DNA of 64,000 nucleotides from Norana najaformis (taxonomy: Eukaryota; Annelida; Clitellata; Crassiclitellata; Hormogastridae), in contig OZ029927.1 in assembly GCA_964023275.1 (NCBI GenBank), forward strand, positions 24,546,831 through 24,610,830, in the 5' to 3' direction. The first letter of the stretch is position 1. Each line of letters begins with the position of its first letter. The notes under the pieces are model-generated. The model worked only from the letters and a program-made list of their open reading frames with translations. It ran no database searches and had not been told where the DNA came from. Positions 1 to 64,000 of the stretch are shown here, piece after piece. The position numbers and the translations under genes are program-made.

Positions 1-148
1 AAATTGCCTCCAAAAGCAAGAATTCTGGAAATGCATTTGCGTATCTGACACTCACAAAATTGCACCTACGCACAAGGGCTCCAGCAAGGTTTTCAGAATA
101 GGGTCATTGGCGAGTGCTGAAGTTTTGAAGAGGAGTGTTAGTACAATA

Positions 149-230
149 AGTCGTAATCGTAATTCCGAGATTTCTACAACACCCAACGAAAGCCGCGCCG
201 CGGCGACCAGCTTATTCACAGGCGTAGGCC
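149..230 (-). repeat. LINE 3'-tail fragment, antisense
   Basis: Short antisense copy of a LINE 3' end that recurs through the window. It begins with the reverse complement of an ATTACG-type terminal microsatellite, followed by the block reading 'gatttctac...caacgaaag' and 'gcttattcacaggcg'. The same blocks occur at 1.6, 2.5, 3.3, 4.4, 4.5, 33.5, 34.5 and 42.8 kb. No coding part is left here. Confidence 0.6.
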
Positions 231-1613
231 TACTTTTCTGGACCATCAATATTTTATAGGCTTTTGGGTCTCTTTAAATAATTAATTTCTTCACAATTTT
301 CATTTAGAAATAACAATTCGATGGTGTCAAAAAACCTCTGCGTCTAAGTATCTTGTCGCTGGCTTAATTGACATCAAAATTAGGTAAATTCAGCATGGCG
401 AATGTCTTACTAACTATTTGGAGTAGTTTCAATTGTTTTAGCGACATCTTTTGGCTGCCAGGACCGTTGACTTCGACCATACTTGCCCGTGTTCAGCAAA
501 AAACGATTTATGAGTGGTTGCTTAGCAACGCTGTGTCATAACAAAGATGATTAGCGTCGCCCACCTCCTTTATCCAGCCTTCGAACTGGCACCACCCGAC
601 TGAAGACACTGCCGAATTAGTTTCTATTGTTTCACGGCATCTTATTGCTGCAAGGGCCGTTTACGTCGACCTTGTTAACTGAAATGATCGAGACCAAATA
701 TCTCCGAAAAATGAAGAATTTATAGTTCAAAATGAAAGCGTTTTAAAGGTGTCTAATTGTGGCCTTACATATCGTCATTTTCAAGTGTTGTTAAAAATAT
801 TAATATGACATCTTGTGGCTGCGTCGACCTTACCTTACCTTACATTTTTAACAATTAATCACCAGTTGGGTTGTTAGTTTTGCTTAACGACGCTGTGTCA
901 TAACGAAGATGATTATCAGCTCCCTCCTCATTTATCCCGGCTTCAGAAAGACAACAACCGACTAAAAGCAGTGGCTGAGTTAAACAACGATAGGATTGAA
1001 GGAAACTAATAGTTTAACGACATCTTCTGGCATCAAACGCCATTGGGTTGATAGGAAACGTTTTCACGGCTCTCTCTACAAGTGAATTAAAATAGCAATT
1101 AGTTTTCGCTGTTTAATTATCATCGTATGGCTGTTAGGGCCGTTGACATGATTTACCTTACGCCAGTCAACCTCACGCTAACAACAGTTGGCATAGTAGT
1201 TCCAAAGTTTAACGACTGCTTATGGCATCAAAGGCCGTTGCTGTCGCCCTCCTCCTTTATCCAGGCTTGGGACTGGCACTGCCCCCAAACAAGGCAGTGG
1301 CGGAGTTAATAATGAAATAATTCTATAAATATCATCCATTAACTTCGTTTTAAAGGTGTCCAAATCAGCATTGCATATCAATTGATTTAACATGGATTAC
1401 AGAAACTCCTTCGAAGCTAATAGGTCTAATGTTATAAGCATCAAATTTCTAAAATTACTAAATTAACATACAAATAAACCTATATAATTTTGTATTAGTA
1501 TTGTCTGAATTGAAATAAAATATTATTATGCAGTTGCGAACACCGCAGATTAGGAGTATGGCCATTGTTTGGCGACATCTTACGACTTCCAGCGCCATTG
1601 ACGTTGACGTTCA

Positions 1614-1762
1614 AGGTAATTGTAATTGTAATCTCCGGATTTATTTAGCGTCGATATTACTAAGTCGTTGGAACCTGCTTATTCACAGGCGCTCAGTCAA
1701 AACAAGATGATAGGCAAGAAGGGTTCGGCTCCAGATCAGGATTCAAGAATCAGGCAGGCAGA
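1614..1762 (-). repeat. LINE 3'-tail fragment, antisense
   Basis: Antisense LINE tail starting at a GTAATTGTAATTGTAAT microsatellite remnant and containing 'gcttattcacaggcgctcag' and 'ggcaagaagggttcggctcc', blocks shared with the other tails of this family in the window. Confidence 0.6.
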
Positions 1763-1991
1763 TACAATTCTTTTTATGGCTACCATTTCTTCGTCGTCAA
1801 TATTTTATGGGCCTTTTGGACTCCCTCAGTGAACCAGTACTTCACAATTTTAATTTAAAATGTCACTCGTTGGCGCCAAAATACCTTTGTCTAACCATAA
1901 CCTGATATTCCTACGAATATTAAGTGTTTAACAACGTCTTGTGGCTCACTTGACATAAAATTAGCTAAGTTCAATTCGGCAAACGTTTCAC

Positions 1992-2560
1992 ACCCGATTC
2001 TTAAATCACTGCACTGGCTTGAAATACCTGAGCGAATAGAATACAAAGTTCTATCACTTACCTACAACACACTTCAATCCTCTCCACCATCCTATCTTCG
2101 TCAATTATTTACAATCCAACTACTCTGTTCAATCCGTTCCTCGTCTGTCCTAACACTTCTTCGCCCGACCGTCACCTCATCCCTAAAATTTGGTAATCGG
2201 TCCATAGCCATAGCTGCCTCACTACTCTGGAATAAACTCCACCCAGAACTGCGACATTTAGCTCATACAAACTCATCCATGCAATTTCTGCATCGGCCTT
2301 TCACTCAAAACTGAGAATATTCCTCTTTCACGGATCTTATTCTGACTCCCCTTCTTGTTCTTATCTCTCTTTCCGCTCAAATCCCAGACATCATCCACCG
2401 TAGCTGCCACGCTGTCTCTCTGCCTGATTTTGGATCTTGACCTGGAACCGAACCCTTTTGCCTATCGATTTTGTTTTGACTGAGTGCCTGTGAATAAGCT
2501 AATACCCGTGACGTGGCTTTCGTTGGACGCTTAGAAATCTCGGGATTACGATTACGATTT
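1992..2560 (+). pseudogene. CR1/L2-like LINE 3' end with reverse-transcriptase C-terminal remnant
   Basis: The first ~330 bases translate, with breaks, into the C-terminal region typical of CR1/L2-type LINE ORF2. A segment reading SLHWLEIPERIEYKVLSLTY corresponds to the usual 'LHWLPV..RI.YK.L.L.YK' stretch. Later comes an 'A.SLLWNKLHPELR' stretch, corresponding to the usual 'LWN.LP..LR'. After the coding remnant is the family's 3' UTR, and it ends at about 2545-2560 in an ATTACG-type microsatellite. The catalytic part of the reverse transcriptase is absent, so this is a 5'-truncated dead copy. Confidence 0.75.
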
Positions 2561-3221
2561 GGAGTAGTTTCCATTGTTTAGCGACATGTTGTGGCTGCCA
2601 TGGCCGTTAACGCCTACCTTAGCTCTTCGAAACATGGCCTTTTTATACCTACCAATTGAATGAAGAGCATATAGCGTTGGAAGAAATCGATTTAAAGGTG
2701 TCTAATTTGAACCGATAGCTTGTGTTTGCAGTTTACATCAATTGCAGGCTAATTTCACACGGTATGAACTAGAGCATACGACTCATGAAAAAACTAAAAA
2801 AATTAACTTCTGAATTTATTTTATTTCAACATTTTAGAAATATTTCAAATATTTTTAAATTTTAACATTTTAAAATTTCTCCCAAATGTTGCTTTTCACA
2901 TTACATAGACTATTAGCAACAGAATACTTTCTGTAATCTCTTATATAAATCTTATGTTAGTTAGCCTACAACAGTTATTTCTGTTGATCGTCTATTTGTA
3001 AATACAATAATTTCTAGATAGTTTATTAATTTTCCACTAGCCATCCAAAACGTTTCTTCTATTCATCAGCACTTTTTGACGACTGGGGACCATTTTTCTC
3101 ATCTAAATTTCATATGAATATGACATTCTTTGACTGGATTAACCGTACTTTAATAAGTCGAAGCTTCACAATTCCCATTACAAATTTCATACCTTACGAC
3201 TGACTGTACCCCTACATGAGC

Positions 3222-3425
3222 AATTTCTCTCTTTCCGCTACAATCTTTAGCATCACCCACAGTAGCCGCCACGCTGTGTCTCTGCCTAACTTTTGGATCT
3301 TAACCTGGAACCGAACCCCTTTTGCCTATCGAGTTTGTTTTGACTGAGCGCCAGTGAATAAGTTGGCTCTATGACGTACCTTTCTTTGGGCGCTGTAGAA
3401 ATCTTGGAATTACGATTACAAATAT
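3222..3425 (+). repeat. LINE 3' UTR and tail
   Basis: Same 3' UTR as at 2350-2560: pyrimidine-rich start, 'gccgccacgctgt', 'cctggaaccgaacccctttt', 'gcctatcgagtttgttttga' and a terminal ATTACG-type microsatellite. No coding part. Confidence 0.65.
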
Positions 3426-4149
3426 TTTACTCCTTCGGGTAAAACTTCGTAGATTCCAGCGAACGACGACTTATGAATGCTTACTGTAGTGGTTGTATTT
3501 TTGCGAAATTTTAGTTTAATTTGTTTAACGAGATCTTTCGGCTTCCAGGGCCGTTGACGTCGACCTTACGTGGCGCGCTTTACCGAGTGCACTATTATAC
3601 TAACTTTCGTTAAACTATCGATTTTAAGCAGTTGAATTTAAAGCCTCTTAGAGTACGTTTTAAAGGTGTCATAAAAGAACATTGCATTATCCCGGTGTCT
3701 AGCGAAATCTTTCTTTATCTGCCAGGGCCGTTGACGTCGACCTTTCCTCATAGCTTGTATATCTTGTTTTTTACCTTATAGCCTGTATTACTTTTTCTGC
3801 GAGGGCCGAAAGAGGAAAATACATATACCGTTGGAAAAACGACTTTAAGGCGCCTAAACAAAGCCTGGCATAAGAAGTGTTTGACGACATCTTGCGGCGA
3901 CAAGGACCATTGACGTCGACCCTATGAAAGGTCTGCATCTAACTGGCGATTCAGTCAATAAAAAAATGCTACATAGTGTAGGGATAAGGCGGGTAATCAC
4001 AGATTAATATTAGCCGTGTATCATGTTAAGCTGTAATTGCACATTTTTAAATCGCCTCATACTTATGCTATATATAAATAAATGTATACACGCAAATGTT
4101 ATTTGAAGCTGTTCCTGGATATTGCTTCGATATCGAACACTTGAGATTA

Positions 4150-4300
4150 TGGCAATGGCAGTAGGCGCTATGGAGTAGTGGTTAGCGTGTTGGGCTGTCA
4201 ACCTGAAGGTTGGGGGTTCAAAATTAAGCTCTAGTAGAGGTTGAAGATGTTTCGAGATTTAAAGTGCGATTACCTATTGGTTAATAAAGAATAGACTTAC
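4150..4300 (+). repeat. tRNA-like SINE
   Basis: The sequence 'tagtggttagcgtgttgggc' resembles an RNA polymerase III A box, and 'ggttgggggttcaaaat' about 30 bases later resembles a B box. It ends in a short 'ttacttacttacttattta' tail. This supports a tRNA-derived SINE rather than a working tRNA gene, since no acceptor stem can be drawn. Confidence 0.45.
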
Positions 4301-4384
4301 TTACTTACTTATTTACATAGTTCGTCACTTGCGCTACCTATCGACCTCAGCTATAAGTCTAAAATGAGTACACGGACTGTACAC

Positions 4385-4620
4385 CTGGAACCGAACCCTT
4401 TTGCCTATCGATTTTGTTTTGACTGAGGGCCTGTTAATAAGCTGGTTCCCGTGACTTAGCTTTCGTTGGGCGCTGTAGAAATCTCGAGATTACGATTACG
4501 ATAAGCTCGAGATTTCTACAGCGCTCAACGAAACTGTCACGGCAACCACCTCATTCACAGGCGTTCAGTTAATAGGCAAGAAGGGTTCGGCTCCAGGTCA
4601 AGATCCAAGAGTCAGGCATA
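4385..4620. repeat. Two LINE tails joined end to end (inverted repeat)
   Basis: A plus-strand LINE tail (4385-4503) ends in ATTACGATTACGAT and is met directly by an antisense tail of the same family (4504-4620). Together they form a long imperfect inverted repeat with almost no spacer; the shared arms read 'gctgtagaaatctcgagatt' inward from both sides. Confidence 0.65.
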
Positions 4621-6120
4621 TTAATTAGGTCTAAGTAGTTTGTCAACAGGTGGTCCGTTTTGATCACAAAAACTGAAACAAAAACTTTTAAAAACCTCAA
4701 CACCTTCAAAATAAAAGGAAAGCTTTTAAATTTTCCTAAACTTAATATATGAGCTATAATCCATTACTACTAGTCATTTAATGCACCCTAAACTTAGCGA
4801 GGCCTCTGTAGCTCTTGCACATCATGTTGCGTTAGTTAGTTCGTTATCTAAACACTTTATGTAGTGCCTTTTGTACCTCACCGAACCGCTTGGCTTTAGG
4901 CTTACAACACAGACTATACGTCAAAATATTACATTGTAAGTGCGTGCGATTATGCTACTTTTATTTACATGGTCTAAATGTTCCACTTGTAGTTTTGCAA
5001 TAATAATCGTAATGCACATGCTTTTATTTCGCCAGACTATTTTTCGCATTTGTTCTTTTAAAGAAAACAGAAAGTAAAAAGCGCTAAATAAATAGGGGCA
5101 GCTCGTAGCCCCTTGCATGCATCTAATTGTTTATTCGGTCAGATGGACCATTTATCGCTCGCGCTTGACATTTTATTAAATTCTCTTTTACGATATAATT
5201 AATTTAATTTCTTCGATTATAACTTATTCTGCCTGTAAATCAGAATATGCCAGTTGAAATTCCTTAGGGAAAGTTTACGTAGGGGTTTTACGGCGCCGTT
5301 GGGCAGCATTTGAATAGGTAATGTATCAGCTTTTAGTTTAAATAAAGAACTGTTGAGGACGGTAGCGTAACATTGGCAGCCATTGTAAAGTAAGGTAACG
5401 ATCGCCAAACATCAACCTTCGAGATTGGTTAAAATTTACGTTTTGAAATGCTTATTATTCATTCACCGTCAAAGAATTTGACTTTAATGTAATGTAAAGG
5501 CAACGATGTTGTTGTAAACACGTAAAATAATGAGAGATAAGAGCATTTAGGCAGTGGTCTTTAATTTATTTTAAAACAAACTTTTAAGGTTCGCGTTAGA
5601 CATCAGTAGAAGAATTTTGCTTTTTCTTATTAAGAAATGTGAATTTTTATCAGACGTTTGTGTCCTTTGAGTTTTCGGGCCATTCTGAAAATCGAGAATT
5701 AAAGTGAAAAGAGAGAGTAATTTTGAAACCATTTCTTTCGAACTTAACGCTCAGCAAAAGTTCTCAGCCTAATTCTGGTATTTCTGAATTCTGAGTTTTC
5801 ATTAGACATGCATGATTTACTATGTTGAATTAGAATCAATTATAAAATGGCATTTCATTTTTTTATTATATGGCAAACAAATAAGCATAGAGTTTTAAGA
5901 AAGGCAGCAAGTAATTAAGACAAGTACTATAAAAGAAATTGTTTTAAAATTTAATTGTATTTGCTTAAAAAGTCCGAGGAAATGAGTTATTGAGGCCTTG
6001 TGGAAAGTGTTCAAATGTAAACAGATTATGCAGTGTGGGATTTCTGGTGTATGCAAAATACATTTTACAAATTACAGCCAGAGATTTAAGAAATCAACAG
6101 CTTTTAATCTCTTCCTCAAA
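4621..6120. other. AT-rich stretch without recognised content
   Basis: No convincing exon, RNA gene or repeat family was recognised in this AT-rich stretch. Open frames are short and interrupted. Confidence 0.4.
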
Positions 6121-6130
6121 AAAATGCTGT

Positions 6131-6330
6131 GTGTGATAGCACAGTGGTTAGCATGCTGACTGCCAATCAAAAGGTTGAGGGTCAAATCCCCATCAAAGAA
6201 GAAATTTGTTGCAAGAGTTTGGCAAACTCAGCTGAGTACACTGACCATATTACACTGTCAATGGGAGAATCAGATGGCAGTGGTGAGGGCTGGCCGCCCA
6301 CCATTATATGTTAAGGGTGATAAAAATTAA
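6131..6330 (+). repeat. tRNA-derived SINE
   Basis: Begins 'gatagcacagtggttagcat', which fits a polymerase III A box. About 30 bases on, 'ggttgagggtcaaatccc' fits a B box. A non-tRNA body follows ('actgaccatattacactgtc...ggctggccgcccacc'). The tRNA-like head does not fold into a complete tRNA, so this is a SINE. Confidence 0.55.
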
Positions 6331-6479
6331 GTTTGTAATGCCTCACCTATGGTTACCTCTTGGGGCTGACCCTTCTTCAGGAGTATAATGTCTCTTCTGG
6401 AACACTTTTCTCACATAGGCTTTTACTGTAGAACTCTGGATTGCCCCACTGTGGACTTGACTCAGGTTTTATGGGGCAT

Positions 6480-6890
6480 GATAGCTGATTGGATAGAGCG
6501 CTCAGCTTGTATGTGGGTCACGGTAGCTGATTGGTTGGAGCACTCGGCTTAGATGTAGGTCACGGTACCCAATTGGTTGGAGAACTCGGCTTGTATGTGG
6601 GTCACGGTAGCCAACTGGTTGGAGAACTCGGCTTGTATGTGGGTCACGGTAGCCAATTGGTCGGAGAACTCGGCTTGTATGTGGGTCACGGTAGCCAATT
6701 GGTTGGAGAACTCGGCTTGTATATGGGCCACAGTAGCTGATTGGATACAGCACTCAGGTTGTATGTGGGGCATGATACCCGATTATTTGGAGCGCTCAAC
6801 TTGTATGTGGGGCATGGTAGCTGATTGGATAGAGCGCTGGCTTGTATATGGGTCATGGAAGCTGATTGGATAGAGAATTGTAATTGTAAT
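6480..6890 (+). repeat. 42-bp minisatellite, array 1 (about 9-10 units)
   Basis: Tandem 42-bp units reading approximately 'tagccaattggttggagaac' + 'tcggcttgtatgtgggtcac' + 'gg'. The unit closely matches the A-box head of SINE-2 ('ggttagagcgctcggcttgt'). Outer units are more diverged (gatagagcgctcagcttgta). Because 42 is a multiple of three, several frames stay open, giving apparent small proteins in both strands that are artefacts of the repeat. The same unit makes the arrays at 18.9-20.9 kb and 25.3-25.5 kb. Confidence 0.85.
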
Positions 6891-7167
6891 GATGACAATT
6901 TATATAGCACCCTAAGCAGCAGGCTACTTCTAGGGTGCTTTACAAAGTCGAAAGTCAGCCCAATTACTAAGAGTTGTTGTTCTTGACAAACTTCACTCAG
7001 CACCATTGGTACCCCTTGTGAACTCAGCTATTAAGTGAGTTTATTGACCATGCCCTGTTGGGAGGATCAGGTGGTATGGGAGAGGACTGGTTTCCCACCC
7101 TCATATGCCAAGGCTATGAAAAATGAAGTGACTAATGCATCATACCTAATAGCTGCAAAGGTTAAGC

Positions 7168-7312
7168 GTAAGCTGGGAAGTAAACGGCTGGTCCTGCGAT
7201 GCACTGGCCCCAGGTCCAGGACTTTGGAATTCGTCCATTGCTGGCTCAAGGGCCTGAAGTAGAGGAAATGAGCGCCTCCCCTATATCTCACTTGTGGGAT
7301 ATGTGAGATACT
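7168..7312 (+). repeat. SINE-1, 3' part
   Basis: Shares 'aagctgggaagtaaacggc', 'tcctgcgatgcactggcccc' and 'gagcgcctcccctatatctc' with the near-complete SINE-1 copy at 24323-24607. The tRNA-like head is missing or too diverged here. It ends about 125 bases before the zinc-finger coding start. Confidence 0.7.
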
Positions 7313-7437
7313 CTAACATTTCATACTCAAGCAAGTGCTCTTGTTTTTAGTTTTATAACGTTTGTGTTAATCGAGGCAATGTTGTTTGTTACAGTCAAGC
7401 AAAGCAAAAAAGTTTAGCTGCGTTGAAATCGAAAGTC

Positions 7438-8895
7438 ATGGGGTCTGAGTCAGAACCTGCACGAGTTATGAACACCGATGCCATCAAGGAAGTCGTCAAG
7501 AAAATCGTAACAACTTTCTTCACCGCCAACGTTCCGTATGTGCGAGGCCTCGACATCTATGGGAGCATTCACGTCCGTTCCGACGACGCGGACATCGTCT
7601 GTTGCGTGTTCAACGAACACTGCTATAAACCCGACAGACGAGCCAGTATGCAGGACAGGGAGTCAGGGCCACTGATTCCGGGCGCGGTGAGCAATCAGCA
7701 GGGAGCCAGTGCGTCGAATGCGTCATCGGGCAATGAGTATTTGCCTGACTGGATGGGACAGACGATTGGTGGAGGAACCCGATTTGCAGGAAAGAGGGCA
7801 CAGAGTGGTACAGAAGAGGGAAAGGAAGATGCAGGAGCGAGTACCGACGACCAGCAGTCGAAGAGGAAGAAGGTGCCCGGTTTAAGTCGGAAGCTGAGCA
7901 AGCTGAATCGTGCCGCGATGAACCTACAGTATCCGGCTCAGTCGGTCTTTCCGGAACCGATGCCGTTCGGCGAGGGTGGTAGGAACTCGGAGAACCAGAA
8001 GTTTCACGTGAATACTTCATCCGAGGTAAAGCACGGATGCTCGGTCGCGGATGAAAGCCAGTGCAATGAAGGCAACAACAGCATGAAGCTTCAGCACAAG
8101 TCGGAAGCCCACGGCAACAGCGCGGACGAACCCGGCGACGACGCAGCCATGGCGACGGCATCGTCGGACACGGAGACACCGAGAAGGATGCGGTTGGACC
8201 GCACAGGCGAGGGAGATCTGGTCGACCTGGATTCCGGAGATAGTCAAGACTTTGACCAGTCGTCGGAGAAGGTCCCCGGGTTGTTCCAGTTCGGTACACA
8301 GCAGAGCTTCAACCATTCGACGCCATTTTCCACGTTCTCTCTGCCATCAGTCAGCTTCAACGATTCAGAGATGTTCTCGCAGGCGTCGTGGATGCCACCG
8401 CCACCGGGAGACATGTCGAACTCGCGCCAGGCGAACCAGATCGCTTGCACCGACTCGGGCTTCGACGGGAGTTCCAATAAGGGCATCGGCCCGCTGACGT
8501 CGGAGAAAATCTGTGTCTACTGCCTGAAGATCTTCCACTCGAACCTCGAGATGAGCCAGCACATCCAGCAGGAGCACAACTCTGGTTTTCCGCTGCTGGA
8601 CAACGCGGAGGAGCGGCCATACCGTCCGCGCTACCAGAACGCCTACGCTTATGGCGGAAGCGAGGTGGACGTCGACCGGCAGCTGACCTGTTCCGTCTGC
8701 AGTCTGTCGTTCCGCAGCCTCGATGGACTGCGATGCCACGAAAATTCCAAGCACTCGCGCAACAAACTCTACAAATGCCAGTTCTGTACGCAGTCGTTTC
8801 TAACGCGACAGGCCGCCTACACGCATCGAATGAAGTTCCATCGACTGATTCCCAGAAAGCCACAGCTTCTTGCCGGACCTATGACTCAGATTTAA
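7438..8895 (+). CDS. C2H2 zinc-finger protein (three fingers)
   Basis: Predicted 485-residue protein, probably a nuclear DNA-binding factor. Three classical fingers lie at the C-terminal end: residues ~359-380 (CVYC...HIQQEH), ~418-439 (CSVC...HENSKH) and ~447-468 (CQFC...HRMKFH). All have the spacing C-x2-C-x12-H-x4-H. The middle is low-complexity, acidic and serine-rich, with a basic KRKK patch near residue 144 that could act in nuclear import. The first ~60 residues form a compact cysteine-containing segment (AIKEVVKKIVTTFF...GSIHVR) that I do not recognise. I chose the ATG at 7438, since the open frame upstream starts only with TTG. A tttgttacag acceptor-like site ends at 7394, so a non-coding 5' exon is possible. 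Codons are clearly more GC-rich than the flanks. Overlapping open frames on the other strand are shadows. Confidence 0.85.
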   Translation: MGSESEPARVMNTDAIKEVVKKIVTTFFTANVPYVRGLDIYGSIHVRSDDADIVCCVFNEHCYKPDRRASMQDRESGPLIPGAVSNQQGASASNASSGNEYLPDWMGQTIGGGTRFAGKRAQSGTEEGKEDAGASTDDQQSKRKKVPGLSRKLSKLNRAAMNLQYPAQSVFPEPMPFGEGGRNSENQKFHVNTSSEVKHGCSVADESQCNEGNNSMKLQHKSEAHGNSADEPGDDAAMATASSDTETPRRMRLDRTGEGDLVDLDSGDSQDFDQSSEKVPGLFQFGTQQSFNHSTPFSTFSLPSVSFNDSEMFSQASWMPPPPGDMSNSRQANQIACTDSGFDGSSNKGIGPLTSEKICVYCLKIFHSNLEMSQHIQQEHNSGFPLLDNAEERPYRPRYQNAYAYGGSEVDVDRQLTCSVCSLSFRSLDGLRCHENSKHSRNKLYKCQFCTQSFLTRQAAYTHRMKFHRLIPRKPQLLAGPMTQI

Positions 8896-9518
8896 GCTGT
8901 GTTTACACTCTCCAAGCCGTCGGGAAGCGACGATGCGCAAACTTTGAAGTTACGGTTATCCCTGACGTGTAGAATTGCAGTGTGATTCAGAACTTGTAAC
9001 GCACGCCGATTGAATGGACGGCGTTTTAGACGTTATAATATTTGATGACAGCGAGTTTAACAGTTTAGAAACGTATTGCTGATATTGAAAGAGCGTAGGT
9101 GAACGACTACTACTCTCTGTAGTTTATGCTGTCTCTCGGTTTAATTTTTTGCATTATCCGACATATTATGAGTTACAAATCAATCTAGATTGCCGAAAAA
9201 TGATATCACAGAATTGATGTAATGCGTGTAAATTGTGCCAGTTGTTGATCAGAATGTAATTTCTGTGGAAATCTCAGTTGATTGAACGTCAACTGCCAAA
9301 AGTATTGTTGGACAATTTTTTTATGTAGCTTTTGCTTTGCGGGCATCCGCTTCAAATTCCGAATTCTGATAGTTGTGACTCGGTTTGGTTAAGTAAGGGT
9401 ATATGCCAATTCGCACTTCTCTGTAGTAACTCTTCCAAAACCTGGTCATTAGTGTTTGGTGACCACAGCTTGGATGCGTTTTTAATCTCCAGCTCGATTT
9501 GGTATTTATTTATCAACA

Positions 9519-9524
9519 AATAAA
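9519..9524 (+). terminator. Candidate poly(A) signal AATAAA
   Basis: An AATAAA hexamer lies about 620 bases after the zinc-finger stop codon, on the same strand, in AT-rich sequence. It is the first such hexamer I noticed downstream. Confidence 0.45.
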
Positions 9525-12500
9525 GTATTTAGGGGATGAGGGGAAGCCAGGTATTCTACAGAAGGTCACCAATGCAGGTACTAACCTGGGTTCATTTAGC
9601 TTAATTTTACCGTGCCTGCAAGCGTGTGTTAACACAGTGATTGTGACTGGTTTAGCCTTTTGTACCTTCTTGGGTTCTATTTCCAGCGAATCTTCTAAGA
9701 TCAGCATTTCGACGTTGGGCCCAAGAGCCCACAAGGCTGGGTTGTTCTGGTGGATTTCATTTCTAGTTTGCGCTTGAGCCTAAAGATGATGATTTACAAA
9801 GGCTGTTGCTGATTGAGGTGTGTGTAGGTCAGTTATCTTTCCACAGCTTAATTAATCACCTTCTCTACAGTTATGGGAGAAATTTCCGCTAATTTATTTT
9901 GGAAATGAATGAATTACACCGTTTTGTAGTTGCACCATGTCATAGCGCTAAGTAATTTGTATGATTTCGTTATTATTAGATAATATTTTAGTCATTAGTG
10001 ATCTGGACTTATGTACTCTTTTAAAATAAAAAGTGACTGAATAAATGCACAAGTGGCAATGTTGTGCAGCTTTGAGGAAAACAGAACTCGGATGATTCTG
10101 GTGAAGAAGGTGTGAATCGAAAGTGAAGGAGTTTCAATAGTGAAAAGTGAAATACAAGTCCTCAAAAGAAGTCGTTCCAAGATTTTTGTTTTTTATTGGT
10201 CTGTTTCCTATTTGTAGTCGTCAAAGCTACAAAGAAAACCTTACAAACTTGTGGCGATTGTGTTACAATTTGGATATGCCTTTTGATGCAGTCATAAAAG
10301 GCACCATATTTACAATTGAGCTCTTTCAGAGATTCCTGAAATGTGCTATATGAATTTTCTTATGCATATGTTGTAGGGGTGAGCGATGCCCCCTCCAATA
10401 GTACTTGCAATTATGGGGCAGTTTCCTAAGACTGTCTACCCATAAAATTTCTCTACAGTTGGTCCAGTAATGTCTTTCAGGTGACACTGAACCATTTTTC
10501 TACCAGGGGGAATGCAGTCGTATTCACTAACTAACCCTGACAGAAATTGTTTTTTCTTCATACAGCCTGTCTTCAAGGGGAGTTTTAAACCAGGTTTTTT
10601 ATTATGGCACCTGATAAATGGTTGTTTACATTACGCATTGTGAAGGAGGGACAACTGGTCTTGTTGAAATCATTTACTTTAGACGTGTGTGGTAAAGTAT
10701 TTCCGTGTACCTGTTGATGCCAAAGCTGAATGTTACGTGTAGTGCTGTGTGTGTGTACACTGGAGACTTGTTAAGATGCTCCATTTTGGAGCTGTGTCGA
10801 GGACTGTGTTATAACAAGGTTTCGTATTAACGAGATCAAAGATCTTAGAGTATGTTAAGATATCACACTCTAAGCATCCTAATGTCCAAAACTCTTGCTT
10901 ATAAAAGGGCAACATTCATTGTGGTAATGCAATCAACGAAGTTGTGAGCCCAATCAGTGAGATCGTGTTAAAATACAGGCCTAATGAATGTAGCTGTGGC
11001 ATCTGACCCCAACTGAGTTGGGTATTTTAACTAATCTTCTGCTGGATGACGTGGCTATTCTGTATTGTTGAACACCACACGCACAAGTTACACAACATAT
11101 AATAATAATAAGACAATTTGGAGCGCTGTAGGATGGCTGAGGCTGAAAGAGTGGTGTACATGTAAAGTTATTTGCTGACTGCAGCCACTTGCTCTGTAAA
11201 AACAATTTATTAATGTATATGTGGAGTGTCTTATCTTATCGCACTCTAAGACCTTTGATAAGCTGAATTTATTTAGGGATTCAGTTCCTTTATTGTTCGA
11301 TATCAGGTTTGTGTTATTAATGTACATGTAGTAAGGAGGTTCCAGTGTAGATGTAGCCAAGTCTTTGTGAAATCAGAATTTTTGTGATTTTGTTTTGTTT
11401 GATGAAATATCTGGTTTTTGGTCTGAATCCAAATGTTTTCGTTTAATTATTTAAACCGTCGTCTTGTGCTGTCAGATCTGGGAGTTTTCTTCAAGAGGTG
11501 TTTTGTATCTGTGCTGTTTATTACGATTTGATGAAAACTGAAAATCTGTTTTCGGTCAACATACCGTCCGAAGAATTGCAAGCGTCTGACCTCGTTTTAA
11601 CAAGTGTGGTTGTTGAGTGGTATTTGCACGACATTTCACCGTCAGCGTCTTGGGTTAAAATCCATCAATGTGTCTTGAATTTTCAGTTCTTCTTTGCTGA
11701 GATGGGGCGTTGTTGGTTTGCCTCTATGTGTGCGAAAGAGCTCGCTGGTGACTTTTTCAGCCGTTCGAACATTACTTCGTTACAGATCGAATTGTTCTTC
11801 TTAATGAACCATAACGTTATTTACACTGGCAAGAAATGCGTTGAGAGATAATTGGAAGGCACTATGTCTTCACGTACTCTTAGCTCATCTTAAGTCACAC
11901 CTTGGTAGGTAGAACTGTTAGATAGCCATGTTTCAACACCTTCGTGAGGTTCTTAAAATGTGCTATATAAATGTTCCGATGCACAACGAAAATGTTCATT
12001 TGAATTACATTATGGGTAGGCCTACTTTACAAGCAATGCAAGCTGTCAGTTACATTGCTACTTTATGAGTAGCAAGCAATCGCACTGAAACCCCAAATTG
12101 TTTTCTAATTTGCCTCTTCCATTTGTATTGAGTTATACCATTTTGGGGCGATGTTCAAATATCTGGCACCTCTACTACCCCTTCACTGTATATACAGTAG
12201 CTGACGGGTTTAGAGTTTGCACTGTAGGAAGGAGTGTATGAGTTCGAAGCCACTCTTTGACGATTGCTTTGTCTGAACTTCGAGTTTGTACTTAGTGTTT
12301 GATGTGCTTTGGCACTTTTGAGAGGTGCTCAAAAGGCATTATATAAATTCCAATACTTACATTTATAATGGCACTACATAAATGTAAGATTAATGCAACC
12401 CGTGTAGGAGGCGACACAGTGGTCGAATGGCTGTGTCCAGTTTTACGTCTCTGTGACAGAGTTTGAATCTTGGGCCTGACGTGAAATTTACTTGTATTGT

Positions 12501-12533
12501 AAACGTATATGTACACGTTTTTCTATAGCGACC

Positions 12534-12665
12534 GTATGGCCTTGACCCTGCTCATTTTTCACTGAATACATCGAGTGAAATCCTTCGCCACTGCTGCCCA
12601 TTTTTCAATGAATTAATCGGGTGAGAGCCTTCACCACTGCTGCCCATTTGAATTGTGTTGACTGT
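12534..12665 (-). repeat. SINE-3 fragment, antisense
   Basis: Antisense copy of the SINE-3 3' part: 'ctatagcgaccgtatggcct', 'gaccctgctcatttttca' and 'ttcgccactgctgccca'. The last block appears twice, so part of the element is duplicated here. Confidence 0.6.
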
Positions 12666-12888
12666 GCATAACATGAGGCTGTCATCTCTGATATGACTGT
12701 CGCCTTAAACCCAATGGAAACAACCTTTGTATTAAGGCTCGTCTATTCTGTTGATCTTGTTGAAACTACACTTCGGCTTAAAGCTATCTGGGTCAAAGCT
12801 ACGACTTTGAATGCTTGCTGAAAACATACGGGTATCGATAAATACGTGACCCCCAGAAACATCGGATTTCTTCTGTAAAACGTTCAGC

Positions 12889-12970
12889 TTTAGCTGAGGT
12901 CATGTGCAGCTTTGGTTGAGGTTATGTTAAGCTTTGGTTGAGGTTATGTTAAGCTTTGGTTGAGGTTATG
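12889..12970 (+). repeat. Short tandem repeat, about four units
   Basis: Repeated 'agctttggttgaggttatgt' units; the two central units are nearly identical and the first is diverged. Confidence 0.8.
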
Positions 12971-13734
12971 TCTAGTCTTAAGCCAACACCCATTCAATTG
13001 CTGGCGCCATCGGCTAGAATTCCAAACCTCCAATTGTTCACAACCCTCTTACAGAGTGCGTCTTATTCTGTACTGCAAGCTTACTTTCTACCTCTTCCAG
13101 TTTGCTTATGGTTTGCAACATTTCCTGTTGCCTGGCTTCATAGCTTACCTTCAGCACTATTAATTTTTAAAACTATTGTCAATTTTCACCTGTATTGTAT
13201 TGTACTGTATTACTGGCATAGACCTTGTTCTTAAGAAAGCTCAATAATTACATACTATAGTGCTCCATGTTTTTTTAAGACTCCAAAAAGATGTGCTATG
13301 CGTCCTGGTAAATACAAGCTTATAAAACCGTTTTGTTTCAATAGGACTGGGTTGTGCATGTGTCCAAGTAGATACTGTATCGTGAACGGCGCTACCTAAA
13401 TTATGTATTAAATTACATTACAAGTGGTGTTAAATATGTGGTCGTGTTGTTCTGATGCACGTCGGTTTGAGTTGACAATTTTAGTGTTTATAATTTGGAC
13501 AGATTTAATTAACATAGTGCGTTGAGCATATATTTTACGTAAAATGGTTAGGCAGTATGTTTGTTCAGATTGCACACACGAACACGTTTTTTTGATTTGT
13601 GTTATTATACCAAAGGGAAAGGATGTGAATAAATACTGTTCTAGTTCAGTTCTTGTCGCATTGTGTTGCCCTTCAGTGGTAGGTTGTGAAGGCATCATAC
13701 TTAGGAACATCCATTAAGGAGGTCCGCAAAGAAG

Positions 13735-13935
13735 CTGTGCCAACATTGGTCCCATTTGCTGGAATCGTCTCCCTCGAGAATTGCGACTTGAGCTCCTTTC
13801 TCTCTCCCTCTCAGTGTTCCGCAGGCGCCTGAAGACTGTACTGTTTAACAGTGATTTTACTTTTTTGGGTTGGAAGCACATCTGTTGAGCTTATACTCTA
13901 AGAGGCGCTTTATAAATCTCAGATTACAATTACAA
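13735..13935 (+). pseudogene. LINE 3' end (second CR1-like family)
   Basis: Translates, with frame breaks, to the end of a CR1-type ORF2 ('CWNRLPRELRLELLSL...FRRRLKTVLF'), followed by 'aagaggcgctttataaatct' and an ATTACA-type microsatellite. Antisense relatives lie at 16915-17100 and 43940-44410. Confidence 0.65.
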
Positions 13936-15633
13936 AGGAAGGGGGTTATGCCAGTGGTGTAACTATGTGCCCAACTGTGGGGGGCCTGGACCAAATCCGA
14001 AAGAAATGGGGTCCACTCAGGGGGAATAAAATGTGAAAAGGGTCCATTTGAGGCATCAGCCAGAAGCCTAAAATTTGAAATTACGCTACTATTTATGCCC
14101 AGTGCATAGGTGCACATCTAAATTTGGTACATACAGTTATTTTAGTACAGCTGTTGCCCTATATGCCAACTTCAGATAGAGTTCTTCTTTCCTTTGGGTT
14201 CATGTACTGGTCATCAGTTAGAAGTGTCAAACAAAACAGTTGTAGCTCAGAGCGACTGGGTCTTTCAACATCACTTTGGCACAATTCAAGTCCTGTATCC
14301 ATTTCTCTAATCTACAACGAAGATAAAACAATTGAACTCTTCTGTTAAGCAATTATGTACTTGCTCACAAAATCCCAGCAAAACTCATGAAAGGTTACCA
14401 CAAAGAAATGACCAAACCCAAAGGAATGCTGTATTCTGCAAGGTTCAGGATAACTACTTAACAGCCAAAGGCATAATGTGACGCAACTATTTTTCCACGA
14501 ATTGGTCATTCACTGTGCAAATTATGAAACTAAACTGGCAATAAATTTTCAAAAATTAAATATGTTATATACTTATAAGGCAACTGAAACAACAAACTGA
14601 AATTTCTCCATCCATAAGCTTGGTTGCAATGCATTTAATATAGAATAACACCTAATATTAATAAACCTGATGTGGATTTTGAGATTTCTCGCCTGTCAAT
14701 TTGTGCCAGAAATCTGTGAAAGGTTAGTGGTGGAAGGGACTTCTAATTGCTTCGACATCCAGGCGCTGAGCAATACACTCCACCGCAAACTCTTATCGCA
14801 AAGAAATCAAAAGCTCTTAAAATTCATAAAACTACTGGAGTCCTTTATGTGCTTTCTATCTGTTTACAACTGCAAAGCAAAAACGCAAAGTACAATTAAA
14901 CACAATCAAAACATTGCAAGTTTGCAACTGTACAATTTCAATTTCAAGTAACTCAGGCACCTTACGTATCGTTAGGTCGAAGCAAGCTAATGAGCTAACG
15001 TTACGTAAATTCTAATTTAAGAAGGAGAGAGGCCATAATTTTAAGTGTTAGCAGTTAAGCTCTTAAAGGTGAATAAACTAGTTCCCACGACTTTTTGGTG
15101 CTGAACAAATCCAGAGTTTACAATTTATCCAGCTGGTACCACAGTTAAAGCAACGTTATTTGGAAGACACTTGAATTCGAGTTACAAATTTAAAACTCAA
15201 ACTTTATTATACACTAATTGCATATTAAAGTTTGATTTTTAACTGTAATCATAATATATTACATTATTTGATTTTTATCTTTGTTGTCATTGTGCTTTTC
15301 TTGTTACTGTTTTGTATCGAATGTGTTATTATTCGCTGTGTGAGTGTGGGTCTTGCACTAATAGAAGTTTCTTTCTTCCGTGAGTAGGTGCATTATGGGT
15401 GTTGTCAAATCCCTACATCGCGAAGCCTTTACCTTAGATACGACCCGTGGAAAGACCTCAAATAATATCTGAGCGATAAATAAATGCTATTACTGGTATT
15501 TTCTTATACCCTGTAATTTTATTTTGCTTCAGCTCGTTGATAGTTTAGAAATTTAATTTGGAAAGTGAATTAACAGTTTGTCCAAGTGCATTGTTTCTGG
15601 TGGAATAGAGCTCGTGAAAATCTGCTCGCGATC

Positions 15634-18600
15634 ATGGCTTGTTCAGCAGAGTTTATAGAAGGAGACGAGACTAAATCGTCGAAATCTACCCATGGGCAGC
15701 CGACTTGTATCATCGTACTTGGTATGGCTGGAACCGGCAAAACGACATTCGTAAAGGTAATTTGGAGAATCAAGACCAGGATTTGATTTTACTGTTATGG
15801 TTGACAGTTCTGAGCGTAAAGCGGGATGAATTACCTGATACTCGTCTAACTTTCAAAAAGAGCCACTAAACCCAGCATACTGATTGCTCTTTTGGCACAT
15901 CAGTCCCAAAAAGCAGCTGCTTAAGACAGCTAGCTGTTTGTCATAGAAGTTGTAATAAATTTCATGGCTCATCATGCCTCTTTTAATTTTCTATATGTCA
16001 GTGACATCTACATTGACGTCTGACCATTAGGGAAATATATAATGCTAATTCTTTCATTAAAACTGAAAAGATGAAAGCGACTGGCAATGACAGAAATACT
16101 GACTACTAGTGGCTAAGCTATCGTGTTTAGAAATTTTGGGGGGACTCTGGAAGCTTAAAATAAAAAAATTACCGAACACTGTTTTCAACAGAGAGCGCAT
16201 TTAAGAATTGCCAACTGTCATTTGCTTTATCTGATCTTTGTAGAAACTCTCTGAATTTTTGACGAGCAAACAGTCGTCGCCCTACGTTATCAACCTGGAT
16301 CCTGCTGTCCACGAAATGCCATATAAACCAAACATAGGTATTGTTGAATGTTTAACAAGTCTCGATGATCTCACGTTCTAGCTAGCTTTATTTTAAAATT
16401 CTATGTGATAATCTTATCATTCACATACTAAAATATCAGTGGTTAGAGCGCTTGGCTTGTAACATGGAGAAAACGGGCTCAGCTGGTTACTGTTTAGGGA
16501 CCTTGAGCAAGTCCTTCACACACAGTTGCTCAGCGCCATTGATTGTTGTTTAATCATTAGGTAATGCCGCTTAGTAAATGCACAAATAATAAAACAATAA
16601 TGTCTGATTAATTAATAGTTAAATTAACAATTAGCACACAATTAAAATGCAATTAATTAACTGTTTTGAGTACTAATGAATGATTGGTTTGACGTTTAGA
16701 TATCCGAGATTCAATTAACTACAAAGAAATCATGAAAAGGTAGTACTTTTATTTTCCCTGTCAAACTGTTTTGTTCTTACACCAAATAAGTTGCGTTATT
16801 TAACCGCTTGCAACTTCAGCATTTATTTATAATATCAATATATCTGATAAATCTGTTACAATTATTTTAAAGATTATATTCCGTGTCTTAATAATTTTCG
16901 TGAAATTTGAGTGTAATTGTAATCTGACATTTATAAAGCGCCACTTCAAGAATAGACTCATCAGAGGCGCTCCCGACCCGAACCAGTGAGACCGCTGTCA
17001 AATAATACAGACTTTAGGGGCTTGTGAAACTGCGGAAGGGACAAACTGAGGAATGCAAGCCGGAGCCCTCGGGAAAGGCGATTGATGGTCATCGTGAAGG
17101 TGAAGTTACGGACTGACTTGACGTTGAGTAAAAAGAGTTTTCCTGTTCTTTTGTTTTAGTTATTCGCTTGGTCCGAACGGAGCAATTCTGACGTCATTGA
17201 ATCTCTTCTCAGTGCATTTCAACGAGGTCAGAGCTGCTTTTTCCTTTAATGATGTTGGATGTATGTACATATGTATGTATATATGTGTATGTATGTATGT
17301 ATGTGTATGTATGTATGTATGTAATATGTATGTATGTATGTTTGTACATGTATTGGTTAATGTAAGTATGTATGTCTTCGAGTGTATGTATGTACTGGGT
17401 ATGTTTTTGAACATTTATATAGTGCCTTCTTAGAGTCTTACTAAGGCACTGACATCGGATGAATGTTATTTTGTACATTTTAATTTTGTAGCTTTTCAGC
17501 AATGTGAATGAGTCCTCGTTTCCCAGCGCCATCATTATTTCAACCAGGCCTTTGATTGTCTTTCTCTGGTTGTACCACGCACTGTTCTTTTCTTGCATGA
17601 CATGTGATATCTAAATTTTGGTCAGTGTTATGAAAATCAAAAGATCAGATTGGAATTCTGGTTTGCGTGAGAGGGACAGCTGATAGCCAGCTTGAAATGG
17701 TGCAGTGTTTGGAAATAGATCGGTGGCTCAAATCGTTCATTCGGGCTCAGTTGGAACAAGAGTTGAACCGTGATGGTGGTACAGACTCACTTGTGCATCT
17801 TCATTTCTCAGCTGATTGCAGATTTGTTACTGTTTTTTCCATTTCTAACCACTTTGTACTGAAAAGAAACAAAACCGAATGACGGCTGTCGTCTGGCTGT
17901 GTACGCACATCGTTATGCACTGATAGCCAAAAAATTGTGATCAAAGAACTTTTAAGGGATGTGCATGACAGATTCTGACTCATTTTTGGCGTGAATTTGC
18001 CGAGTAGATCATGCATTCCTTGTTTTCAGTGAATGTTATTTAAACTTTTCATTGTTACTGTGAAATGAGATTAAACGTGAATTTTGTAATATGTTTCAGG
18101 TCATGATGTGCTTAGAAAAAAGATCTGCAGAGCACAAGTGAGTGAATTCTTTGTGAAGTCCTTAGTTGAAAGAATTCATTGTGGCCTGTGACATTTCTGA
18201 AATAAATCTGAAAATAAATTTATTTTCAGATATGTGATTTTCGATACGCCTGGTCAGATCGAAGTCTTCACTTGGTCCGCCTCGGGCACAATCATCACAG
18301 AAGCCTTGGTACGTTTACAAAAGCGCCAGCAGGTTTCTTGTCTAAGAAGCTGTTATTTAGTCCAAAACTCTGGAAAAGCTAAGTCTTAAGTTGAGACATG
18401 AGAAGCGACTGAGCAAAATGAACAGATGCGGGGAATTCCAAAATTTTGGTCCTGCAACCGAAAAACTCGTGTACCAGGAACACAAAAAATGGATGGATAC
18501 ACTCACAGGCAGCAGAGCTGAAGGATCTCACCTGATAAATTCATTGAAAAACTGAGCAGGGTTGAGGCCACACGGTCGCTATATAAAACCGTTTACATTT

Positions 18601-21600
18601 ACACATTCATACATAATACATAAAAGTAACATAAAATAGAAATCAACAAAAGGTGGACGTTTCATGATCTGGCATGTTTTCTTGTTGACAGGCGTCGCGA
18701 TTTCCAACCGTCATTGTCTACATCATGGACACAGCGCGTAGCACGAGCCCAGTGACGTTCATGTCCAACATGTTGTATGCCTGCTCAATCCTCTACAAAT
18801 CCAAACTGCCATTTGTTGTAGCCATGAACAAGGTTGGATTTCCTCAGGAACTCTTTCTATGGGGCATGGTAGCCAATTGGTTGGAGTGCTTGGCTTGTGT
18901 CTTGGTCATGGTAGCCTATTGGTTGGAGTGTTTGGCTTGTGTTTTGGTCATGGTAGCCAATTGGTTGGAGTGCTTGGCTTGTGTTTTGGTCATGGTAGCC
19001 AATTGGTTGGAGTGTTTGGCTTGTGTTTTGGTCATGGTAGCCTATTGGTTGGAGTGTTTGGCTTGTGTTTTGGTCATGGTAGCCTATTGGTTGGAGTGTT
19101 TGGCTTGTGTTTTGGTCATGGTAGCCTATTGGTTGGAGTGCTTGGCTTGTGTTTTGGTCATGGTAGCCTATTGGTTGGAGTGCTTGGCTTGTGTTTTGGT
19201 CATGGTAGCCTATTGGTTGGAGTGCTTGGCTTGTGTTTTGGTCATGGTAGCCTATTGGTTGGAGTGCTTGGCTTGTGTTTTGGTCATGGTAGCCTATTGG
19301 TGGGAGTGCTTGGCTTGTTTTTTGGTCATGTTATCCTATTGGTTGGAGTGTTTGGCTTGTGTTTTGGTCATGGTAGCCTATTGGTTGGAGTGCTTGGCTT
19401 GTGTTTTGGTCATGGTAGCCTATTGGTTGGAGTGCTTGGCTTGTGTTTTGGTCATGGTAGCCTATTGGTTGGAGTGTTTGGCTTGTGTTTTGGTCATGGT
19501 AGCCTATTGGTTGGAGTGCTTGGCTTGTGTTTTGGTCATGGTAGCCTATTGGTTGGAGTGCTTGGCTTGTGTTTTGGTCATGGTAGCCTATTGGTTGGAG
19601 TGCTTGGCTTGTGTTTTGGTCATGGTAGCCTATTGGTTGGAGTGCTTGGCTTGTGTTTTGGTCATGGTAGCCTATTGGTTGGAGTGTTTGGCTTGTGTTT
19701 TGGTCATGGTAGCCAACTGGTTGGAGTGCTTGGCTTGTGTTTTGGTCATGGTACCCTATTGGTTGGAGTGTTTGGCTTGTGTTTTGGTCATGGTAGCCTA
19801 TTGGTGGGAGTGCTTGGCTTGTTTTTTGGTCATGTTATCCTATTGGTTGGAGTGTTTGGCTTGTGTTTTGGTCATGGTAGCCTATTGGTTGGAGTGCTTG
19901 GCTTGTGTTTTGGTCATGGTAGCCTATTGGTTGGAGTGCTTGGCTTGTGTTTTGGTCATGGTAGCCTATTGGTTGGAGTGTTTGGCTTGTGTTTTGGTCA
20001 TGGTAGCCTATTGGTTGGAGTGCTTGGCTTGTGTTTTGGTCATGGTAGCCTATTGGTTGGAGTGCTTGGCTTGTGTTTTGGTCATGGTAGCCTATTGGTT
20101 GGAGTGCTTGGCTTGTGTTTTGGTCATGGTAGCCTATTGGTTGGAGTGTTTGGCTTGTGTTTTGGTCATGTTATCCTATTGGTTGGAGTGTTTGGCTTGT
20201 GTTTTGGTCATGTTATCCTATTGGTTGGAGTGTTTGGCTTGTGTTTTGGTCATGGTAGCCTATTGGTTGGAGTGCTTGGCTTGTGTTTTGGTCATGGTAG
20301 CCTATTGGTTGGAGTGTTTGGCTTGTGTTTTGGTCATGGTAGCCAACTGGTTGGAGTGCTTGGCTTGTGTTTTGGTCATGGTACCCTATTGGTTGGAGTG
20401 TTTGGCTTGTGTTTTGGTCATGGTAGCCTATTGGTGGGAGTGCTTGGCTTGTTTTTTGGTCATGTTATCCTATTGGTTGGAGTGTTTGGCTTGTGTTTTG
20501 GTCATGGTAGCCTATTGGTTGGAGTGCTTGGCTTGTGTTTTGGTCATGGTAGCCTATTGGTGGGAGTGCTTGGCTTGTTTTTTGGTCATGTTATCCTATT
20601 GGTTGGAGTGTTTGGCTTGTGTTTTGGTCATGGTAGCCTATTGGTTGGAGTGCTTGGCTTGTGTTTTGGTCATGGTAGCCTATTGGTTGGAGTGCTTGGC
20701 TTGTGTTTTGGTCATGGTAGCCTATTGGTTGGAGTGTTTGGCTTGTGTTTTGGTCATGGTAGCCTATTGGTTGGAGTGCTTGGCTTGTGTTTTGGTCATG
20801 GTAGCCTATTGGTTGGAGTGCTTGGCTTGTGTTTTGGTCATGGTACCCTATTGGTTGGAGTGCTTGGCTTGTATGTAGGTCTTGTTAACCGATTGGTTAG
20901 AGCTTTTGGCTTGTAACGTAGAGAGTAGAGATTCAAGCCTACTCCCCAAATGCAGCTACTGTGTAAGGACCTTCAGGCAAGTCCTTTACTCACAATTTCT
21001 CGGTGCCATCGATTGATGCTCAGTCTTTAGATAGTGGCACGAGTACATCGAGGGCTTGGTATTTACTTCCCAGCTTACACCAGTACCATTCTCCTGCTTG
21101 GTGACAGAGGCATGGTGTTTGGAAACAACTTGCTAGGGTTGTTACACGGAGTCGAACCCACAACCACATGATCATTGACCAAATGCGTTACCAATAGACC
21201 ACCATGCCTCACACCAGGTGTGCTAGGTGTCATCATATCTATAAATAAACGTTACAAGTATGTGCTACGTTTTGTGAACAACAGACGGATATCATCGACT
21301 GTAGCTTCGCTCGTGAGTGGATGACGGACTTTGAGGCGTTTGAAATGGCGCTTGAGAACGATGGCAGGTTCATCTCCAGCCTCACAAGGTCAATGAACTT
21401 AGCCCTTGAGGAGTTCTATAACACACTTAAGGTGAGGTCACCAACAGTTGATTTGTGTAATTGTAACTAGAAATTTATATAGTGCTCGCTTCAGGAGAAA
21501 CTTTTATCAGTGGTGATTGTTGTGCTTGTCTAAATGATATCAATCTGTACTAGCAACAAAAATCAAGGAAATAACAGTACTCAGGTAGTTAGAAGCCACC

Positions 21601-24600
21601 AGCGGCTGGCTCTTGTATGAATGTAGTGCCCAACGAAATTGAGAAATGTGAGTGTTTTAGCTAAATATGAACGCAGTATTTTCATCAGATGTGCCCTCAA
21701 CCTGATGTTTAGTCCTTATGTAACAGAATCTTCATGTATTCTTTCAGAGCAACTATTTAGCTGTGTGAAAAGGTATGATTTCAGACAAGAGGAAAACGAG
21801 TTTCGAGATGGGAGGTATGCCAAGGTAGATTGTTTGAGAAGGACAGACTAACAGCCACAGTAATTGTTTGCATTGGAGGATTTGCAACTGGTAAGACTGC
21901 AGCTGCTACAAGGATGGGTTGTCTACCTAATTGTCTGATAAACCATCATTTTCAGTTAAGGCCATTTTTTTTAATTTTCCTATGCTGTTGTCTGACTAAA
22001 TTTGACAAAGTTCTGGGCTTTCGTTTGTTTAGGCAGTTGGGATTTCATCTTTAACTGGCGATGGCTTCCCTGAATTCGTAAAAGCAGTTGAAGAAGCGGC
22101 CGTCGAATATGAAGTGTAAGTTCTCCCACATTTTTTTATGTGGTATTAGAACTTTGGCATAAGAGGCTCTATCATCTAGGATCTTTGTTCTCAGTTGGCA
22201 CTGGATTGTCTCCATTTAATCTAAACCAGAGGATGCCCTGATTTCTGGAAGTTGGAAGTTTGATGAATACTTTAACGCTGTGTAACACTATTGCCATCTC
22301 AACTTTCTGGCCATTCATTAAATTCCTCTTAGTCGACCCTTTGCCTTCTGATCGCCCTCCTTTTTAACTGCTTAATGAGTCAGCCATGGTGTTACCTGGA
22401 GTTACATACTGTATCCTGGGATTACATAATGTAACCTGGGACATACACAGTGTTACATGAGAGTTACATTATGTCCCTTCAAGTTTACTACTCAAAAACT
22501 CTGTACAAACTCATATCCTGCGGAGTTCATAGGCAATGCTTTGAATGTCTCATCCTATTTGTCAGACACTTTGTCAAATGACAGCAGTCAATTTTTCGCA
22601 TTCACTAACAGACGAAAACAGCTTAATTAGTTTAGCCCAGTTTAATTCAACTGGTTAAACTAATTAAACAGTTTTCATCTGTTAGTGATTACGATAAATT
22701 GACTGAGGCTCAGTTGTTCAGTTGAAGACTTATCTTTTTCCAGCAACCTGCACTTTTGAGGTGAATTCATAGTTAAGCCGATATAAGTATCAGATTAATA
22801 ATAAAAAATAAATAATCTGGTACTATTTGTTGTACAGAGATTATCGTCAGTCATTTGAGAAATTAAAGGCCGCTAAAGCAGCAAAGGATGAACAGTCAAT
22901 GGACACAACTGGTAAACAATTCTACCTCGGCTCAAAATTTCGCTCGTAACTTATTTGTTGCTGGGTATATTGAACTAACTTCTTTCTGTAAAACAAAGTC
23001 GTCATAATGCACGAAGTATCAACAGGTTTCTGGCTTCTCTGAGTGATTGGTTTCGCTTGAAGTTGGAGGCTTGAAACCACACTGTCTGCGTTACAGGCCG
23101 AGAGATCTAACCATTTTGGCTGCTGTGCTCCACTTCCAAGGCAAAGCCGTCCTCACGTCTCGTCTGTTTTGAAGGATCTGTTCCTAGATTCCCACTGTAG
23201 TTCTCCAGTGGATTATGGATCATGGTTTTATATACCATAGTGAGATATCTCAACACTTTTATAGTGCCTTTTATGTACCTTAAGAAAGTGCTGCCGTTCG
23301 CCTAAATGGCGCCGAAGTTCATCAGAGCAAAATGTTCATCAGAGCAAAATGTTCGTCAGTAAGCTAGCTAACTGGGTTGTTGCCAAAGTTCTTACCCGAT
23401 CACTTCACAGAGGTTGATTGACCATTGATTGTTGCCAGGTGCGTTATGATTCACGAAACCAGAGGTGCTTGCTTTTGAAATGATTCAATAAACCGAAGGT
23501 GCTTGCTTTTGGAATGATTCAATAAAGGTCCTTTTGCTGGATTGCCAGTGTTTAATTATGCTATCAACTCAGAGAATTCTGTAGCACTGTGATGTTGGAA
23601 TCTTCATCAAGTGCTGCTAATTGTTGGTTGTTTGAACAACTGTTGTAACAGTTTATGGAAATTGTTGCAGAGGGAGCGGAGAATGCGGTTATTCCGAATG
23701 GACGGATGTGCCTGACGTTGGTCCAGAAGGCGGAAGGGGATAGAAGAGAAGAAGAGGAAGAGTCACTAGATGAAGGTTGGTGGAAACTTAACTGGAGCAG
23801 GCTGCTGGACTTCTCCAGTGGAATGTAATCATTGATTTCACTTGAAGCAGTCAAAGAGTATATCCTTTGCAACTATAATTGTAACAGATTTTTGTGTGGA
23901 AACTTCTTTTTATGCATTATGATACGATATTAATTTTGACGGATCGATCATAGGTTAATTTTGCTCTCGTTCTTAATATTCTGTCGTAGTGAGGACTTAG
24001 GGGACAGAGATCAAATATGTTTGCTTACCATAGAGTAATTTTTTTGTCATGAAATTCCTGCTTTTGTGTGTGAGCTCAAGAACGCTGAGTTGATGGATGT
24101 TGTGTGTTTATGAATTGGTTTCTTTGATGCACAGCTGAGTCAATGTGATTTTGCTCTTGGGGAAGGTGAGGTCCAAATTTGCATAACTGCTGGTCTGTTC
24201 AGAGCAAGAATTTGGGGAATTCTGAGCAGTGACCAAAAAACTGAAGTGATGCTCAGTTGATATGATATGGCAGAGTTTTCAACTTAAGTTGCATCTTTTG
24301 AACTTATCTAGCAGTCAAACATGGCACGGTGGTCTATCGGTAACGTGTCTGGTCAGTGATCATGCGGTTGCGGGTTCGACTTTGTGTAATGACCCTGGGC
24401 AAGTTGTTTGCACACACCATGCCTCTGTCACCAAGCAGTAGAATTTGGTACCAACGTAAGTTGGGAAATAAACGGCAAGTCCTGCGATGCACTGGCCCCA
24501 TGTCCAGGAATTGGGTTCGGCCATTGCCGGCTCAAGAGCCTAAGGAAAAAGAAATGAGCGCCTCCCCTATGTCTCACTTGTGGGATATGGGATACATTAC

Positions 24601-24830
24601 TTTTACCTGACAACAACAGTAAATTTGCAGACATTTAAGTTTTTATAGAACTTTTGCAAGTTCATACTCTGCATTTCATAGAACAAACTGAAAGGGTCAT
24701 TAGATCTGCTTAATTCAGGGCGCTATAGAAGTTCTGGGTTGTGTTATTTGTAGATGAAGATGACGCACAGGAGGAGATATGGTTTGAGAATTTCCGTAAA
24801 AACTTCCAGACCCCTGAAGCCAAGAGATAG
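15634..24830 (+). CDS. GPN1: GPN-loop GTPase 1 (12 exons)
   Basis: GPN1 is a cytoplasmic and nuclear-shuttling GTPase needed for RNA polymerase II assembly and nuclear import. Coding exons: 15634-15756, 16244-16337, 16700-16739, 17160-17226, 18100-18137, 18230-18308, 18692-18832, 21285-21431, 22033-22115, 22838-22911, 23671-23775, 24754-24830. All introns are GT-AG and the phases join to 355 codons plus stop, close to the ~370 of animal GPN1. Motifs: G1 GMAGTGKT (residues 30-37), the family-defining GPN loop LGPNG (89-93), G3 DTPGQ (126-130), G4 NKTD (193-196, split between exons 7 and 8) and a G5 region near GISSLTGDG (~246-254). The C-terminal tail is acidic, as in the family. Start: first ATG before the G1 motif. 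Exons 1-10 match the family closely; exon 11 is more diverged, so its boundaries are less certain. Intron 7 holds a 2-kb minisatellite. Confidence 0.93.
16436..16590 (+). repeat. SINE-2 (tRNA-derived), in GPN1 intron 2
   Basis: A-box-like 'ggttagagcgcttggcttgt', B-box-like 'aaacgggctcagct', then the body 'agggaccttgagcaagtcct' and 'cagcgccattgattgttg'. Other copies are at 20882-21040, 31615-31757 and, antisense, 25150-25320. Confidence 0.7.
16915..17100 (-). repeat. LINE 3' end, antisense, in GPN1 intron 3
   Basis: Begins with an inverted ATTACA-type microsatellite ('gagtgtaattgtaatctgac') and 'tttataaagcgcc', followed by antisense CR1-like C-terminal sequence. Same family as 13735-13935. 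Confidence 0.6.
17258..17400 (+). repeat. TATG tetranucleotide microsatellite
   Basis: Imperfect (TATG)n in GPN1 intron 4, starting about 30 bases after the exon 4 donor. Open frames rich in histidine/threonine/tyrosine on the minus strand here are artefacts. Confidence 0.9.
18525..18605 (+). repeat. SINE-3 3' fragment, in GPN1 intron 6
   Basis: Contains 'cctgataaattcattgaaaa', 'gagcagggttgaggcca' and 'cggtcgctatataaaac', the conserved end of SINE-3. Confidence 0.65.
18859..20881 (+). repeat. 42-bp minisatellite, array 2 (about 48 units) in GPN1 intron 7
   Basis: Roughly 48 nearly identical 42-bp units, each containing 'agcctattggttggagtg' and 'cttggcttgtgttttggtca'. A higher-order pattern is visible: a rare run of variant units (beginning 'agccaactgg', then 'taccctattgg', then 'tgggagtg...gttttttggtc') recurs at 19711 and 20341, exactly 630 bases or 15 units apart. 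The unit has no stop codon in two plus-strand frames, so very long open frames (up to 717 codons from 18725) run through it; one is an extension of GPN1 exon 7. These are not separate genes. The array runs straight into the SINE-2 head at 20882. Confidence 0.95.
20882..21040 (+). repeat. SINE-2 adjoining the minisatellite
   Basis: 'ccgattggttagagcttttg' (A-box-like) and 'agattcaagcctactcc' (B-box-like), then the SINE-2 body 'aaggaccttcaggcaagtcc' and 'ggtgccatcgattgatgctc'. Its first ~40 bases align with one minisatellite unit, with no gap between the two. Confidence 0.75.
21046..21212 (-). repeat. SINE-1, antisense
   Basis: Reverse of the SINE-1 head: 'ggtgacagaggcatggtgtt', 'ggagtcgaacccacaacca' (B box) and 'ttaccaatagaccaccatgc' (A box). 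It ends about 70 bases before GPN1 exon 8. Confidence 0.75.
22585..22705. repeat. Fold-back element with ~54-bp arms, GPN1 intron 9
   Basis: Imperfect inverted repeat. The left arm (22585-22639) contains 'tcactaacagacgaaaacag' and 'cttaattagttta'; the right arm (22652-22705) is its reverse complement with a handful of mismatches. The spacer is about 12 bases. It resembles a small fold-back or MITE-like element; no flanking duplication was identified. Confidence 0.75.
24323..24607 (+). repeat. SINE-1, near-complete, GPN1 intron 11
   Basis: tRNA-like head with A box 'tggtctatcggtaacg' and B box 'gcgggttcgactt', then a body with 'ccatgcctctgtcaccaagc', 'tcctgcgatgcactggcccc' and 'gagcgcctcccctatgtctc', ending 'gggatacattacttttac'. 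This is the best copy in the window; others are at 7168, 21046 (antisense), 28964 (antisense), 32085 and 34172 (antisense, interrupted). Confidence 0.8.
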
Positions 24831-25149
24831 GACGTCGAAGCAAAATCAAAGTCATTTCCGTTTTGTTTTCTGATGTTCGAACGGGCGATTATGAAACGTT
24901 TGATGTTGCTAATGATGAAACTCATTCTGCAAATGTGACTTACATTGACTGTTCTTTTTATCGCTAGCAAAAACCCGAAAGACTGGTCACCAAAACGAGC
25001 TCTTGACCGTGATGTTATTAAAGAAATTAGTTTTCTCTGTAACATTACAAATCTCCAAAGTGAATGCAGCGTGGTTGTCAGCTCTTTGTAGCGTAACTTC
25101 TAATTTCGGCCCCACCTCATGGATGCTCAAATTATTATTATTTTGCATT

Positions 25150-25320
25150 TGTTGTCATGCACGCAAGGTCAGTAAATCAGAATCTGAGGTGCAAAGCAAT
25201 TGTGAGTGAAGGACTTGCTCAAGGTCCCTACAGAGAACCGTCTCTGGGGCGGCTCGAACCTGTACTCTCAGCGTTATAAGCCAAGAGCTCTATCCAATCG
25301 GCAACCGTGACCTTTATACA
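25150..25320 (-). repeat. SINE-2, antisense
   Basis: Reverse complement of SINE-2: 'gtgaaggacttgctcaaggt', 'ggctcgaacctgtactct' (B box) and 'aagccaagagctctatccaa' (A box). It passes directly into minisatellite array 3. Confidence 0.7.
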
Positions 25321-25490
25321 AATAAAACGCTCTAACCAATCGGCTACCGTGACCTACACACAAGCCAATCGGCTACTGTGACCTATATACGAACAAAACG
25401 CACTAACCAATCGGCTACCGTGAACCACATACAAGCCAAGCGCTCTAGCCAATCGACTACCATGACCCACGTACAGACAAAACCCTGACT
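25290..25490 (-). repeat. 42-bp minisatellite, array 3 (about 4-5 units), antisense
   Basis: Diverged 42-bp units containing 'aaccaatcggctaccgtgac', the reverse complement of the SINE-2 head. As in array 2, the units lie on the 5' side of an adjoining SINE-2 copy, in the same relative orientation. Confidence 0.8.
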
Positions 25491-25589
25491 TACGCTCTGT
25501 CCAAAAGGACCCATTGGTAGGGGTAGGTGGTCGAAATTTGAATTTACACTACCGAGTCGAAATTGGGTGAGGCAGCTTCAAAGGTTAGA

Positions 25590-26015
25590 TTTTCTATAGC
25601 AACCGTATTGCCTCGACCCTGCTGATTTCTCAATGGATTTATTAGGTGAGATCTTTCGCTACCGCTGCCCGTTTGAATGGTTGCCATGCCTTTTGTATTA
25701 GTATTCAGTGTATAACGACATCTTGTGGCACCAGGGCCGTTAACTTCGACCTTCCCTCTTTAATTTTGGGGGTGGTAGTTGGCGATTGAACGAAATTGAC
25801 AAGTATATAGCATCAGAAAATGCGATTAAAGGGTGTCTAAGCGCAACATAATATTTGTAAAATGTAAATGTACCTGCTTATCTACAGCGACCGTATAGCC
25901 TCGAATTTCTCATTTTTCAATGAATTTATTCGGTTGAAATCCTACACAATCGCTGCCCGTTTGAATGGGCGCCACGCCATTTAAGATCCCCGTGTACGGA
26001 TCGTACTAAACCGAG
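25590..26015 (-). repeat. Two antisense SINE-3 pieces around an unclassified repeat copy
   Basis: Pieces at 25590-25685 and 25875-26015 share 'gcctcgaccctgctgatttc' and 'gctgcccgtttgaatgg'; the second also has 'gatccccgtgtacggatcgt'. Between them (25715-25835) is one copy of the unclassified repeat that fills 0.4-4 kb. Confidence 0.6.
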
Positions 26016-26509
26016 ATTAAAATCTTTGAAATATAGCATCGATCGTTATGCTAACCGGTTTTCTCGCGCATAGAAGGCCTTCACGTAGCTTTACCCAATG
26101 TAGCTAACTAGGCCAGCTGGTTGGGTGTGTGGTTATTGGCACGTTCGTGCAGAACACTGGATAGAAATAAGCAGGATAGTGTAATTAATAATTTATTCAT
26201 ATCGTAGTCTACTGGGCGATAATGGGTGCCATGAGTTTGGAATAACTGGCCAGGTTTAATGATCAGTGATTAAGCCGACGAACGTTGTACCTAAGACTCT
26301 AATATCTTTGGTTGTACTGTCCTGGCGAGAAATGGGTTGCCACAGATCATTCGAAGTTGGTAATTGTTTGTTTTTTTCTTAAAGGTACGCAAAAACGTTC
26401 TGTAAAATCTTAACCTTGGTTAATAAAAATAAGAAGAAATAAGATTAAGGTAAAAAGAAACAAATCGGACGATTGAAGCCAATGAACACTTATCCGTTGG
26501 GTTTAACTT

Positions 26510-26625
26510 TTCCAAGTCCGTACGCGGAACCTTAATAGTGTGGTGCCCATTCAAATGGGGAGTGGTCGTGAAGGATATCATCACTCGACTGATTCATTAA
26601 AATGAACAGGGTCGAGGCCTGTTCA
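26510..26625 (+). repeat. SINE-3 fragment
   Basis: 'gtccgtacgcggaaccttaa', 'gcccattcaaatgggg' and 'gaacagggtcgaggcc' match the SINE-3 body in order. Confidence 0.6.
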
Positions 26626-28963
26626 TTAGTTCCTGTTTAGCGGCGCATGTCTCTGCGCTCGTGTTTTTATTTTCTAGCTATTGTTTTCCACAATTAATTA
26701 AAATTTTCTACCGATCTAGCTTAACTGAATAGTCTTATTCACTCATCGTTTATGTTTGAGTGTTCCGATTTATCTTCGTCTGCTATCAATTTTCCTGGAT
26801 TTATTACTTAGAATTTATTGCTCAGCAACGTCAACAACGTCTATTATCGCCCATCACGCTCCGTTTATTTCCTTTTGTCGTGGGATTCTGTCTCGGGATT
26901 ACGAAAGAACTACTAAATATTTGATCTGCTCCAGAAATTATGGGATTACGAGGCCATACGGTCGCTATAGAAAAACGCGTAGGCCTGCATTCCCATTTAG
27001 GCCTACATGTTTTCGTCATTTGTTTGCCCTCAGGGCCTCAGTGACGCGAGGTCTTATGTACGCGCAGTCAAGTGCGCGTGTACTAGAGGAAGGTAGTTCG
27101 TCAAGCGAGATGCGGCAGCGAAGCCGCGTTTAGCTTTGAAACCCGCCAAAGGCTGAGTCAGGTGAGCTAGGTCGTCACGGTCAATGACCTCTTACAGTAC
27201 GGAATCCACAAACGGCCGACTGCAAGCGGTTGGTTAGTATTGCTCTGCAAAAACTTCCATACGGTGTTATAGGCCTTCGTATGCAAGGCTGTGGCTAAGC
27301 AAAAGTTAATTTTCATATGTACAAGGCATGGCTTGCAGTCTATATTTTCAGTCAATATATCAATGCATATACCTAAAGATATGTAGCCTAAAACATCTGC
27401 TCTATAAATGCAAAATCGGTAGATTGATTCTGCAATCGACCGGTAGTGAGCATAAATTTGCATCAATCAATCAATGAAAAGACTGCCGGCAGTGTAGCCA
27501 CTATAAGCTTACTGGGGTTCGGGCTGCCGGAGCTTTAGATGCGCGGTGTCAGAATGTAAACGTTGTGACGAAACGAGAGCGGGAAGAGAAACGAAGGCGG
27601 CTTCAAAATATTTGTTAATTTTGTCGTTTAATTTTAATATCGAACTCTGCAGTTTAGTTCGTTTATTGCAAGCAGAATGTAAGTGTACACGACCGTGGAA
27701 TGAATTGATCGGGTGACGTCCTTCGCCTCCGCAAGGGTTAGTAAATATTGAAAAGGTCTGGATGATTGACACTGACCAGCTGTTCAACGACGATGTGTCA
27801 TCACGAAGCTAATTAGCGTCGCCCTCCACCTTTTATTCGGGCTTGGGACTAGCTACACCCGAGTACGGTGTGGCGGAGTTTAGACTGATGGCGTATACCA
27901 CGGTTTTAATGGACCCGCCCGTGAAATAATGTATACGCCGTTTCCCACGTTCATGCAGGACGCAATCCCACACTCCAGTAACAATTCTGGTGCTTATTAT
28001 GTGTTTGTTTGAATGACATTTTGGCGACTTGAAAGTGGTCTTCAGTCTCGCTGATAAATGTGGCAAAAATTCTCCACCATAAAAGAACTCAGCATTGGTA
28101 AAATTCAACTCCCTATCTCAACACCTGGATCGGTTATTGTCCAGAGTTATAATCTTGTAGTGACCCACATTTAGACAGTTTCGACGCTTTTATAAAGGAA
28201 ATCTTGCAGGAACATGCGTCGGTATTAGGAAATCATGTTGGCCTTGAGCTGAATCTGGACAATTTGTAGTTATATTCAGGCCATACATTTTGTAGATATG
28301 TGTAGTTTCCAAAAATCAATAGCTTGCAGGTGTTGCTGAGTATGTATATGTTTTAAACTGAACTCCTGTATTGATTTTCTCATATGTTTTACTTTAGAGC
28401 CTGTCTTTATTTCCTGTTTTCTGTGGAGAATTATGCAGAATAAAATGCTGTAATTGACAACATTATCTAATGCCTTAGCAGGATCTATGGAACTTGTAAA
28501 GTAATATTATTTATGCAAATGATGCTATTTAAAGAATTTACCAGAACAAGGCCAGAAATGAAGTGTGCATGTGTGAATGTGTGTGTGTGTGCATGAAATA
28601 GAGAGATGGAGGGAGGGAAGGATGTGCAACCTGTAGAATTTGACTAGCAGTTGCATTAAATGTTATGATTTCACTAGATTTACCTGCAATTTCCAGGATT
28701 TCTTGTATTCTTAGCAAAGCATGTTGCAACTCATAGATGCATTTTGCCATGAACCAAAATCTTAATGGCTCAGAGTCAGAATTGGCCGAAATTTGGCCTA
28801 ATATCTGCCATAGATTTTGTTGAAATTCCACCAAAAACAATTTGCGGCCAGTCAAAATGTTGAAAAATTTATTTAGCTGGCCAACAGTGTGAAGGGTCTA
28901 AACATGAGTAACTTGTGCCTCGACTTGCACAGCGCCTGTATCTGTATTGAAAGAAAGTATCTC

Positions 28964-29085
28964 TTATCCCACTAGTGAAATATAGGAGAGGCATTCATTT
29001 CCTTTTCTTTATGTCCTTGAGTCGATAATGGATGACTCCCAAGGTCCTGGACACATAGCCAGTGCATCGTAGGACTTGCCTTATT
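28964..29085 (-). repeat. SINE-1 3' part, antisense
   Basis: 'cttatcccactagtgaaata', 'ggagaggcattcatttcc' and 'cagtgcatcgtaggacttgc' are the reverse of the SINE-1 tail. It ends about 150 bases before the GH31 start codon. Confidence 0.7.
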
Positions 29086-29237
29086 GAAAGCGGTTAAATC
29101 TTTTAATCTGCTAATGGGTTAATCGTGTAGCTTTAAGTCCCTAATCTGACTGTTTCAGAATTGCATTAAATAAGTATTTCTTGTTTATCAACAGACAGGA
29201 CAAGCATACAACGTTCCTACCTCGCAGCCAAAATATC

Positions 29238-31334
29238 ATGTCAGTACTCAACTATTTGATTAGCAAATTGAAGAAGCGACGGTTTTGTTTCAAAGACCAC
29301 ATCATATGGCCACCACGCTCGCTGTGGTTCTTAAAGCTTCTAGTGATCTCAGTATCGTTGGTTGCCTTGCTGTTTATATGGTTACTTGGGTGCTGTGAAC
29401 TGAAAACCTTGACCAAGAAGCTTCGAGTCACAAGTATAACTTTTGACAAGGTGCAAATTTCTATTGGGTCTCAGATCCTGTTTCAGCTTTTTGAACCTGG
29501 ATGGAAGGAGAGCTTAGTCGGATCAATCGGTAAGACAGTGAATAGTGACGATTATAAAATTGTAACGAAAACTGATGCTGAGCTTCTTGTGGAGTTTTCA
29601 AGCGGTGTTCGACTGACTGTATGGCATAATAGAAGTCTTCCAGCCGGTGAAGCTAGTTGTTACAAGATCTTATGGCATTGTTATCAAGGCGCACACAATA
29701 GACTCCAAGATACGTTTTCACTTGAGGGTGCTCGCTGGTATGGTGGATCAGTGGTTAAAGCACCTTTGTGGCCAACCGATCTGTTACAACGCCCTCCGGA
29801 ACCTTTTGTCACAAGAGATTCGTACAACGACCATTACGGTGGTGTTCAGGAACGTTTCTGGCTGTCATCCAAAGGCGTTTCTTTATTTGTCGACCATGAT
29901 GTACCGTTATTTGTGGGTCTTAACGAAGATGGAGATGACATGATCAATTTTATTTCCACATTTTCAAAGCCTTATGGAAACAGCCGTAATCGCACTCTTT
30001 TTCTTAGCTATGCAATCTGCCAGGCGGAAAACATCACTGCTATGTATCTTGCGGCTGCAGGGCGCTTCTGGAAGAAACCATTTGGCATTCCAGATAAAAA
30101 GGCTTTCCGTTATCCAATATGGTCGACATGGGCTGTATTCAAGAACCACATTGATCAAACAAAAGTGATTGATTTTGCAAGAACAATTGACGAAAAGGGT
30201 TTCAAAAACTCCCATTTGGAGATTGATGATGGATGGGCTGAAAACCATGGTGACTTTGACTTCGATTTTGTCAAGTTCCCTGACCCAGTCGAAATGGTGA
30301 ATACCTTGAAGGACAGACTAGGATTTCGTGTAACTCTTTGGGTTCATCCGTTTGCCAGTCTGTTTTCCAGCGCATTCTGGCAGAAGGACTCGAAGGGAAA
30401 CCGAATGTGGATGAAGTTACGACAGGTAGACTTTCCAGCTTGTGTGTTCTGGTGGAATGGATTGGGAGCAGTTCTTGATCTGACGAATCCAGAGGCAGCC
30501 GACTGGTTCCTAAACACTCTGAAGCAGTTGGCAAAACTATATCGTATTGATTCTTTCAAGTTTGATGGCGGTGAATCCGGTTGGCTTTCTTCTTGGGGAG
30601 TGGCAGCGAATCCACTGGACAATCTCAATGACTACACAAAGGCGTTTATAGATGTTGCCTACAATTCCGATACTGAACTGCGGCTTCAAGAAGTCCGAGT
30701 TGGGGTTTCCTCTCAACATCTCCCGATGTTTCTTCGTCTGATGGACAAGGACTCTCACTGGGACTACAGCAACGGCTTGCGGTCTATCATTCCTCACATC
30801 CTGCTGTTTGGAGTGATCGGATATCCGTTTGTGCTTCCAGACATGATTGGTGGCAATGCATACAGCTTCTTTAACATCCAGAGCACCACTTGGCCGGAAA
30901 GAGAACTCTATGTACGCTGGATGGAATTGACAGCGTTTCTTCCAGCGATGCAGTTTTCCGTTGTGCCTTGGCTCTACGATGACGAGGTCGTTCGGATCGC
31001 CCACAAAATGTGCGAACTGCATGAGAAATATGCCGACAAGATCATTGCAGTGGCTGAGGAAGCCACCCGAACGGGTGCACCGATCATCCGACCCTTGTGG
31101 TGGATAGCCCCGCGGGACGAAGAGGCCTTGCAAATTGACACGGAATTCTTGCTGGGAGACGACCTGCTTGTGGCACCCGTCGTGGACCGGGGAGCCAGAG
31201 CCAGGGACATTTACCTCCCAGCGGGAAACTGGAAAGATGAACTGAATGGACGAATTCTCGAAGGCGGAAGATGGTATCGCAGTTTCAGAGTGCTTTTGCA
31301 CGAACTGGCATATTTCACTTTAATACGGGGATAG
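29238..31334 (+). CDS. Membrane-anchored GH31 glycosidase, MYORG-like
   Basis: Predicted 698-residue glycoside hydrolase family 31 protein, similar in length and plan to MYORG (about 714 residues), an ER-resident alpha-galactosidase-type enzyme linked in mammals to muscle and brain. A basic N-terminal segment (KLKKRR) precedes one hydrophobic helix at ~residues 29-52, giving a type II protein with the catalytic part in the lumen. The GH31 barrel is plain: HLEIDDGWAE (~326-335), then SFKFDGGESGW, where Asp at ~443 is the expected nucleophile. MDKDSHW (Asp ~503) fits the acid/base position, and YPFVLPDMIGGNAYS follows. Possible N-glycosylation sites occur (NRT, NIT). I chose the ATG at 29238; the open frame further upstream starts with TTG, and an acceptor-like tttatcaacag ends at 29194, so a non-coding 5' exon is likely. 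The whole coding region is one exon. Substrate cannot be told from the sequence. Confidence 0.9.
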   Translation: MSVLNYLISKLKKRRFCFKDHIIWPPRSLWFLKLLVISVSLVALLFIWLLGCCELKTLTKKLRVTSITFDKVQISIGSQILFQLFEPGWKESLVGSIGKTVNSDDYKIVTKTDAELLVEFSSGVRLTVWHNRSLPAGEASCYKILWHCYQGAHNRLQDTFSLEGARWYGGSVVKAPLWPTDLLQRPPEPFVTRDSYNDHYGGVQERFWLSSKGVSLFVDHDVPLFVGLNEDGDDMINFISTFSKPYGNSRNRTLFLSYAICQAENITAMYLAAAGRFWKKPFGIPDKKAFRYPIWSTWAVFKNHIDQTKVIDFARTIDEKGFKNSHLEIDDGWAENHGDFDFDFVKFPDPVEMVNTLKDRLGFRVTLWVHPFASLFSSAFWQKDSKGNRMWMKLRQVDFPACVFWWNGLGAVLDLTNPEAADWFLNTLKQLAKLYRIDSFKFDGGESGWLSSWGVAANPLDNLNDYTKAFIDVAYNSDTELRLQEVRVGVSSQHLPMFLRLMDKDSHWDYSNGLRSIIPHILLFGVIGYPFVLPDMIGGNAYSFFNIQSTTWPERELYVRWMELTAFLPAMQFSVVPWLYDDEVVRIAHKMCELHEKYADKIIAVAEEATRTGAPIIRPLWWIAPRDEEALQIDTEFLLGDDLLVAPVVDRGARARDIYLPAGNWKDELNGRILEGGRWYRSFRVLLHELAYFTLIRG

Positions 31335-31518
31335 ATATTAGTATTGATGTATGTTTTTCTGCTGATATTGTTCATGTATATGCTCTTGTTTAATCATTGC
31401 TCAAACAGAATTGTAGTAATAGATATCATGCAGGACTCTTAATAGCTTTAATTGAGCTACGCTTTTTGCACAATTGTGAAACTTCTTTACTGTTTAGATA
31501 TGTATGTACATGTATGTA

Positions 31519-31520
<2 letters not shown>

Positions 31521-31556
<36 letters not shown>
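31521..31556 (+). repeat. AT dinucleotide microsatellite
   Basis: Uninterrupted (AT)n about 190 bases after the GH31 stop codon. Confidence 0.95.
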
Positions 31557-31557
<1 letters not shown>

Positions 31558-31614
31558 TATGTTTAGGTGTATGTGTTAAAGCATTTATTGTTGTAACGTC
31601 TTTTAAGTTCCTCT

Positions 31615-31757
31615 CAGGGCGCTCGGCTTGTAATGCGGAGAGTACGGGTTCAATCCTGCCCATAGATGGTTACTGTGTAGGGACCTTGAGCAAGTCCTTC
31701 ACTCACAATTGCTTTGCATCTCAGATTCAGATTTACTGACCTTGCAAACAGAATAAA
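31615..31757 (+). repeat. SINE-2 with candidate poly(A) signal
   Basis: 'ggcgctcggcttgtaatgcg' (A box part), 'acgggttcaatcctgccc' (B box) and 'agggaccttgagcaagtcct'. Its end supplies AATAAA at 31752-31757, the first such hexamer I see after the GH31 gene, followed by a (GAT)n run. The SINE may therefore provide the 3' end signal for that gene. Confidence 0.65.
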
Positions 31758-32084
31758 TGCATGATGATGATGATGATGATGATAGTGATGATAATGATAA
31801 TGTTAATAATGCAGAGAAAGCATGTTAAACTGAATGACATGAGACATTAAGTTTCTCTGAAAAGTACTACTGGCTTTTTCCCTGTTAAATACCTGCTCAG
31901 TGTACCGATGCAAGAGCTTTTGGTAAATGTGGGCAATATATATATGGCAACAGCCATCACAACCAGTATTGGAGGACAGAAACTTACTGCCTGTTTTGCT
32001 CTTATAAAATTTGCACTATGACCTTTGTGTGACGGCTGCCAACATGTTGGCCTGCTGTGTGATTCTGTAAACAAGCTATGGAAT

Positions 32085-32220
32085 TTTGTTTCCGGCGTAA
32101 GCTGGGAAGTAAACGGCAGGTCCTGCGATGCACTGGTCCCACGTCCAGGACCTTGAGATTCGTCCATTGCCGGCTGAAGAGTAGACAATGAGAGTTCCTC
32201 TACGTTTCATTGTGGAACAT
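32085..32220 (+). repeat. SINE-1 3' part
   Basis: 'taagctgggaagtaaacggc', 'tcctgcgatgcactggtccc' and 'ttcgtccattgccggctgaa' match SINE-1. Confidence 0.7.
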
Positions 32221-32324
32221 GGGTGATTTACTATGTACTTTACTTTAATAAGCTTTTGGCACTGTTGCAAGTGTGCCTGAGCTAGAGAAATGACGTATCT
32301 AGCTCTCTTGGTGCTACAAGCCCT

Positions 32325-32590
32325 GGTTAGCTGCATTGGTTAAAGCGTGCGTCAAGGGCCTCTGTGTGCGAGGATGCCGATTCGCATACCGATCATGGTG
32401 TATTTCAGGAATCGATGCGCGGGCTAGCACGGTCCGTACACGGGGACCTTAACTTGCGTGGCGCCTATTCAAACGGGCAACGGTGGTGAAGAATCTCGCC
32501 CGATAAATTTATTGAAAAACCAGCAGGGTCGAGGCCATAAAGTTGTTGTATAAAAACCCGCGTACATTTACATTTAGGCCCACCTGATAG
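32325..32590 (+). repeat. SINE-3, near-complete, tRNA-derived
   Basis: Head 'gctgcattggttaaagcgtg' (A-box-like) and 'gatgccgattcgcatacc' (B-box-like), then 'gcacggtccgtacacgggga', 'gcctattcaaacgggcaacg', 'gcagggtcgaggccata' and an AT-rich end. Partial copies occur at 12534, 18525, 25590, 25875, 26510, 39280, 46500, 50700 and 51165. Confidence 0.7.
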
Positions 32591-33354
32591 CTGGCCGATA
32601 GTTTGACACTAGTATGAACATGAAATCTTTAAAGGAAAGCCTTAGCTTCAAATTAAGTTGTAGCTTTTGTCAAATCACAGTTGCCGTTTGGTTAAATAAT
32701 TTCAGTAACTGAAAAATGTTTATCTTATATCCATTGTAAGAATAATCCTCACTGGTTGAGACTTTGCTATAGCTTACCAATGGAGAAACATTAGTTTCAC
32801 TTCTGCAGTCAGCAAACATTTTTGTTTTGGTTTTTGCAGTGATTTATTTTTATTAAGCATGCATTTGAAGCAATGTTTGTTGTACGTTTTCTGTTGTTCA
32901 GCGAAAAATATGAGACATTTTAATATTTTACAGCATTTTGAAGATGAACTTGTTTCTGACTGATAATTGTGGATGTTTTCATGTTACTCAGCTGCATTAT
33001 TTTTGCAGTCTCTGTGACTGCATATGACTTTAGAATTCTCTTAGATTTTTCTTATTACTCAATATTTGTATTTATTTCCAATAGTGGTTCATTTAAACAT
33101 TACGTTTGCGAATATGGTTCATCGTACGCGTCAATATGCTCAATGTGTTGTCATTGTTTTAAGTTGCTATTTCGTTATGTGTCAAATTTCTTCTTATGTC
33201 TTTCTTCATCATGTCTAGGCCGAACTTAGTAATTTATTAAACTCAGAATATAAAACCATGCGGGACAGTAATTGTTATCAAGAAGATCACTTTATAGCTA
33301 ATGTCCTTTTCTAATGATCGACCAAGCGAAGATCACTTCATAGCTAATACTACC

Positions 33355-33550
33355 ATTCTTCTTCCTCTTCCCCTTATCGCTCTCCTCTCCAATCCGAAAC
33401 ACCATCCGCCTGACTGTCTGTCTGCCTGACTCTGATCTTGGACTGGAATCGAACCCTTCCTGCCTATCGATTTTGTTTTGACGGGGCTCCTGTGAATAAG
33501 CTGATTTCCCCGACTTGGCTCTTGTTTGACTTACGATTACGATGACGATT
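33355..33550 (+). repeat. LINE 3' UTR and tail
   Basis: Pyrimidine-rich start, 'gcctatcgattttgttttga', 'cctgtgaataagctgattt' and an ATTACGATG microsatellite end, as in the 1992-2560 element. Confidence 0.6.
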
Positions 33551-34171
33551 ATGTGGACGAGGCTGGAAGGATTCCCACAACCAAGGCGGGCCGTATGCTT
33601 TCGCGATATAAGGCATGGAAATTTCAGCCTTCAGAGCATAGTAGGCTGAATATGCCAGAAGCTGTAACTGTGAGCTAACTTTAACTTTCAAGTAACCTGA
33701 ACGCGCACTGGTAGAAAACTGTTGTGCGCGATATCCTCAAAAGTCGTGCGCACACGCGAAGCTTAGAGGGAACATTAACGGAGACTTTCAGTTACAATAA
33801 TTGTTAAGCGAATTGTTAATTGTTTGCTGGAATAATTTCAATCGCTTATCCGCTGAGACGTATATGTCCAACTATGTCCGTTTGCTTTTATTGATATCAA
33901 TCTGGCGTGATCAGTGAAGTCAATAACAATCGAGTCAGTTTAGTTTCAAGTCTGTGGAATACGACGCCATCTGCAACAAAACAGCCCTCTGTCCTTAACG
34001 AATAGCTAAATGAGCACCAGTACGAACTGAGAAATCTCTTCCTACCAATCTCTCCCGGGCATCGGATTTGAGGTCCATTGGCCTGAAATCCGAGGGCCTA
34101 TAGAGAGATTGAGACCCGATCCATTCAGAAGTCGTGCTCCTGAAGTACTGGACCAGATTTCGATATTTAAA

Positions 34172-35032
34172 AAGTAAAGTATCCCATATCCCACAAGTGA
34201 AACGTAGGGGAGGTACTCATTTCATTTTCTTTAAGCCCTTGAACCGGCAATGGACGAATCCCAAGGTCCAGGACACGTGACCAGTACATCGCAGGACTTG
34301 CCGTTAACTTCCCAGCTGACGCCAGTACCAAATAATACTGCTTGGTGACAGAAGCACGGTGTGCGCAAACAACTTGCCCAGGGTCGTACACGTAGTCTAA
34401 CCAGCAACCGCATGATCACTGATCAAACGCGTTATCGTAATCGTAATCTCGAGATTTCTACATCGCCCAACGAAAGCTAAGTCGAGGGAACCAGCTTATT
34501 CACAGGCACTCAGACAAAACAAAATCTATAGGCAAAAGGGTTTGGTTCCAGGTCAAGATCCAGGAGTCAGGCAGTCAGACAGTCGGACGTTTGAAATTGA
34601 AGCGAGAAGAAATATAAGGGGAAGAGGAAGAATCAGGATAAGATATTTGGAAAAGAACTATTTTCAGTTTTGAGTGAAAGACCAGCGCAGAAACTGAAAG
34701 AAGTGAAATGTTGGCGAGTTCGTATGATGGATCAGATAATTGTCGTAATTCTGGCGGGAGTTTATTCCAGAGGGGTGGGGCAGCTATGGCTATGGAGCGA
34801 TTTCCAAATTTTAAGGATGAGGTGACGGGAGGGCGGAGAAGTGTTAGGACAGACGAGAGCGGGTTGAAGGGAGTGGTTGGATTGTAAATAATTGACGAAG
34901 ATAGGAGGGTTGGGAGGATTGAAGTGTGTTATAGGTAAGTGATAGGACTTTGCACTCTATTCCTTCAGGTATTTTGAGCCAGTGAAGTGATTTGAGAATA
35001 GGGGTGATGTGATAGGTAGACCACCGTGCCGC
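34172..35032 (-). repeat. SINE-1, antisense, split by a LINE
   Basis: The SINE-1 body and B-box part (34172-34433) and the A-box head 'aggtagaccaccgtgcc' (~35010-35032) are separated by about 570 bases of LINE. Comparison with the unbroken antisense copy at 21046-21212 shows the break falls between 'caaacgcgttat' and 'aggtagacc'. Confidence 0.7.
34435..35008 (-). pseudogene. CR1/L2-like LINE 3' end, antisense, nested in SINE-1
   Basis: Reverse complement of the family at 1992-2560: inverted ATTACG tail at 34435, the shared 3' UTR, then a remnant of the ORF2 C-terminus ('gtttattccagaggggtggg', 'gctatggctatggagcgatt' antisense to 'A.SLLWNK'). No catalytic region. Confidence 0.7.
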
Positions 35033-35506
35033 ACGATTTCAAATACTTAGGCCTACGAGGGAATATTTAAAGGCTTGTATACAATATAATTAATATCGCT
35101 ATTATAAGTGTATATGCCACTTGCGTGCCAGGGCTCCATTAAATCTCCACGATCACGCTGAAAAACTTGAATGCTCCTGCATTCAAATCGGAATGAGTTG
35201 GAAGTGGTTGGTGGCATGTAAATAAATAAGGGGACGAAAGATTTCTCTGGTCGCATTGAAATCACATTAACATTAGGTGTGCTTTAATGGACCGGTGTTT
35301 ACACACTACCTTTAATATATGGAGGCTGTCATCCGGTGTTTACATTCGACAGTCTTGTATAGGTCTACACGTGTTTATATTATAAACTTGTATAGGGCCT
35401 ACGTGGAATCAGTCATCCGGTTTAAATAGACCGACATATTCTAAATCTGTATGATGTATAAACAGAAATTTTATTTATACATGTATGGAGACCATAAATC
35501 ACTTCA

Positions 35507-36313
35507 TCATCATCATCATCATCATCATGATCCATGGGCCGAGAGCCCGTAGGTGTCCACTGCATGCATTGTCACTTGTCTCCACAGTTCCCGATCTTGT
35601 GCTGTTCTTATCAAGGCGTGCAAGTCTTGCTTACACCAATCCCTTATATCATCTGTCCACTCCCTGTTAGGTCTTCCTCGTCTCCCATTTCCGTCCATAA
35701 TTCCCATCATCACGCTTTTTATTTTTCTACTGTCATCCATCCTGCATATAGGCCCTATGTCCAAACAAGCGTAATTTCCTTCTCATTATTACTTGTATTA
35801 GATCTTCTTTTATGCTCAGTCTTCTTCGGACCTCCGTATTTGTTACCTTCATTGTCCAATTCAGATGTAATATTCGTCTATAGCAGTACATTTCAAATGC
35901 TAATATCTTATCTTTATCCGTCTTTTTGATTGTCCATGCCTCACATGCATACAGAGCTGTGCTAAACACACATGTTTTCAAGACGTTTAGTTTGGTCTTG
36001 TGGCTTATTTTCCTGCTTTTCCAGATGTTGTTTAGCCCTGCCATAACTCCTTTTGCCTTTATTATTCTTGCCTTTATGTCTTTTGCGCAATCATTATTCC
36101 ATGTCATGAGACTTCCTAGGTACACAAACTCCTTTACATTTTCAATCACCTCATCTTGCACTTTAATTTCCATGTCTATTGTCTCCTTGTCAAAACACAT
36201 TGTTTTTGTTTTATCCACATTTATTTTTAGGCCAGCATGTTCGGCAAGTAGGTTCAGTCCGCACACATTTTCCTGCAGCCTGTCGCAGCTGTTCGCCAGC
36301 AGGTCAATGTCAT
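35507..36313 (-). pseudogene. 5'-truncated LINE with 14-bp target-site duplication
   Basis: The element's own coding strand is minus. It begins at the DD of the reverse-transcriptase YADD motif (DDIDLLA), runs through the thumb region (HAGLKINVDKTKTM, FVYLGSLMTW, ALYACEAWT) to the C-terminus (GRRGRPNREWTDDIRDW), and ends in a (GAT)n tail at 35507. A frameshift at ~35735-35764, caused by roughly ten extra bases, breaks the reading. The sequence 'cataaatcacttca' flanks it on both sides (35493-35506 and 36314-36327), a clean target-site duplication. It lacks the endonuclease and most of the reverse transcriptase, so it cannot move on its own. The RT segment is of the non-LTR type often labelled endonuclease-reverse transcriptase; the clade is uncertain. 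Confidence 0.88.
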
Positions 36314-36329
36314 CATAAATCACTTCAGG

Positions 36330-37925
36330 GACCTATATATTAATTTAAAGGACTTATTGTAATTCACTTTAGAGGCCTATAAATGCCTATTTATTTAAAA
36401 GACTTACTACACAAGCGAAATCAGTAAATCTGTATGTAAGGCGCGGATGAATATTCATATTCTTCACCTTGTTATTAAAATTTATACACAAAACTAAAAG
36501 AATTTCACAAATATGGAGGCCATCATCCAGTCTTAACACACACTGAATTTCTACATAATATTACGGCCTATACGGAATGGGTAATGCTCAAGAAACGGTC
36601 GCTTCGATCGCCCTACTCATAACCAACATGGCCGCCACAGACTGCTAGAGAAATTAGAGTGCTGCATGATGCCGTAAGGACTCCCAATAAATAAGTAAGT
36701 GAGTAATCCGTAAATGGTTTCCACGAGGACATGTGGATAAGTGTTGTTCCTATATGCATCACAGAAACTTGGCCGATTTCGTAATTTACTGATACCTATA
36801 GCAATATATTTTCGAACAAACTTTGTGTTACTCTGCGATTCTTCATTTATTGACACACCAATAAAAGTACTTTAATAACTTTGTGTTAGTCTGTTACTCT
36901 GTTACTGTATTTTAATAATTTTGTGTTCAGACTGTCTCCAACTGAAGTTAGGCCTACATCTTCCCCATAGAGTGCGCTTCTGCCCATAGATCTGAGATAA
37001 AATGTGGAGCAGAGAATTGGGTCAGCAAGTTGCCATGTCGTTTTAGCATATCTTTCCTTTCACCGATTTCAATATTTACCACGATTAAAGATTTATATTG
37101 ACTTTAGTATTTAAAGAATGATCCTTGTTTTTGGCAAACATAGCAGAAAGAAACCGGCCCACAGAGACAGACAGACAGACACGCAGACAGACACGTGCAC
37201 ATAGACAGACACACAGACTGATTACATAGTTACAGTTAGACGGAGAGGCAAGACAGACGACAGATATACACACAAACAGGCTGATTACAGAGGTACCATT
37301 AGACGGACAGACAAGACAATAGACAGACAGACAGACAGACAGACTAGTTCACTGATGTATTTGCTGAGAACAAAACTGACTGATCTCTAACTCAGTTCCT
37401 TGTATAAATTGACTCACAATTTCAAGTAGTGTGTAAACGTTTGCGTGGCTAGAACCTGTCAATCAAACTCTGTGAGTCCCTGTGACGCACCTGCTTGCCG
37501 TGTGGCGCACAAGAAAGAGACAGACAGACAGTAAGACAGACAAATACAGAGACACAGTTTCTATAAAACGGCGCCAGATCGCTCGCAGTTGGAAAAGACC
37601 GAGGAACATCATTGGAACCGGAATTCTAACATTTACATAGCGCCTTTAAGAATAAGTCTTGTCAGATTCGCGAATCCACACGGGTTCCATTAATAAGAAC
37701 TCTGGGTAGATGACTCAGGCGCAAAATTGAGAAAGAACTTAGACTTGAATCACGGATCCCAAAATTCAGACTAAGATCTAGACTTGGCAATCCAGGACTC
37801 TAATTTGGAATCCAAAATGTCGGACTCGCCAATCCAGAACCTTGACTTTCGAATCTAGGCGTAGGACTTTGAAACAATATTTCACGTAAGAACCTCCTGT
37901 CAAAGACAAGAAGAAGAGGCGAGAA
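36330..37925. other. Intergenic, upstream of EFh-1
   Basis: No gene recognised. An AGAC/CAGA-rich microsatellite lies at 37140-37345 and again at 37510-37550. At 37740-37865 there is a diverged short repeat built on 'gact...aatccaga' blocks. The EFh-1 promoter should be here, but no TATA box comparable to those of EFh-2 and EFh-3 was found. Confidence 0.45.
37140..37345 (+). repeat. CAGA microsatellite
   Basis: Interrupted (CAGA)n runs, densest at 37165-37195 and 37315-37345. Confidence 0.85.
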
Positions 37926-39133
37926 ATGGACTCGTCATCTGAAGCCAAGTACACGATTGGTGCCATTGTCCAAGCAGACGAGAGACGAAGTCAGCTGCGC
38001 GAGTCATTCGCTGGGTTCGACCGCAACCGAGATGGATTCATTACATGCGATGAACTGACGGATGTCTGGACAAAGTGTCTACGCATCTGCAACGAAAACG
38101 TCCCAGAAGAACGGGTCAAGAACGAGGTCACGGTAGGAATCCGATTAATATAGGCCGATTCATCAATATGTATGTATGTATGTATGTATGTATGCATGTA
38201 TGTATGTATGTATGTATGTATGTATGTATGTATGTATATATATATATTGTATGCATGTAGGTATGGATGGATGGATGGGTGGGTGGGTGGGTATGTGTGG
38301 GTGGGCATTGGGTGGGTGGATGGATGGATGTATTAATGGATGGATGAATGAATGAATAAATAAATAAATAAATAAATTGATGGGTAAATGGATAGATGGG
38401 TGAATGGCTGGAAGCATGGATGGATGGAAGGGTTGGTGGGTGGGTGGGTGGGTGGGTATGTGTGGGTGGGTGGGGATTGGGTGGGTGGATGGATGGATGG
38501 ATGGATTAATGGATGAATGAATGAATGAATGAATGAATGAATGAATAAATAAGTAAATGAATTGATGGGTGAATGGATAGATGGGTGAATGGCTGGAAGC
38601 ATGGATGGATGGAAGGGTTGGTGGGTGGGTGGAGAAGTTGAATTTCATGGGAATCCTAAAGATATGATCGATTTTAACCAATTAATCAACCGGTCGATTG
38701 ATTTTCCAATTCATCATTTCAGAGATTCATGGCCGACTTGGACAAAGACAAGGACGAAAGGATCAGCTTCGACGAATACGTCAACTACTTCGAGAATCTC
38801 TGGACTCAGAAGGAAGCCAAGCACCGCAGACTCAGGTCAGTCTGAAGAGCAAGGGAGGCACACAGACAAACAGACGGACAGAGACATATATCACGTGATA
38901 TCTATCATACATACGTTATATATATATCACGTGATGTATGATATGTATCACGTGAAATATATCATATATCACATAATATATATCGTATATTACTTGAAAC
39001 TTTTTATTTTAGCCAGAAACTTACTCAGACGACCGATAGCCAGACAACTACTCCATCCGATCGGATTCGTCGGAGACCAGCACCACGTGCTCAACCACCG
39101 GAACGGTTCCAGTCCAATGCAAAGCGGACTTAA
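37926..39133 (+). CDS. EFh-1: two-EF-hand calcium-binding protein (3 exons)
   Basis: Exons 37926-38132, 38723-38835 and 39013-39133, GT-AG introns, give a 146-residue protein. EF-hand 1 has a canonical loop DRNRDGFITCDE (~residues 32-43); EF-hand 2 has DKDKDERISFDE in exon 2. Calcium binding by both is expected from the acidic residues at loop positions 1, 3, 5 and 12. The third exon encodes a basic, proline/threonine-rich tail without known motif. There is no signal peptide, so the protein is probably cytosolic. The intron between the two EF-hands sits at the same place and phase (0) as in EFh-2, EFh-3 and EFh-4, just before RFMADLDKDKD here and HFLSQADRDKD there, which argues for common ancestry. 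Start: the only ATG ahead of EF-hand 1, in good context (gaaATGG). It is convergent with EFh-2. Confidence 0.85.
38158..38640 (+). repeat. Compound tetranucleotide microsatellite filling EFh-1 intron 1
   Basis: (TATG)n at 38158-38240, then long GGAT, GGGT, GAAT and AAAT runs to ~38640, with one block of about 180 bases partly duplicated. It takes up most of the 590-base intron. Histidine/serine/proline-rich open frames on the minus strand are artefacts of the repeat. Confidence 0.95.
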
Positions 39134-39279
39134 AACGGCCACGAAAGACAAAGATGAACTAGAGTTTTGTTGGGACAAGGGCAAAACAAAACAGACTTCA
39201 CCATCGGCTACAAATTCAATGTCTAAAGGACCCGAATATGAACAATGTCGATTAGCTCCTTCGGTTAAAGCGTACATCA

Positions 39280-39485
39280 CCGGGGCTCCTACGGAGGCCG
39301 GCTCACACATTGATCGTACTTTATAGTAGAGATTTGCATCTCGGACTAGCACCCTTCGGACATTCACGGGAACTTTAAAGGGTGGCGCCGATTCAAAAGG
39401 ACAGAGGTGGCGAAGGATCCCACCCGATAAAATTCACTGAAAATGAGCCGAATGGAGGCCATCGCTATAGAAACACGTGACATCG
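39280..39485 (+). repeat. SINE-3 in the EFh-1 3' UTR or flank
   Basis: 'ggtggcgccgattcaaaagg', 'ggtggcgaaggatcccaccc' and 'ggccatcgctatagaaacac' match SINE-3; the head is degraded. Confidence 0.6.
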
Positions 39486-39823
39486 GAACATTTATTTAGC
39501 GCCAAATCTATTGAAACTCATGTATCAGGGTGACTGAGTTTAATGCTAATTCCGAATTCTGGTGGTCAATAAGGCATGCGAAGCTGAATTTAAACCTTGA
39601 TCGTAAAAAACATTTAGAAATTGTCAATCCTATTAAATCCACCGCGGCAATCAAGAACTACTCGACCTGTCTGGTTGAAAAGAAACTCTACAGAAACTCT
39701 AACCCTAGTATACACATACATATACAAATATACACATAGGACCCTACATAATATATACTATATCAGAATACAGACTGCATACGTGGTAAACATGCGTGCA
39801 TACGTTAAGTATTAATAATAATT

Positions 39824-39829
39824 AATAAA
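39824..39829 (+). terminator. Candidate poly(A) signal for EFh-1
   Basis: AATAAA about 690 bases after the EFh-1 stop and about 180 bases short of the end of the convergent EFh-2 coding region. Confidence 0.4.
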
Positions 39830-40010
39830 TGTATGCGTGAAAAGCACCAATTGGTTTTACGCACAATAAGCTTCAGCTGCAGCGGAACTGTTCTTCGAAG
39901 CCCATCTCAGCGGCGTCGCAATAAATTGTTTGAGCAGCGAGATATAAGATGTTGGACCATGGCTATACTTTGTCGAACGGACGTCCGTGCATAGGTGATG
40001 TGGTTCAGAT

Positions 40011-41159
40011 CTACCTCTTAGCAAGTAGACGTGGGGAGTAGTACTCAACGAACTCTTGCTGGGTGACCTGGCGGTCTTTGTCCCTATCTGCCTGGCTCAA
40101 GAAATGCTGAAAAAATTATAAGCGCAGCATGAACTCTGAGGAAGTAAGGAAGTGATAAAGTTATTCAGTGAATATACAAACGAAGTTTAATTAATTTTTT
40201 AAGATAATCAAATGAAATTCTGGACTCTCATCGCCATAGTCAAACACAAACTATATATCACTGTAAGAATACACAACCCTGCTCTCTAACGAATAAACTA
40301 AGAACTCCATTGCTCCTACTGCCATCTATTGAATAACAGTGCAGTGATAGCTTATAATGTTTAACAGGAAGTTGCTTTTTCTAGTCGCCAGCTCGAAGAT
40401 TTACTTAGTCCAAAATGGCACTGAATAGAGTTTACACTGAATCAATTCTCAACGCATCAACCAACTCGGATATCTTGAAACCACGCTACTTAAATAAGGT
40501 AAATTAAATTATCATAAATGGAGCTAAGCTTAACCATTTCGTTATTGTTTTACTTTGTTTTTTGAAGTCCATCAATTTTACAGGCACAGATGAAGCTTTG
40601 TTGAGTTTATATATTAAATAGTTGGTGCTGATTTACCTCTTTACTTAGAAAAACAGATTTGATCTAAATTCTTGGTTGTAAACTTGCGAGTAGGCCTACA
40701 ATATAGTTCTAGTGGTTAAAGTTAAAACTTAGAGAAATTTATGCTATGTAACTTACAGTTAAATCATTCATTGGACCAACAGTCTAAAAGACTTTGTATA
40801 AATATGCTGTGTATTATGAAGAACCTGGATAACTCCGCCACTGCTTTAGTCGTGTAGTGCCAGTCTCAAGCCTGGATAAAGGAGGAGTGCGACGCCAACG
40901 GTCTTTGATGCCATTAGATGTCGTTAAACATTGGAACTACTACTACTACTATTACTACTACTACTATTACTACTACTACTACAAAGAACCTAGATAGTCT
41001 TACGGCTGCGAACTGCCAAATGGTTTCATCGTCCAGGTTCTCGTGGCTGTAACGCTTCAGCGCCGTCACTACATCCTTGGCATCGATGTGACCTCTTCTG
41101 TTACTGTCAACCTCCAGGAAGGCTTTCTGGAGAGCCTGTCTCAGCTTAGCCTCCGACAT
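40011..41159 (-). CDS. EFh-2: small two-EF-hand protein (2 exons)
   Basis: Exon 1 is 41159-41004 and exon 2 is 40106-40011. Donor GTAAGA, acceptor after tttttcag, phase 0. The product is 83 residues. EF-hand 1 loop: DSNRRGHIDAKD, with Arg at position 5 and Asp at 12, so weak or altered metal binding is likely. EF-hand 2 loop: DRDKDRQVTQQE, with acidic residues at 1, 3, 5 and 12 but Arg in place of Gly at 6. The protein is little more than one EF-hand pair, like a half calmodulin; no signal peptide or membrane segment is seen. Start: the ATG of EKMSEAKLRQ, in the position shared with EFh-3, 97 bases below a TATA box. Three more exon-1-like copies upstream (42.5, 43.7, 44.6 kb) have no last exon of their own and could in principle splice to this one. 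The intron (897 bases) holds a (TAC)n run at 40936-40982 and an antisense unclassified repeat at 40850-40935. Confidence 0.83.
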
Positions 41160-41255
41160 CTTTTCTATACGTAATCCTGACGACTGCTGCAACAGGAAAA
41201 CATCAGAAGATTCGCAATCTTCAATGCAACTTTACCACCGATGAAACCACATCGA

Positions 41256-41263
41256 CTTTTATA
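41256..41263 (-). promoter_or_regulatory. TATA box of EFh-2
   Basis: TATAAAAG on the minus strand, 97 bases upstream of the start codon. The same element in the same place occurs at EFh-3 and the 44.6-kb copy, and in altered form at 42.67 and 43.91 kb. A second conserved block lies further up at ~41310-41375 (plus strand 'gtgtacattacatcg'). Confidence 0.75.
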
Positions 41264-41939
41264 GTCAATAGCAAGAAAAAGTTTTGAGTTTTTGCCACCT
41301 ATTAGCCAGTCCACTATGGACCTTTACTCGGCCCGGGATTTTATGAAAGGTGTACATTACATCGGTTCAATTACTTCATGCTCCTGGTGCGATGCGTGCT
41401 AGGGCAAGACAACACTTAAAAATGATTTAATTGCTCAGGTAACTAGAAAAGTAGCCATTTCAGTTCGATAAATTTATGAGAAGCACTAACATAGTTTTTA
41501 TGCATAAACGGTTAACATTTACGAGATAACAGTAGAGAAGGTAAAGTCGAAAATGTAAATACGGTATAAGGTAAGCTTAAGACTAGGATCAATCATTGAT
41601 TATTTGCTTTCATACAAGAAACATGGACATCGAGTTGTATAAGGTTTCGGCTGAAGGGCAAATACGCCAATAAGAAGACACTTCTTAAAGGTTGTATGGA
41701 TTGTCAACACAAAAATTTTGTCGGTTTCACTCGACTCATTGGGATTCGAAAAAATTTAGCAAAGATGTTAGCAGTTTTAATTAGAACTTCTGTCGACAGG
41801 TACTTCACAGCTGCTCAAGAAGTTTGTCTGGTTCGAATATTTAAACTTTGTGGATCATTTATAGAGTTTCCTGTTTCTGGTGTTGTTTTAAACTCCATTA
41901 TATCTCGCACCGACTAAGTAAAGGGTATTTCATAGTTGT

Positions 41940-42130
41940 CACACTATGTTCCCATGTCTTCAAGGATATCTCTGATAAATGCATTGGTCTCCAATCCGCT
42001 CGATTATTGTAACTCGCTTCCTACTGAAATTAGAAAGTCAAATACGCAGAAACTCAAATAGTTCAGAACTCATTGACTGGAATTATAGCTAATACATCTA
42101 GATATAGGAACATAATCTAATACCGAATTC
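41940..42130 (+). repeat. Fossil LINE fragment, plus strand
   Basis: 'cgattattgtaactcgcttc' reads as DYCNSL, the start of the CR1-type C-terminal region, and the following sequence decays quickly. A relative is at 46240-46390 ('ctggattattgcaactggc'). Confidence 0.5.
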
Positions 42131-42422
42131 ACTGAACAGGCTACATATTTATGGAGGCATATGTTTTAAAACTGTACTGATGATCGATAAAACATTAGAC
42201 TGTTACCAAGTACAACATTTAAAATGATTCCTTATTCCTCACACATATCAGCATTCAACGAAGTCTTCTGACTGCCTTTCTCTGGTTGCATGATAAACTA
42301 GAACTGTTCTCAGTGAACGGTGTCATATAAGTTTAGAAATCAGAAAAGACTAGATTGGACCAACAGTCAAAGAGACGTTGTAGTAATGTGCTGAGTGATA
42401 TGAAAAACCTAGTTAGACTTAC

Positions 42423-42578
42423 GGCTGCGAGCTGACAAATGGTTTCATCATCCAGGTCGTCGCGGCTGCATAGTTTAATTGCAGTCGCGATGTCCTTGGC
42501 ATCCATATGACCTTTCCTGTCTCTGTCAACCTCCAGGAAGGCTTTCTGGAGCGCATGTCTGAGCTTAGCCTCGGCCGT
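42423..42578 (-). pseudogene. EF-hand exon-1 copy A2, probably dead
   Basis: The same 52 codons as EFh-2 exon 1, with an open frame, an EF loop DRDRKGHMDAKD and an intact GTAAGT donor. The start codon position reads ACG (EKTAEAK), and a LINE tail (42678-42912) is inserted immediately upstream of its TATA-like TAAAAG. No last exon follows before that of EFh-2 at 40.1 kb. It could be an alternative exon of EFh-2 or a decaying gene copy; the missing start and broken promoter favour decay. Confidence 0.65.
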
Positions 42579-42677
42579 CTTTTCGACATGAACGTCTTTT
42601 GCTTGCTGCAGTAAATGAACAGGAGAAGATTTGAAATCTTCGACGCACTTAGAGCTCCGATGGCGGCTTTTATCTAT

Positions 42678-42912
42678 CCTATCTCGACTCCCCTTTCTTC
42701 TTCTTATCTCTCTTCCCGCTCCAACCCCAAACACCACCCACCGTAGCTGCCACGCCGTCTCTCTGCCTGACTTTTGGATCTTGACCTAGAACCGAACCCT
42801 ATTGCCTATCGATTTTGTTTTGACTGAGCGCCTGTGAATAAGCTGGTCCCCGTGACGTGACTTTCGTTGAGCGCTGTAGAAATCTCAGGATTACGATTAC
42901 GACTACGATTAC
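42678..42912 (+). repeat. LINE tail inserted in the A2 promoter
   Basis: The 1992-2560 family 3' UTR ('gtagctgccacgccgtct', 'gcctatcgattttgttttga') ending in ATTACG repeats. Against the EFh-3 promoter, sequence 'gcttttat' on the left and 'cgagaggcagtc' on the right of the insertion are contiguous, so the insertion separates the TATA region from everything further upstream. Confidence 0.75.
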
Positions 42913-43650
42913 AACTTATCGAGAGGCAGTCTGTAGGAGTTTTGCCACTTGCACGCCAGACTATCCTTCACTCGACTGGCGATTTTTTCAAACAGTGTGC
43001 ATTACATCGGGTGCATTACTTAATGGGCTTTATGGGTTAGGTGGACTAGGACAAAAAGCATGACGAGATGATTTATTGGCATAATATAAACTCAAATCTG
43101 TTGTCGCTTTAAAATAACTTGTTGGATATTAACTTCGGATGTGGAAAACTGCGGTTTATTTTGATCCAGTTAGACGAACTTATTGACATTTGTTTACTGT
43201 GCATTCGCTGATAACTCGAAATAAAAATTAAAGTCTTTTCCAAATGATGGTTCATTGTTTGTGGTGGCGCTATAGCATACTGAGATACAGAAACTGTTTC
43301 TATAGGGCTGTAAAGTTAGGCCTATTTTCGCTGTGACGCATGACAAATGAGACACCAGATATTTAGAATCTCTAAGAACTCATGTCCTCTGATGAAGTGA
43401 TAGAATTTTCAATATGTAGGTCCACTTCAATAACAGTTTTCTCTATGTCCACCTTATTCTATGATAGCATCCTAATTTTCGCTGGTCCGCTCTCACAACG
43501 AATATCTCACTTGTCCTATTTTTGGAACTACCATATTTCAAATCAAATAAGAAGGTTAACTACCTTACATTTAAGAACCCTAACTGTATGGATGTCGACA
43601 CTTAGTAGAACCGAAATGGTGAGTTATATGAAGAACCTGGTAAGACTTAC

Positions 43651-43806
43651 GGCTGCTTGCTGCCAAATGGTTTCATCGACCAGGTTGTCGTGGCTGCATC
43701 GTTTCGGCGCAATTACTATGTTCTTGGTATCAGTATCTGCTCTTCTGTCTCTGTCAGCAAATAGGAAGGCTCTCTCGAGGGCCTGTCTGAGCTTAACCTC
43801 AGGCGT
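43651..43806 (-). pseudogene. EF-hand exon-1 copy A3, degenerate
   Basis: Aligns over 52 codons with EFh-2 exon 1 and keeps a GTAAGT donor, but the start position is ACG (EKTPEVK). The EF loop DRDRRADTDTKN has lost the central Gly, and the TATA box reads TATTAAA. A LINE fragment (43940-44410) splits its upstream region. Most likely a pseudogene. Confidence 0.7.
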
Positions 43807-43939
43807 CTTTTCAATACGGACACCTGTCAATTGCTGCAATAGAAGAACAATAGAAGATCTGGAATCTTCGAATCAACTTAGCGCAACGTTTAAATAGACG
43901 GTGGGTTTAATAGCCAATCGCAATACAGTCTCTGGTTTG

Positions 43940-44410
43940 CTCACTTAATTGTAATTGTAATTTGAGATTTATAAAGGCCTCTTAGAGGATAAACTCAACA
44001 GAGGTGCTTCCGACCCGGAGAAGTAAAATCACTGTTGAACAATACAGTTTTCAGGCACCTGAGGAATACTGAGAGGGGGAGAGAAAGGATCTCAAGTCGC
44101 AATTCTCGAGGTAGACGATTCCAGCAAGTGGGACCAACGTAGGCTAAGCTTCTGAACTAGGCCGAAGCGGCTCGCATGCGAGAGATAAACAGGAGATCTT
44201 GAGTGGCCGAGCGAAGGTCGCTACGGCCCGGCAACGAGGAGACCAAAGTGCAGAAGTGAATGAGGTAAAGGGAAGCAGAGCCAAGAACACAATTGCGCAG
44301 GATCTTAAAGTGGACACGCTGCTGGACGGGGAGCCAGTGAAGAGTGTCACGAATATAAGGCGAGATGTGGCCATATTTTTTAATGCCCCTATGAGACTTA
44401 GAGGGCACAC
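43940..44410 (-). pseudogene. CR1-like LINE 3' end in the A3 upstream region
   Basis: Read on the minus strand it gives HISPYIRDTLHWLPVQQRVH and FKILRNCVL, the C-terminal part of CR1-type ORF2, then an ATTACA-type tail at ~43945. Right of the insertion (from ~44413) the conserved EF-hand upstream block resumes ('gtgtacattacatcg'). Confidence 0.78.
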
Positions 44411-44577
44411 TCTGGTCTACTTTTACTCGACCCAGTATTTTATGAAACGGTGTACATTACATCGTTTTAATTAATTAACGGACTTTTTAAGTGATGTGGA
44501 CTAGGCCAAGAAAATATGACGAAAACGATTTAACTACATAATAGAAATAAAGATATAAAGAACCTGTTTAGACTTAC

Positions 44578-44736
44578 AGCTGCGAGCTGCCAGATTGTGT
44601 TATAGTCCAGGTCATCGTGGCTGTAACGTTTCAAAGTAATCACTACATCTTTTGTTGCATCAATGTCATCTCTCCTCTCTCTGTCAGCCTCTAGGAAGGC
44701 CTTCTGAAGGGCCTGTATGAGCTTAGCCTCGGCCAT
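44578..44736 (-). CDS. EF-hand exon-1 copy A4 (possible alternative first exon or partial gene)
   Basis: Exon of 53 codons with an ATG in the family position (ERMAEAKLIQ), a perfect TATAAAAG at 44835-44842 and a GTAAGT donor. The EF loop is disturbed: DRERRDDIDATKD has one extra residue and no Gly at position 6. No last exon follows before EFh-2's at 40.1 kb, so it would have to splice over three other exon-1 copies to make a protein, or else is a recent decaying copy. Of the three surplus copies this is the only one with both start codon and TATA box. Confidence 0.5.
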
Positions 44737-44834
44737 CCTTTCAATGCAAACAACTGTCGACTGCTGGAGTAGAAGAACAGTAAACGTTCCGGAATTCTCG
44801 GCTCAACTTAGAGAACCGTTGAAACTGATGGTGG

Positions 44835-44842
44835 CTTTTATA
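44835..44842 (-). promoter_or_regulatory. TATA box of copy A4
   Basis: TATAAAAG on the minus strand, 99 bases above the ATG, with the conserved distal block at ~44890-44950. Confidence 0.65.
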
Positions 44843-44949
44843 GCCATTCGAAAGTCAGTCTTTCTGATTTTTCCCATCTAAAGACCACCCTCTGATTGAC
44901 CTCTACTTGGCCCAGGATTTTGTTCAGAGGTGTGGATTACATCGCTTTA

Positions 44950-47140
44950 ATTATTTCAGGCAACTCCTTTGATGTGTATTAGGTCAAGAGAACATTTTTA
45001 AAATGATTTAGTGGCATAATTTAAATTCTTTTGTCGCTGTACAAGCTAAAACCCTAAGAAATGAACCTCAGGAGTGGAAAAATGTGGCTTATTTTTATTC
45101 TGTTGGACGAAATTATTCATTTCTGTTTACTATGCATCTTCTGATCACGTGAATTGAAAGTTGAGGTCTTTTTCGAAGGATGCTTCGTTGTTTGTTGCGA
45201 CGATGCAGAAATATTGAGATGCAGAAACGGTTTCCACAGATATATTCACTGTGTCACAAAATATAGGAAACACAAGATATTTAGAAATTCTAAAAACTTA
45301 TGTCCTTTGATGAAAATGTAAAAATGTTCACTGTTTAGGCCCATTTCAACAATAGTTTTCAGAAGGTCGACTTTACGATAACATTCTAATTTTTATTGGT
45401 CCACCACTCTTATAAACGATTATCTCAATTATCCTGTCTTCAGAACTTCTGTAAATGAAGATAAATTAAGAGGAGATAAACTGCCGTGCAGGTAAGGGAC
45501 TTAATTGTATGTATGTTGATTCTTCACTAAAGCGCCTTTTAAGTAGGCCTACCTCACAAAAAGCGCTGCCTGTGCTAACCTTAATGTTGTCAAAGTCATT
45601 AAGAACAAATTGTTGTCAACAAGCAAACTGTGCTCAGATAACTAGAAGAGTCGCCAGTTTAGTTTGATTAATTTATGAGAAGCATTAACATAAAGTATGC
45701 ATTTAGCAATTAAATGCTTACGTGATAATAATAGAAGAGAGGGTAAATTGATGTAATGTAAGGTAGATTGCCAGGTAAAGTAAAGAATAGGCAATTGTGT
45801 ATAATAACTTGTAATTCGCCGGTGTCTAATGTACAAGGCAACAATCGATGGTAAGATGATCAAACATTGATAATAAATCGCCTCTAAACATGGATTTCTA
45901 GTTGTATGGGATTTCTGCTCAAGAACGGCAAATCACCAAAAGGACAAACTATTAAAGAGATTGCATGGATTGCAAACACAACAAATTGTCAGCTCACTTG
46001 AGATGTTGAGATTCAAACTCGGGAGGGAAAACATGCCAGCAACTAGAAATAGAACTTCTGCTAAGAAGTACTCAATAGCAGCTAAACAGGTTTGAATGCT
46101 TCAAAATTTAAAAATTACGTGGGTAATTATTGAAATTGTTGATTCTGCTCATATTTCAGATGTCGTTTTTAACTCCTCTATGTCTCTCAGTGAGTATGTA
46201 AAGGGTATTTGTATGCTGTCACACGCAGAATCAGGCGTTATGTTCCATGTCTTCAAGGATTCCTCTGCCAAATGCATTGGTCTCCAGTCGACTGGATTAT
46301 TGCAACTGGCTTCTTACTGGTATCAGAAAGCCAAACATTGAGAATCTCCTATAGTTCAGAACTCATTGGCTAGAGTGTATCTAGATATGACTCTATTGAG
46401 ATGAATATTGCCTACGAAGGCCTCTCTGAGAGTTATGATGCCTGTTCTCATACAGATCGTCGTTATAGTCTACAGGTTTTAGGTTTGAATTCAGGTTTCT
46501 CGGGCTAGCATGGTCCGTATACGGAGATCTTAACTAGCGTGGCACCCGTTCGAACATAAAGCGGCTGTCAAGAACATATGGTCGCTATAGAAAACGTGTG
46601 CATTTTTACACTGCATTTGCTAACTATGTAAATGCACACTGAGTGAATCGAGTAACCCAAATGACATGCTGTAGATCCATCAGAACGAAAAGGTTATCGG
46701 CAAAAAACTTTCACTTCACCAAAAAAATTCACTTCTCAGGTTTCAGTCTTAAATTTCAAACTTTTCAAGAACTCATCCTCAGTCTTAAGACTGATCGGCT
46801 TCAGCTTGTTATGCGCCGTAGCCTGACTTCTAGTTAGCATCGCCTATTCGGTTTTGACTGGTCTTTTTTCCGCTTTCTACCACACAGTGGCTGTGAGTAT
46901 GATGGCAACTGTGTAAATTAGCCAAAACAGGAGAAATCATCATCATCATCATTTACCAAAAATTAAACTTTTAAATGCATGACCCGACATGGGATTGAGA
47001 AATTTTTTGCTATAGCACATACAGGTCCATAACAATCCAACAACAGGACATCCCGTCCTAGCAGAAGAAAGGTCTTACTAGGAATTTAGAATGATACCAG
47101 ATTTGTTATATAACATCCTTTCATTCATTCGGATCATTTG
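44950..47140. other. Intergenic stretch between A4 and the EFh-3 3' flank
   Basis: No gene recognised. Holds the fossil LINE fragment at 46240-46390 and SINE-3 at 46500-46625. Part of the sequence (47035-47105) is shared with the flanks at 52.4 and 55.2 kb. Confidence 0.45.
46500..46625 (+). repeat. SINE-3 fragment
   Basis: 'cgggctagcatggtccgtat', 'gtggcacccgttcgaacat' and 'tggtcgctatagaaaacgtg' match SINE-3 in order. Confidence 0.6.
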
Positions 47141-47149
47141 CATAGCGCC

Positions 47150-47450
47150 CCTTCAAATAGTACACTCAGAGGTGCTCCCAGCCCAGCTCCGGCGAAAGAG
47201 AACAGTTTTTAACTGCTGGTGAAATGCGTATATAGCATCCCTCGTTCGAAGGACACGAAGATTAAGAGGGAGGCCATTCCACCCAGCCACCAAGAAGGCA
47301 AGACGTTCATTTGTTGTAGTGCGTGCAAAAGGAACAACAAGTTCGCCTCGGGTTGCGGAAACAAGATTTCCCCGTTCAGCCAAACTGGAAACAGGGCAAC
47401 AGTGCTCACTCAAATAGGAAGGCGCAACCCCAACTGACATCGCCAGATCT
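47150..47450 (-). pseudogene. LINE 3' end, antisense
   Basis: On the minus strand the reading SYLSEHCCPV...LAFLVAGWNGLPLNLRVLRT...QLKTVLFRRS follows the plan of CR1-type ORF2 ends. A more broken relative is at 49255-49530. Confidence 0.6.
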
Positions 47451-48299
47451 ACACTGGAATCTCAAATTGAAGCAGCTCATACATATAATGCGATACATGG
47501 TCACACTTGGAAATGCTACCAACAAGCGTTGCAGCTGCATGAGGCACGCGCTCAAGCTGCCCAAATGCGCCTCAAAGGTAGACCCGCACAGAAGGCACTA
47601 CAGCAGTCGATCCTGTTGCTAATGAAAGCATGGACAAGGATATCTCCAATACTGGATGAAATTGAACGAGATATAACTCCCTGTTGGCGCAGCTGGTCAA
47701 GACTTCAAGAACACGTCAGAAACAGAAACAAAATAAATAGTCAAATGATAACTTATTCGAGAAAGTTTTGCTTTCATATATTTATAAATCTTTAAAATCT
47801 GAACTTCTGTAACTGTAGTAAATGAAAATTTACATGTACAAATTTAACACAGGGTCAGCGTAAATTTTAAAAATAATTGTCTTAGTTCTTTTTCGTATAA
47901 ATTATTCTGTCGAGAACACAATTTCATCAAAAATAGTTGCTTATTAAGCACTTTCTCAGGATAACGAATTCAAGCTTAATCAATATTAAAGATATTGTCC
48001 ATCAATAATGTCTATTTCATATAGCAAAGAACATGAGTTATGATCAGATAAGGAAAAGCAGGCAAGGCAAGGTAATAGACGACAGAAAAAGCACTTTAGC
48101 AAAATATAAAAGACTTTTAACAAATCTGTTTTACTCAAGAAAGAGGTAAATCAGCATAAACTAATGAATGCATAAACTCAACAAAGCTTCTTGTAAAAGC
48201 TTTTACTTTTCTAATTTGAGAAACTGCTCTTTGAGCACCATATTAGCGGCATAGCAATAAATTGTTCGAACAACTAAGTATAACATGTTGGACCATAGT

Positions 48300-48305
48300 T
48301 TTATT
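48300..48305 (-). terminator. Candidate poly(A) signal for EFh-3
   Basis: AATAAA on the minus strand about 70 bases after the EFh-3 stop. The corresponding site is changed in the otherwise similar flanks of EFh-2, the 53.4-kb copy and EFh-4. Confidence 0.4.
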
Positions 48306-48371
48306 TCGTCAAATGGAAGTCCATGTATAGATGCTGTGGTTGTGTGGACGTCTGTCTTCTGCGTCGTTTAT

Positions 48372-50008
48372 TTACTTCTTAGGAAGTAGAACACCAGTGT
48401 AGTACTCGACGAACTCCTGTTGGGTGACCTGGCGATTCTTGTCCCTATCGCCTTGGCTCAAGAAGTACTGAAAAACACGATAAGCATAGCATGAGCTCTG
48501 AGGAAGTAAGGAAATTGCTTTTCATAGTCGAAAACATAGTAATATCTCACAGTAGTATCTTAAAGTAGTATCTCATAGTAGTGTATGTTAGTCTATGGTA
48601 ATGTATCTCGTGCTGCTGCGCTGATACCGCTTCTGTGAACATGCTAATACGAAAAAAAATTGAAGCAGAAATAGACAAAATGAAAAGTAGACATAGTTTT
48701 AGTGGTAATATTATTTTTCTCATTCGAGTCTCAGTCCTCCAGACAATCGTGCTCCGTCTTCACAGTGAAACCTTGGATGCTGAGGAGGAAGGGCGAATAG
48801 AGTCTTTGGAGCGGCACCTACCGTCAACCACGGAATGACTCACTACCTACTGGCCGGTGATCGTCGAATGTCTTTTCTGCTCATATCCGGCTGTTCGAGG
48901 GATATCCGGACGCCATGTCGTCTTCGATCTACAACTGCCTGACGATGAGTTGCCGTGAGCCATCGACGGTGGGTTCCACAGCCTACATCGTTCCTCATAA
49001 TCGATGCTACTTGCTTCAGGAGCTCTGAACATGCTGTCATCTATCAACCCCAGTTGGAAATCTGTTAAACGAATGTTCCGTTCTCAATGACATTTAGTAT
49101 CTTTAAGGCACAGAGATCGTCTCTGCTTAGTTTCTCACGAAGAGGCGCTATGAAAACTTCTGACTATAATTATAATTAAATTATAAGTATTATTACAATT
49201 ACAATTGTCACTGGTGACTTTCTAGTCATCTAAACAGTGACTAATAATGGATGAATGTTCGATTCTGAGAGACAATTCCAGGTAGATGGCCCAACCAGTG
49301 AGAAGGCGAGGCGTTGTACTTGTCAAAGGAATAACAATTTTACCAGGGGCCGTGGAGCGAAGAATTCCGCGTCCAGCCAAACCCGAAACGGGAAATCAAA
49401 GCCCACGCAACTAGGAAGGCACACCCCACAACTGACATCGACAGACCCATATGAAAATCTGGCAGCCAGACTGGATCATCACAAGCATAATGCAACACGT
49501 AGTGAAATTTGGAAATGCCAACAGTAACACGCAGGAGTCGTTCAAGCTTCCCAGGTTGTCGGGGTTAACAAACAAAGAATACATAATACTGTAATAAGCG
49601 TTATTGTGGTACCTTAAGCACATAAATTGTAAGTTAAAATGCATTTAAAGTGACCGGATATATAACGCAGCAGAACCTAAAACATTTGCCACAGGATTCC
49701 GATTTTTGAATGTGGATTTCCATGAATCCACGAGTTGATCGTGTGGGATTGACGCGCACGACAATAACTGCACTATAGAAGTTTAGACTTCAGATAAGAC
49801 AAGATGGAACCGACATTCTAAAGCACGACTTATAATATAAAGAACTAGTTAGACTTACGGCTGCGAGCTGCCAGATGGTTTCATCTTCCAGGTTGCTGTA
49901 ATGCCTCAGCGCAATCACTACGTCCTTGGTATCAATGTGACCTCTTCTTTCTTTGTCTACCTCTACGAAGGCTCTCTGGAGAGCCTGCCTGAGCTTCAGC
50001 TCGGCCAT
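48372..50008 (-). CDS. EFh-3: small two-EF-hand protein (2 exons)
   Basis: Exon 1 is 50008-49859 and exon 2 is 48467-48372, phase-0 GT-AG intron of 1391 bases, 81 residues. EF-hand 1 loop: DKERRGHIDTKD (Arg at 5, Asp at 12). EF-hand 2 loop: DRDKNRQVTQQE, with Asn at position 5. It has the same plan as EFh-2, with the pair linker two residues shorter (HYSNLEDETIW). Start: ATG of EKMAELKLRQ, 75 bases below TATAAAAG, with no other in-frame ATG between. A 3' UTR block of about 180 bases is shared with EFh-2, the 53.4-kb pseudo-exon and EFh-4. The intron holds an antisense LINE remnant (49255-49530). All expected splice, start and promoter signals are intact, so this is the best candidate for an active small gene of the cluster. 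Confidence 0.85.
49255..49530 (-). repeat. LINE remnant in the EFh-3 intron, antisense
   Basis: Antisense relative of 47150-47450: both plus strands carry 'ggaacaac/ggaataac' and 'ttc(c)c(cg)c.ttcagccaaac' blocks in the same order. Heavily broken. Confidence 0.45.
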
Positions 50009-50082
50009 CTTTTCACTGTCGACTTTTGCAGCAGAAGAACGGTAGAAGATCTGGATTTTTCGACGGCTGCAACTGACGTCGG

Positions 50083-50090
50083 CTTTTATA
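50083..50090 (-). promoter_or_regulatory. TATA box of EFh-3
   Basis: TATAAAAG on the minus strand in the context GATTGGCTATAAAAGCC. The GATTGGC part is also present at copy A3 and, altered, at A4. The distal conserved block is at ~50135-50185. Confidence 0.8.
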
Positions 50091-50699
50091 GCCAATCGCG
50101 AGGCAGTCCTTCGTTTTTCCCCAACTAAAGGCCACACACTATGATGGACCGGAATTTTACGGGACGGTGTTGATTACATCGGTCTAGTTATTTAATGGGT
50201 GTCCTGTGAACTAGACCAAGAAAAAAAACATATGATTTAATGGCAGCATATAAACAGAATTCTGTTTTAACTTATGTGGAATTGATGAATTAGAAACGTG
50301 ATATGACAGATAGATCTTCGCTTGCACTGCAGATATCATCAACATTTTTCAAAGACTTGGTGAAAGACGTTGGTGGGCAGCCACAACACAGATGGCTTTT
50401 CAAAAGTAAATTTATATTGGGGACCAGAGTTGCATAAATGTATGTTACCCCCTGCTTGTCTATGAGCGATGCTGTAAAACGAGAAGTTAATAATAACATG
50501 GAAAAGATAAATGGCAGCAACGAATTCATTTCTGTTTTAATGTATAATCAAATTTATTACAGTGAAAAGTCTTTTGATGTAGTGTCCTGTAAATGAATCT
50601 AATTTTAAACTTCCTGCAGTGTTCTTCGAAAACACGGCACGTCGGCCATAAAACTGCCTCATCCAATATTCTCAGTTGGCACTCTGTATTTCGGGCTGG

Positions 50700-50900
50700 C
50701 CCGTTGAGATGATTCGGGTTTACGAATGCGCCCCAGGGAGTGACGATGCCAGTATGCATACCGATCGTGGCTGTAATCCATACTCGGGCTAAACACGGTC
50801 GGTACATCATCATCATCAGCATCATCAACAATAACAACAACATCATCATCATCATCATCACCATCACCACCACCACCATCATCATCATCATTTCATCATC
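50700..50900 (+). repeat. SINE-3 head followed by a CAT microsatellite
   Basis: 'gatgccagtatgcataccga' and 'gctaaacacggtcggtac' match the SINE-3 5' part; from 50805 the sequence is (CAT)n with CAG and CAA variants. Confidence 0.7.
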
Positions 50901-51164
50901 ATCTGTGACATGCTCCTCTCTCGAGCGTTGTCGTTTAAATAACCTGTAGCCAGCCGTCTGTATTCTGTGCTTGTCTCCAGGCAGTATTTAGCCCGAAGCT
51001 CAGTGGTCGCATGTCAGTTTCCAAGTATGGCAAGGGCATCAGACAGATCTCTTCTGGCTTCTCAGAGAGCCTGAAATCACTGCTCGCAAGGCCCTAGCAT
51101 GGTTCTGTCACCTTCGCGGAACCTCCTCGTTTGAATCATCTCAGACACTGGGAGGTGCATCTTG

Positions 51165-51370
51165 CGGCATTATATTTCTGCATTGGTTACATGTGCTGTG
51201 TATGGATTGCGTAGTATCCTTCTGAGGCACCACCGTACATGGGACCTTAAATGGCAGGACACCCATTCAAACGGATAGCGATGGAGAAGGATCTTACTCG
51301 ATCGATTTCTTGAAAAAAGGAATAAGGTTGAGACAATACGGTTGCTATAGAAAACGTGTACGTTTACATT
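51165..51370 (+). repeat. SINE-3 fragment
   Basis: 'caccgtacatgggaccttaa', 'cccattcaaacggatagcga' and 'ggttgctatagaaaacgtgt' match SINE-3 in order. Confidence 0.65.
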
Positions 51371-51404
51371 TACTAACTACTAAATTTACTTAAGTGAAAG
51401 GCCG

Positions 51405-51490
51405 ATACAGAAATTGCAAGCGGTGGAGCATCGATGAGTTTGTATGATGGGTCAGAAAACTGTCGCAATTCTGGGTGGAGTTCATTCACT
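51405..51490 (-). repeat. LINE fragment, antisense
   Basis: 'gatgagtttgtatgatgggt' and 'tgtcgcaattctgggtggag' match the antisense LINE at 34.7 kb. Confidence 0.6.
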
Positions 51491-53373
51491 AAGAATATTT
51501 GACTTATCAGGTTATCAGGTCTCTCAGTCGTAAACTTCAATATTAAAGTAGCCTACTCATCTTCAATCTTTAGACTTTAGACTCATCCACTTCCGCTTGT
51601 TTACACCGCATAGCATAACTATTAGCTGTATTCACATATTGGGCTTTGATTGGCCTTCTTCCCGTTGTACCACACAGTAAAAGGGGGTCTAAGACATTCA
51701 GCCGTAGAGTTTGTTAATCCATACTAAGGAAAGTAACCGCACTGAGAAAAAGGAACCGTACAATAGTATATTATATAAAATCCTATCTCTTTCTAGGTTA
51801 CATGCGAGGACGAACAGGATTATTTAGCCATTAATAAGGTATTTATATGGCACCTTAATGAGACTTCAATAAATTATATGTTGAAATGATTGACGGTAAG
51901 ACAGATACTAAAGATGCGGCTTAGCTTGAAATGTAATATGGATTCAGCCAAGCGGAAAACTAGAGGTGTGAGTAGAAGAATTGTTTATCATTGTTTGAAG
52001 GATGAATCGGCCAATGTAATTTGGATTTGAAAGTCGTCTGTTGCATCGAATTTTTTCGAATAGTTTTCCTATACCAGACAAACAGAAGGTTTAGACTTGA
52101 TTGTTTTTGCAATTGGCCACTGCAAGGGAGAATATCCTGCGTTGAATTGTAGTAGCCTAGAATAGTTGTTTTAGTCATTTATTCAGATTAACAAAAGAAA
52201 TTTCTCTTACTTATTCAATCTAAGTCTTACTTTGGCAAAGTTAGGTAAGACAAGAAAAGGTTAGGTAAATAAGGCCAGGTAAGGTAATTTCTCATTTATT
52301 AGGCGCCTTGATCATCAGTGATCCTTCAAAGCATGACCTGATATGGGACTGAACTGGGGCTAAACTGTATGTAACATATGCAATAAAATATATGAATTCT
52401 AACAACAAGTCATCCCTTCCTTACATACGAGGAATTCAAAACGATATCAGATTTACTATAAATTATACCGATCAAGACTTAAAAACTCGACATAAATAAA
52501 AAAAAATATTGAAATGATGTCTTTATTCAACAGAGCTTTGTTTCGTATCTTAAAGCGTGTGTAAAATGTAGCACAAGCAAATTTGCATGTACATCCGTAG
52601 CAGAGGGTCATTATAAATTTTAAAATTAGTATCTTAGTTAAAAGATCCTTTGCATAGATTGTCCTGTCGATAAGAGAATTTCTTTGAAACAATAGTCTAT
52701 CATCAATTACCAGATCCTCAAGATAAAGACTGTCATCTTAATCAATATAAAGCAAATTCTGCATCAATAATAGGTATATATATATATTTGTTTATTCATC
52801 AAAATATTCAAGGTGACATACCGCACCAGAATTTACAAGAAATTAATGATATAACAGTAACAAAGGAAACTACAATAAACATAAGGAAGGTAATAATAGG
52901 ACAGTAATGCTTTTATCATTAGGGCAATATCCATCAAGACATGAGATGTTAAACGTCGTGTAACAATTACAAGTGTTAATATACGTTTTTATATAGCATA
53001 CGTGTTATAAAGTTTTTATGGTCTTTAACAGGTAACGAATATTTATGAGCTCTTTCTCGCAAATTATATTGTTGTCTTTTTACATCCGGTAGTAATGGAT
53101 GCAACACGTGCATGTCATCATTTATTATGTTATGAAATAGTAAGGTAAAGGATGGTATGCAAAGCAGATGGGATTTAGCAAAATATAAAAGCTTTTACTG
53201 CAGCCGAACTTTTCACTGAACTCCATCTCAGCGGCATAGCAATATATTGTTTGAGCAACAAGCATAGTACGGTGGACCATGGCATTACTTCGTCGAAGAA
53301 ACGTCCACGTAGGCCTCTATAAATGTTGTAGTTGTGTGGATGTCTGTCTTCTGCGTCGTTATTTACTTCCTCG

Positions 53374-53463
53374 CTAAAATTCGGATACTAAAGAGTAGTG
53401 CTCGACAAACTCCTGTTGGGTGACGTGGCGGTTCTTGTTCTTTTCAGCCAGACTTAATGAGTA
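53374..53463 (-). pseudogene. Dead EF-hand last exon
   Basis: Aligns with the last exons of EFh-2, EFh-3 and EFh-4. It still reads RHVTQQEFVEHYS and ends in TAG. It is 90 rather than 96 bases long, the EF loop reads EKNKNRHVTQQE, and the acceptor has been lost (tttattactcat in place of a ttttcag end). No matching first exon lies between it and EFh-4. It marks a vanished gene copy. Confidence 0.75.
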
Positions 53464-53519
53464 ATAAAACAAATATGAGCATAGCACAGGCTCTAAGAAA
53501 GTAAAGAAATTACTTTTTA

Positions 53520-54600
53520 TAGTCGCAAACACGAGGTATTATTACTAAGTCCTAAACTGCGTTGAGTACATGGAAACCATTTTTCAACGTATCAACCAAC
53601 TCTGATATCTTAAAGCCACGCTACATAATTAAGAAAAGGTACCATAAGTTGAGCAAAACTTAAAATCTGCGTTACTGCTTTAATGACTCTGCTTTTTGAA
53701 GTGCATGAATTTCACAAACAGGTTCAAGCTTTATTGAGTTTATTTATTCAGTAGTTTTTGTATGTATATGGGTATATGTCTGGCTATTTAAATGGCGCCT
53801 TTCAGGATCCTCACAAGCGCATTAAAACATGGCTATCTAACAGTTCTAAAAAAGGATGCGATTTAATATGAGTAGAAAATGTTTCTTAAGCTTTTTCTTT
53901 TTAAAGCACGTTTTCAGAGGAAGGTTGTTCCAATACACGAGGACGCACGGTATGTCCGTATCATCTCACACGGGATTGTGGGACCAGCACTCCCCATGCG
54001 CCGCTGAACCATTGATCGTCGACAGAAATCCAGGCGTGTTCCTCCATGGACAGTTCTTCATCCGGAAGCACTCCAAAGTCCCGGACGACGTGTTGTACTT
54101 TCCAGTCCCGAAAATCGGTCGTCATCGTCTATGTCCATCTTAGAACGTCTTAGCGGGATTCAGCCTCAGCATTCAGTTTTCAGTCCCAGTCGTTCGAGAA
54201 CATCCATTCCTGCACCCGTGCCACGATTACCTCCATGTTTGACGCATAAGCCATTTTGCCAGTTAGGTGATGTGTCAGGTACTGCTGGACGTCATCAGGG
54301 TATCGATGAACCCGCACCCCGCAGCAATAATAATCTTAGACAAATCGGCCGAATGTACAAGTCCTTCGTTGAACTGTAGTAGCTTAGAATAGTCATTGAT
54401 TCAAACTAGCAGACAGAACCTGTCTTACTTAAAACAACTAGGTCTCACTTAGGTAAAGTAAGGTAAGGCAAGGTAAGTTAAGGTAAGTTAAGGACGACAA
54501 GGTAAGGAAAGAAAATTTCTGGTTTATTATGTGCCTTTACCAGCAGTTATCCTACAAGGCAAGACCCAACTTGGGAGTGAGAAATGTTTCCGATGAAACA
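53520..54600. other. Intergenic, with an unassigned coding-like island
   Basis: 53860-54380 is richer in GC than its surroundings and has two partly overlapping plus-strand open frames (95 and 82 codons) in different frames. I do not recognise the peptides. It could be a broken retrocopy or a LINE piece. The AGGTAAGGTAAG-like runs at 54460-54500 are shared with 52.2-52.3 kb. Confidence 0.35.
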
Positions 54601-54604
54601 CACA

Positions 54605-55150
54605 TATGTCCATATGTCCATTACTGCAACTCTGTACTTGCTGGTTTGCCTGAGTATCGGCTGTCTTCCCTTCAATCAGTACTAAATTCTGCGGCCAGGT
54701 TAATATCACGTCTTCCTCGTTTCTCTCTTATCTCTGATTACATCATTCAGCAACTTTATTGGCTCCCTATCCAATCTCGTATTCACTTTTAACTATTATC
54801 ACTGGTAATAAGAGCTCGCATGGGCCAGGCTCCAAAATATCTTTGTGATCTTATTCGGCCTCCACACTCTATTACCTCATACCGCCCATTACGTTCTTTA
54901 GATCGTATGGATCTATTTGTTCCTTGTGTTAAGTCCTCTCTTGCTCAGCAGAGGGCTTTTGCTGTTGTTGGCCCATCTCTCTGGAACGAACTTCCGCTAT
55001 CGCTTCGTGCTAGGGTCACTGTTGTTAATAGAGCTCAGTCAGCTCGTTGTTTAAAGACGTTCTTATTTCCCAGGGGGTCTCACGCTGGAAGAGCCTCCGA
55101 GTAGTTTGTTCTGTAAGAAGCGCTATATAAGGTATCAAATACAAATACAA
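54605..55150 (+). pseudogene. CR1/L2-like LINE 3' end
   Basis: Reads HYCNSVLAGLPEYRLSSLQS, VLNSAARLISRLPRF, LYWLPIQSRIHF and, after a stop, VVGPSLWNELPLSLRARV, a classic CR1/L2 C-terminal region. It ends in an (AAATAC)n microsatellite at ~55110-55150. One or more breaks near 54790. It interrupts sequence that is continuous in the related flank at ~52.38 kb, so it inserted after that duplication. Confidence 0.85.
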
Positions 55151-55312
55151 ATATAAATACAAATACATACCAATATAGCAACAGGTCATGTCTTACTTGC
55201 AGAAGAAAGGGTGTTTGAGGAATTCAGGATGACAACAGATTTGTTGCATAACATACTTGTTAAAAACTTAAACAACACGAAAGTAACAAAGACAAAACAA
55301 TAAAATTATGCC

Positions 55313-55318
55313 TTTATT
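55313..55318 (-). terminator. Candidate poly(A) signal for EFh-4
   Basis: AATAAA on the minus strand about 530 bases after the EFh-4 stop; the related flank has the same hexamer near 52521. Confidence 0.4.
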
Positions 55319-55848
55319 AAAAATTGCTACGCTTCGTGTGTTAAGCAACCTTAGAATCTAATGTTCGCACATAAAAATTAAACTGCACATTCTCAAAAGA
55401 GAATCAGTAAAGATTTTAAAAATAAGTGACTTAGTTAAAATGTCCTTTCTAATCATTAGTCTGTTGAGAACACAAATTGTTCGAAACAGTAGTCTATCAT
55501 CAAGCACGTTCTCGATGATAACGACTTCAAACATAACAAATATAAAAGATGTTGTCCTTCTGTAATATTAGGCCTATTTCGTATACTCAGTGAAATGAGG
55601 TATCGTGAGTAAAATAGGTAGGGTAGTATAAGATAAGGTTAAGAACAGCATGATAAGCAGATGCCACTTAGAAAAGCACAAAACTTATACTGCAGCGGAA
55701 CTGTTCACTAAGGCAAATCTTAGCGGAATAGCAATAAATGTCTTGAGCAGCGAAGGGTAGGACTTTGAGCCATGGCAAAACTTCGTCAAAGCGAAGTCCA
55801 TGCACACGTAATGTGGCTCCGCGGACGTTCCTCCTCCGAGTCGCTTAT

Positions 55849-58800
55849 TTACTGCTTAGAAAGTTGACGAGCTTGGTAGTACTCGACAAACTCCTGCTGA
55901 GTTACCTGGCGGTCCCTGTCTCTGTCAGCCTGCCTCACGAAATGCTGAAAACATTAAAAGCAAAGCATGAGCTCAAGTAAAAAAGGGAGATGCTTTTTTT
56001 GCAAAATAACATTTAACCAGCATGACACTGGCGTCTGCAGGCACTGTATATCCATATAAAAATGCGTCATTCACCGGAACTAACACGCTTGAAGACAGTA
56101 GCTTCTCATTATGATCGGAGTAAATTCGAGTGCAGCATTTCGATACAGTAGGGCACTACAAAGTCCAAAACTGCAAATCTGCAGTGTGTTGAGAACTCGA
56201 TCACCCGATTGGCGACACAAAATCGTAGGTGTGCTCACGTCATACATGTAATAAAAAGTCAAAAAATGGCCGCCTGGAAGGTCCAGGATATCTTGAAAGA
56301 AGCCTCTCCTTACACGCAAGATTCTCTCAACATACAAACCTAACTACTTCCGACGTCTTACTTAGAGATCTTCCAGCAACCAGATTTCAGAGATCAGCTA
56401 CACAAAAACCATTTGCTTCTCCCTGATATCAGGCTCACTCGGGTGAAGTTTCCTGCGGTGAATTCAACAATTCGACACCAGCCATCATCCAACACCGATG
56501 AGGTTAGAATAGATTAGGCAAATTGCATTGGGCCGTTATAAAAATATCTTAAATTGCCTAATGAGACAACACTTACGGCTGCCTCCTGTCTGATGCGTTC
56601 ATCGTCCAATCTCTCTTGGCTTTCTTGACTGTCTCTGTAACGTCTAAGTGCCAACTCTACGTCTCTGGCTGGAATTTGACCTCTCCCGTCTATGTCAACC
56701 TCCTGGAAGGCCCTCTGGAGAGCTCTTCTGATCTGAGCCCCTGCCAATCTTTGAGCAAGTAGACGAGACTGGTAGTATTGGACGAACTCCTGTTGGGAGA
56801 CCTGGCGGTCCTTGTCTCTTTCAGCCTGGCTGACGAAATGCTAAAAAAATCAAGAAAAAGCATGAACTCTAAGGGAGTAATGAGTTGTTTTGTGTCATTC
56901 TCGACTCCAGTGTAACATTTAACCAGCATGTCACTGGTGCAGGCAAGGCACTGTATTTGCATACAAAAACGCAGGCGTAGCTTGTAGTATGGTCAGGTTA
57001 AAACTCGACTACTGCAATTTAATACAGTGTGACATAATAAAACCCCACATTGCCAAACTGCCACATGTTGTGAACTATTAGTGAAACAAACCCATAGGTG
57101 AATTCACACTATTAATGCATTAAAAAGCTAGAATGGCAGCCTATCAGGTTCAGAATCTCTTAAAAGATTGTTCCCTTTTCACACAAGATTATTTTTCAAC
57201 ATATCAACCTGCTTAGTTGCGTTGCCTTCCTTACAGCGCTGCTAGAAGCTCCGGACTCTACGATCGGCTACAAAAAGCTGCTTGTCTCTCCACATGTAAA
57301 GAGTATAGGTCTAAGTTCTTCCGAGGCGGATGCAAGAAGCCATCGTCCAAAACTTATGAGGTTATATTACACAGGCCGCTTTAAAGATACTTTGAATTGC
57401 ATAACTAGACATGACTTACGGCTGCCTCCTGTCTGATGCGCTCATCGTCCAATCTCTCTTGGCCTTCTTGACTGTCTCTGTAACGTCTCAGTGCCGCATC
57501 GACTTCTCTGGCTGGAATTTGACCTCTCCTATGTCTGTCGACCTCCTGAAAGGCCCTCTGAAGAGCTTGTCTTAACTGAGTCTGTGCCAATTGCTGAGCC
57601 TGTAGACGAGACTGATAGTATTGGACGAACTCCTGTTGGGCGACCTGGCGATCCTCGTCTCTTTCAGCCTGTCTGGCGAAATGCTGAAAAAATTTAACCA
57701 AAACATTAACTCTAAAGAAGCAAGGGAATTGGTTTTTATACTTTTGGGGTGACGGTAAACACTTAATATAATTTACTTAATATGCCAACGCTTTTGACAA
57801 AATATCATTTTCCAGCTAAAAGCAACGCATAACGGGAACATATGAGAACAGTCTTTGTAGCATAATCAGAAGAAAACCCGACTACTGTTATTCGCTGCTA
57901 TATGGTATTACCAGGTCTAACACTGTCAAACTCCTATGAGTCGAAAACTCGATGGCCCGACCGATGACAAAAACATAGTTGTGGTAAAGTCGCCTCAGTA
58001 ATGGAAAACCAACATTGACTGTCTGTCAGGTCCAGAATAAATTACAAAGTGTCTCTCCTTGAACAGAAGACTCTCTCAACTAATAAACCTGCCTCTTTCT
58101 GACGTCTTGCTTAGTGGGCTAAGAGCCACCTAGATTTCGGCGATTGACTGTGCAAAAAACCGTTTGTCGCTTTTTCATGTAATCGACTATCGAAAGAATT
58201 TTTCCGAGTCGGATTCAACAATTCTGCATCAGCCATCATCTATCCCAGATGCCGTCAAAATTGCAATGGACCGCTATTAAAATAACTTGAAATGCATAGC
58301 TAGACAACACTTACGGCTGCCTCCTGTCTGAGACGTTCATCGTCCAATCTCTCTTGGCCTTCTTGACTGTCTCTGTAACGTCGAAGTGCCAACTCTACGT
58401 CTCTGGCTGGAATTTGACCTCTCCTGTCTCTGTCGACCTCCTGAAAGGCCCTCTGGAGAGCTTGTCTGATCGGAGCTCCTGCCAATCTCTGAGCCAGTAG
58501 ACGAGACTGGTAGTGTTGGACGAACTCTTGTTGGGAGACCTGGCGGTCCCTGTCTCTCTCAGCCTGGCTCACGAAATGCTTCAAAAATGAAAACCAAACC
58601 ATGAAATCAAAGTAAGTAACAGTACTGATATTTACACTCTTCGGGTGAGGGTAAAATATAAATTTCTTTAAAAATTATTATGCTACCGCTTCTTCCAAAA
58701 CATCAATTCCCAGATAAAAGCCATGCATAGCGAAAACTTATAGGAACAGTCGTTGTAGAGTACTCGGAAGGAAACTCGACTTGTGTAATTCGCAATCATA

Positions 58801-61800
58801 TGGAATTTCAAATACTAGTATTGAAAAACTGCAATCTCTCCAAAACTCGATGGTCCGACTGTTGAAAAAACTGACAGATGTGGCAACGTCGCCTAAGTAC
58901 TGGGAAAGCTATATTGGCTGTCTGGCAGGTTAGGAATCAATTACAAACTGTCTTCTTACATACAAGACTCTCTCAACATTTTAAAATGCTTACTTGCGAC
59001 GTCCTACTGAGTGTGCTAACTTCCACCCAGATTTCGGCGATCAGCTACACAAAAACCATTTGCCTCTATTTGATGTCAGTGTAATGAGGTGATTGATCTC
59101 CCAAAACGGATTTAGAAATTATGCACCAGCCATCATCCAATACAGATCAGGTTAGAAGAAATTAGACAGATTGCAATGGGACACCATAAAAATATTTTAA
59201 ATTGCATAACTAGAGATGACTTACGGCTGCCTCCTGTCTGATGCGTTCATCGTCTAATGTCTCTTGGTGTTCTTCACTGTCTCTGTAACGTCTCAGTGCC
59301 AACTCAACATCTCTGGCTGGGATCTGACCTCTCCTGTCTCTGTCAACCTCCTGGAAGGCCCTCTGGAGAGCTTGTCTGAGCTGAACCTCTGCCAATCTCT
59401 GAGCCTGTAGACGAGACTGGTAGTGTTCGACGAACTCCTGTTGGGACACCTGGCGGTCCTTGTCTCTCTCAGCCTGGCTCACGAAATGCTGAAATATAAA
59501 AACGAAACCATGAACAAGACGGTAAAGGATATGGTTTTATACTAATGGGAAGACGGTAACCTACAAATTTCATTGAATTCGCAGGCAACTGCCGCTGGCA
59601 AAATATCATTTTTCAGATAAAGGCCTCGAATAAAAAATGAAAAGTCTTTGTAGTGTAGTAAGGAGAAAACCGACTACTCTAATTCGCTGTTCTACAGCAC
59701 CACAAGGCCTAATGTTACTAATCTCTCCAAACTTCGATGGCCCGATTGATGACGAAAGCCGAGAGGCGTGCTAACGGTGCCTCAGTATTGGAAAACCTAC
59801 ATTAGCTCTCTGTCAGGATCAAGACAACAGCTTTCCTTGCATAATAGAATCTCTCAACATATAAACTTACCTACTTGCGACTTCGTTCGTAGCGGGAAAA
59901 CATCGACAACTGCTCCTGTGATAAGTTGCACAAAAACCAATTCCCTTTCCCTGAGTTCAGCACCATAGGGTGATTGATATCCCGAGAAGGATTGGGCGAT
60001 TCTTCCTCAGCCAAAATCCAGCTCAGGTGATGTTAAAAGAGATTTGACAGAATGCAATGGGATGCTATAAAAATATTTTGAATGGCATAACTAGACATGA
60101 CTTACGGCTGCCTCTTGTCTGATGCGTTCATCATCCAATTTCTCTTGGCCTTCTTGAATGTCTCTGTACCGTCTTAGTGCCGCATCCACTTCTCTGGCTG
60201 GGATTTGACCTCTCCTGTGTTTGTCGACCTCCTGAAAGGCTCTCTGGAGAGCTTGTCTGATCGAAGCTCCTGCCAATCTCTGAGCAACTAGACGAGACTG
60301 GAAGTGTTCGATGAACTCCTGTTGGGAGACCTGACGGTCCCTGTCTCTCTCAGCCTGTCTTTGGGAGACCTGGCGGTCCCTGTCTCTCTCAGCCTGTCTT
60401 TCGGAGACCTGGCGGTCCCTGTCTCTCTCATCCTGTCTTTGGGAGACCTGACGGTCCCTGTCTCTCTCAGCCTGTCTTTCGGAGACCTGGCGGTCCCTGT
60501 CTCTCTCATCCTGTCTTTGGGAGACCTGACGGTCCCTGTCTCTCTCAGCCTGTCTTTCGGAGACCTGGCGGTCCCTGTCTCTCTCAGCCTGTCCTTGGGA
60601 GACCTGGCGGTCCCTGTCTCTCTCAGCCTGTCTTTGGGAGACCTGGCGGTCCTCGTCTCTCTCAGCCTGTCTCACGAATTCCTAAAAAAATTAAGAGCAA
60701 AGGATGAACCCTAAAGGAGTAAAGAATTTGCTTAATATGATTTTCGATTCTAGTCTAACTTTTAGCCAGCATGTCACTGGTGTCTGCAATGCATTGTATT
60801 TACATACAAAAAGGCATGCATCAGCCAAACTTACATGTATGAAGACAATAGTTTGTTCTATGGTCATGGTAAAACTAGAGTAATGTAATTCAATACTCTA
60901 TGATACAATAAAGTACAACATTGCCAAACTAAAATGTGTTCTAAGCGATTGGTAAAACACACCGGCAGGTGCGTTCACGCTTAAACTGTGTTGATAAAGC
61001 TCTAAAGGCTGCTTGTGTGGTCAAAAATCTCTTGAAAGATGCCTCTCTTTCCACTCAAGACCTTCTGAGCATATCAACCTGCTTGCTTGCTTCTTTCGAA
61101 GGCTTGTAGCATGCTCTGCACCAGCCATGGTCCAATACTGATGAGGTAAGATAAGACAGAATGCAAAGGACCGTTATAAAAATGTTGAATTGCTTAAAGA
61201 AAACTCACGGCTGCCTCCTGCCTGATGCGTTCATCATCCAATGCTTCTTGGTTTTGTTCGCTGTCTCTGTAACGCCTCAGCGCCAATTCTACGTCTCTCG
61301 CTGAGATTTGACCTCTCCTGTCTCTGTCGACCTCACGGAAGGCCCTCTGGAGAGCTTGTCTGATCTGAGCTCCTGCCAATCTCTGAGCACGTAGACGAGA
61401 CTGGTAGTGTTCGACGAACTCCTGTTGGGAGACCTGGCGGTCCCTGTCTCTCTCAGCCTGGCTCACGAAATGCTTCAAAAATGAAAACCAAACCATGAAT
61501 TCTAAGGAAGTAAGGGAACTGGTCTTTAAGGGTTTGGGAGCGACAATAAAATATAAATTTCATATAATATTCATGCAACCGCCAACTGCAAAAATACATT
61601 ATTTTTCCAGATAAGGGACAAGTACAACTGGAGCTTATAAGGACAGTCGTTGTAATGTAGTTAGAAGAAAACTTGACTACTGTAATTCGCTGACATATGG
61701 CATTACAGGGACTAGTATTGCCAAACTGCAATCTATCCAAAACTCAATGCCTCGAGTGATTACAAAAACCGAGAAGTGTTGTAAAGTCCCTTCAGTACTG

Positions 61801-63284
61801 GAAAACCCACAATGCCTGTCTGTCGGTAGGGTTCGGAAACAGTTACGAAGTGGCTCTCTTTCCACACAAAACTCTCAGAACGTATAAGCTTGCGACGTCT
61901 TCCTTAGTGTGCTATCTGGACGATTAGCGATTAGCTATAAAAAAAAAACATTTGCCGCTCTTTGATATCAGCACTGAAGGGTATATTTTCTCAAGGCAGA
62001 TTCAGCAATTCTGCACCAGCCAACATTTAACCCAGATGAGGTCAAAATAGATTAAACAGACTGCAATGGACCGCAATTAAATTATTTTGAATTGCATAAC
62101 GAGACGTAACTTACGGCTGCCTCTTGTCTGAGACGTTCATCGTCCAATCTCTCGTGGCTTTCTTGACTGTCTCTGTAACGTCTCAGGGCCAAATCAACAT
62201 CTCTGGCAGGGATCTGACCTCTCCTGTCTCTGTCAACCTCCTGGAAGGCCCTCTGGAGAGCTCTTCTGAGCTGAGCCTCTGCCAATCTCTGAGCCTGTAG
62301 ACGAGACTGGTAGTAGTCGACGAACTCCCGTTGGGCGACCTGGCGGTCCTTGTCTCTCTCAGCCTGTCTCACGAAGTGCTAAAACAATGAAAACCGAAAC
62401 ATAAAGCCTAAGGTAGTAACCCGGTTGCTTTTCATACTTTTGCGATGAATATCAACCATAAATTTCATTTAATTTGTATGCCACCGCCACCCGCAAAAAC
62501 CGTTTATCCAGGTACAGGCCCAACATGCCGGAACACATGAGAAAAGTCTTTGTAGTGTAGTCAAAAGAAGACACGAATACTCTAATTCACTGTTATATGG
62601 CACTAGAAGGTCTAACACTGCCATACTGCAAAGAATCCAAATCACGGTGGCCCGATTGATGACAAAAGCCGTCAGGTGTGGTAACGTCTATACTGTACTG
62701 GGAAAGCTACTTTGATTGTCTGTCAGGACTAGAACCACTTACAACATGGCTTTCCTTACACACAAGACCCTCTCAACATATGAACTTATTAACATGCGAC
62801 GTCTTCCTGAGTGTGCTAACAGCCATCCCGACCTAAGCGATTGGATACACAAAAATCAGTTGCCTCTCCCTGATATCAGCGTTATCGGGTGATCTAACTA
62901 CAGAGGAGGATTCATGAATTATGCATCACGCATCATCCAGTGCAGATCAGGTTAGAATAGATAAGACAGACTGCAAAAGGGCGCTATAAAATATTTTCGA
63001 TTGAATGAGACAACACTTACGGCTGCCTCCTGTCTGATGCGTTCATCGTCCAATCTCTCTTGGCCTTCTTGACTGTCTCTGTAACGTCTTAGTGCCGCCT
63101 CCACTTCTCTAGCTGGAATTTGACCTCTCTTGTCACTGTCGACCTCCTGGAAAGCCCTCTCAAGTGCTTGTCTGATCTGGGCTCCTGCCAATCTCTGTGC
63201 AAGTAGACGAGACTGGTAGTGTTCGACGAACTCCTGTTGTGCGACCCGGCGGTCCCGGTCTCTCTCAGCTTGTCTCACGAAATG
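55849..63284 (-). CDS. EFh-4: giant multi-EF-hand protein, tandem-exon array (5' end outside window)
   Basis: Nine exons in minus-strand order: 63284-63021, 62378-62115, 61472-61209, 60681-60106, 59488-59225, 58578-58315, 57683-57420, 56840-56577 and the last, 55944-55849 (stop TAA). Seven are exactly 264 bases (88 codons), one is 576, and the last is 96. Every donor is GTAAGT- or GTGAGT-like and all introns are phase 0, giving at least 839 residues. Each full exon carries the second EF-hand of one pair (ERDRDRQVSQQE-type loop) and the first of the next (DRDRRGQIPARD-type loop), so splicing rebuilds EF-hand pairs: about 17 motifs here. The odd loops have acidic ligands at 1, 3, 5 and 12; the even loops have Arg at 5 and Asp at 12 and may bind poorly. 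The product is very rich in Arg, Gln and Glu, with no signal peptide visible. The first exon is missing: the first visible exon begins at an acceptor. Whether all exons are used in one transcript is inferred. Confidence 0.85.
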
Positions 63285-63500
63285 CTGAAAAAATTAAAAG
63301 CAAAGCATGAACCCTAGAGAACAAAAGGAGTTGCTTGGAGTGAATCTCGACTCAGACCTACTGCAATGCGTTTTATTTACATATAGTAAGATAATCATTA
63401 GTTAAACTTGCATGCATAAAAACAGTAGCTTCCATTACGGTCAGGGTAAAACTCGATTGCTGCAATTCAATACTGCATGACACTATAAACTAGAACACTT
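56990..63500 (+). repeat. Fossil LINE fragments repeated in EFh-4 introns
   Basis: The introns carry a diverged plus-strand (antisense to the gene) CR1-like piece. The clearest is at 61665-61860, which reads KLDYCNSLTYGITGTSIAKL then QSIQNSMPRVITKTEKC. Relatives are near 56085-56250, 56990-57150, 57866-58060, 58765-58950, 59660-59830, 60850-61010, 62565-62730 and 63430-63500. They sit at the same distance from each EF-hand exon, so they were copied along with the exons. Confidence 0.7.
60322..60672 (-). repeat. Coding 39-bp minisatellite inside an EFh-4 exon (9 units)
   Basis: Nine in-frame 39-bp units encode a 13-residue repeat, RQAERDRDRQVSQ with variants (A/D, Q/E, R/G). Sister exons have one copy of this segment, which is the second EF-hand's loop. 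The eight extra units account exactly for the 312 bases by which this exon exceeds 264. Units with 'RQDERDRDRQVSE'-type changes alternate with plain ones in the middle, so expansion was by two-unit steps. Confidence 0.95.
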
Positions 63501-64000
63501 CTTCTTCTCCTGCCTTCTGGCTGGAATTAATCCCTCCTAGGAGAGGGGTCAGCCACACGAATCCTTCTTTTCCATTTGTTTCTGTCTTCAGTATCTTATT
63601 TCTTCAATCTGAGGAGCTTTAGGTCTTGCTGAATCGTGTCTTCCCATCTCTACTTTTGTCGTCCACGACCGCGGGGTCCGTAAACCTCAGCTGTCATAAT
63701 TCTTTTAATGCAGTTTTCCTTCTCTCTCCCCAAAAGAATTATGACAGCTGAGATTTGCGGACGCCGCAGTCGTGGACAACACTGCCAATCTGCAATATGT
63801 TCACAACTATTGCATATTCTCACACGTAGATGTGTTCTCGGCCTTTATTTTTGATAAAGCTATAAAGACTGCTTGTAAGGACCAGAATCTCTTTTAAAAA
63901 ATCATTCTGCCAACGCAAGACTCTCAGAATAGCAATCTGCTTACTTAATTACCATAATTAATTAAATTAATTGATTAATTATTTAAATTGACTGATTAAT
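63285..64000. other. Right edge: EFh-4 intron, no exon seen
   Basis: No further 264-base exon is present to the end of the window, so the preceding exon lies outside. Contains an inverted repeat (63661-63777) and an AT-rich end made of ATTAATTA-type runs (63950-64000). Confidence 0.6.
63661..63777. repeat. Inverted repeat with 46-bp arms
   Basis: Left arm 63661-63706 and right arm 63732-63777 are reverse complements with 4 mismatches in 46; the spacer is 25 bases. The inner ends read 'gctgtcataattctttt'. A possible fold-back element or an inverted pair of element ends. Confidence 0.85.

Follow-up and report, generated by a model that had tools for sequence, protein, structure and literature searches.

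An array of EF-hand exons in Norana najaformis, probably forming one giant gene with few canonical calcium loops

We identify, on the minus strand of a Norana najaformis contig, a predicted gene of 23 coding exons whose structure is open and phase-consistent throughout; one framed TATA motif lies ahead of the first exon (X1), which opens with ATG, and one stop closes the last. We consider it probable that this is one giant gene which arose by in-frame fusion and tandem multiplication, that it encodes a calcium-independent structural repeat protein, and that the length of this protein is changed by germline exchange.

Results

The window, by which we mean the whole stretch of 64,000 nucleotides analysed, is contig C15 24546831-24610830 of a host assembly of 608 Mb in 17 contigs. 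A preliminary description had reported a row of repeated EF-hand exons near its end, with common splice sites and phase, and was right about their number, length, phase and place: on the minus strand, 55849-63284 contains nine exons, of which seven are exactly 264 bp long, one is 576 bp long and the terminal one, with a stop, is 96 bp long. AG precedes all nine and GT follows the eight non-terminal ones, all in phase 0. The spacing of these eight is 843-1103 bp.

55849..55944, minus strand: X23, terminal coding exon, second half-pair with stop TAA; its EF2 loop DRDRDRQVTQQE fits the canonical pattern
56577..56840, minus strand: X22, internal exon of 264 bp, phase 0 at both ends
57420..57683, minus strand: X21, internal exon of 264 bp
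58315..58578, minus strand: X20, internal exon of 264 bp
59225..59488, minus strand: X19, internal exon of 264 bp
60106..60681, minus strand: X18, expanded internal exon of 576 bp (264 + 8 x 39 bp)
61209..61472, minus strand: X17, internal exon of 264 bp
62115..62378, minus strand: X16, internal exon of 264 bp
63021..63284, minus strand: X15, internal exon of 264 bp, the most 5' exon within the window

In protein, the 3'-most 264-bp exon shares 81-91% identity with the six others of that length. DNA identity among the eight internal window exons is 82-93% (the expanded exon trimmed), and that of the eight introns between the nine exons is 56-72%. The 39-bp unit of X18 codes for a 13-residue EF-loop segment.

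This first observation is real, yet it is only the 3' part of a larger array. A single-exon query against the organism's own genome gave at least 32 matches, with all those listed on contig C15, among them a minus-strand run of 22 from C15 24603407 to 24624494; a second family query gave at least 31, and all listed matches to the two queries are at C15 ~24.59-24.71 Mb. From ten flanking stretches, with 163,670 bases scanned using half-exon models, we found that the array continues for ~14 kb past the window end, where X1 and the 13 internal exons X2-X14 are located.

L031:376-639 (flanking stretch), minus strand: X14, the next exon past the window end
77592-77422 in window numbering (C15:24624252-24624422), minus strand: X1, first exon with the start MAEVQ..., beyond the window end

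The minus-strand gene model thus comprises X1, 21 internal exons (X2-X22) and X23. Internal exons are exactly 264 bp long in 18 of 21 cases; the expanded ones are X9 (498 bp, 264 + 6 units of 39 bp), X12 (615 bp, 264 + 9 units) and X18. The 22 introns, which measure 312 to 1595 bp, are without exception phase 0 and bounded by GT and AG, the donor being GTAAGT in 21 and GTGAGT in one. Premature stops are absent from all 23 exons. The spliced model has 6,708 bases and 2,235 residues (~270 kDa predicted), with a computed pI of 6.1, 20% Arg, 16% Gln, no Trp and one Cys; its N-terminus enters the first EF-hand helix at once, and by eye there is no signal peptide.

The model holds 22 EF-hand pairs, each split over an exon border. 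Every internal exon begins with the second half of a pair and closes with the first half of the following one, and in neighbouring single-unit genes a first half, a phase-0 intron and a second half with a stop follow one another. Both layouts bear out the earlier proposal that exon borders fall inside an EF-hand pair. It also holds that any exon joined to any other keeps the frame and rebuilds a pair, because each internal exon is a second half plus a first half.

These single-unit relatives lie in the same window and beyond it:

49859..50008, minus strand: MAELK... first exon, from a two-exon gene with a single unit; its TATAAA, framed by GGC..GCC, begins 82 bp ahead of the ATG
48372..48467, minus strand: second exon with stop, partner of 49859..50008
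41004..41159, minus strand: MSEAK... first exon, from another single-unit gene
40011..40106, minus strand: second exon with stop, partner of 41004..41159
44578..44736, minus strand: first exon (MAEAK...), possibly decaying; no second exon recognised before the next first-exon copy
43651..43800, minus strand: first-exon copy without ATG, probably decayed
42423..42575, minus strand: first-exon copy without ATG, probably decayed
53392..53457, minus strand: lone second-exon copy, probably a remnant; no AG at the expected acceptor place
89478-89648 and 90676-90765 (window numbering), plus strand: single-unit gene past the window end

More EF-hand half-exons occur at C15 ~24.64-24.71 Mb (window numbering 89478 to ~158660), where 9 of 10 first halves tested have canonical loops; with this further run the cluster spans at least 110 kb. 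On the plus strand, 37971-38063 and 38726-38821 are EF-hand-like stretches with more canonical-looking loops, the former above the EF-hand_6 cut-off (25.6 versus 25 bits) and the latter above none. Pattern searches for relatives in viral and prokaryote contigs gave 40 and 125 matches, none of them confirmed by tblastn.

Elsewhere in the window, a 42-bp minisatellite at 18865-20914 (48.8 copies, 95% match) leaves two forward frames open over 2 kb, and a diverged array at 6482-6869, also of 42-bp period, resembles it by eye. A long plus-strand open frame at 29145-31334 matches glycosyl hydrolase family 31 over 29238-31334 (8e-24), and another at 7351-8895 (plus strand, 514 residues) has C2H2 zinc-finger matches. 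Open frames at 35733-36332 (minus strand) and 54487-55104 (plus strand) may be remnants of retroelement reverse transcriptase genes, which they resemble by eye; a Pfam search of 54793-55104 returned no match.

The framed TATA motif GGCTATAAAAGCC (TATAAA in the frame GGC..GCC) is found exactly before X1 and before the first exons starting at 50008 and 44736, with 106, 82 and 106 bp, respectively, from the start of TATAAA to the ATG. Before 41159 it has two changes, and it was not found before the copies at 43800 and 42575. On the minus strand of 55000-78500 it occurs once, before X1. Plain TATAAAA is present 8 times in array introns, which counts against a single promoter. AATAAA lies at 55318, ~530 bases past the stop, and also occurs 5 times inside the array.

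Calcium loops were compared, on their letters only, with the PROSITE EF-hand pattern PS00018, which has Asp at position 1, Asp, Asn or Ser at 3, a ligand at 5 and Glu or Asp at 12. Two of the 44 array loops match and 42 have lost the pattern; judged by sequence, the array protein departs from the canonical calcium-binding EF-hand. EF1 loops resemble DRDRRGQIPARD, and all 22 have Arg at ligand position 5. EF2 loops resemble ERDKDRQVSQQE, with Glu at position 1 in 20 of the 21 internal exons; X9 and the terminal exon X23 have Asp there. In the EF2 loops listed, positions 3 and 5 are acidic, as is position 1 in 22/22 EF1 loops. The pattern is matched by 0/3 first exons and 2/3 second exons of the nearby small genes, and by 9/10 first halves and the one second half (1/1) of more distant neighbours. 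From this distribution, EF1 seems to have been altered in the subcluster before the array grew, and EF2 within the array.

Membership of the EF-hand superfamily is indicated by profile matches of X22 at the curated cut-off, in a scan of X22 and X18: X22 scored 31.4 bits for EF-hand_7 (cut-off 30) and 25.4 for EF-hand_1 (cut-off 25.4), and X18 scored 29.3 bits, below cut-off. In PDB sequence searches a single-unit neighbour matched calcineurin B best (4e-5), and centrin; X22 with the terminal exon matched a calmodulin-like domain kinase best (4.6e-7), and calmodulins. An AlphaFold2 model of X22, run with the seven window exons of 264 bp as its alignment, has helices at 5-50 and 58-87 (pLDDT 77, pTM 0.35) and runs through the EF2 loop as a continuous helix, a weak model drawn from 7 sequences and containing no natural pair. 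X18 alone was modelled as a helix at 2-134 over the 13-residue units (pLDDT 88, pTM 0.37), again weakly, from 1 sequence without a natural pair; single-sequence models of charged repeats tend towards helix. A fold search of the 88-residue X22 model against the PDB found none at E<=0.001, its one match (E 8.9) not being meaningful.

These loops bear on what the protein does. It could be a calcium buffer or sensor in which the number of calcium sites varies and more pairs mean more capacity, as would suit its EF-hand fold family (the EF-hand_7 score of X22) and the acidic residues kept at EF2 positions 3 and 5 and at EF1 position 1. Against this stand the invariant Arg at EF1 position 5, the Glu at EF2 position 1 in all but one internal exon, and a canonical fraction of 2/44 compared with 9/10 for the first halves of more distant neighbours. 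We regard this as improbable, if the least improbable of the alternatives, and the same figures speak against the variable calcium-site number that had been suggested for the locus.

Exon skipping is possible as far as the reading frame goes. Within 19 of the 21 internal exons there is, in addition, an in-frame AG before the EF of EFV (often CAACAG; for example, at window 56789), which leaves other splicings open; if this inner AG were used instead as the phase-0 acceptor, the EF2 loop would be lost. The gene might even be a cassette gene, in which the first half, one of the 21 internal exons and the terminal half are combined into four-EF-hand isoforms of calmodulin size; its exons are all phase 0 and interchangeable, and the framed TATA motif and the terminal exon are each present once. 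The uniform consensus donors on 22 introns, however, would rather suit constitutive inclusion, and since any number of exons joins equally in frame, exclusivity is not forced. This second alternative is unlikely too.

Exon turnover is suggested further upstream, where X8-X10 and X11-X13 form a near-identical three-exon block (98-100% over the last 255 bases of each exon). Over these 255 bases X8, X11 and X14 are 98-100% identical, X9 and X12 99%, and X10 and X13 100%; the introns I8/I11, I9/I12 and I10/I13 are 98.5%, 95.4% and 98.0% identical. The block could be a recent three-exon duplication or in part an assembly effect. As a duplication it supports a recent change in length, and lends indirect support to the copy-number change that had been proposed.

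Were the block an assembly duplication of two haplotypes, the gene would be real and three exons shorter. Its intron identity of 95-98.5% is within the allelic range of many marine invertebrates, in which allelic difference reaches such values. The block is, however, internal and three exons long, and X12 is longer than X9 by three 39-bp units. X8 has a third copy in X14 (100% over 255 bases), after which different exons follow, and none of the 14 internal exons outside these copies exceeds 93% identity to any other. We rank this explanation third among the alternatives and consider it doubtful.

Across the 21 internal exons (last 255 bases of each), 206 of 210 pairs had dS above 0.05; in these, mean dN was 0.114, mean dS 0.396 and the median ratio 0.286, with dN/dS below 0.5 in 198 of 206 pairs and a highest value of 0.81. 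Neutral copies were simulated at 0.10, 0.15 and 0.20 changes per site, with 500 runs per rate; every run left at least 8 of 21 with a stop, and the average was 15 to 19 of 21, compared with 0/21 observed. The array is not chance because dN/dS is low and stops are absent against this neutral expectation, and we conclude from these comparisons of coding sequence that purifying selection acts between units.

At the unit border, none of the 21 internal exons has a stop and 20 lack Met; the border residue is Met in X2, Ile in X3 and X4, and Leu in the remaining internal exons. An explanation as independent small genes or as dead copies in a row, to which the two separate two-exon genes and decayed copies at 40-50 kb and the intronic TATAAAA motifs might point, fits badly with these borders, with a framed TATA that occurs once, with low dN/dS and with 23 exons free of premature stops, and is very improbable.

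The border also points to how the array may have originated. The second exon at 40106 ends ...CTTGCTAAGAGG, then a stop, and the second-exon end carries AAGAGG before the stop. First exons have GAAAGG (44736) or GAAAAG (77592, 50008, 41159 and the plus-strand gene) before the ATG. In X2, which is among the two most diverged internal exons, the border reads ...CTTGCTCAAAGG, then ATGGCC. This short similarity at the unit border suggests that a first exon became attached, in frame, to the end of a second exon.

Discussion

We propose that an in-frame fusion of a second to a first exon, over a short sequence that both have, dropped the stop, untranslated ends, intergenic DNA and promoter between them, and that the fused two-exon, two-EF-hand gene then multiplied in tandem into one gene of 23 exons. 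All exons would be spliced constitutively into one ~270 kDa protein that lacks a signal peptide and is mostly alpha-helical. This predicted protein is long and charged and would be cytoplasmic, perhaps a scaffold or spacer without need of calcium in most units.

From their letters, most loops probably no longer bind calcium, and such a loss suggests units with a structural or scaffold role that is independent of calcium, by analogy in the manner of S100A10. That protein has an EF-hand fold which works without calcium, as we propose for the array, but is small and dimeric rather than a repeat array.

Other known systems share part of the arrangement. The helix-loop-helix pair is common to the array and to EF-hand_7 (PF13499) and EF-hand_1 (PF00036) pair proteins, and the phase-0 intron between EF1 and EF2 is common to it and to the cluster's two-exon single-unit genes; unlike either, the array has 22 fused pairs and has lost canonical ligands in 42 of 44 loops. 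EF-hand pairs and distant sequence similarity link calmodulin, calmodulin-like domain kinase, centrin and calcineurin B to the array, but these have four hands and canonical loops and are not known to have an exon array. The calmodulin/troponin C family has four hands in a short chain, compared with 22 pairs in the spliced model, which would come down to four hands only if one cassette were used per transcript.

The fused-type S100 proteins trichohyalin and filaggrin combine, like the array, EF-hand ancestry with charged or Q-rich repeats of variable number. They open with one S100 pair and have non-EF repeats in one large exon, whereas in the array the EF-hand pair is itself the repeat, one per exon, with repeats in 21 separate exons of two EF half-pairs each; the array is therefore not of the S100 fused type. 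Artemia polymeric globin and the nematode polyprotein allergens are, like the array, copies of small single-domain genes fused into one, but have other folds, and the allergens are cut into units. In an open-access library, and for the words searched, we found no animal example of an EF-hand pair multiplied as a phase-0 exon array.

Protein length would be set in the germline, by unequal exchange between phase-0 exons together with slippage of the 39-bp unit. Since the exon border halves the EF-hand pair, every exon exchange would rebuild complete pairs, and the germline could lengthen or shorten the rod. As a tentative extension, a giant calcium-independent EF-hand rod may change by steps of 88 residues (13 within expanded exons), and individuals may differ in its length as normal polymorphism; we hold this to be possible rather than likely.

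The change of one ligand per loop suggests a route from a calcium-binding fold to a structural repeat. One cluster contains parent-type genes, the putative fusion junction, the product of multiplication and a block duplication that looks fresh, and with all of these stages visible together, the path by which a small EF-hand gene gave rise to a giant repeat protein would be directly traceable.
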